Shown in pieces: positions 1 through 64,000 of a DNA stretch of 64,000 nt. This stretch comes from Salminus brasiliensis (lineage: Eukaryota; Chordata; Actinopteri; Characiformes; Bryconidae). The notes beneath the pieces were generated by a model. The model was not told the origin of the DNA, did no database searches, and saw only the letters and a list, made by a program, of their open reading frames with translations. The stretch is from positions 5,985,364 through 6,049,363 of the forward strand of contig NC_132901.1 in NCBI RefSeq assembly GCF_030463535.1, in the 5' to 3' direction. Made by a program: the position numbers and the translations under genes. How positions within the stretch are numbered: the first letter of the stretch is position 1; the number at the start of each line of letters is the position of its first letter.

Positions 1-35
1 GATGACACGCAAAATCGTGAAGCGTCCAATCTTTT
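1..35 (+). ncRNA. RNU6: U6 snRNA, 3' part only (cut by window edge)
   Basis: The window opens inside U6 at the GATGACACGC segment after the internal stem-loop. The gene ends with CTTTT at 31-35. It is in exact 1601-bp register with the copy at 1531. Confidence 0.95.
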
Positions 36-720
36 CCTCCTGGAATTAATAACGATCAAAAAATCTTTCTAGCAATCTTCCATTATGTATTTTCGGTTGG
101 CTGAGCTGCAGTTCATATACGTCACCAATAAGCGGCGCTCTAACACAGCACATGTTGCGTGCTCCGCTTTACCTACATCATTTTTCATTATAAAGGGCTT
201 CAGAAGAGTATAGTAATGCTTCAAAACAGAGAAATTTGAAAGCAGGATATTCAGGACTATCAGCGTGGACTTACACTTTGAGAGAAGTCACTTTAAAAAG
301 ACTAAAAGGTAAAAGAACACTCCATCGCTATAATAACTAGTATAGCGCTACAGAGGCAGGTCTGACAACACTAGACCGACCGAGGGTGCTGCGAAGACGG
401 TTAAAAGCAAATATCGGTGACGGCTGCAGAAGTTAGAAAAACAATGTTTTTTGGAACTCTGGGCGATTGCTGCAAACTGACGCGCAGTTAAATGTTGTGA
501 GCAAAACGATTTATTATTAAATTAAAGCTACATTTTTCTTTTTTTTCACCTGGTTGTTGTTCGAATCTTTCGTACCGTACTGTTCTCCCTACCTGATCGC
601 TGACCGCTACTTATTCATGCTCTTTACACTCTGTTTACGTACGAGATGCTGTTTACAAAACCAGACTGATCTGCGTTAGCATACGCTCCTGTACTCCCTG
701 TTTTACTCTTCCTTTCGGTG

Positions 721-780
721 CATTTACATTTACCACATTTAGTAGACGCTCTTATCCAAGGGCAACTTGGAAACGTGCTT
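721..780 (+). repeat. Fish interspersed-repeat fragment inside each U6 spacer
   Basis: The block beginning GCATTTACATTTACCACATT and running through TAGACGCTCTTATCCAAGGG resembles a very common teleost repeat core. It is present once per unit at the same offset (2322, 3923 and so on to 19925), so it was inside the ancestral unit before amplification. I cannot assign the repeat family. Confidence 0.55.
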
Positions 781-1280
781 TGCTATTTACCCTGGAATAA
801 CCGTAGCGAGTTTGAAATGACTAAAAATTCTTATATACTTCTAACCACAGATATTGTAAAACACAAGTCATTGCAATATTGTATGTCCTACCTATTCTGC
901 ACCAAAACCTTAGCCCATCTGTGTTTCGTTTTAATGTACAAAGCTGTATTAGTATAATGGAAATAAAATTTAATTGAGTTGTATGTTACTTGTCTGAACA
1001 AAATCTTGAATTTCTAATATGATTAACTTGTATTGGAAGTTAAGCCACGCAATGTAACCAAGGTTCAGACGTCCATATAATAATGATAATAATAATAACA
1101 AGCCAAAGAACCCAGCTAAAGAACAGTTACACGTTCATTTGTGAGTGGCTTCACATACTCCTTTAGGGGGTTTTGGGAAATTCTGGAAAATTAGGGAAGA
1201 TTCAAGAACTAGAAAGGAAGTATTTATCCTTATGAAGCTTTTGAGAAACTCATCCCTTGTTGAGGTGTCGAGGGTCAACA

Positions 1281-1303
1281 AACTGCATTTCTCCCAGAAT
1301 ACA
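1281..1303 (+). promoter_or_regulatory. Candidate distal sequence element (Staf/ZNF143-like plus octamer-like)
   Basis: At -250 to -228 from the U6 start, AACTGCAT (six of eight matches to the octamer ATTTGCAT) directly adjoins CTCCCAGAATACA, close to the Staf/ZNF143 core TTCCCAGAATGCA. Vertebrate snRNA enhancers sit at this distance and combine these two sites. The same block occurs in every unit and in the inverted copy at 26.96 kb. That conservation in the otherwise diverged copy supports function; factor binding is inferred. Confidence 0.65.
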
Positions 1304-1463
1304 CCTTGAGAAATCGAATTCAAGAAATGAAAGAAAGCCCTCAAAACTAATAAAGAAAGACATTAAAACTAATACCATTTACTTAGAATTTCGGAAATAA
1401 CTGCATAATGGTTTTATATGCCGTTTTGGGCCCTTTTGAGGTGAGAAGGTGGGATTGTGTGCA

Positions 1464-1507
1464 CTAACCATGATCTAGAAAAAAAGCAACTGGCCCAGGT
1501 ATATATG
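1464..1507 (+). promoter_or_regulatory. Type 3 Pol III core promoter of U6 (PSE plus TATA)
   Basis: A PSE, CTAACCATGATCTAGAAA and so on, occupies 1464-1483 (-67 to -48), and TATATATG begins at 1500 (-31). These positions and their 16-bp separation match vertebrate U6 promoters bound by SNAPc and TFIIIB. The same pair precedes every other array U6 at multiples of 1601 bp. The PSE reads GATGTAG before the copies at 4733, 7935 and 12738, and GATCTAG elsewhere. Confidence 0.9.
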
Positions 1508-1530
1508 CCAGACGTTTGGGCTCCCAGTTC

Positions 1531-1540
1531 GTGCTTGCTA

Positions 1541-1587
<47 letters not shown>

Positions 1588-1636
1588 GGCCCCTGCGCAA
1601 GGATGACACGCAAAATCGTGAAGCGTCCAATCTTTT
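1531..1636 (+). ncRNA. RNU6: U6 spliceosomal snRNA, array copy 1
   Basis: U6 is the catalytic snRNA of the major spliceosome, made by RNA polymerase III in the nucleus. This 106-nt gene shows the 5' stem-loop, the ATACAGAGA box that pairs with the 5' splice site, the AGC triad region, the internal stem-loop (CCCCTGCGCAAGG) and a TTTT terminator at 1633-1636. It differs from the usual vertebrate U6 in three ways: a UACG instead of UUCG apical loop, AAAATCG instead of AAATTCG, and a 3' end reading GTCCAATC instead of GTTCCATA. A PSE and TATA box sit at canonical distances upstream. Nothing in the sequence argues against function. Confidence 0.95.
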
Positions 1637-3131
1637 CCTCTTGGCATCAATAACGATCAAAAAATCTTTCTAGCAATCTTCCATTATGTATTTTCGGTTG
1701 GCTAAGCTGAAGTTCATATACGTCACCACTAAGCGGCGCTCTAACATAGTACATGTTGCGTGCTCCGCTTTACCTACATCATTTTTCATTATAAAGGGCT
1801 TCAGAAGAGTATAGTAATGCTTCAAAACAGAGAAATTTGAAAGCAGGATATTCAGGACTATCAGCGTGGACTTACACTTTGAGAGAAGACACTTTAAAAA
1901 GACTAAAAGGTAAAAGAACACTCCATCGCTATAATAACTAGTATAGCGCTACAGAGGCAGGTCTGACAACACTAGACCGACCGAGGGTGCTGCGAAGACG
2001 GTTAAAAGCAAATATCGGTGACGGCTGCAGAAGTTACAAAAACAATGTTTTTAGGAACTCTGGGCGATTGCTGCAAACTGACGCGCAGTTAAATGTTGTG
2101 AGCAAAACGATTTATTATTAAATTAAAGCTACATTTTTCTTTTTTTTCACCTGGTTGTTGTTCGAATCTTTCGTACCGTACTGTTCTCCCTACCTGATCG
2201 CTGACCGCTAGCTATTCATGCTCTTTACACTCTGTTTACGTACGAGATGCTGTTTACAAAACCAGACTGATCTGCGTTAGCATACGCTCCTGTACTCCCT
2301 GTTTTACTCTTCCTTTCGGTGCATTTACATTTACCACATTTAGTAGACGCTCTTATCCAAGGGCAACTTGGAAACGTGCTTTGCTATTTACCCTGGAATA
2401 ACCGTAGCGAGTTTGAAATGACTAAAAATTCTTATATACTTCTAACCACAGATATTGTAAAACACAAGTCATTGCAATATTGTATGTCCTACCTATTCTG
2501 CACCAAAACCTTAGCCCATCTGTGTTTCGTTTTAATGTACAAAGCTGTATTAGTATAATGGAAATAAAATTTAATTGAGTTGTATGTTACTTGTCTGAAC
2601 AAAATCTTGAATTTCTAATATGATTAACTTGTATTGGAAGTTAAGCCACGCAATGTAACCAAGGTTCAGACGTCCATATAATAATGATAATAATAATAAC
2701 AAGCCAAAGAACCCAGCTAAAGAACAGTTACACGTTCATTTATGAGTGGCTTCACATACTCCTTTAGGGGGTTTTGGGAAATTCTGGAAAATTAGGGAAG
2801 ATTCAAGAACTAGAAAGGAAGTATTTATCCTTATGAAGCTTTTGAGAAACTCACCCCTTGTTGAGGTGTCGAGGGTCAACAAACTGCATATCTCCCAGAA
2901 TACACCTTGAGAAATCGAATTCAAGAAATGAAAGAAAGCCCTCAAAACTAATAAAGAAAGACATTAAAACTAATACCATTTACTTAGAATTTCGGAAATA
3001 ACTGCATAATGGTTTTATATGCCGTTTTGGGCCCTTTTGAGGTAAGAAGGTGGGATTGTGTGCACTAACCATGATCTAGAAAAAAAGCAACTGGCCCAGG
3101 TATATATGCCAGACGTTTGGGCTCCCAGTTC

Positions 3132-3142
3132 GTGCTTGCTAA

Positions 3143-3188
<46 letters not shown>

Positions 3189-3237
3189 GGCCCCTGCGCA
3201 AGGATGACACGCAAAATCGTGAAGCGTCCAATCTTTT
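3132..3237 (+). ncRNA. RNU6: U6 snRNA, array copy 2 (loop variant)
   Basis: Same as copy 1 except C to A at 3142 (U6 position 11). The apical loop becomes UAAG and leaves the stable UNCG tetraloop family. The terminator TTTT is at 3234-3237, and promoter elements are intact. It could be a slightly impaired copy or an assembly error. Confidence 0.93.
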
Positions 3238-4732
3238 CCTCCTGGCATCAATAACGATCAAAAAATCTTTCTAGCAATCTTCCATTATGTATTTTCGGTT
3301 GGCTGAGCTGAACTTCATATACATCACCACTAAGCGGCGCTCTAACACAGCACATGTTGCGTGCTCCGCTTTACCTACATCATTTTTCATTATAAAGGGC
3401 TTCAGAAGAGTATAGTAATGCTTCAAAACAGAGAAATTTGAAAGCAGGATATTCAGGACTATCAGCGTGGACTTACACTTTGAGAGAAGTCACTTTAAAA
3501 AGACTAAAAGGTAAAAGAACACTCCATCGCTATAATAACTAGTATCGCGCTACAGCGGCAGGTCTGACAACACTAGACCGACCGAGGGTGCTGCGAAGAC
3601 GGTTAAAAGCAAATATCGGTGACGGCTGCAGAAGTTACAAAAACAATGTTTTTAGGAACTCTGGGCGATTGCTGCAAACTGACGCGCAGTTAAATGTTGT
3701 GAGCAAAACGATTTATTATCAAATTAAAGCTACATTTTTCTTTTTTTTCACCTGGTTGTTGTTCGAATCTTTCGTACCGTACTGTTCTCCCTACCTGATC
3801 GCTGACCGCTACTTATTCATGCTCTTTACACTCTGTTTACGTACGAGATGCTGTTTACAAAACCAGACTGATCTGCGTTAGCATACGCTCCTGTACTCCC
3901 TGTTTTACTCTTCCTTTCGGTGCATTTACATTTACCACATTTAGTAGACGCTCTTATCCAAGGGCAACTTGAAAAAGTGCTTTGCTATTTACTCTGGAAT
4001 AACCTTAGCGAGTTTGAAATGACTAAAAATTCATATATACTTCTAACCACAGATATTGTAAAACACAAGTCATTGCAATATTGTATGTCCTACCTATTAT
4101 GCACCAAAACCTTAGCCCATCTGTGTTTCGTTTTAATGTACAAAGCTGTATTAGTATAAAGGAAATAAAATTTAATTGAGTTGTATGTTACTTGTCTGAA
4201 CAAAATCTTGAATTTCTAATATGATTAACTTGTATTGGAAGTTAAGCCACGCAATGTAACCAAGGTTCAGGCGTCCATATAATAATGATAATAATAATAA
4301 CAAGCCAAAGAACCCAGCTAAAGAACAGTTACACGTTCATTTGTGAGTGGCTTCACATACTCCTTTAGGGGGTTTTGGGAAATTCTGGAAAATTAGGGAA
4401 GATTCAAGAACTAGAAAGGAAGTATTTATCCTTATGAAGCTTTTGAAAAACTCACCCCTTGTTGAGGTGTCGAGGGTCCAAAAACTGCATATCTCCCAGA
4501 ATACACCTTGAGAGGTCGAATTCAAGAAATGAAAGAAAGACCTTAAAACTATTAAAGAAAGACATTAAAACTAATACCATTTACTTAGAATTTCGGAAAT
4601 AACTGCATATTGGTTTTATATGCAGTTTTGGGCCCTTTTGAGGTGAGAAGGTGGGATTGTGTGCACTAACCATGATGTAGAAAAAAAGCAACTGGCCCAG
4701 GTATATATGCCAGACGTTTGGGCTCCCAGTTC

Positions 4733-4742
4733 GTGCTTGCTA

Positions 4743-4789
<47 letters not shown>

Positions 4790-4838
4790 GGCCCCTGCGC
4801 AAGGATGACACGCAAAATCGTGAAGCGTCCAATCTTTT
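4733..4838 (+). ncRNA. RNU6: U6 snRNA, array copy 3
   Basis: Sequence equals the array consensus. Its upstream PSE carries GATGTAG where most units have GATCTAG. The TTTT terminator is present. Confidence 0.95.
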
Positions 4839-6333
4839 CCTCCTGGAATTAATAACGATCAAAAAATCTTTCTAGCAATCTTCCATTATGTATTTTCGGT
4901 TGGCTGAGCTGCAGTTCATATACGTCACCACTAAGCGGCGCTCTAACACAGCACATGTTGCGTGCTCCGCTTTACCTACATCATTTTTCATTATAAAGGG
5001 CTTCAGAAGAGTATAGTAATGCTTCAAAACAGAGAAATTTGAAAGCAGGATATTCAGGACTATCAGCGTGGACTTACACTTTGAGAGAAGTCACTTTAAA
5101 AAGACTAAAAGGTAAAAGAACACTCCATCGCTATAATAACTAGTATAGCGCTACAGAGGCAGGTCTGACAACACTAGACCGACCGAGGGTGCTGCGAAGA
5201 CGGTTAAAAGCAAATATCGGTGACGGCTGCAGAAGTTACAAAAACAATGTTTTTAGGAACTCTGGGCGATTGCTGCAAACTGACGCGCAGTTAAATGTTG
5301 TGAGCAAAACGATTTATTATTAAATTAAAGCTACATTTTTCTTTTTTTTCACCTGGTTGTTGTTCGAATCTTTCGTACCGTACTGTTCTCCCTACCTGAT
5401 CGCTGACCGCTACTTATTCATGCTCTTTACACTCTGTTTACGTACGAGATGCTGTTTACAAAACCAGACTGATCTGCGTTAGCATACGCTCCTGTACTCC
5501 CTGTTTTACTCTTCCTTTCGGTGCATTTACATTTACCACATTTAGTAGACGCTCTTATCCAAGGGCAACTTGGAAACGTGCTTTGCTATTTACCCTGGAA
5601 TAACCGTAGCGAGTTTGAAATGACTAAAAATTCTTATATACTTCTAACCACAGATATTGTAAAACACAAGTCATTGCAATATTGTATGTCCTACCTATTC
5701 TGCACCAAAACCTTAGCCCATCTGTGTTTCGTTTTAATGTACAAAGCTGTATTAGTATAATGGAAATAAAATTTAATTGAGTTGTATGTTACTTGTCTGA
5801 ACAAAATCTTGAATTTCTAATATGATTAACTTGTATTGGAAGTTAAGCCACGCAATGTAACCAAGGTTCAGACGTCCATATAATAATGATAATAATAATA
5901 ACAAGCCAAAGAACCCAGCTAAAGAACAGTTACACGTTCATTTGTGAGTGGCTTCACATACTCCTTTAGGGGGTTTTGGGAAATTCTGGAAAATTAGGGA
6001 AGATTCAAGAACTAGAAAGGAAGTATTTATCCTTATGAAGCTTTTGAGAAACTCACCCCTTGTTGAGGTGTCGAGGGTCAACAAACTGCATATCTCCCAG
6101 AATACACCTTGAGAAATCGAATTCAAGAAATGAAAGAAAGCCCTCAAAACTAATAAAGAAAGACATTAAAACTAATACCATTTACTTAGAATTTCGGAAA
6201 TAACTGCATAATGGTTTTATATGCCGTTTTGGGCCCTTTTGAGGTAAGAAGGTGGGATTGTGTGCACTAACCATGATCTAGAAAAAAAGCAACTGGCCCA
6301 GGTATATATGCCAGACGTTTGGGCTCCCAGTTC

Positions 6334-6343
6334 GTGCTTGCTA

Positions 6344-6390
<47 letters not shown>

Positions 6391-6439
6391 GGCCCCTGCG
6401 CAAGGATGACACGCAAAATCGTGAAGCGTCCAATCTTTT
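6334..6439 (+). ncRNA. RNU6: U6 snRNA, array copy 4
   Basis: Consensus array U6 with intact PSE, TATA and TTTT end. Confidence 0.95.
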
Positions 6440-7934
6440 CCTCCTGGCATCAATAACGATCAAAAAATCTTTCTAGCAATCTTCCATTATGTATTTTCGG
6501 TTGGCTAAGCTGAAGTTCATATACGTCACCACTAAGCGGCGCTCTAACATAGTACATGTTGCGTGCTCCGCTTTACCTACATCATTTTTCATTATAAAGG
6601 GCTTCAGAAGAGTGTAGTAATGCTTCAACACAGAGAAATTTGAAAGCAGGATATTCAGGACTGTCAGCGTGGACTTACACTTTGAGAGAAGTCACTTTAA
6701 AAAGACTAAAAGGTGAAAGAACACTCCATCGCTATAATAACCAGTATCGCGCTACAGCGGCAGGTCTGACAACATTAGGCCGACCGAGGGTGCTGCGAAG
6801 ACGGTTAAAAGCATATATCGTTGACGGCTGCAGAAGTTACAAAAACAATGTTTTTAGGAACTCTGGGCGATTGCTGCGAACTGACGCGCAGGTAAATGTT
6901 GTGAGCAAAACGATTTATTATAAAATCAAAGCTACATTTTTCTTTTTTTTCACCTGGTTGTTGTTCGAATCTTTCGTACCGTACTGTTCTCCCTACCTGA
7001 TCGCTGGCTGCTACTTATTCATGCTCTTTACACTCTGTTTACGTACGAGATGCTGTTTACAAAACCAGACTGATCTGCGTTAGCATACGCTCCTGTACTC
7101 CCTGTTTTACTCTTCCTTTCGGTGCATTTACATTTACCACATTTAGTAGACGCTCTTATCCAAGGGCAACTTGAAAAAGTGCTTTGCTATTTACTCTGGA
7201 ATAACCTTAGCGAGTTTGAAATGACTAAAAATTCATATATACTTCTAACCACAGATATTGTAAAACACAAGTCATTGCAATATTGTATGTCCTACCTATT
7301 ATGCACCAAAACCTTAGCCCATCTGTGTTTCGTTTTAATGTACAAAGCTGTATTAGTATAAAGGAAATAAAATTTAATTGAGTTGTATGTTACTTGTCTG
7401 AACAAAATCTTGAATTTCTAATATGATTAACTTGTATTGGAAGTTAAGCCACGCAATGTAACCAAGGTTCAGGCGTCCATATAATAATGATAATAATAAT
7501 AACAAGCCAAAGAACCCAGCTAAAGAACAGTTACACGTTCATTTGTGAGTGGCTTCACATACTCCTTTAGGGGGTTTTGGGAAATTCTGGAAAATTAGGG
7601 AAGATTCAAGAACTAGAAAGGAAGTATTTATCCTTATGAAGCTTTTGAAAAACTCACCCCTTGTTGAGGTGTCGAGGGTCCAAAAACTGCATATCTCCCA
7701 GAATACACCTTGAGAGGTCGAATTCAAGAAATGAAAGAAAGACCTTAAAACTATTAAAGAAAGACATTAAAACTAATACCATTTACTTAGAATTTCGGAA
7801 ATAACTGCATATTGGTTTTATATGCAGTTTTGGGCCCTTTTGAGGTGAGAAGGTGGGATTGTGTGCACTAACCATGATGTAGAAAAAAAGCAACTGGCCC
7901 AGGTATATATGCCAGACGTTTGGGCTCCCAGTTC

Positions 7935-7944
7935 GTGCTTGCTA

Positions 7945-7991
<47 letters not shown>

Positions 7992-8040
7992 GGCCCCTGC
8001 GCAAGGATGACACGCAAAATCGTGAAGCGTCCAATCTTTT
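7935..8040 (+). ncRNA. RNU6: U6 snRNA, array copy 5
   Basis: Consensus array U6. Its upstream promoter carries the GATGTAG PSE variant shared with copies 3 and 8. Confidence 0.95.
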
Positions 8041-9535
8041 CCTCCTGGAATTAATAACGATCAAAAAATCTTTCTAGCAATCTTCCATTATGTATTTTCG
8101 GTTGGCTGAGCTGCAGTTCATATACGTCACCACTAAGCGGCGCTCTAACACAGCACATGTTGCGTGCTCCGCTTTACCTACATCATTTTTCATTATAAAG
8201 GGCTTCAGAAGAGTATAGTAATGCTTCAAAACAGAGAAATTTGAAAGCAGGATATTCAGGACTATCAGCGTGGACTTACACTTTGAGAGAAGTCACTTTA
8301 AAAAGACTAAAAGGTAAAAGAACACTCCATCGCTATAATAACTAGTATAGCGCTACAGAGGCAGGTCTGACAACACTAGACCGACCGAGGGTGCTGCGAA
8401 GACGGTTAAAAGCAAATATCGGTGACGGCTGCAGAAGTTACAAAAACAATGTTTTTTGGAACTCTGGGCGATTGCTGCAAACTGACGCGCAGTTAAATGT
8501 TGTGAGCAAAACGATTTATTATTAAATTAAAGCTACATTTTTCTTTTTTTTCACCTGGTTGTTGTTCGAATCTTTCGTACCGTACTGTTCTCCCTACCTG
8601 ATCGCTGACCGCTACTTATTCATGCTCTTTACACTCTGTTTACGTACGAGATGCTGTTTACAAAACCAGACTGATCTGCGTTAGCATACGCTCCTGTACT
8701 CCCTGTTTTACTCTTCCTTTCGGTGCATTTACATTTACCACATTTAGTAGACGCTCTTATCCAAGGGCAACTTGGAAACGTGCTTTGCTATTTACCCTGG
8801 AATAACCGTAGCGAGTTTGAAATGACTAAAAATTCTTATATACTTCTAACCACAGATATTGTAAAACACAAGTCATTGCAATATTGTATGTCCTACCTAT
8901 TCTGCACCAAAACCTTAGCCCATCTGTGTTTCGTTTTAATGTACAAAGCTGTATTAGTATAATGGAAATAAAATTTAATTGAGTTGTATGTTACTTGTCT
9001 GAACAAAATCTTGAATTTCTAATATGATTAACTTGTATTGGAAGTTAAGCCACGCAATGTAACCAAGGTTCAGACGTCCATATAATAATGATAATAATAA
9101 TAACAAGCCAAAGAACCCAGCTAAAGAACAGTTACACGTTCATTTGTGAGTGGCTTCACATACTCCTTTAGGGGGTTTTGGGAAATTCTGGAAAATTAGG
9201 GAAGATTCAAGAACTAGAAAGGAAGAATTTATCCTTATGAAGCTTTTGAGAAACTCATCCCTTGTTGAGGTGTCGAGGGTCAACAAACTGCATTTCTCCC
9301 AGAATACACCTTGAGAAATCGAATTCAAGAAATGAAAGAAAGCCCTCAAAACTAATAAAGAAAGACATTAAAACTAATACCATTTACTTAGAATTTCGGA
9401 AATAACTGCATAATGGTTTTATATGCCGTTTTGGGCCCTTTTGAGGTGAGAAGGTGGGATTGTGTGCACTAACCATGATCTAGAAAAAAAGCAACTGGCC
9501 CAGGTATATATGCCAGACGTTTGGGCTCCCAGTTC

Positions 9536-9545
9536 GTGCTTGCTA

Positions 9546-9592
<47 letters not shown>

Positions 9593-9641
9593 GGCCCCTG
9601 CGCAAGGATGACACGCAAAATCGTGAAGCGTCCAATCTTTT
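9536..9641 (+). ncRNA. RNU6: U6 snRNA, array copy 6
   Basis: Consensus array U6 with PSE, TATA and a four-T terminator. Confidence 0.95.
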
Positions 9642-11136
9642 CCTCCTGGCATCAATAACGATCAAAAAATCTTTCTAGCAATCTTCCATTATGTATTTTC
9701 GGTTGGCTAAGCTGAAGTTCATATACGTCACCACTAAGCGGCGCTCTAACATAGTACATGTTGCGTGCTCCGCTTTACCTACATCATTTTTCATTATAAA
9801 GGGCTTCAGAAGAGTATAGTAATGCTTCAAAACAGAGAAATTTGAAAGCAGGATATTCAGGACTATCAGCGTGGACTTACACTTTGAGAGAGGTCACTTT
9901 AAAAAGACTAAAAGGTAAAAGAACACTCCATCGCTATAATAACTAGTATAGCGCTACAGAGGCAGGTCTGACAACACTAGACCGACCGAGGGTGCTGCGA
10001 AGACGGTTAAAAGCAAATATCGGTGACGGCTGCAGAAGTTACAAAAACAATGTTTTTAGGAACTCTGGGCGATTGCTGCAAACTGACGCGCAGTTAAATG
10101 TTGTGAGCAAAACGATTTATTATTAAATTAAAGCTACATTTTTCTTTTTTTCCACCTGGTTGTTGTTCGAATCTTTCGTACCGTACTGTTCTCCCTACCT
10201 GATCGCTGACCGCTACTTATTCATGCTCTTTACACTCTGTTTACGTACGAGATGCTGTTTACAAAACCAGACTGATCTGCGTTAGCATACGCTCCTGTAC
10301 TCCCTGTTTTACTCTTTCTTTCGGTGCATTTACATTTACCACATTTAGTAGACGCTCTTATCCAAGGGCAACTTGGAAACGTGCTTTGCTATTTACCCTG
10401 GAATAACCGTAGCGAGTTTGAAATGACTAAAAATTCTTATATACTTCTAACCACAGATATTGTAAAACACAAGTCATTGCAATATTGTATGTCCTACCTA
10501 TTCTGCACCAAAACCTTAGCCCATCTGTGTTTCGTTTTAATGTACAAAGCTGTATTAGTATAATGGAAATAAAATTTAATTGAGTTGTATGTTACTTGTC
10601 TGAACAAAATCTTGAATTTCTAATATGATTAACTTGTATTGGAAGTTAAGCCACGCAATGTAACCAAGGTTCAGACGTCCATATAATAATGATAATAATA
10701 ATAACAAGCCAAAGAACCCAGCTAAAGAACAGTTACACGTTCATTTGTGAGTGGCTTCACATACTCCTTTAGGGGGTTTTGGGAAATTCTGGAAAATTAG
10801 GGAAGATTCAAGAACTAGAAAGGAAGTATTTATCCTTATGAAGCTTTTGAGAAACTCACCCCTTGTTGAGGTGTCGAGGGTCAACAAACTGCATATCTCC
10901 CAGAATACACCTTGAGAAATCGAATTCAAGAAATGAAAGAAAGCCCTCAAAACTAATAAAGAAAGACATTAAAACTAATACCATTTACTTAGAATTTCGG
11001 AAATAACTGCATAATGGTTTTATATGCCGTTTTGGGCCCTTTTGAGGTAAGAAGGTGGGATTGTGTGCACTAACCATGATCTAGAAAAAAAGCAACTGGC
11101 CCAGGTATATATGCCAGACGTTTGGGCTCCCAGTTC

Positions 11137-11146
11137 GTGCTTGCTA

Positions 11147-11193
<47 letters not shown>

Positions 11194-11242
11194 GGCCCCT
11201 GCGCAAGGATGACACGCAAAATCGTGAAGCGTCCAATCTTTT
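11137..11242 (+). ncRNA. RNU6: U6 snRNA, array copy 7
   Basis: Consensus array U6 with PSE, TATA and a four-T terminator. The spacer that follows is of the subtype also found after copy 11. Confidence 0.95.
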
Positions 11243-12737
11243 CCTCCTGGCATCAATAACGATCAAAAAATCTTTCTAGCAATCTTCCATTATGTATTTT
11301 CGGTTGGCTAAGCTGAAGTTCATATACGTCACCACTAAGCGGCGCTCTAACATAGTACATGTTGCGTGCTCCGCTTTACCTACATCATTTTTCATAATAA
11401 AGGGCTTCAGAAGAGTGTAGTAATGCTTCAACACAGAGAAATTTGAAAGCAGGATATTCAGGACTGTCAGCGTGGACTTACACTTTGAGAGAAGTCACTT
11501 TAAAAAGACTAAAAGGTGAAAGAACACTCCATCGCTATAATAACCAGTATCGCGCTACAGCGGCAGGTCTGACAACATTAGGCCGACCGAGGGTGCTGCG
11601 AAGACGGTTAAAAGCATATATCGTTGACGGCTGCAGAAGTTACAAAAACAATGTTTTTAGGAACTCTGGGCGATTGCTGCGAACTGACGCGCAGGTAAAT
11701 GTTGTGAGCAAAACGATTTATTATAAAATCAAAGCTACATTTTTCTTTTTTTTCACCTGGTTGTTGTTCGAATCTTTCGTACCGTACTGTTCTCCCTACC
11801 TGATCGCTGGCTGCTACTTATTCATGCTCTTTACACTCTGTTTACGTACGAGATGCTGTTTACAAAACCAGACTGATCTGCGTTAGCATACGCTCCTGTA
11901 CTCCCTGTTTTACTCTTCCTTTCGGTGCATTTACATTTACCACATTTAGTAGACGCTCTTATCCAAGGGCAACTTGGAAACGTGCTTTGCTATTTACCCT
12001 GGAATAACCGTAGCGAGTTTGAAATGACTAAAAATTCATATATACTTCTAACCACAGATATTGTAAAACACAAGTCATTGCAATATTGTATGTCCTACCT
12101 ATTCTGCACCAAAACCTTAGCCCATCTGTGTTTCGTTTTAATGTACAAAGCTGTATTAGTATAATGGAAATAAAATTTAATTGAGTTGTATGTTACTTGA
12201 CTGAACAAAATCTTGAATTTCTAATATGATTAACTTGTATTGGAAGTTAAGCCACGCAATGTAACCAAGGTTCAGACGTCCATATAATAATGATAATAAT
12301 AATAACAAGCCAAAGAACCCAGCTAAAGAACAGTTACACGTTCATTTATGAGTGGCTTCACATACTCCTTTAGGGGGTTTTGGGAAATTCTGGAAAATTA
12401 GGGAAGATTCAAGAACTAGAAAGGAAGTATTTATCCTTATGAAGCTTTTGAGAAACTCACCCCTTGTTGAGGTGTCGAGGGTCAACAAACTGCATATCTC
12501 CCAGAATACACCTTGAGAAATCGAATTCAAGAAATGAAAGAAAGACCTTAAAACTATTAAAGAAAGACATTAAAACTAATACCATTTACTTAGAATTTCG
12601 GAAATAACTGCATATTGGTTTTATATGCAGTTTTGGGCCCTTTTGAGGTGAGAAGGTGGGATTGTGTGCACTAACCATGATGTAGAAAAAAAGCAACTGG
12701 CCCAGGTATATATGCCAGACGTTTGGGCTCCCAGTTC

Positions 12738-12747
12738 GTGCATGCTA

Positions 12748-12794
<47 letters not shown>

Positions 12795-12843
12795 GGCCCC
12801 TGCGCAAGGATGACACGCAAAATCGTGAAGCGTCCAATCTTTT
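12738..12843 (+). ncRNA. RNU6: U6 snRNA, array copy 8 (5' stem variant)
   Basis: T to A at 12742 (U6 position 5), which removes the U5-A15 pair of the 5' stem-loop. The neighbouring bulged U6 residue could pair with A15 instead, moving the bulge by one. The rest is consensus and the terminator is intact. Confidence 0.93.
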
Positions 12844-14338
12844 CCTCCTGGAATTAATAACGAACAAAAAATCTTTCTAGCAATCTTCCATTATGTATTT
12901 TCGGTTGGCTGAGCTGCAGTTCATATACGTCACCACTAAGCGGCGCTCTAACACAGCACATGTTGCGTGCTCCGCTTTACCTACATCATTTTTCATTATA
13001 AAGGGCTTCAGAAGAGTATAGTAATGCTTCAAAACAGAGAAATTTGAAAGCAGGATATTCAGGACTATCAGCGTGGACTTACACTTTGAGAGAAGTCACT
13101 TTAAAAAGACTAAAAGGTAAAAGAACACTCCATCGCTATAATAACTAGTATAGCGCTACAGAGGCAGGTCTGACAACACTAGACCGACCGAGGGTGCTGC
13201 GAAGACGGTTAAAAGCAAATATCGGTGACGGCTGCAGAAGTTAGAAAAACAATGTTTTTTGGAACTCTGGGCGATTGCTGCAAACTGACGCGCAGTTAAA
13301 TGTTGTGAGCAAAACGATTTATTATTAAATTAAAGCTACATTTTTCTTTTTTTTCACCTGGTTGTTGTTCGAATCTTTCGTGCCGTACTGTTCTCCCTAC
13401 CTGATCGCTGACCGCTACTTATTCATGCTCTTTACACTCTGTTTACGTACGAGATGCTGTTTACAAAACCAGACTGATCTGCGTTAGCATACGCTCCTGT
13501 ACTCCCTGTTTTACTCTTCCTTTCGGTGCATTTACATTTACCACATTTAGTAGACGCTCTTATCCAAGGGCAACTTGGAAACGTGCTTTGCTATTTACCC
13601 TGGAATAACCGTAGCGAGTTTGAAATGACTAAAAATTCTTATATACTTCTAACCACAGATATTGTAAAACACAAGTCATTGCAATATTGTATGTCCTACC
13701 TATTCTGCACCAAAACCTTAGCCCATCTGTGTTTCGTTTTAATGTACAAAGCTGTATTAGTATAATGGAAATAAAATTTAATTGAGTTGTATGTTACTTG
13801 TCTGAACAAAATCTTGAATTTCTAATATGATTAACTTGTATTGGAAGTTAAGCCACGCAATGTAACCAAGGTTCAGACGTCCATATAATAATGATAATAA
13901 TAATAACAAGCCAAAGAACCCAGCTAAAGAACAGTTACACGTTCATTTGTGAGTGGCTTCACATACTCCTTTAGGGGGTTTTGGGAAATTCTGGAAAATT
14001 AGGGAAGATTCAAGAACTAGAAAGGAAGTATTTATCCTTATGAAGCTTTTGAGAAACTCACCCCTTGTTGAGGTGTCGAGGGTCAACAAACTGCATATCT
14101 CCCAGAATACACCTTGAGAAATCGAATTCAAGAAATGAAAGAAAGCCCTCAAAACTAATAAAGAAAGACATTAAAACTAATACCATTTACTTAGAATTTC
14201 GGAAATAACTGCATAATGGTTTTATATGCCGTTTTGGGCCCTTTTGAGGTAAGAAGGTGGGATTGTGTGCACTAACCATGATCTAGAAAAAAAGCAACTG
14301 GCCCAGGTATATATGCCAGACGTTTGGGCTCCCAGTTC

Positions 14339-14348
14339 GTGCTTGCTA

Positions 14349-14395
<47 letters not shown>

Positions 14396-14444
14396 GGCCC
14401 CTGCGCAAGGATGACACGCAAAATCGTGAAGCGTCCAATCTTTT
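14339..14444 (+). ncRNA. RNU6: U6 snRNA, array copy 9
   Basis: Consensus array U6 with intact promoter and terminator. Confidence 0.95.
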
Positions 14445-15939
14445 CCTCCTGGAATTAATAACGATCAAAAAATCTTTCTAGCAATCTTCCATTATGTATT
14501 TTCGGTTGGCTGAGCTGCAGTTCATATACGTCACCAATAAGCGGCGCTCTAACACAGCACATGTTGCGTGCTCCGCTTTACCTACATCATTTTTCATTAT
14601 AAAGGGCTTCAGAAGAGTATAGTAATGCTTCAAAACAGAGAAATTTGAAAGCAGGATATTCAGGACTATCAGCGTGGACTTACACTTTGAGAGAAGTCAC
14701 TTTAAAAAGACTAAAAGGTAAAAGAACACTCCATCGCTATAATAACTAGTATAGCGCTACAGAGGCAGGTCTGACAACACTAGACCGACCGAGGGTGCTG
14801 CGAAGACGGTTAAAAGCAAATATCGGTGACGGCTGCAGAAGTTAGAAAAACAATGTTTTTTGGAACTCTGGGCGATTGCTGCAAACTGACGCGCAGTTAA
14901 ATGTTGTGAGCAAAACGATTTATTATTAAATTAAAGCTACATTTTTCTTTTTTTTCACCTGGTTGTTGTTCGAATCTTTCGTACCGTACTGTTCTCCCTA
15001 CCTGATCGCTGACCGCTACTTATTCATGCTCTTTACACTCTGTTTACGTACGAGATGCTGTTTACAAAACCAGACTGATCTGCGTTAGCATACGCTCCTG
15101 TACTCCCTGTTTTACTCTTCCTTTCGGTGCATTTACATTTACCACATTTAGTAGACGCTCTTATCCAAGGGCAACTTGGAAACGTGCTTTGCTATTTACC
15201 CTGGAATAACCGTAGCGAGTTTGAAATGACTAAAAATTCTTATATACTTCTAACCACAGATATTGTAAAACACAAGTCATTGCAATATTGTATGTCCTAC
15301 CTATTCTGCACCAAAACCTTAGCCCATCTGTGTTTCGTTTTAATGTACAAAGCTGTATTAGTATAATGGAAATAAAATTTAATTGAGTTGTATGTTACTT
15401 GTCTGAACAAAATCTTGAATTTCTAATATGATTAACTTGTATTGGAAGTTAAGCCACGCAATGTAACCAAGGTTCAGACGTCCATATAATAATGATAATA
15501 ATAATAACAAGCCAAAGAACCCAGCTAAAGAACAGTTACACGTTCATTTGTGAGTGGCTTCACATACTCCTTTAGGGGGTTTTGGGAAATTCTGGAAAAT
15601 TAGGGAAGATTCAAGAACTAGAAAGGAAGTATTTATCCTTATGAAGCTTTTGAGAAACTCACCCCTTGTTGAGGTGTCGAGGGTCAACAAACTGCATTTC
15701 TCCCAGAATACACCTTGAGAAATCGAATTCAAGAAATGAAAGAAAGCCCTCAAAACTAATAAAGAAAGACATTAAAACTAATACCATTTACTTAGAATTT
15801 CGGAAATAACTGCATAATGGTTTTATATGCCGTTTTGGGCCCTTTTGAGGTGAGAAGGTGGGATTGTGTGCACTAACCATGATCTAGAAAAAAAGCAACT
15901 GGCCCAGGTATATATGCCAGACGTTTGGGCTCCCAGTTC

Positions 15940-15949
15940 GTGCTTGCTA

Positions 15950-15996
<47 letters not shown>

Positions 15997-16045
15997 GGCC
16001 CCTGCGCAAGGATGACACGCAAAATCGTGAAGCGTCCAATCTTTT
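15940..16045 (+). ncRNA. RNU6: U6 snRNA, array copy 10
   Basis: Consensus array U6 with intact promoter and terminator. The following spacer shares the AGAGAGGTCAC variant with the unit after copy 6, four units away. Confidence 0.95.
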
Positions 16046-17540
16046 CCTCCTGGCATCAATAACGATCAAAAAATCTTTCTAGCAATCTTCCATTATGTAT
16101 TTTCGGTTGGCTAAGCTGAAGTTCATATACGTCACCACTAAGCGGCGCTCTAACATAGTACATGTTGCGTGCTCCGCTTTACCTACATCATTTTTCATTA
16201 TAAAGGGCTTCAGAAGAGTATAGTAATGCTTCAAAACAGAGAAATTTGAAAGCAGGATATTCAGGACTATCAGCGTGGACTTACACTTTGAGAGAGGTCA
16301 CTTTAAAAAGACTAAAAGGTAAAAGAACACTCCATCGCTATAATAACTAGTATAGCGCTACAGAGGCAGGTCTGACAACACTAGACCGACCGAGGGTGCT
16401 GCGAAGACGGTTAAAAGCAAATATCGGTGACGGCTGCAGAAGTTACAAAAACAATGTTTTTAGGAACTCTGGGCGATTGCTGCAAACTGACGCGCAGTTA
16501 AATGTTGTGAGCAAAACGATTTATTATTAAATTAAAGCTACATTTTTCTTTTTTTTCACCTGGTTGTTGTTCGAATCTTTCGTACCGTACTGTTCTCCCT
16601 ACCTGATCGCTGACCGCTACTTATTCATGCTCTTTACACTCTGTTTACGTACGAGATGCTGTTTACAAAACCAGACTGATCTGCGTTAGCATACGCTCCT
16701 GTACTCCCTGTTTTACTCTTCCTTTCGGTGCATTTACATTTACCACATTTAGTAGACGCTCTTATCCAAGGGCAACTTGGAAACGTGCTTTGCTATTTAC
16801 CCTGGAATAACCGTAGCGAGTTTGAAATGACTAAAAATTCTTATATACTTCTAACCACAGATATTGTAAAACACAAGTCATTGCAATATTGTATGTCCTA
16901 CCTATTCTGCACCAAAACCTTAGCCCATCTGTGTTTCGTTTTAATGTACAAAGCTGTATTAGTATAATGGAAATAAAATTTAATTGAGTTGTATGTTACT
17001 TGTCTGAACAAAATCTTGAATTTCTAATATGATTAACTTGTATTGGAAGTTAAGCCACGCAATGTAACCAAGGTTCAGACGTCCATATAATAATGATAAT
17101 AATAATAACAAGCCAAAGAACCCAGCTAAAGAACAGTTACACGTTCATTTGTGAGTGGCTTCACATACTCCTTTAGGGGGTTTTGGGAAATTCTGGAAAA
17201 TTAGGGAAGATTCAAGAACTAGAAAGGAAGTATTTATCCTTATGAAGCTTTTGAGAAACTCACCCCTTGTTGAGGTGTCGAGGGTCAACAAACTGCATAT
17301 CTCCCAGAATACACCTTGAGAAATCGAATTCAAGAAATGAAAGAAAGCCCTCAAAACTAATAAAGAAAGACATTAAAACTAATACCATTTACTTAGAATT
17401 TCGGAAATAACTGCATAATGGTTTTATATGCCGTTTTGGGCCCTTTTGAGGTAAGAAGGTGGGATTGTGTGCACTAACCATGATCTAGAAAAAAAGCAAC
17501 TGGCCCAGGTATATATGCCAGACGTTTGGGCTCCCAGTTC

Positions 17541-17550
17541 GTGCTTGCTA

Positions 17551-17597
<47 letters not shown>

Positions 17598-17646
17598 GGC
17601 CCCTGCGCAAGGATGACACGCAAAATCGTGAAGCGTCCAATCTTTT
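17541..17646 (+). ncRNA. RNU6: U6 snRNA, array copy 11
   Basis: Consensus U6 and the last copy in exact 1601-bp register. The unit that follows has a small deletion near 18,585 and is diverged in its second half. Confidence 0.95.
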
Positions 17647-19136
17647 CCTCCTGGCATCAATAACGATCAAAAAATCTTTCTAGCAATCTTCCATTATGTA
17701 TTTTCGGTTGGCTAAGCTGAAGTTCATATACGTCACCACTAAGCGGCGCTCTAACATAGTACATGTTGCGTGCTCCGCTTTACCTACATCATTTTTCATA
17801 ATAAAGGGCTTCAGAAGAGTGTAGTAATGCTTCAACACAGAGAAATTTGAAAGCAGGATATTCAGGACTGTCAGCGTGGACTTACACTTTGAGAGAAGTC
17901 ACTTTAAAAAGACTAAAAGGTGAAAGAACACTCCATCGCTATAATAACCAGTATCGCGCTACAGCGGCAGGTCTGACAACATTAGGCCGACCGAGGGTGC
18001 TGCGAAGACGGTTAAAAGCATATATCGTTGACGGCTGCAGAAGTTACAAAAACAATGTTTTTAGGAACTCTGGGCGATTGCTGCGAACTGACGCGCAGGT
18101 AAATGTTGTGAGCAAAACGATTTATTATAAAATCAAAGCTACATTTTTCTTTTTTTTCACCTGGTTGTTGTTCGAATCTTTCGTACCGTACTGTTCTCCC
18201 TACCTGATCGCTGGCTGCTACTTATTCATGCTCTTTACACTCTGTTTACGTACGAGATGCTGTTTACAAAACCAGACTGATCTGCGTTAGCATACGCTCC
18301 TGTACTCCCTGTTTTACTCTTCCTTTCGGTGCATTTACATTTACCACATTTAGTAGACGCTCTTATCCAAGGGCAACTTGGAAACGTGCTTTGCTATTTA
18401 CCCTGGAATAACCGTAGCGAGTTTGAAATGACTAAAAATTCATATATACTTCTAACCACAGATATTGTAAAACACAAGTCATTGCAATATTGTATGTCCT
18501 ACCTATTCTGCACCAAAACCTTAGCCCATCTGTGTTTCGTTTTAATGTACAAAGCTGTATTAGTATAATGGAAATAAAATTTAATGTATGTTACTTGTCT
18601 GAACAAAATCTTGAATTTCTAATATGATTAACTTGTATTGGAAGTTAAGCCACGCAATGTAACCAAGGTTCAGACATCCATATAATAATGATAATAATAA
18701 TAACAAGCCAAAGAACCCAGCTAAAGAACAGTTACACGTTCATTTTTGAGTGGCTTCACATACTCCTTTAGGGGGTTTTGGGAAATTCTGGAAAATTAGG
18801 GAAGATTCAAGAACTAGAAATGAATGTATTTGTCCTTATGAAGCTTTTGAGAACCTCACCCCTTGTTGAGGTGTCCAGGGTCCACAAACTGCATATCTCC
18901 CAGAATACACCTTAAGAGGTCGTATTCAAGAAATGAAAGAAAGACCTTAAAACTATTAAAGGAAGATATTAAAACTAATACCATTTACTTAGAATTTCGG
19001 AAATAACTGCATAATGGTTTTATATGCAGTTTGGGGCCCTTTTGAGGTAAGAAGGTGGGATTGTGTGCACTAACCATGATCTAGAAAAAAAGCAACTGGC
19101 CCAGGTATATATGCCAGACGTTTGGGCTCCCAGTTC

Positions 19137-19146
19137 GTGTTTGCTA

Positions 19147-19193
<47 letters not shown>

Positions 19194-19242
19194 GGCCCCT
19201 GCGCAAGGATGACACGCAAAATCGTGAAGCGTCCAATCTTTT
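19137..19242 (+). ncRNA. RNU6: U6 snRNA, array copy 12 (5' stem variant)
   Basis: C to T at 19140 (U6 position 4), converting a C-G pair of the 5' stem to U-G. The remainder is consensus with a TTTT end at 19239-19242. PSE (19070-19089) and TATA are intact. Confidence 0.93.
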
Positions 19243-20735
19243 CCTCCTGGCATCAATAACGATCAAAAAATCTTTCTAGCAATCTTCCATTATGTATTTT
19301 CGGTTGGCTGAGCTGAAGTTCATATCCGTCACCACTAAGCGGCGCTCTAACACAGCACATGTTGCGTGCTCCGCTTTACCTACATCATTTTTCATTATAA
19401 AGGGCTTCAGAAGAGTGTAGTAATGCTTCAACACAGAGAAATTTAAAAGCAGGATATTCAGGACTGTCAGCGTGGACTTACATTTTGAGAGAAGTCACTT
19501 TAAAAAGACTAAAAGGTAAAAGAACACTCCATCGCTATAATAACTGGTATCGCGCTACAACGGCAGGTCTGACAACACTAGACCGACCGAGGGTGCTGTG
19601 AAGACGTTTAAAAGCAAATATCGGTAGCGGCTGCAGAAGTTACAAAAACAATGTGTTTAGGAACTCTGGGCGATTGCTGCGAACTGACGCGCAGTTAAAT
19701 GTTGTGAGCAAAACGATTTATTATCAAATTAAAGCTACATTTTTTTTTTTCACCTGGTTGTTGTTCGAATCTTTCGTACCGTACTGTTCTCCCTACCTGA
19801 CCGCTGGCTGCTACTTATTCATGCTCTTTACACTCTGTTTACGTACGAGATGCTGTTTACAAACCCAGACTGATCTGCGTTAGCATACGCCCCTGTACTC
19901 CCTGTTTTACTCTTCCTTTCGGTGCATTTACATTTACCACATTTAGTAGACGCTCTTATCCAAGGGCAACTTGGAAAAGTGCTTTGCTATTTACTCTGGA
20001 ATAACCTTAGCGAGTTTGAAATGACTACAAATTCATATATACTTCTAACCACAGATATTGTAAAACACAAGTCATTGCAATATTGTATGTCCTACCTATT
20101 CTGCACCAAAACCTTAGCCCATCTGTGTTTCGTTTTAATGTACAAAGCTGTATTAGTATAATGGAAATAAAATTTAATTGAGTTGTATGTTACTTGTCTG
20201 AACAAAATCTTGAATTTCTAATATGATTAACTTGTATTGGAAGTTAAACCACGCAATGTAACCAAGGTTCAGGCGTCCATATAATAATGATAATAATAAT
20301 AACAAGCCAAAGAACCCAGCTAAAGAACAGTTACACGTTCATTTGTGAGTGGCTTCACATACTCCTTTAGGGGGTTTTGGGAAATTCTGGAAAATTAGGG
20401 AAGATTCAAGAACTAGAAATGAATGTATTTGTCCTTATGAAGCTTTTGAGAACCTCACCCCTTGTTGAGGTGTCCAGGGTCCACAAACTGCATATCTCCC
20501 AGAATACACCTTAAGAGGTCGTATTCAAGAAATGAAAGAAAGACCTTAAAACTATTAAAGGAAGACATTAAAACTAATACCATTTACTTAGAATTTCGGA
20601 AATAACTGCATAATGGTTTTATATGCAGTTTGGGGCCCTTTTGAGGTAAGAAGGTGGGATTGTGTGCACTAACCATGATCTAGAAAAAAAGCAACTGGCC
20701 CAGGTATATATGCCAGACGTTTGGGCTCCCAGTTC

Positions 20736-20745
20736 GTGCTTGCTA

Positions 20746-20792
<47 letters not shown>

Positions 20793-20840
20793 GGCCCCTG
20801 CGCAAGGATGACACGCAAAATCGTGAAGCGTCCATCTCTT
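20736..20840 (+). ncRNA. RNU6: U6 snRNA, last array copy with degraded terminator
   Basis: The first roughly 97 nt are consensus and the promoter is intact, but the 3' end reads CCATCTCTTCC, so no run of four T follows. The next TTTT on this strand is near 20,906, so a Pol III transcript would run about 70 nt past the normal end. This is probably a decaying copy at the array edge; it could be a U6 pseudogene. Confidence 0.85.
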
Positions 20841-21140
20841 CCTCCTGGTACCAATAACGATCAAAAAATGCCCAAAACATCTTTCTAGCAATCTTCCATT
20901 ATGTATTTTCTGTTGGCTGATCTGAAGTTCATATACGTCACCACTAAGCACTCTAGTATCGAGCTACAGCGGCAGGTCTGACAACACTAGTTCGACCGAG
21001 GTTGCTGCGAATGCGGTTTGAAGCAAATATCGGTCGTGGCTGCAGAAGTTACAGCAACAATGTGTTTAGTAACTCTGGGCACTTGCTGTGAACTGACTCG
21101 CAGTTAAATGTTGTGAGCAAAACGATTTATTATAAAATTA
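20841..21140 (+). repeat. Truncated, diverged terminal U6 spacer
   Basis: Homology to the array spacer continues with many substitutions. There is an insertion AATGCCCAAAAC near 20,867 and loss of roughly 200 bp after 20,948, where CACTAAGC jumps to the CTCTAGTATCG block. Homology fades near 21,140 in an AT-rich stretch. The insertion and TTTTCTGTTGG are shared with the inverted copy at 26.6 kb. Confidence 0.8.
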
Positions 21141-21164
21141 AAGCAACAATTTTAACTACAGTGC

Positions 21165-21480
21165 CAGTGCCATCTACAGTTACAGATTCAGAGTGACTTA
21201 CAAAAGTGCTAGTTTGAATAGACAAAAAATTCAAAGATACCTCTAAGCTTAAACAAGTCAATAAGGAGACCATAATACTCTACTCTTCGCCCAAGTACTC
21301 TTGAAGGAGGTAGGTCTTCAGTCTGCATTTGTCTGTGTTGTGCGAGGCACTGTCATTTAAATTGGCAAGAAGCCACATTGACAGTAGCAGGGAATGGGCA
21401 AGGATTAATTTGTATTGTACAGTGAATGATTGCTGTAACATGTGTCTTTTTCTTGCCGTGGAAAAGGACATGAAGAGCCT
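21165..21480. repeat. Degenerate fish interspersed repeat
   Basis: CAGAGTGACTTACAAAAGTGCT near 21,190 and AGGAGGTAGGTCTTCAGTCTGC near 21,305 resemble recurrent teleost repeat segments, usually a non-autonomous DNA element. No terminal repeats are resolved. Confidence 0.4.
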
Positions 21481-21488
21481 GGAAGAGA

Positions 21489-21965
21489 GTGATGAGGCCC
21501 GGTGTCGACAGAACCCAACATGCTAGCAATGTGCAAGCTCTATGGCCAGCCAAAAAGACTGGAATTTGGCCAGAGTTACTACAAGTGCAAAAGTGTTTGT
21601 GCCAATGCTGCTGGCAAAGTGTGTCTGACTGGCTAGCAGAGCAGAAGAGGTGGGCAGGCCGGGACGCCACAAAGAACATGCACAGGTCCACCAAGCGGCA
21701 CAACAAAAGAAGGAAAGAGGAGGAGAAAGACAACAAGAAGATGGGAATCTCTGTCAAGTCAAGAAAATGGCCTGGTTGTTGTGAAATGCCAGTTTTGTGT
21801 CCAGCTACAATGAAAGGCCAATGGCCACAGACGCTACATGGGAATGCCATTTTGCTCTATTTTTCCAAGAGCAAGAATGCACATCTGTGGCTTTCTGAAC
21901 AACAGGAAGCAAAGAAGCCTGGAAAGCCAGTCAAAAGCAACAGTGTTGTTAAGAAGAGACTCTGA
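21489..21965 (+). CDS. Unidentified open frame, 158 codons, doubtful
   Basis: The longest single open frame between the array and NSUN7. The predicted product has a Cys-rich stretch (about residues 34-45), a strongly basic middle (KRHNKRRKEEEKDNKKMG near residues 70-87) and a basic C-terminus ending KSNSVVKKRL. An opposite-strand open frame of similar size covers 21353-21850, which suggests low stop density rather than coding on both strands. It is followed by AT-rich sequence to 22,150 that could be a 3' UTR. I recognise no family. It could be a retroposed gene fragment, part of an unknown transposon, or chance. Coding status is low confidence. Confidence 0.2.
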   Translation: MMRPGVDRTQHASNVQALWPAKKTGIWPELLQVQKCLCQCCWQSVSDWLAEQKRWAGRDATKNMHRSTKRHNKRRKEEEKDNKKMGISVKSRKWPGCCEMPVLCPATMKGQWPQTLHGNAILLYFSKSKNAHLWLSEQQEAKKPGKPVKSNSVVKKRL

Positions 21966-22030
21966 AGAAAACATCTTTCATGGACACTACCTTAAAATAA
22001 GCCTCCAAGCCTCTTTGCACTGAACAAAAT

Positions 22031-22740
22031 TACATATATCATTAAAAGAAATCATTATTTATGCTTCCTTTCAATATGTGTAAATATGTTTACACCTGTA
22101 TTTTTGTGTGATTTACCAATAACATGGTTTCTTCAAAATACTGTGGCTTTTAATTATGGTATTATAATAATGACAATAATTTCTCAGACAAAGCATTCTA
22201 ACTAATTTAATTTAAAACTAAAATATTGAATTAATAATCAAATAATTAGAAAACTAACAAATACACAAAGTAATACACCGCCGTGTTCTCCTTACAGTTT
22301 TGTTGACCAGAGCAACTATTCCCATGGCTCCTCAATCATGAACATTTCAACATCTCTGGATTACTAGTCATTCACACCTGTTTTCCATCCCTGTCTATGT
22401 ATATATACCAGTACCGTTAATCTTCCACTTGTGAAGTATTGCCAACTCCCAATAGTTTTCTTTTTGACTGTAGTGTTTTCAACCCCTGCATTGTCTTTCA
22501 TTTTCTGATTTATGGTTTTGCCCTTATTGGATTTGGTTATCTGTTTCTTTGTCTCTCTGGTTTTGACTGTTGGATTGTTTATAGTTGCCCATGTCTACCC
22601 TGTTACCTCGATTAATTGCTTAATTCTCCTCTGTCGTACTACCTCTGTACACACTTACACGTTGGCTTAGCAAGTGTAATTCTCGTACACTATATACCCC
22701 AGCTCTCAGGTGAACCAAATCAAAACATACAATGAACGTA
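22031..22740. other. AT-rich gap, possible LTR remnant
   Basis: No gene is recognisable. The T-rich promoter-like run with CACACCTGTTTTCC, TATATATACC and repeated GTTTTGAC/TTGGATT words resembles LTR or untranslated parts of fish retroelements and abuts the Gypsy remnant. No matching second LTR or target-site duplication is visible. Confidence 0.3.
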
Positions 22741-22889
22741 AATGGAACACATGTGAACCAAACAGAAAACATGGTGTCGTAAGAGGGTTGTCAACATAAA
22801 CATAAACTCAACATGGTGAGTGACGTGAACGCAGAGGCGGCCAGTTGGGCCCCCCAAAGGGGACGCCCCGGTCGCGGCCAGGAACCTGA

Positions 22890-23640
22890 GAACTTAAACC
22901 GTCCACCCGGTACGACAAGGCAGGCCGCGAAGCCCGCTGACGTGAGAGGCCCCCACAGGCTTCCTGGGGCGCCCACGAGGCCTGGGGGCCAGCTTATCCG
23001 GGCAGCGTTCGTGAAATTCCTGGACCAGGAATCCAGGAGATACTGCAGTTGGCCCCCACAGCGTCGGGAGTCCAGCACTCACCAAACCGTATAAGCGGGT
23101 GTCCCCTTAACTTCCACCGACCACCGGCCCCTCAACTTCCTCGTCCAGGGGCCCAGACACCACAGAATTCAACTGGGAAACATGGAAAACAGGATGGATA
23201 GGTGAATGTGGGGGTAAGCGCACTTTAACAGAAACATTGTTTATGTGTTTGATAACCTCAAAAGGACCCATGTACTTAGCTGCCAGCTTCTGAGAAGGGA
23301 ACACCGTACGGAGGTCTCGTGTAGACCCAGTGCGTATGACGGGGTCTCCCCACGCTTCTGATCGGTTTGCGTCTTATATCGCCGCAGGAAGGTCTGGATG
23401 TGCTGATGGGTCTTGGTCCAGATGGCTTCACTGCAGCGCATCCACACATCGACTGCTGGCACTCGGGTCTCCGCAAGGGCCAAGGGGCCAACGGGGGCTG
23501 ATAGCCTAAAACACACTGATAAGGGATTAGGCCAGTGGTCGCGCACCTCAGCGAGTTCTGGGCCATCTCGGCCCAAATCAGATACCGTGACCAGTCTCTG
23601 GGGTAGTCGTGACAGTAGAGTCGCAGAAACTTACCCAGCT
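22890..23640 (-). pseudogene. Gypsy integrase C-terminal and chromodomain fragment
   Basis: Frames switch near 23,480 and 23,290, and the reading is broken again before the chromodomain-like tail at 22,894-23,085. The recognisable order is [21 protein letters not shown], then [31 protein letters not shown] and HPVFHVSQLNSVVSGP. This order is standard for teleost Gypsy pol 3' ends. Confidence 0.85.
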
Positions 23641-23980
23641 CCTGGTTAGTGCACCGTCGGCAATGCAGAGAACGGAATACACCAATATGTCGTCCAGAAA
23701 GACCACCACGAATCGTCCGAGGTAGTCTTTCAGGACGTCATTGATGAATGACTGGAAGATGGAGGGGACGTTAGCTAATCCGTATGGCATTACGCGGTAT
23801 TGATAATGCCCCCTGGTGGTCATAAAGGCCGTCTTCCTCTCATCCCCCTTACTGATCCGCACGAGATTATAAGCGCTACGCAAATACAGTTTATAAAAAA
23901 CCCGGGCCCCCCACAACTGTTCGAGGGCGGACGGGACCAACAGCATAGGATATGGATAACGCTTGGTTATGGCATTAAGC
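23640..23980 (-). pseudogene. Gypsy reverse transcriptase fragment
   Basis: Fingers/palm portion of RT ending in the FLDDILVYS catalytic block (YxDD-type motif with Phe first). It lacks an upstream start and protease. Continuity is lost right after the motif, where an internal deletion fuses it to integrase-derived sequence. Confidence 0.85.
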
Positions 23981-24189
23981 GGGAGGAGTGGGAGGGGAGA
24001 AGTTGGTTATCAGACTGGATGTGTGGCACCAGATGCAAAGGTTTGCAGCAGGAGTCACCACAGACAGTCATCAGCTATACGGCCACTTAATTGGAAAGCT
24101 CTCTGCATGCATCTTGGCGTAGGATGAAGCAGATGTGGCTTGTCTCCGGGATTCGGTAGCAGGGCATTGTGGGTCTGATGGAGGAACAG

Positions 24190-24530
24190 CCTAACAGTAG
24201 GCTAAATGCAAAAGACACAATGTTTGCACCATGGTCCTGGAGGAACCATGCAAACACAGTGCAAGCAGAACACAAGTGCAACACAGAACAAGTGCATACA
24301 GACAGTACAACACAACACAGTGCAGACTAGAACGTTTAAATAAATAAGACAGAGACTGAGACAGTAGTGGGAAGTAGGGTTGTGCCATAAAATGTGCATA
24401 CAGTGTTAAAAAAACTGCAGAGTGCAGCACAGGTTAGTGTGGTACTCTAGCAGCTATTTTGAAATAATAGGTATAAAATAATAGGTCTGTGCAAAAACCG
24501 TGCAAACTGTATAGTATGTTTCCTTGGGTT
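24190..24530. repeat. Low-complexity ACAGTGCA-rich fish repeat
   Basis: Repeated ACACAGTGCA, CAGTACAACACAACACAGTG and GTGCATACAGTGTTAAAAAA words are typical of a dispersed teleost repeat. The family is not assigned and there are no termini. Confidence 0.4.
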
Positions 24531-24540
24531 TACAGGTACT

Positions 24541-25130
24541 TCTGGAAACGCAGAGACTTTCCAGGCGTACCTAATCGAAGGATTGGTGAGGTGGAATGAG
24601 GACGGTGCAGCAGTGGACCAAGCTGGGCAGCTACCTGCGGCACAGCCTCAACCAGCTCAGCCAGCGGCTGCTTGGCTGCAGCCTGTTTGAGAACTACACA
24701 AAGCCTGGACAGTACACAGATAACTGTTATTGGTTGAAGTGTAATACTGTTGTTTACCAGGCTTAAACGCAAATCTACTTTTCAGCAGTTTGTTTAATTA
24801 CTATTTTTACTGGGTTGTAAGGGAACTGATCGGTGTGGAGTACCTCTACCACCAGCAGTGTAAGGAGTTGAGGGAGGACATAGGTTGTGGCCCTGACTTT
24901 CCAGATGGCACCCCAGACAACAACGTGGAGTGGGATGATGGAATTTGGTATTTGGAAAGGTGGGGTACAGTGTGACAGAGGAAACCGATCCCATCGTTGC
25001 ACCTCTGACCCCCCAAAGCCTGCTCTCTACCCACACTGTGGCAAGGGCAAAAGAAGCAGCTCCTCCAATGCCCAAAGACACTTCCAAAGACCGGATCCTT
25101 TCCTTCCCAGCAACGTCAGGGATGGGTGAT
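24541..25130 (+). pseudogene. Degraded transposon-associated ORF (KDZ-like C-terminal region, tentative)
   Basis: Pieces in order on the plus strand: TFQAYLIEGLVRWNEDGAA (frame 1), LGSYLRHSLNQLSQRLLG through TKPGQYT (a frameshift later), then after about 115 bp ELIGVEYLYHQ and EETDPIVAPLTPQSLLSTH. These match, from memory, a repeat-borne protein common in fish genomes that I associate with KDZ-type transposons; the family name is uncertain. The 115-bp gap looks like an intron whose donor GT is now AT (24,720), with a proper AG at the acceptor. Frameshifts mark it as dead. Confidence 0.45.
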
Positions 25131-25765
25131 GATGTCCATGTCACAACAAGCATGGTTAAAAACAAAGTTATCAAGACATTAGAATTAATAATGATAATAA
25201 TAATTAAAAAAAAAAATACATAAAAAAAAAACTTTCAATACGCGCGTTATCCGATATCTAGGGTCCAACAAGCAGGCATCTGACAAACGTTTTTGTATGA
25301 CAGCTGGTTTGTATACTTCTGGTCAAACACTGCACATATTTCGCTTAATGTTCGATGTCTAGGTGGTGTCCTTTTCTAATAGTTAAAAATCTCACTTTCA
25401 GGACGGATTGGACAGATGATGACATGATGACATGATCACATAGCTCTTGCCTGACAGCAGGTCCGTAAACTCAGCCGCGGGTTTCAGTGCTGCGTTCTAG
25501 GACAGCAATTACACAATTTTCTGTCTGGTGCCCCATCTTGTAACACAGTCCTGCACAGAATATTGCCCATTTGTGTACATATTGCTGAGCCCGTCAACCC
25601 CATTTTAAACATATTGTGTGTGATCTAATATACTTGATGCGTTGTAGATTAGTGCTGCTGGATACGTGGTGATTATTTCTACAGAAATGAATCCAGACAT
25701 TGGCTTTAGGACCCATTGTCTGGTTGGAAGAGAAAAAAATTCGAGATTTTATGTAACTATTATTT
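25131..25765. other. AT-rich stretch with no recognisable gene
   Basis: Poly-A and ATAATAAT tracts occur near 25,190-25,230, followed by sequence in which I see no gene, RNA or clear repeat. Confidence 0.5.
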
Positions 25766-25769
25766 TATT

Positions 25770-26095
25770 TACACTGCTCAAAAAAATAAAGGGAACACTC
25801 AAATAACACATCCTAGATCTGAATGAATGAACTATTCTCATTGAATACTTTGTTCTGTACAAAGTTAAATGTGCTGACAACAAAAATCACACAAACATCA
25901 TCAATGGAAATCAAATTTATTAACCAGTGGAGGCCTGGATTTGGAGTCACACACAAAATTAAAGTGGAAAAGCACACTACAGGCTGATTTAACTTTGATG
26001 TAATGTCCTTAAAACAAGTCAAAATGAGGCTCAGTATTGTGTGTGGCCTCCACGTGCTTGTATGACCTCCCTACAACGCTCCTGATGTGATGTAA
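25770..26095 (-). mobile_element. Tc1-like transposon 3' end, truncated
   Basis: Starts with the terminal repeat CACTGCTCAAAAAAATAAAGG at 25,771, characteristic of a widespread fish Tc1-like family. It is followed in reverse by its 3' non-coding part and the last transposase codons (GTTGTAGGGAGGTCATACAAG on the minus strand at about 26,060-26,085). The transposase body and other end are absent. The far side abuts the inverted U6 unit. Confidence 0.85.
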
Positions 26096-26653
26096 ACTAG
26101 TGTAAATGCAAAACTTTAATTAGCTTCGTTTTTTTCCATTCCACCTTAACTGGAGCAGACACATTTAAGGTGGAACAAAAGATTCGAACAAATTCCTGGT
26201 GAATAAAAAGATAAAAAAGTAAAAAATGTATAATAGATTGGTTTTATCACAACATTTAACTGCGTGTCAGTTCACAACAAGCGCCCAGAGTACCTAAACA
26301 CATGGTTCCTGCAGCCGCGACCAATATTTGCTTCTAACCGTCGATGGTTTAGTCTTTTTAAAGTGACTTCTCTCAAAGTTTGGGTCTACATTGACAGTCC
26401 TGAAGCTCCTACTTATTTTTATGTTTCCCTGTTTTGACGCATTACTAGACTCTTCTCGCCCTTTATAATGAAGAATTATGTAGGTAAAGAGGAGCACGCA
26501 ACATGTGCTGTGTTAAAGCGCCACTTAGTGGTTAACTATTTGAACTTCGTATATGACGTATACGAACTTCAGCTCAGCCAACAGAAAATACATAATTGAA
26601 GATTGCTAGAAAGATTTTTTGGGCATTTTTTGATCGTTATTGATGCCAGAAGG

Positions 26654-26702
26654 AAAAGATTGGACGCTTCACGATTTTGCGTGTCATCCTTGCGCAGGGG
26701 CC

Positions 26703-26749
<47 letters not shown>

Positions 26750-26759
26750 TAGCAAGCAC
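26654..26759 (-). ncRNA. RNU6: U6 snRNA, solitary inverted copy
   Basis: 106 nt on the minus strand, identical to the array consensus including the UACG loop and variant 3' end, with TTTT at 26654-26657. The surrounding spacer has diverged clearly, so identity of the RNA region points to selection or recent conversion. The promoter is complete. This is a likely functional stand-alone gene about 6 kb from the array. Confidence 0.95.
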
Positions 26760-26783
26760 GAACTGGAAGCCCAAACGTCTGGC

Positions 26784-26826
26784 ATATATACCCGGGTTAG
26801 TCGCTCTTTTTCTAGATCATGGTAAG
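26784..26826 (-). promoter_or_regulatory. PSE and TATA box of the inverted U6
   Basis: PSE CTTACCATGATCTAGAAA and so on at 26826-26807 (-67 to -48) is closer to the vertebrate U6 PSE (CTTACCGTAAC type) than the array version. TATATATGCC sits at -31. Confidence 0.9.
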
Positions 26827-26962
26827 TGCAAAAAAGCTCATATAATTACATCACATGGGCTCCAAACTACATAAAGAACCATTATATTGCCATTATCAAT
26901 ATTTAAAAAAATACGTTTTTTAATTTAAGGTCTTTCATAAATTCAAACACAACCTCTTGAGG

Positions 26963-26983
26963 TGTATGCTGGGAGATATGCAG
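26963..26983 (-). promoter_or_regulatory. Candidate DSE of the inverted U6
   Basis: Minus strand CTCCCAGCATACA at 26975-26963, a good Staf/ZNF143-type core, preceded by CTGCATAT. It lies about 204-224 bp upstream of the RNA start. It is preserved while flanking spacer sequence diverged. Confidence 0.65.
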
Positions 26984-27000
26984 AATTGGCGGGCCCTCGA

Positions 27001-27866
27001 CGGCCTGGATTGGTCCTCCGTGTGGTGACGAAACCAGTTCCTTTCTCATTCCTTGCATACCATCCCCCACGGCAATGTCAACGCTTTCTCCCCCACCGCA
27101 GCATTGCAGAGACCAAAGGGCAAGACTACTCATAAGCCATTCTCTCAGATCTACAAAAAAATAAAAAACCGTGGGGTATACACCGATTCCGGGCAGCACA
27201 AATAGAAAACACTTCCGTGTAGTCAGGAAGTTGTTATACCACTGTATACCGCAAGGGGAGTAGTTGAAGCAGCTCATTCCTACAAGTTAATGCAAACACT
27301 CACAAGAAAACACTTGCTTACAACAGAAAAGTAGTCTCAAACAAATTGAAACCATTTATCTTAGTTTGAGGTAATACAACTTGTGTTCCAAGTGTAAAAA
27401 AAAACAGCCCTGGATGTTTCTTGATGAGAGATGAAGAATATTTAGTGCAGAAAGGGAGAAAATGGTAGTTTACAAATTCTTCCAAAGATATCCCAAAAAA
27501 AAGTCTATTTTAATCATACTAAAAACTCTAGCCTTTTGTTAAAGACTTTCGTAAAAAACACAAAATCAAAATGTAACTGTGAGGAAAAAATACAAAAATG
27601 ACAAGAAATTAAAGTGAAGGTTAGTATTCTTACACTTAATGGGAACACAGAATTCCAGAGATTTAGACTTGCATCAATTTACATCAAGCAGTTTTTAATG
27701 GCACACTTTTTTGGCATAAAAGGGCTAATATTTTATACTGACATTCATTTGAAACATAAAAAAATAATTCAGCATTTTTCAGCATATTCACTCTTTGAAC
27801 CAGTTTTATAAAATTTTTCTCTTTTTGGGCATGAAAGGGTTAACAAGATCATTTTACACTTAAAAA

Positions 27867-27868
<2 letters not shown>
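27001..27868. other. No recognisable gene
   Basis: A 124-codon open frame on the minus strand (26903-27277) overlaps the U6 enhancer and resembles nothing known. The rest is AT-rich without features I can support. Confidence 0.5.

Positions 27869-27955
<87 letters not shown>
27869..27955. repeat. (TA)n(TG)n compound microsatellite
   Basis: An AT run from 27,869 passes into TATATATGTGTG and a pure GT run ending at 27,954. Confidence 0.95.
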
Positions 27956-27957
<2 letters not shown>

Positions 27958-28478
27958 AAATCCATCATTTTAGACAACATTTTAGCGCATTGTTAAACCC
28001 CTTTTTTAATGTTAAAGGTTAAAGAATACAATATTTCCATAAAAATAAAAAGTTTAATTTTAGATGTTTATCCAAGGTACAATTATGTTATTACTTTTTG
28101 TGGCTTTAAAGGTAAACAATCATATATATATATATATGAATATGATTCCCCAGAGTTGTAATGTATGTGTTGTAAGGAACGTGAAAGAATATTTAAAAAG
28201 TTTTATGTTTATACAAACAGTTAAATCCGATTACAGATTGATTAAGATTTATTTCATTAATTTTAAAAAAGAAATTATCATTGCCGTTACTGTATTTTAA
28301 ATGTTATAAATAAAGTAATTAATATATAAAAGCAGGGTGTGCAAAATGAATGCATTGAATACGGTATGTTTGGTTAATCTATATGTTAAAATTAGAAACA
28401 TCAGGCTTGTTTCTGTGAATCGCTGTCCTTTCTCAGACAGAAACGGCTACTTTCCCACCCGGCCTGTAACAGCTTTGA

Positions 28479-28668
28479 CCAATCAGGCGAGACATTGCTG
28501 AAACAATTGAACAATTTAGTGAAGCACGTCTTCTCGTGGCCAATCAGAGGAGCCGGAGAGAGAGTAAAATGGAGAACGAATATTCACGATTGAGTTCACG
28601 GCCAATCAGTCGTGGCTGCGGTGGAACAAGTCCGCAAAACTCTTCTTCCAGTGACCAACAGGAAGTGA
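28479..28668. promoter_or_regulatory. CCAAT-box cluster, candidate promoter or enhancer
   Basis: CCAATCAG occurs at 28479, 28540 and 28602 in the same orientation, spaced 61 and 62 bp, then a weaker GACCAACAGG at 28655 followed by an ETS-like AGGAAGTGAG. CCAATCAG is the NF-Y consensus, and multiple copies are typical of cell-cycle and housekeeping promoters. Local CpG content is higher than in the surroundings. No transcript is identifiable. It could serve a NSUN7 5' exon (coding starts 5.3 kb downstream) or an unseen minus-strand gene. Confidence 0.5.
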
Positions 28669-28740
28669 GAGGTGCTGGGCAAAGTAAAAAAAAAATGCTG
28701 CTATAGGGCACGGAAAACGTTTTAAAGCATAATTATAATT

Positions 28741-28760
28741 TATTTACTTGATTTAATCAA

Positions 28761-28826
<66 letters not shown>

Positions 28827-28918
28827 TTAAATCAAGTAAATAACGACATTTCGATTTCAATGTCGCAGACAAATTGCTATAGATACAAACCATGTACTGA
28901 AAAAAAAAATAATAAAAT

Positions 28919-28970
<52 letters not shown>

Positions 28971-29030
28971 CAGTACATGGTTTGTATCTATAGCAATTTG
29001 TCTGCGACATTGAAATCGCTTGAAATGTCG
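28741..29030. mobile_element. Twin palindromes, probable MITE/foldback pair
   Basis: Two adjacent hairpins. The first has 18-bp perfect arms TATTTACTTGATTTAATC (28741-28758 and 28825-28842) around (TC)n(TA)n(GA)n. The second has arms at 28844-28902 and 28968-29030 that are perfect complements except for a 4-bp insertion in the right arm, closing on an A-rich/(TA)n loop. The arms share no similarity with each other. No transposase is present. Spurious open frames through the (TA)n are artefacts. Confidence 0.8.
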
Positions 29031-29034
29031 TTTG

Positions 29035-32000
29035 GTGTAAGGCTGACATTAGTGAGGTATTAGTGATATCAATGAAGGAGTGTGTTTGATCTCATCGCTT
29101 GTAAACACACTTTCCTGGAGCCCAATTACCAGCGCGCTCCACCCGCAGAGCGGCCCTGCACGGTCTGTTGTATTCCACAGTGCTCAGTGGCGGCGCTGCA
29201 GTCTACCGAGGAATAGGATTGGCGGATTGGATTTACCCATACAAACACATATCGTGAATGCGTATTACAGCTAGTGATAGAAATGTCTGGAATCAGCATT
29301 GTACTTTTTGCATATGTAAACTTGGACATTTTACTAGTCCGAGTTACCCGAAGTCAGAACTTCTCTAGTGGAGAGGTTCTGGGGTGTTTAATCTTCTCTT
29401 GAAAAAAGACTGATTTACTTTACCTGCTGCTCCAGGTAATGTTCACATTAACCATCAGGATAGCTGTGATACATTTGCTTACTGACAGTCAAGAACAGCA
29501 CAGCGTTTAATCATTAAACATTCCTCCCCAATACATCTGCTACAGATTTTCTTTGGATGTAGCAGAATTATTGGAGGGGCTAATGTGTATTAGGCATAAT
29601 GATGGTCATATGTAAATGTGTAATTTAGAATGGGCTATTTTTGCAGTTTAGTTTCAGTATATGAATTGTATGGACTATGATCATGGAGTGAACATGTACA
29701 GTAGATGCAACTCCTTTAGCCTATTTTCATCATTTGATGGTTTTGGCCTGGCTTGGTGGTAGGTAGAGTAAGCTGGCCTCAGCTGGGTGCTAAAGGGACA
29801 CATGGATGCCAAATGATCTATCTGTTCCTTCAGACATTAGCGGAATGAGTGATGAGAGCGCAGCAAGGTTAAAGGGAAGACAGATGACCGCTGACACCCT
29901 GAACCACCAGCCTGCATTTAGATGTGGGTTAATGAGGAAAAGGTCTGTGTTCCCCCAGACAGAGCATTATTTATTTAACACGCTTACACACACAGGCTGT
30001 GCTGTTACTAATTCAGTAGTCACCCTTTTGCTCGTGTCTCTTCCTCCTGTCCGGAAGCGATGCCGTAAGTGCTAAGATTTCGCTTGCCGTTACTGACCCC
30101 TCCTGGCAACAATCAGGTCGCAGAGAACAGTGCAACGAAGATGTGCAAAGGAAACGAGGGAGGAGCTTACTCCCTACAGATCGGTCAGTAATGTTTGGTG
30201 GTAACTATGGATGTATGGTGATAAGGTATCAGTATAGGTGAATAATTGGTTTCCAAAATATTAATCAAAATTGAGCAATATTTATTTAAATTTATTTGTA
30301 ACCCTACAGAAATAAAAGCGGTTCTCTGTAATTTTCATTTAGGTACACTTAGCCCCAATTCCTGCCTTTTATAAAAGCTTTTTCTCTTGCATTCTTATGC
30401 CCTTAATGTCTGTGTGGTTTGATGCACATAAAACTTTATTATACAGAAGCTTCTCTGTGATTCGTTGCCCTCACTTTTGTTATCCTTTTGCAAGCAAAAT
30501 TATTCTGCAGGCAGATGTTTTGCCCTGTTTGGAGAAAACACTTGAGCCAGTTAACCCACCCACTCACTAGGACTCCCTGCTTGCGACACTTACAAGATGA
30601 GGACAAGCCTCCTTCGATGCATGTGAAGTCAGCCACTTTTCGAACTGCCACCAATGCACCCAACACTGGATCCTCAGCTCTAATACATTAGCCAACAGAC
30701 TCCTGTGCCTGCTAGTGTCACAATGGTGATGAGGTGAGAGAACACAGCAAATTGTGCTCTTTTGGGTTCCTGCTGATGACAGAATTCAAATTTGCAATCC
30801 CCAGGCCATAGTGTCTAACATGTGCCTAAGGTGATGGGGTACATTTATAATTAAGTATCGCCTTTTCGGGCTGGGGTAGTGATGCAGTTGATGTAGATAG
30901 TGCTTTGGTTTCAGGGATGCATCAATACGCTTTGGCTTAACACAAGAAAACTGTGTTCTCTTGCCACCTGAAAATGTGGTGATCAGAGAATAATGCGTCT
31001 TCTCATTAACCAAAGCTTTTTTTTTTTTTTTTTACATTTTAGCCTTCTAACATCTTTAACTATCAGGACTAATGCTTGTTTTTTCTTTTTTAAAAGCAAC
31101 CCTGTTTGTTTTTTCCTTTCCTGCAGTTAACAGGATATCCACTGATATCCACTGATTAACTCTTATTGATACACATCAAGTTTAACAAGGTTCATCTTGG
31201 CAGTTATAGTCAGCAGTAATATTTTTTATTCCTAAACAACGGCAGCATATTGCTGTCAAGAAAACAAACAAAAAAGAAAAAAACAAAAAGTAGCAGCTAC
31301 TCTTAATTAACTGTCTAGCTAAACTTGGTGCAGTGTAGCGAGCACTGACTTAGTGTTAAGTCATTGTACACTTGCATCCAGAACATAATTCATTCAGGCA
31401 TGATGGATGGAAGGACATGGCTAATTGGGTCTGAAAGAGGCCAGTGAGCTGCAAAGGGTCATAGATGAGAAGGTTTCAGATGAGAGGCTCAGGCTGTGGG
31501 TCAGTGTCATGTTACTTCTACTACTGTTACAGGTGTGTGCTTTAAATAAGCTCTGCTTATCTTACACATGTATAGTATAACAAAATATATATAATATAAT
31601 ATTGTTTTTTTTATTTTATTCCCTTAAGGATATTATGCAAATCCAACTCACTGTTACTATTGGCTTGAATGTTTCTGGCAAATCAGTTTATCACCGTGAG
31701 TACCTTACCTTTACCCTCTGATACAATGATGTAAGCTATCAAAATATTCATTTAAATAATGGGAGGATTTGCTGAGAATTGATTTAGCTAACGTTGCTAA
31801 ATGCTAACGTTGGCTACCTGTGGTGCTGTGATGCTGGCTGATATTCATTCATTCACAACTCTATTGTCAACAAAGCATTTCTGTCTACAGAACTGCTGCT
31901 TTCTGAATGTTTATTCTTTAAGTCCTCAGCAGTCCCAGAGATAATCAAACCAATTGTCTGGCACCAGCAATTATGCAACACTTAATATCTGGGATTCAAA

Positions 32001-33905
32001 ACATTTTCTCTCCATTATGGCGGTTGATGTGAACATTACCTAAAACTGCTTGACCGTGTCTGCATGTTGTTGTTTTTTTTTGCTAATTACATATGTTGAA
32101 TAAAAGTACACCACTGTGCATAATAAAGTGCTTAGTCAGTGCATATTGACTGATTTTAAGATAATTTCACTTACAAGGATATAACTCCACTTTGTCTGAC
32201 CTCACTTGTGGTATGTCACCTTTCAACATGTGGTAGCCATTGAACAACAGTTCAAGGTTACACATGCCTGGCGTGTTTTGGAAGGAGTAAAGATTGCATA
32301 TGGAGAACACATGGAAGGAACAGATACGTGTCTCAATTGCGTCTCCAACCAACTGCTAAAGTAATCGAATAGCAGTCTGTCTCCAATGCACCTCAAATGC
32401 ATTTACAATAACTAAAAAGATTACATGTCTGTTTCCTATTTACCGTGAGCAAACACACTGTGAGCAAACACACTGTGAGCAAACATTCACTGAGTTTTAC
32501 AAAAAGTATTGAAATTGTATACAGCACATTTAATGTAAAACCAAATAGAATAGAAATGCAGTTTATTTTTAGTTCAGGTTGAGTGGGGGGCGGGGGAGAT
32601 AAGGTGACTAAGTGAGTTAAGAGGAGGTTTACGCTTCATCAGATGTTGACAGTGGTGTATTTAATGTGGGAGTGACACCTGACCTCAGTGTGTTTGTGTG
32701 AGTGAAACCGAGAAAGAAAAGAAGGGTGTCATCTTTAGCATCTCAGGCTCTTGTCTGCTCAGCTCCAGTGAATCAACAGTCTGAAGACGTGTGCTGTTTC
32801 TTCATAAGGTCTGTTTTTATCTTAATCCTTTAGGTACAAAGTTTAAAACTAATGGCATTTTCAAGAGTGATTTCTGGTATCAAGTTCTGGAGATGTATAT
32901 ATTCTGGAGATTTTATTTTGGTAAAATATATATGTCAGATAATAAGTCAGAAATAAGTTTGTGGTTTTAAATAATGTATAATGCATATGTATATGAGTGC
33001 TGAAGGGAGCATTTGTGTGCATGTGGAGCACATATTAGGCAGGTTGTTCAGATCCTTGTCAAAACTTTTGTTGTGTGATGCACATTATAATCTAGAATAT
33101 GTTCTCAGAGAAGCATTGCTTCTTGGAGGCTTTGGAAAGTTATATGTGTAATCACACATATACATACACATATACACAACAATTAGCATTGTGTGACATT
33201 ACAAGAAAGTGAGTGTGTGTAAGAACCTAAAAGTTTCAACACTCTCTGAAAAAAGTACTTTTTTCCGTCTTCTTTTGACATAAAATGTATGCAATTTTTA
33301 ACACAGTGGAACATTTACACCAAGTCTGACATGTCTTTTGTCTTCTGTGCTCTGTAAATGAGTCTAGAAACTCCATAGTTCTCATAAATTTCCACTCATT
33401 CTTTTTCTCTGCACCATGTCAACTTTTGCTCTCTTTAATTTCCATCCTCCACACGAGTGCTCATTATCAAGGGAAGCTATAGTTTGCAGTCCTTTGTGGA
33501 CATGAACATGGACTAGGATGCACCCAGACAAGGCACATCCTACATTCAGACACAGTAATAAACACTTTAAAAAAAAATCTAATGTTTCCCAGTTCAGAAA
33601 TTTACATGGCATGTGAGACAAAACATCATCTAATAGAAGATAAATCTTTTAGGAGAAGGAATAAGATAATAAATTATGTAAGATAATGCAACAAGATTGA
33701 ATTCCAAATAGTTTTAGACCATTTAAAATTGAACATTCGTTATGAAACAGTGATAATTAAAAGGGCAGTCTGTGTTTTCCAATGGTGTAAAATAATGTTT
33801 CCTTTTGTGTTTTGATATGATTGTAGGAAATGCATCTGTTATGGGTGTATAACTGCCAAGTGTGTGTGTGTGCTTGCATGCGCACACATGCTTGTTTGTG
33901 CACAG
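29035..33905. other. Region upstream of NSUN7 coding exons, no gene seen
   Basis: A CpG-richer patch at 29,110-29,240 (GGAGCCCAATTACCAGCGCG, GGCGGCGCTGCAG) could be a promoter or 5' exon. A poly-T tract lies at 31,018-31,033. At 32,590-32,810 a stretch ends in a plausible splice donor (ATAAG/GTCTGT) and could be a NSUN7 5' UTR exon; this is a guess. I see no protein-coding exon. Confidence 0.4.
32445..32485. repeat. 15-bp direct repeat, about 2.7 copies
   Basis: GTGAGCAAACACACT starts at 32445, 32460 and 32475 (the third copy is incomplete). Each copy contains GCAAACA, similar to a forkhead-factor core; regulatory meaning is speculative. Confidence 0.85.
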
Positions 33906-33952
33906 GTTATTGACCTCTCGGCCCAACACTGGAATCCAGCCCTTTACCCGAT

Positions 33953-34361
33953 ATGACCTCACTGAGCTTGCTGGAATCAACCTCGCCTATTGACAAGAGA
34001 GTTTCTCCTGAAGTATGCACTCCATCTCCCCCAAACAGCCCTGTTTTCCAGTCACGTCTTCCATCTCCTGAAGAAGCTTGTGCTCTTGTGAAGGCCACTG
34101 TTAAAGCACCCTCAGCTGGGAGCGGGGCTTTGGCTGACAGAAAACGAGCCAGGCTGGGATTTCCTGACCGTGTGTACTCTCACGCAGCCCATATCTTCCA
34201 AGAGGCCCATGTGGAGAAGCCGCTGGCTAACAGAGTCATCTGTTACGCCCCCACTATACACACCCACACTGAGGATTCCGCGGAGACAGTTTGTGGAGAC
34301 GATTCCAATTCAAAGTCAAATAAGCTCTGGGCATTTGAGCTGGCGTTCAGTACCCTAAAAT
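33953..34361 (+). CDS. nsun7: NSUN7 coding exon 1
   Basis: Residues 1-136. The exon probably begins at 33906 after CACAG, with a 47-nt 5' UTR; TGA at 33911 is in frame upstream, fixing the ATG. Donor AAAAT/GTAAGT. The N-terminus is Ser/Pro-rich, then FPDRVYSHAAHIFQEAHVEK and ends in ELAFSTLK. Confidence 0.9.
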
Positions 34362-37300
34362 GTAAGTGACAAATGTTGTGTAGAGATCTTAAAGTAGCCT
34401 GTACAGTTAGTAAACGCAAGCTGAATAAACTGAAAATTATTCATAGAGGCCATGAATAACCTATATATTTGGTGTATTTGGTATACGTTCAGTACGGACA
34501 CCAAAATTGGCCCCCATAATATGTATTATGAAATATGTATGTATAGTGTAGTAATTTTAGGCTATCATTAAAGTTTGTCAATTACTTATTAATATAATAT
34601 AAGAATACTTTTAGATACCAAATTACCATAAATTAATTGTAGGTTTTACCAATCACAAATTATAAACATATCAGTGCCATGAAATGAAACATGCACACAT
34701 AAAGTACAATATATATTTTACAGTTACAGTGTGACTTAGATTCGGACATGGGATGGAAAACTACTCTATAATCCTCAAGTGAGGGAGGGAGGGAGAGAGA
34801 GAGAGAAGCTTCAAACTCAATAATACATGTGTTCAGTCTGCCCGCCCCTTAACTCCCACCAATTTGCAGATTACGAGTGTTCGTAGGTGTCGCCCTGCTT
34901 GCTAAGCTCAGCTCTGTGCATGAATTATTTGGTGGTGTAGTGTAAGTGCAGTGCACCGGAGTCGCCTGAATGTGAAATGGGGGACTGTTATATTCCAGCC
35001 CACTTTGTTCTGTGTACAACCTTGGTATTAAGTTAAATAACTGTATGACATTTCGAATCAGTAAGCATAATCTTATCTGAAGTCATGGCTCGTTCTTTCA
35101 TTTCTTGCATAATTAGCGACAGTTGTGGTCATATTAAAATAGCTCTGGACTATGTGTGTGTGTGTGTGTGTGTGTGTCAAACATGTGCTCAATGCGTACA
35201 TTATAATTTAATTTAAAAAAAGCAACTACAAGAACCCCCCCTTTGTTTTACAAACAACCCAACTGTTAAAATTTTCGGTAATTTGAGCAGCAAAGCAATC
35301 ATTTGGGAATTCCTTAAGATGCACAATCATTGCATTTTCTGTAGGAAAATGTCTTATTAATGCAAACCAACTCAAATTCTAGCATGTGCTATTCTCTGTT
35401 GATGTTGAGGCTAGTGGGTTTGGTGCATGTCAGTTTTGAGGTTGTAAATAAATAATACAGGAGAAGGCTGTTCATGTTCAAAATATGCTCGCTATGCTGC
35501 CCAACCCCATTTTGAGAACCATGGCTATAGAGCAGTTCTGGCCATGGAGAGTAAAATACTTAGTTGACTAACAACATAACAAAGGTTGGAAAGAATGTTA
35601 CATAATGCTAAATGGCAAGTACTGTCTTAACTAAATAATAACAGTTCTTGATAGCTGTGTTTTAATTAATGGTTTTCATACTAGCAATATTAGCAGTTAT
35701 CAACAATTATACTGTTTTATATGCATAATAGGTCCAAATGTATATGGACACCCCTTCTAATGAATGCATTCAGCTACTTGCACCAATTGCTAACACAGAT
35801 GCGCAAACACATCTGTAGAAAAAAGTCCCTGTAGAGAGGTATTGCCAATAGGATAGGACTCTCTGCAGCAGATAAACAGGAACCTATTAACACCATGCCT
35901 AATGCCAGGCATGGGCTAGAGGGGTATAAAGCCCCTCAGTATTGAGCTGTGGAGCAGTGTAACTGTGTTCACTAGAATGATGGTGATCCATCCAATACTT
36001 TTGGGATGTATTGGGGATGAGGTGGGGTGGTGATCATCCAACATCCAGACCTCACTGACGCTCCTGTTGCTGAATGCAGTCAAATCTTCACAGCAGCACT
36101 CCATAAGGTAGAAAACCTTCCATGTACAGAAGAGAGTTAGTCAAAGTAGGCTGGGATGTTTGACACTGCTGGTAGACTCATATCAGATTCAGATTTACAC
36201 AATGGTCTTTGGCACACTCAAATGCAATTACTCCTTTTTGCCAATCGTTATTATCTGCTTTGTGACCTCTTCTCAATCTATGAATGTTGTACGCACATAC
36301 CACTGGTATTTGTAGTCTGATCATCCTTAAGCCATTGCAGGAGCCTGAAGTTACTACCACCATAAACACACAAGGTGACTAATTGGCAATGTTTCTTTTG
36401 AAAAACTATTCATTTAAAATAGAAATAGCACACACTACAGTGGGTGTGGGTGACATGCTAAATTCAGTTTAAATATAATTTGTACAAAATGCCCACCCTA
36501 ACAAGGACAGAAGTGCTTTGCAGTCTGTTTTGAGCCTGATCAAAGTCCTTCTTCCCATAGCTCCTATCTATGCTCTCTCTTCCCTCCATTCTCCTCTTTC
36601 TCCTTCTCTCTCTTTTCATCTCTCATCCTTCCTCTCTCTTCCTCTCTGCATTATTGAACAGAGTAAGTCATTTGGGATGCTCCTGACTAAATCTGCATGT
36701 TTCCATGCCCAGGCTTATCACCTCACCCTCCCTCTCCTGTGCACCCCCTTTCTCGTATTCACTTCTCTCCTGCAGCATTTCTGCTTGAGGAAGCTTTTTG
36801 ATGTTCAGCACCACACACACATTTCCTCTTTGTGTGGTGGTTCCAAATATTAGCTTTGTTTATTATCTTTGCTTCTTTACCTTTATACTTTTAAAGGTAC
36901 CTTTATACCCCTAAATGCTAATGAATACCAATTGTGAATTAAAGAAAAAATCGGAAGGGTTAAGGTACAGCTAATACCAAGACTCAAAAGGGAAAATTCC
37001 ATGAACACGAGGAAGAACCACTAGAGGAACCTAGACTCATCCAAATAATCCATTTTCCTATGAACTGGATAGTTGAAAGAGTACACAGATTACTGAAAAA
37101 TAATAGAATCTGTGGTTTTAAAGGGGGTATAAAATAGAATATTTACCCTTGGAATTGTGGTATATTGAGAGGTGCAAGGTAGTGACAAACCATGTTTTGT
37201 CCTCTTTTAAATCAAAATCAAATCAAATTTATTTGCATAGTGCTTTTTACAGCCATTGTTGTCACAAAGCAGCTTTACACAATCAATAATCAGTAAAAAC

Positions 37301-40300
37301 ACTGGAAATAAACAACATAAGAAGACATGAAAGCAAGCCAAAGTTGACAGTGGCAAGGAAAAAAACTCTCTCAGAGCAGGAGGAAAAAACCTTGAGAGGA
37401 ACCAAGACTCACATGGGGGGCCCGTCCTCCACTGGTCAGAAACTATTTATAAATTGTTGATGAAGATCTTTAGCAAAACCCACAAAAAAACCTTACAGCT
37501 AGCTGACCACACAGTGTGCTGAGAGAACCACAACACAGACTCGGAAATAATTACCAAAAACAAGCACAAGTAATGGTGTTCTATGCTGTGCGGCTGTGGA
37601 TTTTCTTAGTGACATAATTCAGCCATTAAAAGCAGAGCTTTGCTCAATTTAAACAGAAATTCAGTGTGTTTCATTTTAGGGTAAAATAACAGGGTGCTAA
37701 GTAGGCTTGTTAAATGGCATCTAAGCATTTTAATCCAATATGTTCAAGTCCAATACAACAACTTTGATACAAAGGACAATTTAGAGATAGTCAATGTCAC
37801 ATTTTAGGTAGATTTTACATCATATCATATAGGCCAACATATAGGCTTGATTTTGTTTTTTTGTTTAACCATGGTTCAATCAACTGAGACACATTTGGTG
37901 TGCTTCTTTACTTCTGCACTGGAGCTACAAGGCTAAAGTAGCTAAACATGTCTACATTTTCACTCCCTTCAAACTTTGTGAAGATTGTAAAGATGCTATA
38001 TAACTCTGGTTTTCAACTATTTAACCCTGCAAAGTATTCTCTGTCCCAGCACACCTTATTCCAGGGCTAATTAGCAAGCCCTTCATGAACTGGATCAGGT
38101 GTGTTATGTTGATGCACAGAAAATACCTGAAACTGTGCAGAAGAATTAGAGCTAAAAAAAACACAGTTGTGTTATCTGTATAAACGCACAAATACACTTC
38201 TCCTTTACAATTTGTAGGTTTAAATATTCATGTCTGTCAAATGCTCTTTAAGTCCTCTTTAAGTCCATACTCTTATTAAACATGGAGTTATGATTCATAT
38301 GCATTGCCATCTATCTCTTAACAGTCCAAGAGCTGCTGGAGGATGTGCTTACTGACAGCTGCTTCTATCCTTCTCAGCAAATGGTGAGTTTGACTCTTTG
38401 ACTTGACTTTCTCTAAAATAATCTAGACACCATGGCCTTGAGGGGGAGTAATGGATGTGTTTGTGATTTGTTTTTTTTTTTTTTTAGCCAGATGATCTTA
38501 TGTCCCTTGTGGTGGTCATGTTGTACGACCTCCAAGACAGGAAATTCCAGCCCAGGGAGCCAATGTCAGGAGAAGGGGAGGAGCCAATAGAGGAAGTGAG
38601 GCGGGTGGAGAGCAGCCTTTTTAGGTTAATACAAACATTACCTGTAACATTAAATTACCTTTTGAAATGTATTCAAAAGATGTCGTATTTAAGATGTACT
38701 GTAGGGTTAGGTAGCATTGGGAATATATACACATTCTTGACTTTTGGATTGGAAGTTTTAACTGTTTTTGAACCTAGATAACTAAAGTTGAGATCTAGCT
38801 AACATCAGCCACAATAACAGTGTTTCCTTTACAAAGGACTCATATAAAGGCACTAGTGTTTCAGATACAGATAATTGATTATTCATATTATAAATAACTC
38901 AGTTAGTAAATAACTCTAGCTATCAGCTTTTAAATTTAGCTCGGGGTTGTTTTATTTAGCTTGTGGTTGTTTCTATCATTATTTATTATCACAGTAAAAA
39001 GGAACAGCAGCAGTAAAACTTTCACATGATTAAACTTCAGCAATGGTCCTGAACCATTACTAGTTCTCATGAAAAATACACATGATGTCAGTTATTAAAT
39101 TAGTTGCCAACTAATTTGGTTATCTCTTAAGCCTAAAGAGTTCTTAAGAGTACCTGAGCCTCTTCACAACTTTAGTTAGAATTAGTGTTAAGTGTTTAGT
39201 TGAGAGAAGTTTTGCAGCATTCCTTATCTATTAATACTAATGAATTAATGTGTCAAACAAGTTCCACTGAAGGCATAATCTGTTGACTTTAACAAACTAG
39301 TCTATTTAAATCTCTTTGTGTATGTATTAGTTTTAGGACTAAACTGGCAGCCTCGTTGGCTCGCTGTAGAGTAAAGCGAAACCTGCTCTCTATCGATGAC
39401 ATCCTGCCAAAAAATCTGAGAGAAAAACACAGCAGAAAACACAAACTACCACTGTGTGCCTGGGTCAACACGCTCAGGATCAGGTACATGCATGCACAAC
39501 ACAAATGTGCACACTGTTACTATTGGACTATATGTGTGTCTTCACATCATCTAACTTCACAGTGTGGAGGACGTGAGTGAAACACTGAGGCAAGAGGGCT
39601 TCATCCAGGTGGACCCACACACACGTCTAAAGGGAAGTTTGTTTTGTAAAGAGGCAGACTGTCCCGACTTGCTGCTGTTTCCACACCAGGCTCAAGAAAA
39701 GCTGAATGAGACGTTACTGATGAAGGATCATTCACTTATAATACAGGTCAGACTCTAACTAAGGCACCCCTTCACATGAAATAGACTAGAGTAAGCTCAC
39801 ATACAGCCATGCATAATGTGTTCCCTTATATGCGAAAACTGTTTGGTCACTGTATCTTTTATCTGCATCTTGCCAGTGTACAGTTGGACTATGGTTGCAT
39901 AGTATCTGTTGATGTACAATGTGTTGGTGCTCCTCTATGTTTACATGCAGTGGTTCAGTATTGATCTAAGGCTACTATTCTCTGCTATGATTATGTAAAC
40001 AGTGCAGAATGATTATCATAGTCTAACTAAAATATTTTCTAAGCTAAGCTTATCCTGATTGAAACACATGGTCCAGGCTGAAATGATAGCTGGACAGTTC
40101 AAGACAATTTTCAACATGTGAAGTCTTAGATTGGTTCACTTACTCTCTCTTTTCAAGAAACACTGTGTGGTCACAGTCGTCTGAACAAAGCATGGTTCAG
40201 TTTACTTGCCCTGGCAAACTTTCACTCGCGTTATATCTGTCATAAAGCTGGCATTCTCAGCACAAGAGGAAACAATGAGGATCTGAGTTATCAATCAAAA

Positions 40301-43300
40301 ATCACTTAAACACTAGTCACAAACAGAAAACACAAATAGGGATTTGTGTGCCTGATCAGTTTTGGATGGATGGATTTCCTTGTGGAATGTTTGAAGCAGG
40401 TCATACAGTTCCAATGAACTGTTAAAGATTTGACAAGTTTGAGCAAAAACCTTTAGACAGTAAGGCAAAATATTGTCTGGACCTGGATCCTCCCTGACCT
40501 TGGTGAACGTCCTTCAGCGGCTAAATGAATAGCAACCATAGTTGGGTGGTGAAGACCCAATATTGGACTAGGAGAGTGTGAATTGGAGCTGGAGGGGTGT
40601 GAGAGTTGAGGTACCTCTAGGGGATGACTATTCATAGCGACTGATGTGTTGCAAATGTCAAAGTTGTCGCTGCTTATTGGAATATTCTTTGTGGTATTCA
40701 TCTTTCTAATAAAGTGGCCATTCGAAAAAAATTGTGTTTTTTCTTAAAGGCTAGGTTTTGCAGTCTGGCTGTGAGTGCAGTGCATCCCCTGTTGGTGAAA
40801 GGTGCAGATATTCTGATGGTAGGATCCTTTTCTGCTCAGACTGTGGCTCATGTAGCCATTCATGCTTCTGCCTATGACGCTCGCGTACACATCTGTGGGC
40901 TCCTCTCCAACCCCAGGGACAAGGATGGCCTACAATCTGCAGTCTCTGCAATTGGCTGCAAAAGTAAGAGCCTTCCATATCCACTTGTCTAATTTTGCAT
41001 GCAAAAGCACCATCATTTTACAGCAGTACACCAGACTGTTACTATGATTTTATCTTAATTGAAAGGTGATGCAAGGTGTGCTGCATAGCACACTTAAATC
41101 CCCAACTGCACTGCTATGGGTGGCTACTGCTTTTTATAAAACAGTGACAAACAGTATAGTTGTGATACAGTATCATGAAATACTAAAGAAATGATGCAAT
41201 AACGTATTCCTACAGAAGCATCAGCAGCCTCTAGATTAACAAACACCAATCAGCCATGACATTAGCACCACTGACAGGTGAAGTAAAAAACATTGATTAT
41301 CTTAATACTACAGTTGCTCCTGTGAAGGGGTGAGACGTATTAGGCAGCAAGTGACCAGTCAGTTGGGTGATGTGTTAAAAGCAGGAATGGGCCAACATAA
41401 GAACCTGAGCCACTTTGATAAGCACCAACTTGTGATGGCTAGACAACTGGGTCAGAACATCAGGCAGGTCTTGTGTTTTTTTTTCTGGTATACAGTGGTC
41501 AGTACCTACCAAAAGTGTTCCAACAAAGAACAACCGGTGACAGGGTCAAGGGTCTTTAATGTGATCCATAAAGGCTCCGCTTCACAACTTAAAGGATTTA
41601 AAAGATCTGCTGATAATGTCTTGGTGCCAGATACCTTCAGAGGACACCTTCAGAGGTGGAGTCCATGCCTGAAATGGTCAGATCTGCTGTGTGGGCACAA
41701 GGGCGACGTACTCAGTGTTTCGCAATAAAACTGCTAATGTTGCTAATGATGCTAATTTCATGGCTCACCAGTGTACATGCTAACACTTTTATAAACTGTA
41801 TAAACATTACATAAAGATTTCTACTTGTTAAGAATATTCCTAGTGGATCTGTTCTCCTGTGTCTGGAGTTACGTAAATGACTTTGATTTTATGTTCTTCA
41901 ACCAGAGGTGCAATCAGTGTATTGGCAGCTGTAACCTTCTGCATGACTAATGCATGTGCTATCTGTGTTTGAAGACGTGCAGTTTCTCTCGGATGCATTT
42001 GCTGGGCTCAATGAATGGGACTCGCACATTCAGAAGGTTCGGGTCATTCTACTGCTGCCACAGTGTACTGCTTCTGGGCTTTGTAACCCCATAGAGCACA
42101 TCCTCAGAGAGGGTGGAGGTACAGCAACAGAGAGAAGTCAAAAACCCCCCAATTCTTTGCTTATTTTTTTATTTTTTTTTTTTTTGGACTACAAACTAAA
42201 ACTGTCTATTTTAATCAGACAGGGAACTACTGCGGGATCTCTCTCAGGGTACCATCTCAGACACCAAACTGGAATCCTTGGTTACTAAACAGATGCAAGA
42301 TCTCAGCCATGCACTGACATGTAAGACACACAAACATACACACATGTAGATGTAGGATACAAACACGCACTGTTGGGTAAGACATTGTCAGTTTTAGATC
42401 AGTATTTTAACAGAGATAAACAACTAATGTGAAACATTACAGGGATACAAAATCCTTCACCTGACAACTGAGGTTATACATAGGGCCCAGCCCATCCCTT
42501 TCCCCCATACCCTAATCACGCACTACATCTGAAGTTTGATCAGGTAGGCACCTCCTTTGCTATGTTACTGTAGCTGTTTATGATCTCATCAATGTAATTT
42601 TCTATCATTAAATATTTGAAACTGAAATAAAACACAAATATAATGAAATCCTACACCTGCCAGTTAAGGTTGCGGGGGCCGTTTATGGGCCGATCAGCAA
42701 CGTTTTCATTAACAAACTAAAACCCATTGACACACCTCTAGTTCATGTCGTTGTCTTATACATTGTGAGCAACTCATCCATGACTTTTACAGTACAAACC
42801 TGGATCTGAAAACCACAGGCATATCTATAAGGGGGGTTTGAAACTGCTGTATTTTAAACCCCTCCAAATTACATTGCTCAACTATTAAGGGAACACTTAA
42901 TCACCACAGTATAACACAAAGTCAGATGAACAGTTGGTATTTTAAAGTATTTCAATCTATCCATTTAGCAAGAATAGGCGGTTGTGAATCAGTTTCACCT
43001 GTTTTGGTGCCACTTAAAGTTGCACCAAGGAGGTAAGCTCAAGACAACCCCTAAAAAGGGAATGGTTTTGCAGGTGGTGTGCAAAGATAATTGCTCTCTC
43101 TTTATCCTCCTTGAATGATTCTTCTCTAGTTTAAACCTTTATTAGGCCCTGGGTTCCTCCTGGTGGAGGGTGTCGGGAGGGCATACAGGCACGTGGGGGT
43201 GCATACACACTACTGAATCACATTAAAATTGAATCAGCCTATGATTTCAAACTTTTCACTTTGCTTTTTGTTGTGATTTGGAATCAAGCCCTCAGTGGCT

Positions 43301-46300
43301 CATTATTTCTTTGAACGTCTTTTTATGTCTAATTGAAAATCATTGATTTTCAGTGTTTCAGTGCTTAAAATGTTTTTTCATGAAGAGACGCTGTGTTATT
43401 TAAGGTGTTTTTTTGAGCAGTGAATTAATTGGTGTAACAATTATACCCCGAATGCAACCCAAATAACCAAGACAACTGCAACAACATTTACTTTTTTAGA
43501 TCAGTATTTTAGACCGGTGGTCTGCCTGTAAGGCAACTGATCAATAAAACCAACCACAACGATACCACAGAGTAGGCCAAGTACTCCTACTGGTAAGAAC
43601 AGGATCCTCAATCTCACTTTGAGGTGTATATTGAGGCGTGTAAACCTAGTTGTTCTTCATTGCCCACTGCACCACCTGATGACCCCAGTGTCGGCATCAG
43701 GCTGCTCTGCGGTATCCTCACATACACACCTAGGCAAGCAAGAGCAATTACATTTGCAATGCAAGAGTAATTTTCAATCAAATGCTTTTCACTATGCAGG
43801 TGTGTGGGTGTGTCTATGCATGAAAGATTCTGAATCTCCCCAGAGTAATTCTTTTGTCAGGCCATTTTCCACTGTCTCCTAGAAAACCAGCACCTTAGCT
43901 TGCCCTTAAGCTTTGTAGATAGTAATGAAGTCCCATTTTGTATTCATATTTACATCCTTGAGTAAAACTACCACTCTCTCTGCTTTCTTATATAGCAGAA
44001 GGTAAACTAGGGTGCCCATACATCCTCTCTTTCCTTGATATGTCTTCTTTTTGGGATCTAATATTTGCATTCATTTAAAGTCACTGTTTGTTTCTACAGT
44101 CGCCACACATTTCAAGTACCTGTTTTTACAGCATTAAGCATGTGTCCAAGTCCTGCCTTCTTGCTGCTACAACTGGTCTATATGTACCTGCATCTACATG
44201 CAACCAGTGGTGAAACTGTCTTCCACCACAGCTGATTAACACAGCCCGAAATGTCTAAATGCAAACCAGTTAGGTTGGTGTAATTTATAGCCTGTCCATC
44301 ACACCAGGAGGACTGAAAAGAGACTTAAATAAATGTTTATGTACTAATGGTTATTAACATATTTGCATAGTTTTCAATTTATTTAGCTCGTTCCCTCCCT
44401 CACACACACTTATTGCCATGGTCCTATCAGCTTAGGCCTACTTGAATCCCCCCAGACACAACGTCCTATCCTTGATGGCCACCCTTGGGTTCCCAGTGTC
44501 CAAACCAAAAATGGTCACCCTGGTTAAACACACATCAGTGCCATGTTGAATTGTGCTGCTACGTTAATGTGGCATGTTTCTGTTGATATTTATATGATTC
44601 CATCACATCTTCTGAACTGCAGTTCCCAAGGTGAACGCAGTGATCTACTGCACATGCTCCGTGTACAGAGAAGAGAACGAGCTGCTGGTGAGGAGAGCGC
44701 TCGAAAATGCGAGTGTCAAACCAAAGCTGCGGCCATTCAGGTACAAACCTCGCATGTGCCCACTCTTTGTCTTATTGCTACAGTTACACACTCCCACTTA
44801 GGCATTATGAATGAAAAATGATGAAAATTATGAATCATGATGAATTTTCACTATACTGCAAAACCAAAACCCTAAAACTCTTGTGTAACCGTCCTCATTT
44901 TATTTACACAAACCCAGACCGTGGCTTGTGAAAGCCTTTCAAGGTTAAACTAAATGGCTGCTTCAGGAGAATATGGCAGCAAAGCTTTAAAAAAATACAT
45001 AAATTAAAAAAAAAAAAATGCTAGGCTGACAGGAAATGTTGACCAGAGGAATACGCTTGGGGAAGCTGGGGAACCATAGCCAGGGATGCCAGATGAGGCG
45101 AGTAGGTGTTAGGTGGCTAAGCTAAAAGCTAACCCAGCTGAACAGCTACAATTTATTCAGCTAGGTAACTGTGCAGAGGACAGCAACATTAGTAACATAG
45201 TAAGAATCAGAAATAATTACTGAACATTATTACAATGCTCCTGTTAGTGTTATGTGACTTCTGTGAACCTTAGTGGTGTCATAAACCAGCCAATAAAAGC
45301 TATAATTTTCAGGGGTTGTTATTTGGTATTTAGAAAGCGCATTTCTCACCCAAACAAATTATGTACTTATTTTTATACATAAATTAAATACAATATCAAC
45401 GTAATAAAACTCAGAATGCTTTGTGCATATATTTTGGCATCTTTAAATTGGAGGTCCACTGATTTTTCAGTGGACTTGAAAGATCTATGTAAATTAATTT
45501 GCATTTTCAGATTTTGTTTCCTAAAAACAGTTTTAGTTTTGTTTTTATTTGGTTTCCATTTTAGTTTGTAGTGTTAAGAAGGTCTGTTCTCCACAGCTTT
45601 CTTTATGCACTGAAAAAAACACTTTGCAAATTTTTTTAATTATGTAGAATTTGTAAAAAAAATTGATTGAAATATCCTTTAATAAGATCAAGGGCCTGAA
45701 CTAACCAGGTCGACATGAGGCAATTAAATACAATTAGCACTGTGCAAACTGCATGCCTAAGTCATCACACGCTTGCTATGAGTCAGTACTAGTGTAATAA
45801 TCTCAAATATACTTGCTTAACATCCTCTGTCAAAGCTAACACACATACACTGTTTTGAGAATCAGTCCCAGTCACACACCGCTACCACCAATGATTGAAA
45901 ACTGTCAGTAACCATGACAACAGCAGCTCCTGTGGTCCAGCATATAATAAATTGTTGCTCTTTGAAAGCTCTTTATTAGCCACAATCCTTTTAGCACTTC
46001 ATGCAGCAGTTATCTGTCTAACACATACAGAAACGTATATATGCCCACCATGGAGAAGTGCATAAGTCTATAACCTCCGTCTCCAGAAGGGTTTCAGGGG
46101 CTGGCTGATGTTAATTATTGGCTATACCAGGCTTTTATTCTCCATACTCCATCTGTTTCTATACTTTCCCTTTTTTCATCCACCTTTTTTCCTGTGTGTC
46201 ATGGAAATCAGTGGCCTACTGATTCTAAATCCCACTGTTGTTAGTCTGTTTCTCTTTATAGTATAATAACAGACGGCCCTGACTGTGTTCTGGTTCTATA

Positions 46301-48676
46301 GGATAGTGTCTACAGGATTGGGGGATAAAGAAGAGAAGTTCTTCAGGCTGGAGGAGTCAGACTCAGATGACGGCTGTTTCATCTGCGTGCTAAAGCGAGA
46401 TGTACGTGTCTGATGTACCATCCCAGCAATCAGAAAGACAGGTCTCATACAAAAAAGAAATGTATGAACACAATCCATTGGCCAGTTCAGGAAAAAATCT
46501 TTATCTGACCACTCTATATATGTAGAGCTAAAAAGAAACACACACACTCAACTTTTATCCTTGCTGTGCTGCTATTCTGGGTCCTGAAAGAGCAGCTTTC
46601 CCTCTCTCTAAATAATGCATTCTTGTGTCTGACAAAATCAGCATCTACACATACACACTCCAAAATAACCATCATATAATCTTGCCCTACATACAAGTAA
46701 ATGGGTGTGCATAAGGTCAAATAATGTCAAAGCTTTCACCCGACTCAGAAAGGGTAAAGTGAATTACAAACTCGATCACAAATGCTATTGGCAAGAGTTT
46801 TCACCTGTTGCGAATGTTGAAGCTAAGATACAGCAGCGTTCCATCTCAGAAATATTTTACTGACTCACCAATCCCCACACTCTACAACGAGACCAAAAGT
46901 CATGGAATCAAAGAAGAAAACTGGTTAAATAGCTTTAACGTACGTGGACATCCACTGACACTGAATCTTATGTCATGCACATTTATCTCTGATGACTGGC
47001 AGCTAGTGTCTCATGTGCAAACAAAAGCTAAAGACCTTGTGACAATGCTGGCTGAAGCTGGTAAGAGTTTGTCATTATCTACAATAAAACGAGTACTGTA
47101 TGAGTACGACATGGGCTGAATTTCACTCTGCCAGGAAGAAGCCATTACTCAAAAAGAAACTAGGTTACAAAAGCGAGGTTAATGTTTGCAGATGCACACA
47201 GGGACAAAGACCATTTTTGGAGACATGCCCTTTTGTCTGACAAAACTAAAATTGAACTGTTGAACTGGCAATAATGACCATTGTTACGTTTGGAGAAAAA
47301 AGGGGAAAGCTTGCAAGTCTGAGAACACCATCCCAACTGTGAAACACGGGGGTGGAAGCATCATGTTGTGGGGTTGTTATGCTGCAGGAGGGACTGGTGC
47401 ACTTCACAAAATAGATGGCATCATGAGGAAAAATCATTATGTGGAAATACTGAAGCAACTTAAGACATCAGCCAGGAAGTTAAACCTTGGGAAAAATGCA
47501 TATGTGTCTTTCTATATAGTGTATGTAAACCTCTGGTTTTAACTGGAACTTCAAAATTCTGAAATGATGTCAGTTAATTCTCTGTTAACAATTTCTTGGT
47601 GCAGTGTCACAGATGCACTTTATATTTATGCACTCTAACAGCAGGAACCAGCAGAACCAGAAACTGTGCAGGACATACTCGCGCGTGCAGCAGCCAAAGG
47701 ACTACTTGGCGGCCTGATCACTCTGGAACCGTCTGACCAAGTCAAGCCAAAGAAAAAAAAGAAAGAGAAGCAAAAAGCAGCAGCAGAGCTACTTCCTCCC
47801 CTCTTCCCCCTTCAAACTGCCATTTCAGACACGACCAGACTTCTAAATGACATCAGTGTGCCTGAGAGTTTGCGTTCTGCTGTCCATATCAGAGCTAACA
47901 CTGTATCTGTTAATACCGTACAACAGACTTTGAACTTCACAGCTGAGGATTCCAGTGATTTTTTTTGTTCGTCTGTCATTCATAATGAAGTTTCTACCAC
48001 TCTTAATCAAGCCTCTGATCAGGTTAGTGCTATTTCAGATCAGGACAGTACTGCTTCCAACACTTCAGCTAAACGAGCAAATGATCAAAAGAACAAATCC
48101 GAATCACCAAGGCGAGTGCGACGAACAAAAGTCAAAGCCAAATCCCATACTCATACTACAAAGGCACATAGGTCACCACAATCACGGAAAAGGCAGCTCC
48201 ATAAACGACAGGCACACAGACAAACACATGTACGAACACACACTCTTGCATCATCAGCTGCTATCGCCCACCCACTAACACCAGCACCTCCTCCTAGCAG
48301 AAGACCAACCGCTCTAAAATCCCAGACATCACTGGAAGAGCTCCAAAAGCTGCCCAGGAGAAAAAGGCAACAGCAAGAGACTTCACAGGAGACGTTTGGC
48401 ACCCGACCAGCAGCACTGGACCTCAGTGGGGTGATTAAAGTAAAGCAGGATGTCAAGATGTACAGAAAGGATGCGTTCAGAGCAATGGGGGTTGTACTTC
48501 CTCCCATCTCGGCAAGCGGTCGCACACTGTTTTCTTCAGATTTCTCCTCCCATGTTTTGCAGTCCTCCACCACTTCCTCATCTACTGGTTCTTATCTCTC
48601 CAGTGGACTCTTGCTACCCGCCACCCGTTCTGAGAGTAGAGACTCTGTCCGGTCAGGTTCAAGAGCTTGGCACTGA
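33953..48676 (+). CDS. nsun7: NSUN7, NOP2/Sun RNA methyltransferase family member 7 (11 coding exons)
   Basis: Spliced exons: 33953-34361, 38325-38383, 38488-38624, 39337-39483, 39563-39746, 40750-40963, 41975-42118, 42219-42320, 44623-44740, 46302-46401, 47645-48676. They total 2646 nt, an intact 881-codon frame with GT-AG junctions throughout. The product resembles vertebrate NSUN7: FQELLEDVLTDSCF, VVVMLYDLQDRKFQ, LAASLARCRVKRN, an NSUN-type methyltransferase fold, and QDILARAAAKGLL near residue 547. Catalytic-type cysteines are C477 in YCTCS (motif VI) and C414 in LLPQCTASG (motif IV, where the usual Asp-Ala/Pro-Pro is replaced). Family members methylate cytosine-5 in RNA; NSUN7 is linked to sperm motility in mammals. 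The start is the first Met after an in-frame stop at 33911. The C-terminal exon is long, basic and Ser/Thr-rich, making the protein longer than the human one of about 718 residues. It is convergent with APBB2. Confidence 0.93.
35725..36110 (+). mobile_element. Fish DNA-transposon fragment in NSUN7 intron 1
   Basis: GGTCCAAATGTATATGGACAC, AATGAATGCATTCAGCTACTT, GGCATGGGCTAGAGGGGTATAA and AGTATTGAGCTGTGGAGCAGTG form a recurrent fish repeat. A reverse copy lies at 55,915-56,175. There is no transposase frame. Confidence 0.75.
37203..37445 (+). repeat. Fish dispersed repeat ('TTTATTTGCATAGTGCTTTTTACA' type)
   Basis: AATCAAATCAAATTTATTTGC, CACAAAGCAGCTTTACA, GACAGTGGCAAGGAAAAA and CTTGAGAGGAACCAAGACTC are signature words of an abundant teleost repeat. 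A short reverse piece occurs at 56,218-56,270 (AAAGCTGCTTTGTGACAACG). Confidence 0.8.
38325..38383 (+). CDS. nsun7: NSUN7 coding exon 2
   Basis: Residues 137-156 (FQELLEDVLTDSCFYPSQQM). Acceptor TTAACAG, donor ATG/GTGAGT. This small exon is recognisable only because the frame continues. Confidence 0.9.
38488..38624 (+). CDS. nsun7: NSUN7 coding exon 3
   Basis: Residues 157-202 (PDDLMSLVVVMLYDLQDRKF and so on). Acceptor follows a long poly-T tract (T...TTTAG); donor TTTTTAG/GTTAAT. Confidence 0.9.
39337..39483 (+). CDS. nsun7: NSUN7 coding exon 4
   Basis: Residues 202-251 (TKLAASLARCRVKRNLLSID and so on). The acceptor is the second of two AGs (TTAGTTTTAG); phase requires the downstream one. 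Confidence 0.9.
39563..39746 (+). CDS. nsun7: NSUN7 coding exon 5
   Basis: Residues 251-312 (SVEDVSETLRQEGFIQVD and so on to HSLIIQ). A 79-bp intron separates it from exon 4. Donor CAG/GTCAGA. Confidence 0.9.
39747..40749 (+). other. NSUN7 intron 5, non-coding
   Basis: No gene inside. The end (CTTTCTAATAAAGTGGCCATTCG, about 40,705) resembles the terminus of a dispersed fish repeat. Confidence 0.4.
40750..40963 (+). CDS. nsun7: NSUN7 coding exon 6
   Basis: Residues 313-384. ARFCSLAVSAVHPLLVKGAD and ILMVGSFSAQTVAHVAIHAS form the start of the SAM-binding fold; VHICGLLSNPRDKDGLQSAV follows. Donor AAAA/GTAAGA. Confidence 0.9.
41243..41720 (+). mobile_element. Tc1-like transposon remnant in NSUN7 intron 6
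   Basis: Begins ACACCAATCAGCCATGACATTAG, the terminal repeat of a common fish Tc1-like family. Next comes the 5' transposase region (LSHFDKHQLVMARQLGQN) and then sequence from the 3' end of the gene (CTTGGTGCCAGATACCTTCAGAGG). The central catalytic part is deleted and the far terminal repeat is not intact. Confidence 0.85.
41975..42118 (+). CDS. nsun7: NSUN7 coding exon 7 (motif IV)
   Basis: Residues 384-432. Contains VRVILLLPQCTASGLCNP, the position of NSUN motif IV with Cys 414 retained. Confidence 0.9.
42219..42320 (+). CDS. nsun7: NSUN7 coding exon 8
   Basis: Residues 432-466 (DRELLRDLSQGTISDTKLES and so on). Phase and similarity select the acceptor TTTAATCAG at 42218 over the next CAG four bases downstream, which would run into a stop. 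Confidence 0.88.
42868..43428 (+). mobile_element. Non-autonomous Tc1-like element in NSUN7 intron 8
   Basis: Ends are related to the 25.77-kb element: ACATTGCTCAACTATTAAGGG at 42,870 and GTTTTTTTGAGCAGTGAATT at the right. Inside is TCATACAGGCACGTGG-like sequence (43,180), the last part of the transposase gene. Most of the coding region is deleted. Confidence 0.75.
43429..44622 (+). other. NSUN7 intron 8, right part
   Basis: No gene, RNA or clear repeat is recognised between the Tc1-like copy and exon 9. Confidence 0.5.
44623..44740 (+). CDS. nsun7: NSUN7 coding exon 9 (motif VI, catalytic TCS)
   Basis: Residues 466-505. FPKVNAVIYCTCSVYREENE holds the motif VI cysteine C477. Acceptor GAACTGCAG, donor TTCAG/GTACAA. 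Confidence 0.92.
44741..46301 (+). other. NSUN7 intron 9, no features
   Basis: AT-rich, with poly-A tracts near 45,005. I recognise no gene or repeat family. Confidence 0.5.
46302..46401 (+). CDS. nsun7: NSUN7 coding exon 10
   Basis: Residues 505-538 (RIVSTGLGDKEEKFFRLEES, then DSDDGCFICVLKRD), the last strand of the methyltransferase fold. Donor GAT/GTACGT. Confidence 0.9.
46850..47545 (+). pseudogene. Tc1-like transposase remnant in NSUN7 intron 10
   Basis: Transposase pieces: LMSCTFISDDWQLVSHVQTK, LSLSTIKRVLYEYD, then a stop and frameshifts, VWRKKGKACKSENTIPTVKH and GGGSIMLWGCYAAGGTGALH, and up to KQLKTSARKLNLGKN. The region after this, with the later catalytic residues, is missing. The copy ends in GTGTATGTAAACCTCTGG, which resembles an SB-type terminal repeat. 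It inserted in the same direction as NSUN7. Confidence 0.9.
47645..48676 (+). CDS. nsun7: NSUN7 terminal coding exon 11
   Basis: Residues 539-881 and stop. Starts EPAEPETVQDILARAAAKGL, the segment conserved with mammalian NSUN7, then KPKKKKKEKQK and a low-complexity Ser/Thr/His/Arg-rich tail (RRTKVKAKSHTHTTKAHRSP and similar). Near the C-terminus, KMYRKDAFRAMGVVLPPISA may be a conserved short motif. The tail is probably disordered and could bind RNA; that is inference. Confidence 0.9.
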   Translation, partial: EPAEPETVQDILARAAAKGLLGGLITLEPSDQVKPKKKKKEKQKAAAELLPPLFPLQTAISDTTRLLNDISVPESLRSAVHIRANTVSVNTVQQTLNFTAEDSSDFFCSSVIHNEVSTTLNQASDQVSAISDQDSTASNTSAKRANDQKNKSESPRRVRRTKVKAKSHTHTTKAHRSPQSRKRQLHKRQAHRQTHVRTHTLASSAAIAHPLTPAPPPSRRPTALKSQTSLEELQKLPRRKRQQQETSQETFGTRPAALDLSGVIKVKQDVKMYRKDAFRAMGVVLPPISASGRTLFSSDFSSHVLQSSTTSSSTGSYLSSGLLLPATRSESRDSVRSGSRAWH

Positions 48677-49686
48677 CCTGCCGTCAAGGAAATTACCTCA
48701 CTGAGAACACACAACTCCTACATCCTTGTACAAGCTCTATTCAAGCTGTTACACTTTAACTGAATACTATAGGAGATGCATAATTTGTCAGTTTAATCTG
48801 CAGCATGCATGGCTTTGTCAATATTGAGTTGTGAACTACACTTACAATAAGTAAGTAAGTTCCTTGAACTTTTGAAAATTCTTCCATTTGAAACTGTTGA
48901 GGAACCTTCAAGAAAAGGTTTTTATTGTGTACTTAAATTTGTAGTAGTAATAATAGTACCACTACACTGACTTTACAATGATATAATAACAGAAGCTGCT
49001 ATTAGACAATTGATCTGGTTATTGAGAGCAGCCATCTGGCCCAGTAACAAGACCAACTGACATTTCATTTTGGGCTTTGTGTGTTATTTTGAGTAAAGTA
49101 CACATTTTTTAAAACCTTTTTACAAATGACATTACAGAATTTCTGTCTATAAAACTGGTTCTGTTTTTAGTTGCAATAATTCTCTACATCCTACTGTCCT
49201 GTTATGTTTGGGGTTGAATCCAAGTAGTGTTGTCCCTCTGTACCTTACAAAACATTAGAAACCAAGCTAACTAGCTAAATCTAGGGATGCACCGAAACTG
49301 TACAAGACATTTTTGGACAAAACCGAACAGGGTTTTTATTTATTCATTTTTTTTTTCAATTTCAAATTTAAAAATTGTGTTTCAAGTGGTAAACTTGGTG
49401 CTGGAACTGATTTCCAAATGAAATGAAACAATGTTTCTTTAATATGTGCCTTTTTACAGTGGTTTTTAACAGCTGGTTGTCACCAATGTGAGCAGATGCT
49501 TGAAAGGATGTGCTGTGCTGCTAGAACATTTGAAAAGAATAGTTATCACCACAGGGGGCAGCAGAAGGCATGAAAATATTAACTGTAGTCTATAGTGAAA
49601 TACAGAGTGAAATACATATGCAGCTGTATTCATGAGTGTTAAGGTTTGTGTTCAAGTTTTGTTTTTAATATACTCATCATAGTAGG

Positions 49687-50068
49687 CCTACACAATATTG
49701 GAAATAGCTGACATTACGATATGTTGTAGTTCTGCGATATATATTGCAAAAAAACTGCAAATTTTCATCAAACGTCACCAGAAGTCAATGATAAAATGTC
49801 ATTATTTTAATAATGCACTCCAGTGTATCCAAGATTGGAGTAAAATAAATTATATTTGGCAGGTATTATTGCGTCTGGAAGATCATGGCCATGGTCATGG
49901 GAAAGGAGAGAAAGAGAATTTTTCTTTTTCAGCCAAAATATTGTAATAAATTTATTCATTTTACATGACATTGCACATCCTGTGATGTAGCCGTTGTGCA
50001 GCCATTGCGCCTACATTGTACATTCTGCATTGTGAATATGATGCTGAAACAGTATATTGTGCAGCCTT
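49687..50068. mobile_element. MITE-like element
   Basis: Left end TAGGCCTACACAATATTGGAA and right end TATATTGTGCAGCCTTA are inverted relatives of the 'ring' CTGCACAATAT terminus found in many fish elements. The roughly 380-bp AT-rich interior has no coding potential. Confidence 0.6.
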
Positions 50069-50149
50069 AATCATAGTATATAACTATGACTATCTTGTAA
50101 CAATGTCACCAGTCAGTGGGTAGAAAATATTAAGCTAAGGATCTGACGA

Positions 50150-50660
50150 CTGGGTAGATCATCTCCAAAATGACCATTCTTGTGAGGTGTTCCCTGTATG
50201 CAGTGGTCAGTACCTAAAAAAGTACTCCAAGGAAGGACAACGGGTAAACGGCTGTTGGAGTTATCATTAAACTTTGAGACCTTGATTATCAAAATTAACT
50301 GTGTGGAATATCCTTACGAAAGAATGCACTGGTGAGCTCATTAATCACAAAGGGACTGGTAGGCCAAGGAAGACCTCAACTGCTGATTGCAAAACAACCC
50401 TCTCTAATCTTCAGAAAAATCCTTAACTGTATGTCCAAGGAATTAGGAACAATGTTTATCAGGAGGGTGTGTATATGTATATATGAGGCTACAAGTGCAA
50501 ACCACTACAGGGTCATGGGAACCTAAGGGTCATTGCTGCAATCCAATTAACTTACAGGACTAACATTTTGGGAGTCCATGCTCAAATTTGTTGTGACAGC
50601 ACAATGGTGACCTACCTAATATTAGGCAGGTGGTGTTAATGTTATGGTTGATCAGTGTAA
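50150..50660 (+). mobile_element. Tc1-like remnant, same family as at 41.2 kb
   Basis: Contains TGCAGTGGTCAGTACCTAAAA and CAAGGAAGGACAACGGGTAAA (transposase 5' region). It ends CTAATATTAGGCAGGTGGTG TTAATGTTATGGTTGATCAGTG, the family's right terminus. The interior is rearranged and coding is lost. Confidence 0.8.
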
Positions 50661-50913
50661 GTCATACCTCAATTTGTCTGCAGTCTATGTTTAGTGTTTG
50701 TTTGCAATGTTATACTAGCATATCCCATTCCAAACTAAAGAAAAGACCCTTGGATACTAAACTCCGCTATATGACTAAGACTTCCTCTGTTCAAGACAAA
50801 GCACTGCCAAAGGAAATCTAATCTTGTCTTAGTGTCTCTAATTCATCCATACAAATATTCTCTGCCTCTGCATACATTATAGGGACATCTACATCTACCA
50901 CATGCATCACTGA

Positions 50914-50930
50914 AATAAAGTTTAAATAAA
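50914..50930 (+). terminator. Poly(A) signals on the + strand
   Basis: Two AATAAA hexamers (50914-50919 and 50925-50930). They are candidate ends for NSUN7 transcripts; a minus-strand signal lies only about 40 bp further on. Confidence 0.4.
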
Positions 50931-50964
50931 CTGAAAAAAACAGGCGGTGGTTATTTTGATATGC

Positions 50965-50970
50965 TGTTTA
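50965..50970 (-). terminator. Poly(A) signal on the - strand
   Basis: TTTATT on + is AATAAA on -. It is a candidate end of APBB2 mRNA, giving a 3' UTR of about 2.8 kb. Confidence 0.4.
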
Positions 50971-52176
50971 TTTTCACGACAGATTACATTTAATATGGTG
51001 TACAAATTAGTGTAGAGCAGAAGCCAACGTTTCCACAAGAATGTAAGTGTGTGGGTTTGACCAAATCTTCATATCTCTACCGCATTAGAAGAAAGCCACT
51101 GCCCTGCCTTTAAAGAGTAGAATTATCCAATCAATCTGCACATCCTTCTGCTGATCTCTGTACAAGTGCACAGAACAGATCAAGGTATTAGTTACAGAAA
51201 TGCACCAAATGAATGAACTGAATGTGCAGGAGCTGTAAGGAACGGTAATTAAAAAAGGGGGAAAGGACAAGCAAAAGTGAAGAAGTGCTTATTGTTATAA
51301 ATATTAAACTAATAGTTGCTCACTTTCACTCCAGTGCTACAACTGAGCATGTGTTTGAACAATGCAGACTTGGTGGACAACAAAAAACACCTGGGGGACA
51401 ATTTAAAAATCAAGTCACATATAAACCTGCATAACCTCAAATACACCCTGAACTCAGACATTGCAACTTCAAATACGTAGATGTGAAAAATCTGTATGGC
51501 TGTGTAACATCTGGCAAAGTGCAAAATGTTAAAAATAATAAAACTTTTTTATGGTAACAGTGGCAGCTTCTGAAAGTGAACATCAACCCTTACAGTTTAA
51601 CCAAAGCAAATGCAAAAGGATTGTGGATTTTCAGGTCGTCTTTTTTGTATTAGTAGAGTGGAGTGGTTTGTCAAAAGTGAGCAACAGTTAAAATGTCTGA
51701 GCATAGAATTGATTACAATGGAATCAGTATATACTGATACAAAATAGAATAAATAAAATAAAAAATATCATTTCTGTTCAGTACATCATCATCATCCTCT
51801 TTAGAAATTGTCCCAGGACATGCAAGGCAATGTCTTTTTCATCAAATTGTCCTCAGAGCTAAAAGAATGCATAGATTAGACACTTACGGCTCATAAACGC
51901 CCAACCCTAACCCCTTTCCCCTCCGCCTCCTACATCTAACATCCCTAAAAGACCACAAAATAAAGTCATCTTTCATCTTTCACTCTTTTTCGTCTCTTTA
52001 TGTCCATTGGTTTATCTACAAAACACGTACAACGGATTTGATATTATACATTTGGCCAGAACAGGTTCACATGATGTGCCGAAGCAAAAGAATATCAGAA
52101 AAAAATAACTATGACAAAATAAAATAATCTCAAATTGGAAAAATAAAAGATAGCTTATAACGTGATAAGTGTTAGC

Positions 52177-52249
<73 letters not shown>

Positions 52250-53772
52250 ATACATACACACACATATATACTGTACACACACACACACACACACACAAGT
52301 GACTGCTTGGAACCCCACATTAAAGGAAGTGACAAGATTAGGACTACAACTGACATGGCAGGAAGAACTACAAACCCCAGAGTGCAGCAAGATCACAGAA
52401 ACATGAAGATTGAGTGTGAAAAGCCAGGCGTTTTAAAGACACAGAGATGTTCAAGATGTTGATAAAGGCGCAGATCTGATTTTGATTAATTTGTTTTTTG
52501 TTTACAGCACAATTCAGTGTGCCCCACTCAACTGAAAGCACTGCTGAAAAAAGGAGTTCCTCCAACAAGGAGTTATCACTCCAAATGATCACCCTCATCA
52601 GCCCTCATCACCCCAAACAAGTGCGATGAGTTAAAGGGAGGGTTCAGGATGTTTGCTGAGGCATACAGGGCTTGAGTCCATCCCCATGCAAATGAATTGT
52701 CCAGTTGAAAGATGGGTTCTGCAGATTGCATCATTACATCAGCATCCATTTGGGGATTCCTTAAGGTCTTATGAAAGCAACTTTACTGCGATAATACAAA
52801 ATAAGGTTAACAAACCTGCAGCACATCCCCTACTGTTACAGCTGTGTAGGCATCAAGGGGTCTGATAGACAAATAGGATTGTGTTAAGTTCAGCGGGGGG
52901 TGTACGTTCCACGCGTCTTTTAACAGCTCCAGTCAGTGAGTGCAGCAAACTGGGGCTGTCCATACAATCCCATTACAAACATCCTCTCAGTAGAAGTCTT
53001 TTTGGTGAAAGCTTTGATCTGTATTTACACATTTAACGCTCAGCATCAGTCACAGGGTTCTGAAGTTTTTGTTTTCCTTTTCTTTTTAATCCATTTGTCC
53101 ATTCACCATCTCTCATCTGTCCATCTTTTCACTGATGATGATGATGGCAATGACACAGGAAGAAGACAAGAAGAAAAGAAAAAACACATGCTTTGTGTAG
53201 GAGTTCAGATGTCCTCTAAAGAAGCAGCAGCAATCTACACATATACAGTACACATATACATATACACACAGACCCATTCATGCACCTACTACGCTCAGCT
53301 GGAAATGTACAGAGGAAGCTCTAGTGAGGTTAAGCAGCTGCATCTGATATGTCCAGAATAGCACACGCATACAAACACACACATACTTTGATCTTTCTGT
53401 TGTACCAGATCCACAGGCTCCAATTTTCAGTATCTAAGAATGGGCGGGGCCTGTTTTGTGTCATGCATGAGGCAGTGTAGCTAATCATGCAGATTTAGTT
53501 TATGATTGACATACAGAAGGTGAATCCACAACAAGCTAGAGATGAAGGATCAGTGGTGTACATATAGTAAGTATGTTTAAAGATAAGTGGGTATTTGAGT
53601 CTTCGCTTGCCAATCCGCACACTTTAGCTCTTATGTCTCTTCCATTCTTTGTTGATCTTCCTCTTCGGATCCCTCAAAGCAGAGCACGTGTTCGCTGCCT
53701 TCTATGTTGAATGAATGCATGTGAGCGTGGCCAAGAATGTCTGCGTGAGTCTGTGAGTGTGTGTATGTGTGA
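50971..53772 (-). other. Probable APBB2 3' UTR
   Basis: Follows the APBB2 stop, with no convincing coding content. Open frames at 52,169-52,462 and 52,936-53,361 are repeat-driven or chance. The long UTR is inferred from the first strong minus-strand poly(A) signal. Confidence 0.4.
52184..52297. repeat. (TA)n(CA)n compound microsatellite
   Basis: About 56 bp of TA from 52,184, then CACACATACATACATACACA and a pure CA run to 52,297. Confidence 0.95.
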
Positions 53773-53943
53773 TTATTGAGGCAGCTCAGTGACTGGTCTC
53801 TTCTGCTTGAGAGTGTCGATGAGGGACAGGACGCCGCGTTTGACGCTGGTGGAGACGCGGCGCGTCACGGAGTCTGAAGGGGGAGTCTGTAAGCAAGCCT
53901 TTTGAGACGGGGGGCGAGCCACCAAACACTTCTGGTATCTCAA
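53773..53943 (-). CDS. apbb2: APBB2 terminal coding exon
   Basis: [20 protein letters not shown] through KRPVTELPQ and TAA at 53773-53775. Acceptor AATACAG. Confidence 0.95.
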   Translation of the reverse strand: MRYQKCLVARPPSQKACLQTPPSDSVTRRVSTSVKRGVLSLIDTLKQKRPVTELPQ

Positions 53944-56900
53944 CTGTATTAAAATGAGAAAAAAAAATGTAAGCAAGGTTGCTTTTTTATTTCCATCTTT
54001 TACCGTTTTAAAATAAAATAGGAAAAGGACCAAGGAAAGTCCTGCTGGACTGGCCTTTTAAGATTTCTGATGACCTTTAGACTGGGGGACTGTGAGGGCC
54101 ATGGCAAAACCGTCAAAATCCAATTGGTGTGTGGGATAGAATATGCAAATTTGTATGTTGCGCAGCTATTATTACCAGTGTTTTGGTTGCACTTGGAGGA
54201 GTTATGGTTGTCGAATGTGTCTTGAGGAGATGGATGCGTTTACACTACTATAACGTGGTTTGAATGATTGATTTTGTATCTGGTTTAAAGGTGTCTTGGG
54301 TGTTTTTACACTTGCATTTTTATGTTGCTTGGCCTTATCCAGATATAATCCTGATACTCAAGATGCATGAAGTGACCAGGTGTAAATGGGGTCTTATGGA
54401 CGGATGTTTACTTCCAGAATTCCCTGGTATTTAACTGAAATTTGCACCAGCGGGCCTTTCCGAACAATGACTATAAACAAGCCCTAGGCCTAAAAAGCCA
54501 AATTCAAGGTCAAATTTTTGCATGGTGCCGTTTCACACAAAACATTTCGACCAGGGGTGCCCAAACCTATGCCATTATACATATTGCATTTGCAGTCTAA
54601 TGAAGAACATTGCACTTCCATATTCCATTATTTACTTTGGTCTCAGTTCCTGACTAATCAACAGCTGCCCAAAGTACCAATGACTGGATGGATTAGTTGA
54701 CTAATTAACTTGCCTGTGCTACACCTGGTAAGCTCTTTAACTTGTACTCAAGTAAATTAGACTTCAGTACTCGTACACATGTTAACACATGTATGAAGCA
54801 TCATAAATAGTTAAATAAGGATTTTAGGTTAGATCTGTGGTTAAGGTCTTGGTACTAACCATGCATGCAGCCTGCACAGCCTCTGAGACGCTGCCAGCAT
54901 TAGGTTCGCACCAAAACACATGACACTCAAAATGCTGGTTGCCTGTGTCCATGATGAAGGCAAACGAATGCACATCTCTGCCCACTCCCATGAATGACAA
55001 GAAACGAACACGGCACTCCACGAGGACCTCCTCCTCCTGTTAATACATGAAATCATGTCATCAGACAAAGAAGTACTCAAAAGGATTTATATTTACATGA
55101 AAACATAACAAATATGGAGACAAATGATGTAAAAATGCTTTGTTACAGAGGAACAAGTCAGCTTAGCTTCAAAGTTGTTTGAATAAATATTGTTTTTGCC
55201 TTCTCCTTCATGACTGTGACAGTTGCATCAGCCACATTCAGAATTACTGGAGTCCAGTCATCTCGGGCTGATGATGACATCAGGGTGTCCACTGCACCAT
55301 TGAGAATGTCCATGCCTGAGAAAACCGACCACGAAATAAAAAGGTATGAGTGTGTTTGTGTGCTATTTAGATGTAGACAGTGTGTGTGTGAGAGAGACAC
55401 TGTGTCTATGTTGCCTACCTATGGGTCTGGTCACTGGCATCATACCAACATATAACACCTGAAACTTCTGTACTAGTTCAGTCTTTGGTGTGGGGAACTC
55501 TGCTGGAGAAGAAAGAACAAGTCTCATTAACTAACAACCTGGAGTATAATACCCTTGATTTGATTTTGATTCATTTGATTTTGTACAAATGTTATAATAA
55601 ACCAAAAGGAAATATTTAAACTGCATTTCACACACACTCACACAAACACACACAAGCCTATATTGCATTACCTTGCAGTGGGACATCAAGTCCTGTGTGG
55701 CTCCTGTCCTGCAGTGATCCACCGGCCATTGCTTTGGCATTCTTACGCTCCGCCATGATCTAAGACACAGAATTTTGATTATTATACACTTGACAAATTC
55801 ATACTGCATCCACAACAAAACCGAATATAAACTATATGGATTGCTATATGCTGGAGTTATTGTCTCTACTCCCCTAGATTTTGGAGCATTTCTGTGAGGA
55901 TTTGATTGCATTTAGCGACAAGAGCGTTAGAGAGGTCAGGACTCATCCCAAAAATACGGGATGGAGCACCATCATTCCAGAGAACATTGCTCCACAGCTC
56001 AATGCTGAGGGGCTTTATACCCCTTTAGCCCACGGGTTCATGTTCATCTGATCCAGAGTGTTCTATTGGCAATACTTCTAAAGGACTAAACAAGCTGCGT
56101 GTGTGCATTTGTGCACACTTAAAAGTAGCTAAACGCATTCATTTCATTGAACATTTGGACATATATCAACAAGATAATGTCTTGTTGATCTCTCGTTTTC
56201 TTACTGTGTACTGATTATATAAAGCTGCTTTGTGACAACGCTAGTTGTAAGATATATACAAATACTATGACATTTTTTCATTGATTTGTTATATTGTACA
56301 TCACGTCAAAACATTTACCCACAATATTAATCCTTTCTCTATAAAAGAAAATATTAAAATGTATTAAATCAATTCAATTTTACAATAAATCTATAAATAA
56401 AAATATACTATCACAGCCCTGAATTCACACTATGCCTTTTCATGCTGTAACATATGATATGACCTGCAGCAATACATCAAAAATAGCACATACAAACTCT
56501 GCAGACTTGAAAAACTGACCGTAAAAAATAAGAGAAAGGCATCAGCCTCTCTTTAATTCTCCCTCAATTCACTGGAGAGCAGCATTAATTATAAATGTCT
56601 TTAATCAAAAGTGTTGTTTGCAGCTACAAAGCACTCTCCTGGGTCTAAGATTTGTATAAAATCGCTAGAGATTAAAACAGTCCTGTGTGACCAGGGCTGG
56701 CAAATACAGTTTAGATTTAACTAGCAGTACAGTTTACACTATTTAAAAATACCATTTAATGTTTACAGTGTGTGAACACTTATACAATACAATACAAAAT
56801 TCCCATATAATATAATCCCTGATGACTGATTAAAATCTTGCTATGTTAATGTACAGTTAAAACAAAACCCTTCTCCTGTAAAGTTTTGTAGATATGGACT

Positions 56901-59900
56901 CATGGTATAAAGCTTTAAATGAAACGTTAATTTTAGCTTGTTGGTGTAGAGCAATTGTAGATTTTTAGTGTAGTGTATGTCGTTTATAGTCGTGGTGTCT
57001 CACCCTGGAGCAGATCTCATGCAGACTGGTGGCGATGGCTTTGGCAGGCGTGTCACACCGGAAAACATGACATTTTAAAATCCGAGTGTCCTTATCACGA
57101 GCTACATAAGCAAAATCCCTAAAAAAGAAAGGAACAACAATGATTTAGACAAACAAATAATGATTTATTGGGAGGCAGTGGTGTGTGGGTTCAGAACAGC
57201 AACAGAAGAAGGTGGCCAAATGAGGTGGCCTTTAGGACAAGCAGAGAAAAATCAATACAAGACCAAAGACACATCACATGAGACACACACATACACACAG
57301 AGCCCCAATACGAATCACTCTCATTCAGCATTTGAGGAATAAAAAACTGACGATGAAAATCAGAAAACACCAAACAGCTGGATGTGTGATGCAACAAAAG
57401 CAGGGAAGAAAGGTGGATTGAGAGTAGCAGAGAAAATGTTACCTCTCTCTAAGTCCAGGACAGCAGGGGAGAGTGAAGAAAAGGAGATTTAAAGAGAACA
57501 GCAATATATCACCTTTCTCTTTTTTTAACACACACATCACATGTCCTCCAAACAGAAAGGAGACAATTTCAAGTAACCTTATAACAAGCATATAATGAAT
57601 AAGCCTCAGGGCAGGGGAACGAGTGTGCATGTGTAACACACACTATTCAACAATGCAGAGTGTGTACATGAGCATGTCATTTATGTCATTTCACCAGGCA
57701 CCCTAAAATGTCAAGGTTGCCATCAGCAACAGCTATATATGTCCATTGATATATAACAGTAAAGTGATTCAAATCCTAATGAGAGGCAGAAAAAAAACGT
57801 TTGGCTGTAGGACTGTCACTACTTTCCAATAAAAAAAAGCAATTAAACCTTCTTACCTTCTTGACTGGTGATAATTGATTGCATGCATTCTCTCACTAGA
57901 GAGCCTGATGGGCATGGCATACCCACTGTATAATCTGACAGGCTAGCCATTGTTTGTTGTTGTACAGTAGATGTTAAAGGTAGATATAATTAAAGGTTGT
58001 TTTGACTGTTTAGTCACCGTACATTGAGTACTAGGCCCGTAAATGTTGATCTTGTTAACATAATGTTAACCGTTGTGTTTTCTGAACATAATATGAAAAT
58101 AATTAGTTTACAAAATTATGTTGAATATGTGTAAATTACTGTAATATTAATTTGTATATTGTAATCAGTTCAAATAATACTAACAAAATAATTCAAACAA
58201 CCCTCACTGTACAACAGCAAACCATGTCTAGCCTTTCAGACTACACAGTCGGAGGTTTACCTATCAGGCTCTCCTTCTAGTGAGAGAGTTACTGATGAGT
58301 TACTGGACCCATATTAAGCTTGAAAGGAAAATACTATCAACAAAAACCTATTTCAGCACTTAAACACATTCATTCTTTGGTATCTGGAGTATCCAACTCA
58401 CAAACTGTCAAATAAAACAATCCTGACAGATTTTTCTGTGAGATGCCAACAAGGCATTCACCAAGCTGGGTTCTTTAGAAATTTACAATGGCCTCCAAAA
58501 ATTAGACTGGAGACAGGAGATAAAAAAAATTTTTTTGCCGAGTGCAAATAGGAACAAAATAAAAACTAGCAATGTCTCATTATCTTTTAAAGAACAGGCA
58601 CTCAAACCAGCTGTTCTGAACAGGGTTGTTTAAACAGGGTGAAAGGGTGCTGTGGTGGTGAATTCTTGAGGTATTTTGACCACAGCATATCACAGACATT
58701 TCATTAATACTGTAAGAGAACTGTCTTAACCTGTGGAAATAATAGATCACCTTAAATTCCAGACTAAAAAGACTTTTTAAAGGTAAATCACCAGTTACGC
58801 TACAATTTTGTATTAGAAAAGACATCCTTTTTTACGAAACTGGGCCTACGTGATCTACATTGGATTACGAGCTGTCCTGAAACTACACACTATATGAATA
58901 CATTCAAATTAATTCTGTGTCAAATTAATAAATTTAAATCAAGATGCTATAACTGTACACTCTGATAAGACGACTGTCTCGGAAAATAAGATTTAAGTAT
59001 ATTCCAAACATCCCTTTGCAAATTCCATTTGACAGGCACAAAACCAAAGCTAAGGAGTTCATGCAAGGGGAGCTTATGTCTTTATGACCTGAAGCTCAAT
59101 GACAAGAAACAACACAGAGGGACCAAGAACAGAACCCTGAAGAACCCCTAAAGCTAATGCTAATTTTTGTGCGCGTGTGAGAGAAAGAGAGAAAGAGTGG
59201 CTTATTTGCATGAATAATACACACTTTAAATCTGAAACTACTTAGAGCTTTCACAAACAAAGGTAAGAAAAGGTCCCCACAAGCACACACCCACACTTTC
59301 CAGTGCAAAAACTAACAATACATACAGCATGTATTCTAAATATATCTACCAATGTCTGTCTGGCTAATGCTGCTGTACCCGTGAAACCTCACACTCCTCC
59401 ATATCTTCAGCAGAAAGAGCTCAGCCACATACACCTTACACACTAACGATTCAATGTCCATACAAACCTAACTGATATAGTGCTTCTGGCATTTGGACAA
59501 TAGAGAAAACTGTCTGTCTGTCTGTTTCATGTTTTTTCTCCATTCATGCACAACAAGGTTTAAATAAGAACAGGTAGTCCACATTCATATCTGTGGATAA
59601 TAAGCATGCAGGAAGTGCAGACGTATGTTCATATGTGCAAACTACCAGCTCCAAATGAGAGAGAAAGTCAGAAGAAGAGCGACCACAAAAAGAAAAAAAA
59701 AACGGAAGAACATGGGGAGATGAAAAGACAGAGACAGAATACTTACATCTAAGTATTCGTAGTGCTGTCTCTCTTTAATGTTCATTCTATTCTGCTCTTC
59801 TCCTTGTCTACTGTGCGTCAAATCTCCAGCTTCACCTCACTGCACTCCTCTCCTGCTCTATCTCTCTTTTGCTCCTTTTCCCTCTTTCTCTCGCTCTACC

Positions 59901-61766
59901 TCATGTCCAATCCCAGCTTACCCCGTCCTCTCCCCTCCCCTCAGTGCTCAGCTCGTCGCTACAGTAACCTGCTGAATTTTATTTCCAAGGAAAAATATTA
60001 TGGATTAGGTTTGGGGGTGTATTAGCATACAAGAATTTTGTGGTTATTTCTGGATGTGCTGTGAAAATATAAAACTGTTAACAGTGCTCTCTGCTGGTAG
60101 AAATTCAAGAAGCTGCTGAGAAAGAGGGATGATGGAGTGTAGCACAGTGCCACATTTGCATCAAACACACACACACACACAGCCTTGGATTAAAGTGGTA
60201 AAATGTACTGCCACTCCAGCAGGAGTGTCAGAGATCAATACAAGGAGTCTAGAGAGGACCTCACACACTCACAGACTGAGGCACTCCCCACCGTTCTGGA
60301 TTAAACTTTCATCAGGCCACTCGTTTCTCCACCATCAATCTTTCATCTGTGTCCTCCTTTCACTGGGGTGAATCCAGCACTTCATGCTCATTGCTGACCT
60401 TTGGTGGAGAACAGATTTCTTTATGCATTTATTGCCTCTACTGTTATTCTATTCTTTCCCGATGTTGTGTGTAAAACCTCATCCAAGCTTCATCCAAGTA
60501 ATTAACAGTAAGACCCAGCTCAATACCCAGACAATTACCAGAAGAGTTCACGTGTGAAAAGAAGCTGATTTGTTACCAGGAATTACAGTGATGTCTAGAT
60601 TACAGCCAGTAACATGCAAGGCTTCTGTGATGCTTTAGTTTGTTGAGTTTTTTTGTTCAGTTTTTCGAGTCTGTCCAAAACTGTGCATGATTCTGACATT
60701 TTTGGCATGAACATTCATTTCTGAATTTCAGTTAGGGTTCTATATAGAGTGATGTAATCATGTGTAGTTATTGAATAATCTACATTTCATTGTAATCATG
60801 ATTGTTCCTAAAATGAAAGTAGCTTGTCTGTTCAGTAAGCAAGGAAAGGGCTGGGTCCCCAGCTCCATGGCACCAGCTGACAGACGCATGTACCGGCCAA
60901 CATTGCTTATGAGTGAATTCTCATCACTCACCAGCACCCAAACTTTATAAGTCTTTCTGCAGTAGCCTGAGTAGACATTTCTTTTTAAATAACCTAATTC
61001 CTTACTAACGTTCCAATTACTTGATATATAAAGAAATTTGGAATTTTATTTCAATAGTGTCAGGACAATGTCACAGTTTTGTCCTGTTTGTGCCCCCTGT
61101 GTTTTTTTTCTTCTGTCAGTTTGTTTTGGTTTTGCACATGGCTTTGTTTGTCTCCTTCCTTGTCTTCGCCTCAGCCCTGCCTAATCATTGGTGTTTCCAC
61201 CTATGCCTCCTTTGTATCCCTGTATCTTCCCCAGATGTTCCTTGTCAAGTAGTGTGCAAGTAGTCCTTTTGTTTAAATTTTTCTTGTCTGGTCTTGTGTA
61301 TGCATGTTTGTTCCACATCAGTTTATGGTTTGATCACTTGGCTTGTTTGTTTCTTCTGTTAGGTTTCCATTTTGTTTTATATTTTTAGTAAAGTTATTAC
61401 TTGCATTTACATCTGCCTCCAAGCTCCACAAAAACAAGAAAAAAAAACAAAAACATTTTGAACACCAGCTTGAAGTTGCCTTATCGCACAGGCCCTATTC
61501 AGATCAGTAAAACATGGTATTCTGATTCTTGGAGCAGGCACCTGATCGGCAGCACCTGGGGGTACCAGAAGCTCCAAACAAATGTCAATAGCAACAGCAA
61601 AATAAGCAGTTTGACAATGGCAGAGAAGATTTAGCAAATTGTTCATGGGTGCAACCCACATACTCTACTGCTCATCCCACAAATACATGTTCCTTCCTTT
61701 TTTTGAGTATTAGTCATTGGTTAGTCACTGGGGAGCCAATACATGTATTAATGTCCTCTCTCTCTT

Positions 61767-61819
<53 letters not shown>

Positions 61820-61941
61820 ATTATACATACAATATTATAATTATACATAATACAATTTATATTTGTACATTTTATAATTTATATTTATAACATAATATAA
61901 TCTTTATATATATATATATTATAATATATATAAAGATATAA

Positions 61942-61997
<56 letters not shown>

Positions 61998-62242
61998 ATA
62001 CACTTATTTTGACAACATATTTGACATGAGTATATATTAAAGTATAACTTTCTTACCTGCCGTTGTCCCGTCCCACGCCCCACACACGGATGCTTGCGAT
62101 TGGCTGAGAGTGAAGAACACTGCGGTCCATTGGATCAACCAGATTCAGCATGTTATTCTCCAGAATCAAATACATATCCTTCCCCTGCACGCACACGCAC
62201 AAAGAAAAAGCAATTCCGACAAAGTTTAAGAAAAGGCCTTTT

Positions 62243-62292
<50 letters not shown>

Positions 62293-62752
62293 TGAATACT
62301 AAATAAGTGATCAGCCATGAGTGGAATAAAAAGCTAATGAATCTGGGAGATGCACTACCTCTGTATTCTGTTACAACACATTACAATCTCCTTCTCTCCC
62401 TGTGTGCACCCTATATGTGGTTTATCCTACTTTTTTTTTTACATTGTTGCTTAAATCTGCAGTACTCTTTCTTGCTTTTTGTGCTCTGTGTCCCCAAAAC
62501 ACGGGACACAAGATCAGTTTTACAATTGGAAGTGTGACCAAACTTGCACATGCCACAAAATGTGCAATTTGACCAGGGATGTTGAAACACTTGCATGTGA
62601 GTTACCTCTCCCCAGATGCCGACAGTGTCTCTAATGTCATTCTTGCAGTAGGAGAGTTGGCGAATGCAGTTATTTACAGCCACGCTGCTTTTCCCAGGAG
62701 CCAAGTCCTCCTCAGCCATCTCAACCCAGCCCAGAGAGCGCACAGCAAAACA
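53773..62752 (-). CDS. apbb2: APBB2 (Fe65-like 1), last eight coding exons
   Basis: Exons on the minus strand: 62606-62752, 62057-62184, 57004-57118, 55672-55759, 55419-55499, 55200-55315, 54860-55036, 53773-53943. They join to 1023 nt, 340 residues plus stop, in one frame. The first part is the PTB1 domain ([63 protein letters not shown]). The second is PTB2 ([67 protein letters not shown]) followed by the conserved C-terminus [20 protein letters not shown]. Fe65 proteins are adaptors: PTB2 binds the APP cytoplasmic tail, and PTB1 binds LRP and transcription factors. The WW domain and N-terminus lie beyond the window. It is convergent with NSUN7, as in human. Confidence 0.95.
54056..54560 (-). 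mobile_element. Tc1-like remnant interrupted by another insertion
   Basis: In the last APBB2 intron. 54,062-54,115 (GACTGGGGGACTGTGAGGGC) and 54,405-54,440 (GATGTTTACTTCCAGAATTC) are consecutive parts of one fish Tc1-like transposase region read in reverse. They are separated by about 290 bp that look like a foreign element with GTTTACAC/GGTGTAAA words. CAGGGGTGCCCAAACCTATG at 54,546 is the usual terminus of that family. Confidence 0.5.
54860..55036 (-). CDS. apbb2: APBB2 exon, PTB2 core
   Basis: 59 codons, [20 protein letters not shown] through SEAVQAACM. Acceptor TTAACAG, donor ATG/GTTAGT. Confidence 0.94.
55200..55315 (-). CDS. apbb2: APBB2 exon, PTB2, with GC donor
   Basis: [20 protein letters not shown] through ATVTVMKEK. 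No GT follows; the junction that keeps frame is AAG/GCAAAA, so the 163-bp intron after it would be of GC-AG type. Confidence 0.88.
55419..55499 (-). CDS. apbb2: APBB2 exon, PTB2 start
   Basis: [20 protein letters not shown] through RPIG. Phase selects the second of two tandem CAG acceptors (CCAGCAG). Confidence 0.92.
55672..55759 (-). CDS. apbb2: APBB2 inter-domain exon
   Basis: [20 protein letters not shown] through LDVPLQ, the linker between PTB1 and PTB2. Confidence 0.92.
55915..56175 (-). mobile_element. Reverse copy of the repeat at 35.7 kb, in an APBB2 intron
   Basis: Shares in reverse CATCATTCCAGAGAAC, TCCACAGCTCAATGCTGAGG, GGCTTTATACCCC and GCATTCATT with the 35.7-kb element. It is truncated and diverged. 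Confidence 0.75.
57004..57118 (-). CDS. apbb2: APBB2 exon, PTB1 end
   Basis: [20 protein letters not shown] through LHEICSR. Separated from the previous exon by a 4.9-kb intron. Donor AGG/GTGAGA. Confidence 0.93.
57888..58289. mobile_element. MITE with about 82-bp terminal inverted repeats, APBB2 intron
   Basis: Arms at 57888-57967 and 58207-58289 are diverged reverse complements: TCTCTCACTAGA...GAGCCTGATGGG against TCTCTCACTAGAAGGAGAGC, both ending at TGTTGTACAG. The roughly 240-bp AT-rich interior has no coding frame. It is non-autonomous; the superfamily is not determined. Confidence 0.8.
58290..61059. other. APBB2 intron sequence without a gene
   Basis: Pyrimidine-rich tract at 59,820-59,945; otherwise no exon, RNA or definable repeat seen. 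Open frames here are short and lack splice context. Confidence 0.5.
61060..61430 (+). mobile_element. Possible solo LTR or retroelement tail
   Basis: T-rich run with TGTCAGGACAATGTCACAG, repeated TTGTTT/TCTTGTCTGG words and the end TTACTTGCATTTACATCTGCC. Similar stretches end fish LTR elements. No paired LTR or target-site duplication was found. Confidence 0.3.
61769..62001. repeat. (TC)n(CA)n and long (TA)n tracts
   Basis: CT repeats from about 61,770, CA repeats to 61,819, then AT-rich sequence with TATAAAGATATAAAGATATA and a TA run of about 50 bp ending near 61,993. Confidence 0.9.
62057..62184 (-). CDS. apbb2: APBB2 exon, PTB1 middle
   Basis: [20 protein letters not shown] through [13 protein letters not shown]. 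On this strand a (CA)n/(TC)n tract (62245-62291 on +) lies about 60-107 nt upstream of the acceptor. Donor CAG/GTAAGA. Confidence 0.93.
62245..62291. repeat. (GT)18(GA)n microsatellite
   Basis: Pure GT from 62,245 to 62,280, then GAGAGAGAGAG. Located in the APBB2 intron close to an acceptor. Confidence 0.95.
62606..62752 (-). CDS. apbb2: APBB2 exon, start of PTB1
   Basis: 49 codons from [20 protein letters not shown] to DTVGIWGE, the first strand and helix of PTB1. Acceptor TATTGTAG, donor GAG/GTAACT. It is the 5'-most APBB2 exon seen here. Confidence 0.93.
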
Positions 62753-63568
62753 CTACAATACACACAAAAAGCTTATTATACACTCACTCCAGTTATAAAT
62801 ATAATAACATATAAAGCCTTCTAATGTAAGCTACTAATATATTATATTTTACAACAGATTCAGTAATGTAGACAGTTTTAGCACTATTCTGATCCTATTA
62901 TAAAAATTAGAACATTTTTTTAGAATATTAAAATAATAAAATATGTAAATGATACATAATATGTATATGTAAAGCAATATAACATTATTCAAGGTAATAC
63001 AAACTTGTGTGCCAATGACAAAGGTCAAAGTGACAGAGGTTCAATATGTAAATACTACAACTACCTTATTATGGCAGTTAATTCCAATATTATTACTTTA
63101 ATATTTATTATTACTCTAATGTTAATTGTGCCGATTATGGCTGCAATTCATTTACAAATACATGCTCAATATCTAAGCAAACAGGAAAGCTGTTTTTGAA
63201 ATAAGTATACAATAAGGGTTAAAGATTATCTGCAGTGATTATGTATGGTTCATATAATTGTAATATATTCCTGGAATAATATGGCTTTGGTTTGTTTAGC
63301 ACTTCTTGTTCTCCATCAGCCCATCCCTCCATCCCTCTCTCCTGACGATATCCTGAGACCAGTAAGTCATCTATCTTTCATCCTTTCTTCACTTCTGACA
63401 CGATGCAAGATTAAACCCCTCCAGGCCTGACTCACAGTCTGGGAGTGAGTAAGTATGTGTGTATGTGGGTGTGTGTCTCTATGTGGGACAGACCAACATG
63501 GAGGGGACAGAGAGAGTGTGATTAATAAGAGGTAGAAAGCTTTCATCTTTTGATTTTAACTATTTGTG

Positions 63569-63610
<42 letters not shown>

Positions 63611-64000
63611 GAAGGAAGTAGTGAAATATTTAAAGGTAGAGATCCTGGCGGTGATGTAACACAGAAATATGGGGCAAATCGTGGCCTGCAGATAACAATA
63701 AGGACCAGAATTGGGGAATTTAGTACAGTGTTTCTATTTAACCCCTTAAACCACAATGACCTGCATGTGGGACTGCATATTAATCCCTCACTTTCACAAC
63801 AGCATAGTTTACACATTAGTTTCATAGCAGTTTCTGACATATCTAAATATTAATAACTGACAAAGCCTGCAACTAAATATTTAATTAAATCCAAAATATT
63901 TTAACTTCATTATCATTCATCCTTTAGTGGCAGTATTCATTACCACTAAATACTAGGTGACACTATGTAATCTAGTCCTTCATCTGAAACATATCAGCCT
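62753..64000 (-). other. APBB2 intron upstream of PTB1, no exon seen
   Basis: AT-rich to the window end apart from the GA tract. The next upstream APBB2 exon (WW region) is not visible. Confidence 0.6.
63571..63606. repeat. (GA)n microsatellite
   Basis: Pure GA run in the upstream APBB2 intron. It creates artefactual open frames on both strands. Confidence 0.95.

What the first reader, a model, noticed from the sequence alone, without database searches (positions are those of the whole stretch)
1..21140. Regular 1601-bp tandem array of complete U6 snRNA genes
Vertebrate U6 genes are usually dispersed or loosely clustered among many pseudogenes. Here at least 13 U6 genes, nearly all with intact promoter and terminator, repeat head to tail with an invariant 1601-bp period over 11 intervals, like 5S rDNA. 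Fixed length implies recent amplification or ongoing homogenisation. The array also runs off the left edge, so its true size is unknown. It may be a major U6 locus of this species.
Basis: partly seen in the sequence, partly recalled or inferred. Interest (0 to 1): 0.85.

Follow-up and report, generated by a model that had tools for sequence, protein, structure and literature searches.

The report
Homogenised tandem array of U6 genes
A probable fish chromosome carries at least thirteen near-identical copies of the gene for U6, an RNA at the heart of the splicing machinery, lined up head to tail and apparently swapping sequence with each other, with an inverted sister copy nearby; such arrays are a known kind, but the U6 made here has an unusual sequence worth testing.

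Summary
There are 13 complete U6 genes in one orientation plus the last 36 bp of another at the left edge. Of 12 start-to-start intervals 10 are 1601 bp, then 1596 and 1599; the edge fragment adds an eleventh 1601. All 13 have a TATA box and an SPH-like distal element; 10 of 13 share one PSE-like string, 3 of 13 carry one C-to-G change in it; 12 of 13 have a TTTT terminator.

Its gene is identical (0 of 107 differences) although 97 of 574 aligned flank bases differ. Most likely these are real Pol III genes.

Units are mosaics: 464 of 1596 informative site pairs fail the four-gamete test, rarely under 100 bp (8 of 269) and often far apart (186 of 437 at 900 bp or more). This points to sequence exchange, not mere duplication.

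Multi-copy U6 in fish is not new ("U6 arrays", PMC3706591; 460 of 706 zebrafish U6 in one chr4 region, PMC3392230; passages). The U6 is unusual (UACG tetraloop). Whether it is an oocyte type or the main U6 is untested; the genome search did not complete.

The parts
1..36 (+). 3' end of a further U6 gene, cut by the window edge
   Evidence: identical to the last 36 bases of the array gene
37..1637 (+). array unit u1: spacer, promoter and U6 gene (U6 1531-1637)
1638..3238 (+). array unit u2 (U6 3132-3238, loop change C11A)
3239..4839 (+). array unit u3 (U6 4733-4839; PSE variant at -56)
4840..6440 (+). array unit u4 (U6 6334-6440), used as reference unit
6441..8041 (+). array unit u5 (U6 7935-8041; PSE variant at -56)
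8042..9642 (+). array unit u6 (U6 9536-9642)
9643..11243 (+). array unit u7 (U6 11137-11243)
11244..12844 (+). array unit u8 (U6 12738-12844, stem change U5A; PSE variant at -56)
12845..14445 (+). array unit u9 (U6 14339-14445)
14446..16046 (+). array unit u10 (U6 15940-16046); 1 difference from u1
16047..17647 (+). array unit u11 (U6 17541-17647)
17648..19243 (+). array unit u12, 1596 bp (U6 19137-19243, stem change C4U)
19244..20841 (+). array unit u13, the right-hand end unit (U6 match 20736-20842, TTTT terminator lost)
   Evidence: 20 singleton columns, the most of any unit
20842..21153 (+). truncated spacer after the last gene: unit positions 1-97 and 301-501, 84-88% identical to the array
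   Evidence: direct repeats D2 and D3
6086..6109 (+). example of the SPH-like (ZNF143/Staf-like) distal element, -248 to -225 of the U6 at 6334; its core string starts at -240 in all 13 genes
   Evidence: core string found in 13 of 13 array genes and in the inverted copy; conserved window; name recalled
6266..6290 (+). example of the PSE-like element, -68 to -44 of the U6 at 6334
   Evidence: name recalled
6303..6309 (+). example of the TATA box, -31 to -25 of the U6 at 6334
   Evidence: 13 of 13 array genes and the inverted copy
6436..6439 (+). example of the TTTT terminator of the U6 at 6334
   Evidence: 12 of 13 array genes and the inverted copy
26653..26759 (-). inverted U6 gene, identical to the common array gene over 107 bases, with TATA, PSE-like, SPH-like elements and TTTT
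26172..27001 (-). region of the inverted copy homologous to the array unit, with gaps (unit positions 21-270, 360-540, 1231-1275 and 1369-1601)
   Evidence: inverted repeats I1-I10

Best explanation
This is a multi-copy locus of working U6 snRNA genes. Each 1601-bp unit is one Pol III type 3 gene (SPH-like distal element, PSE, TATA, 106-nt U6 body ending in TTTT) and a non-genic spacer. An ancestral U6 with about 0.25 kb of upstream and 0.5 kb of downstream sequence existed in at least two copies here. One copy, together with extra spacer, was amplified head to tail, and the units are kept alike by unequal crossing-over and/or gene conversion. Selection on the U6 RNA and its promoter keeps most copies usable, while the end copy decays. 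SHOWN from sequence: the array, the exact gene identity with the inverted copy, the conserved promoter elements, the mosaic units. INFERRED: transcription, selection as the cause of the gene identity, the contribution to the U6 pool, and the order of events.
For: U6 covariance matches in 14 places. 9 of 13 array genes and the inverted copy are identical. Array u4 against the inverted copy: 0 of 107 differences in the gene, 97 of 574 in aligned flanks, Fisher p 2.9e-8, gap columns left out. Within the 270 bp of 5' flank aligned, 20-column windows with at least 18 matches to the inverted copy start only at -248 to -243, -73 to -59 and -38 to -20, i.e. at the SPH-like, PSE and TATA/start regions. 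103 variable columns of 1602. 464 of 1596 biallelic informative pairs violate the four-gamete test, at least 5 exchange intervals (Rm); violations 8 of 269 below 100 bp and 186 of 437 at 900 bp or more; with site order shuffled, Rm was 16 or more in 500 of 500 trials, so the variants lie in blocks (57 sites used, 3 of the 60 informative columns dropped for gaps or more than two states). u1 and u10, nine units apart, differ at 1 column. None of 60 shared variants lies in the gene while 5 of 43 singletons do (p 0.011, chosen after seeing the data).
Against: No expression data. Within the array the gene is not detectably less variable than the rest (5 of 107 variable columns against 98 of 1495, p 0.54), so selection on single copies is not visible inside the array. 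Conversion restricted to the gene could also give identity with the inverted copy. Repeated mutation at a site could mimic some four-gamete violations. The terminator is only 4 T long. The exact octamer was not found. 4 of 13 genes carry changes in the gene body or terminator.
Confidence: 0.82

Rival explanations
1. The array is an oocyte (maternal) type U6 locus, distinct in sequence and developmental timing from a somatic U6 elsewhere, as reported for zebrafish chromosome 4. (This would refine the best explanation, not replace it.)
For: Maternal-specific U1 and U6 genes lie in large numbers on zebrafish chr4, with somatic forms elsewhere (PMC11075544, passages). The array U6 differs from the recalled human U6 at 6 of 106 compared positions, including the tetraloop, while keeping the core. 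U6 is described as identical in all mammals and conserved into lizards and birds (PMC4476161, passages).
Against: No 5S, U1 or tRNA gene reaches the Rfam cut-off anywhere in the 64 kb, unlike the mixed zebrafish region. The zebrafish maternal U6 sequence could not be read (preprint not held). This species' other U6 genes are unknown.
Confidence: 0.3
2. A recent burst of duplication by replication slippage or rolling-circle events without continuing exchange.
For: High identity (mean difference 1.4% among the first 11 units, 1.9% among all 13) and a fixed period.
Against: Four-gamete violations that grow with distance need exchange between already diverged units. Among the first 11 units similarity does not fall with distance along the array; over all 13 only lags 11 and 12, which involve the end units, are clearly less alike.
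Confidence: 0.1
3. A satellite-like array in which U6 is a passenger and mostly silent.
For: Gene and spacer are about equally variable within the array; the copy at 20736 has lost its terminator.
Against: Gene identical to a copy whose flanks have diverged by about 17%; promoter elements conserved between the two; 12 of 13 keep TTTT.
Confidence: 0.08
4. Assembly artefact: copies inflated or reads mis-stacked.
For: u1 and u10 differ at one column, u7 and u11 at two; the array continues off the window edge.
Against: 103 variable columns, indels in the last two units, and a graded right-hand end (decayed last gene, truncated spacer, then unrelated sequence) look like a real array. The exact copy number may still be wrong.
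Confidence: 0.07

Closest known systems
U6 arrays of fish (salmon, medaka, stickleback) mentioned as places of Dada-U6 transposons (PMC3706591; passages read)
   Same: Several U6 genes together in a fish genome
   Different: No unit length, spacer or homogenisation is given in the passages read; no Dada-sized interruption here, since every complete interval is 1596-1601 bp
Zebrafish chr4 heterochromatic U6/U1 genes (PMC3392230; PMC11075544; passages read)
   Same: Many U6 copies concentrated in one region
   Different: There mixed with U1, 5S, tRNA and zinc-finger genes; here only U6 reaches Rfam cut-off in 64 kb. The oocyte role there is reported from a cited preprint; here it is unknown
Human RNU2 (U2) tandem array (PMC3795722; seen only in search listings with the start of the abstract)
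   Same: Tandem snRNA gene repeat; the paper contains the term 'concerted evolution'
   Different: U2 is a Pol II gene (recalled)
5S rDNA arrays
   Same: Pol III gene, head-to-tail, fixed unit, exchange between units (recalled)
   Different: 5S has an internal promoter (recalled); U6 here has an upstream one
Xenopus tropicalis U6 genes with SPH/PSE/TATA promoters (recalled; the 1987 paper is not held)
   Same: Promoter plan, as far as recalled
   Different: Genomic arrangement not checked; one genome survey kept only five full-length copies there as probably active (PMC4476161, passages)

Membership tests
Vertebrate-type U6 snRNA gene (Pol III type 3) | U6 RNA by covariance model, full length | tested here: met
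   14 of 14 matches full length, at least 104.7 bits against a gathering score of 44
Vertebrate-type U6 snRNA gene (Pol III type 3) | Unchanged core (ACAGAGA, AGC, internal stem-loop) | tested here: met
   u4 agrees with the upper-case consensus positions through this part; no difference from recalled human U6 between positions 11 and 84
Vertebrate-type U6 snRNA gene (Pol III type 3) | TATA near -30, PSE near -65, distal element near -240 | tested here: met
   TATA 13 of 13, SPH-like core 13 of 13, PSE string exact in 10 of 13 with one shared base change in 3; element names and usual places recalled; binding not tested
Vertebrate-type U6 snRNA gene (Pol III type 3) | Exact octamer in the distal element | tested here: not met
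   none of 13 array genes, nor the inverted copy, has it within 300 bp; not strictly defining, as SPH alone can serve (recalled)
Vertebrate-type U6 snRNA gene (Pol III type 3) | T-run terminator | tested here: met
   12 of 13 array genes and the inverted copy; not in the gene at 20736
Vertebrate-type U6 snRNA gene (Pol III type 3) | Transcribed into U6 RNA | not testable with these tools
   no expression data
Concertedly evolving tandem gene array (5S or RNU2 kind) | Head-to-tail units of near-fixed length | tested here: met
   10 of 12 intervals 1601 bp, others 1596 and 1599
Concertedly evolving tandem gene array (5S or RNU2 kind) | Exchange between units | tested here: met
   four-gamete and distance test
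Concertedly evolving tandem gene array (5S or RNU2 kind) | Units closer within the species than to other species | not testable with these tools
   no other fish genome on hand; units differ from each other by at most 3.7%, but by about 17% in aligned flanks from the inverted copy
Oocyte-type (maternal) U6 of zebrafish chr4 | Linked with maternal 5S, U1 or tRNA genes | tested here: not met
   Rfam cut-off matches in 64 kb are all U6; the wider region is unseen
Oocyte-type (maternal) U6 of zebrafish chr4 | Oocyte-only expression; sequence differing from the somatic U6 of the same species | not testable with these tools
   genome search unanswered (and nine before it); no expression data
Processed U6 pseudogene | No upstream promoter, dispersed | tested here: not met
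   promoter elements present in all 13 array genes and in the inverted copy

The most novel reading that the evidence does not exclude
The locus makes a second, structurally distinct U6 (UNCG-type tetraloop kept as UACG, a stronger predicted 3' stem), kept separate from the ordinary vertebrate U6 by array homogenisation and used in a particular tissue such as the oocyte; a natural C-to-G change in the PSE of 3 of 13 copies would make copy-specific promoter strength measurable.
Probability: 0.27. Interest if true: 0.6.

Novelty: new member of a known kind. Interest (0 to 1): 0.36.

Why it matters
It gives a sequence-level view of how an essential spliceosomal RNA gene is kept uniform: mosaic units with shared spacer blocks, an end unit that seems to have escaped homogenisation, and a diverged sister locus whose gene is still identical. 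The sister copy also works as a footprint that singles out the three promoter elements without any outside genome. If the UACG form proves to be a separate developmental type, the locus would be a clean case for testing whether fish have two U6 pools.

Tried and rejected
Other RNA genes in the spacer: a permissive search of one unit (u4) found, besides U6, only a weak UnaL2 LINE-tail match on the minus strand at 5532-5586 (25.1 bits against a gathering score of 55, E 0.063), so a retroelement tail at most. A permissive scan of the whole window listed 23 matches: the 14 U6 and 9 below their gathering scores (8 microRNA-family rows, 1 SCARNA7), mostly at or near simple TA repeats.

Dada-U6 insertion in the array: rejected, no interval is longer than 1601 bp.

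Simple neighbour-by-neighbour duplication: no fall of similarity with distance among the first 11 units.

Identifying the species: not achieved. The window holds a stretch close to the first PTB domain of FE65/APBB1, which fits an animal but does not name it. An 81-base array U6 pattern had no exact match in viral contigs (0 found). A 15-base piece of the variant 5' stem-loop, TTGCTACGGCAGCAC, occurs in none of the papers held, in this exact form; a piece of the variant 3' part occurs in 2 papers, on a crab and on Schistosoma (listing only). Two recalled primers matching ordinary vertebrate U6 occur together with the word zebrafish in 69 papers, 6 listed, 2 of those on other fish species (listing only); this does not say what U6 those fish have.

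Protein searches: ORFs 47639-48673 and 33914-34366 gave no Pfam match above cut-off and no PDB match; 38488-38778 gave none in either. 19 ORF stretches in all went to Pfam; only the RVT_1 and PID matches passed their cut-offs, the other weak rows were taken as chance. The long open frames that recur in the spacer were not searched.

Rows left out before counts: gap columns; 3 of 60 informative columns.
Full report
Observation. At curated cut-offs Rfam finds 14 full-length U6 sequences in the window and no other family. Thirteen lie on the + strand, starting at 1531, 3132, 4733, 6334, 7935, 9536, 11137, 12738, 14339, 15940, 17541, 19137 and 20736: ten intervals of 1601 bp, then 1596 and 1599. 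Bases 1-36 are the end of one more gene. Unit-length homology ends with the gene at 20736, followed by a truncated spacer to 21153. With E-values of 3.5e-26 or better, chance plays no part.

A missed inverted copy. A fourteenth U6 lies at 26653-26759 on the minus strand. Its surroundings match the unit in four pieces at 76-90% (the best piece includes the gene). Between the array and this copy lies about 5 kb of other sequence, including a reverse-transcriptase fragment at 23581-24006 (-). Comparing the two loci, the gene shows 0 of 107 differences, while the aligned flanks show 97 of 574, gaps not counted (Fisher p 2.9e-8). Selection on the RNA is the simplest cause; gene conversion limited to the gene is the alternative.

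Promoters. In the 270 bp of 5' flank aligned, windows of 20 columns with at least 18 matches between array unit u4 and the inverted copy start only at -248 to -243, -73 to -59 and -38 to -20. These coincide with an SPH-like element, a PSE-like element and the TATA/start region of vertebrate U6 promoters (names and usual positions recalled). Across the 13 array genes the TATA and SPH-like core strings are found in 13; the PSE-like string is unchanged in 10 and has the same C-to-G change at -56 in 3. No exact octamer was found within 300 bp in any of the 14 genes. TTTT at gene position 103-106 is present in 12 of 13 and in the inverted copy; the gene at 20736 has its first run of four T only at position 171.

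How the units evolve. The 13 units differ at 103 of 1602 alignment columns; pairs differ at 1 to 59 columns. Of 57 biallelic informative sites, 464 of 1596 pairs show all four combinations; for the first 11 units, 266 of 1176 (49 sites). Violations rise with distance, from 8 of 269 under 100 bp to 186 of 437 at 900 bp or more (first 11: 0 of 171 to 82 of 289). The minimum number of exchange intervals is 5 (4 for the first 11), against 16 or more (10 or more) when site order is shuffled 500 times, so the variants lie in contiguous blocks. Together these point to exchange in tracts; repeated mutation alone would not depend on distance. Among the first 11 units similarity does not fall with distance along the array; over all 13, lags 11 and 12 are less alike because they involve the end units. 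u13 at the edge has the most private columns (20), as expected when the end takes less part in exchange.

Against a simple picture of selection: within the array the gene is about as variable as the rest (5 of 107 columns against 98 of 1495, p 0.54). All five changes are private to one unit, while 60 of the 98 outside are shared (p 0.011; this comparison was chosen after seeing the data). So changes in the gene arise but are not seen to have spread.

The RNA. Compared with recalled human U6 there are six differences in 106 compared positions: 6, 10, 85, 97, 99 and 102. Position 10 changes the tetraloop from UUCG to UACG, which keeps the UNCG pattern (recalled as a stable class); the predicted 5' stem-loop energy is similar (-10.4 against -9.5 kcal/mol). 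The 3' stretch folds into the same shape with lower energy (-9.7 against -5.9); both come from short pieces folded on their own. The A at position 85 agrees with the Rfam consensus line. Single-copy changes at positions 11, 5 and 4 affect the loop or stem of the 5' hairpin; predicted energies -9.6, -10.4 and -8.0.

What is known. For fish, 'U6 arrays' appear in the Dada paper (PMC3706591, passages). Zebrafish has 706 counted U6, 460 in the chr4 heterochromatic region (PMC3392230, passages), and the chr4 ones are reported as maternal-specific (PMC11075544, passages, citing a preprint I could not read). A characid shows U6 on one chromosome pair (PMC8056886, passages). In hake an incomplete antisense U6 lies in a U1-U2 spacer (PMC4696792, passages). 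U6 is described as identical in all mammals and conserved into lizards and birds (PMC4476161, passages). A Xenopus paper treats snRNAs as tandem-repeat genes but maps only U1 and U2 (PMC10361878, passages). In their listings I saw no title or abstract start describing a 1.6-kb U6 repeat in a fish, but several listings were capped, the library lacks most subscription papers, and I read only passages of seven papers.

Verdict. A real, homogenised tandem array of probably working U6 genes, with an inverted sister gene. It is a good example of a known kind. Size, expression, species and any developmental role stay open because the genome search did not complete (and nine earlier) and no expression data exist here.

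Noticed in passing
window 23581-24006 (-): Reverse-transcriptase fragment (Pfam RVT_1, E 7e-17), probably a decayed LTR retrotransposon, between the array and the inverted U6.
   Followed up: partly
window 62414-62752 (-): Exon-like ORF matching the first PTB domain of FE65/APBB1 (Pfam PID E 2e-11; PDB 3d8d E 1.1e-19 over 51 residues).
   Followed up: partly
window 47639-48673 (+): 345-residue open frame without any Pfam match above cut-off or PDB match; may be an exon of an unidentified gene.
   Followed up: partly
window 46763-47539 (+): Two open frames that look like a decayed Tc1-type transposase (first one weak, Pfam HTH_Tnp_Tc3_2 E 0.0074 below cut-off; second had no Pfam match and is so called by eye only).
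   Followed up: partly
window 40645-40989 (+): Open frame with a weak, below cut-off match to the CARP1/2 FYVE finger (E 0.0011).
   Followed up: no
window 1330-1374 and the same place in every unit: About two copies of a 22-bp repeat between the distal and proximal promoter elements in all 13 units; the inverted copy has a gap there in the alignment.
   Followed up: partly
window 5532-5586 (-): Weak match to the UnaL2 LINE 3' tail inside the spacer of unit u4, perhaps a retroelement remnant fixed in the unit; the other units were not searched for it at this setting one by one.
   Followed up: no
window 20842-20880: The sequence just after the last array gene shares a short stretch with the inverted copy that the interior units seen lack, as if the array end keeps an older state.
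   Followed up: partly
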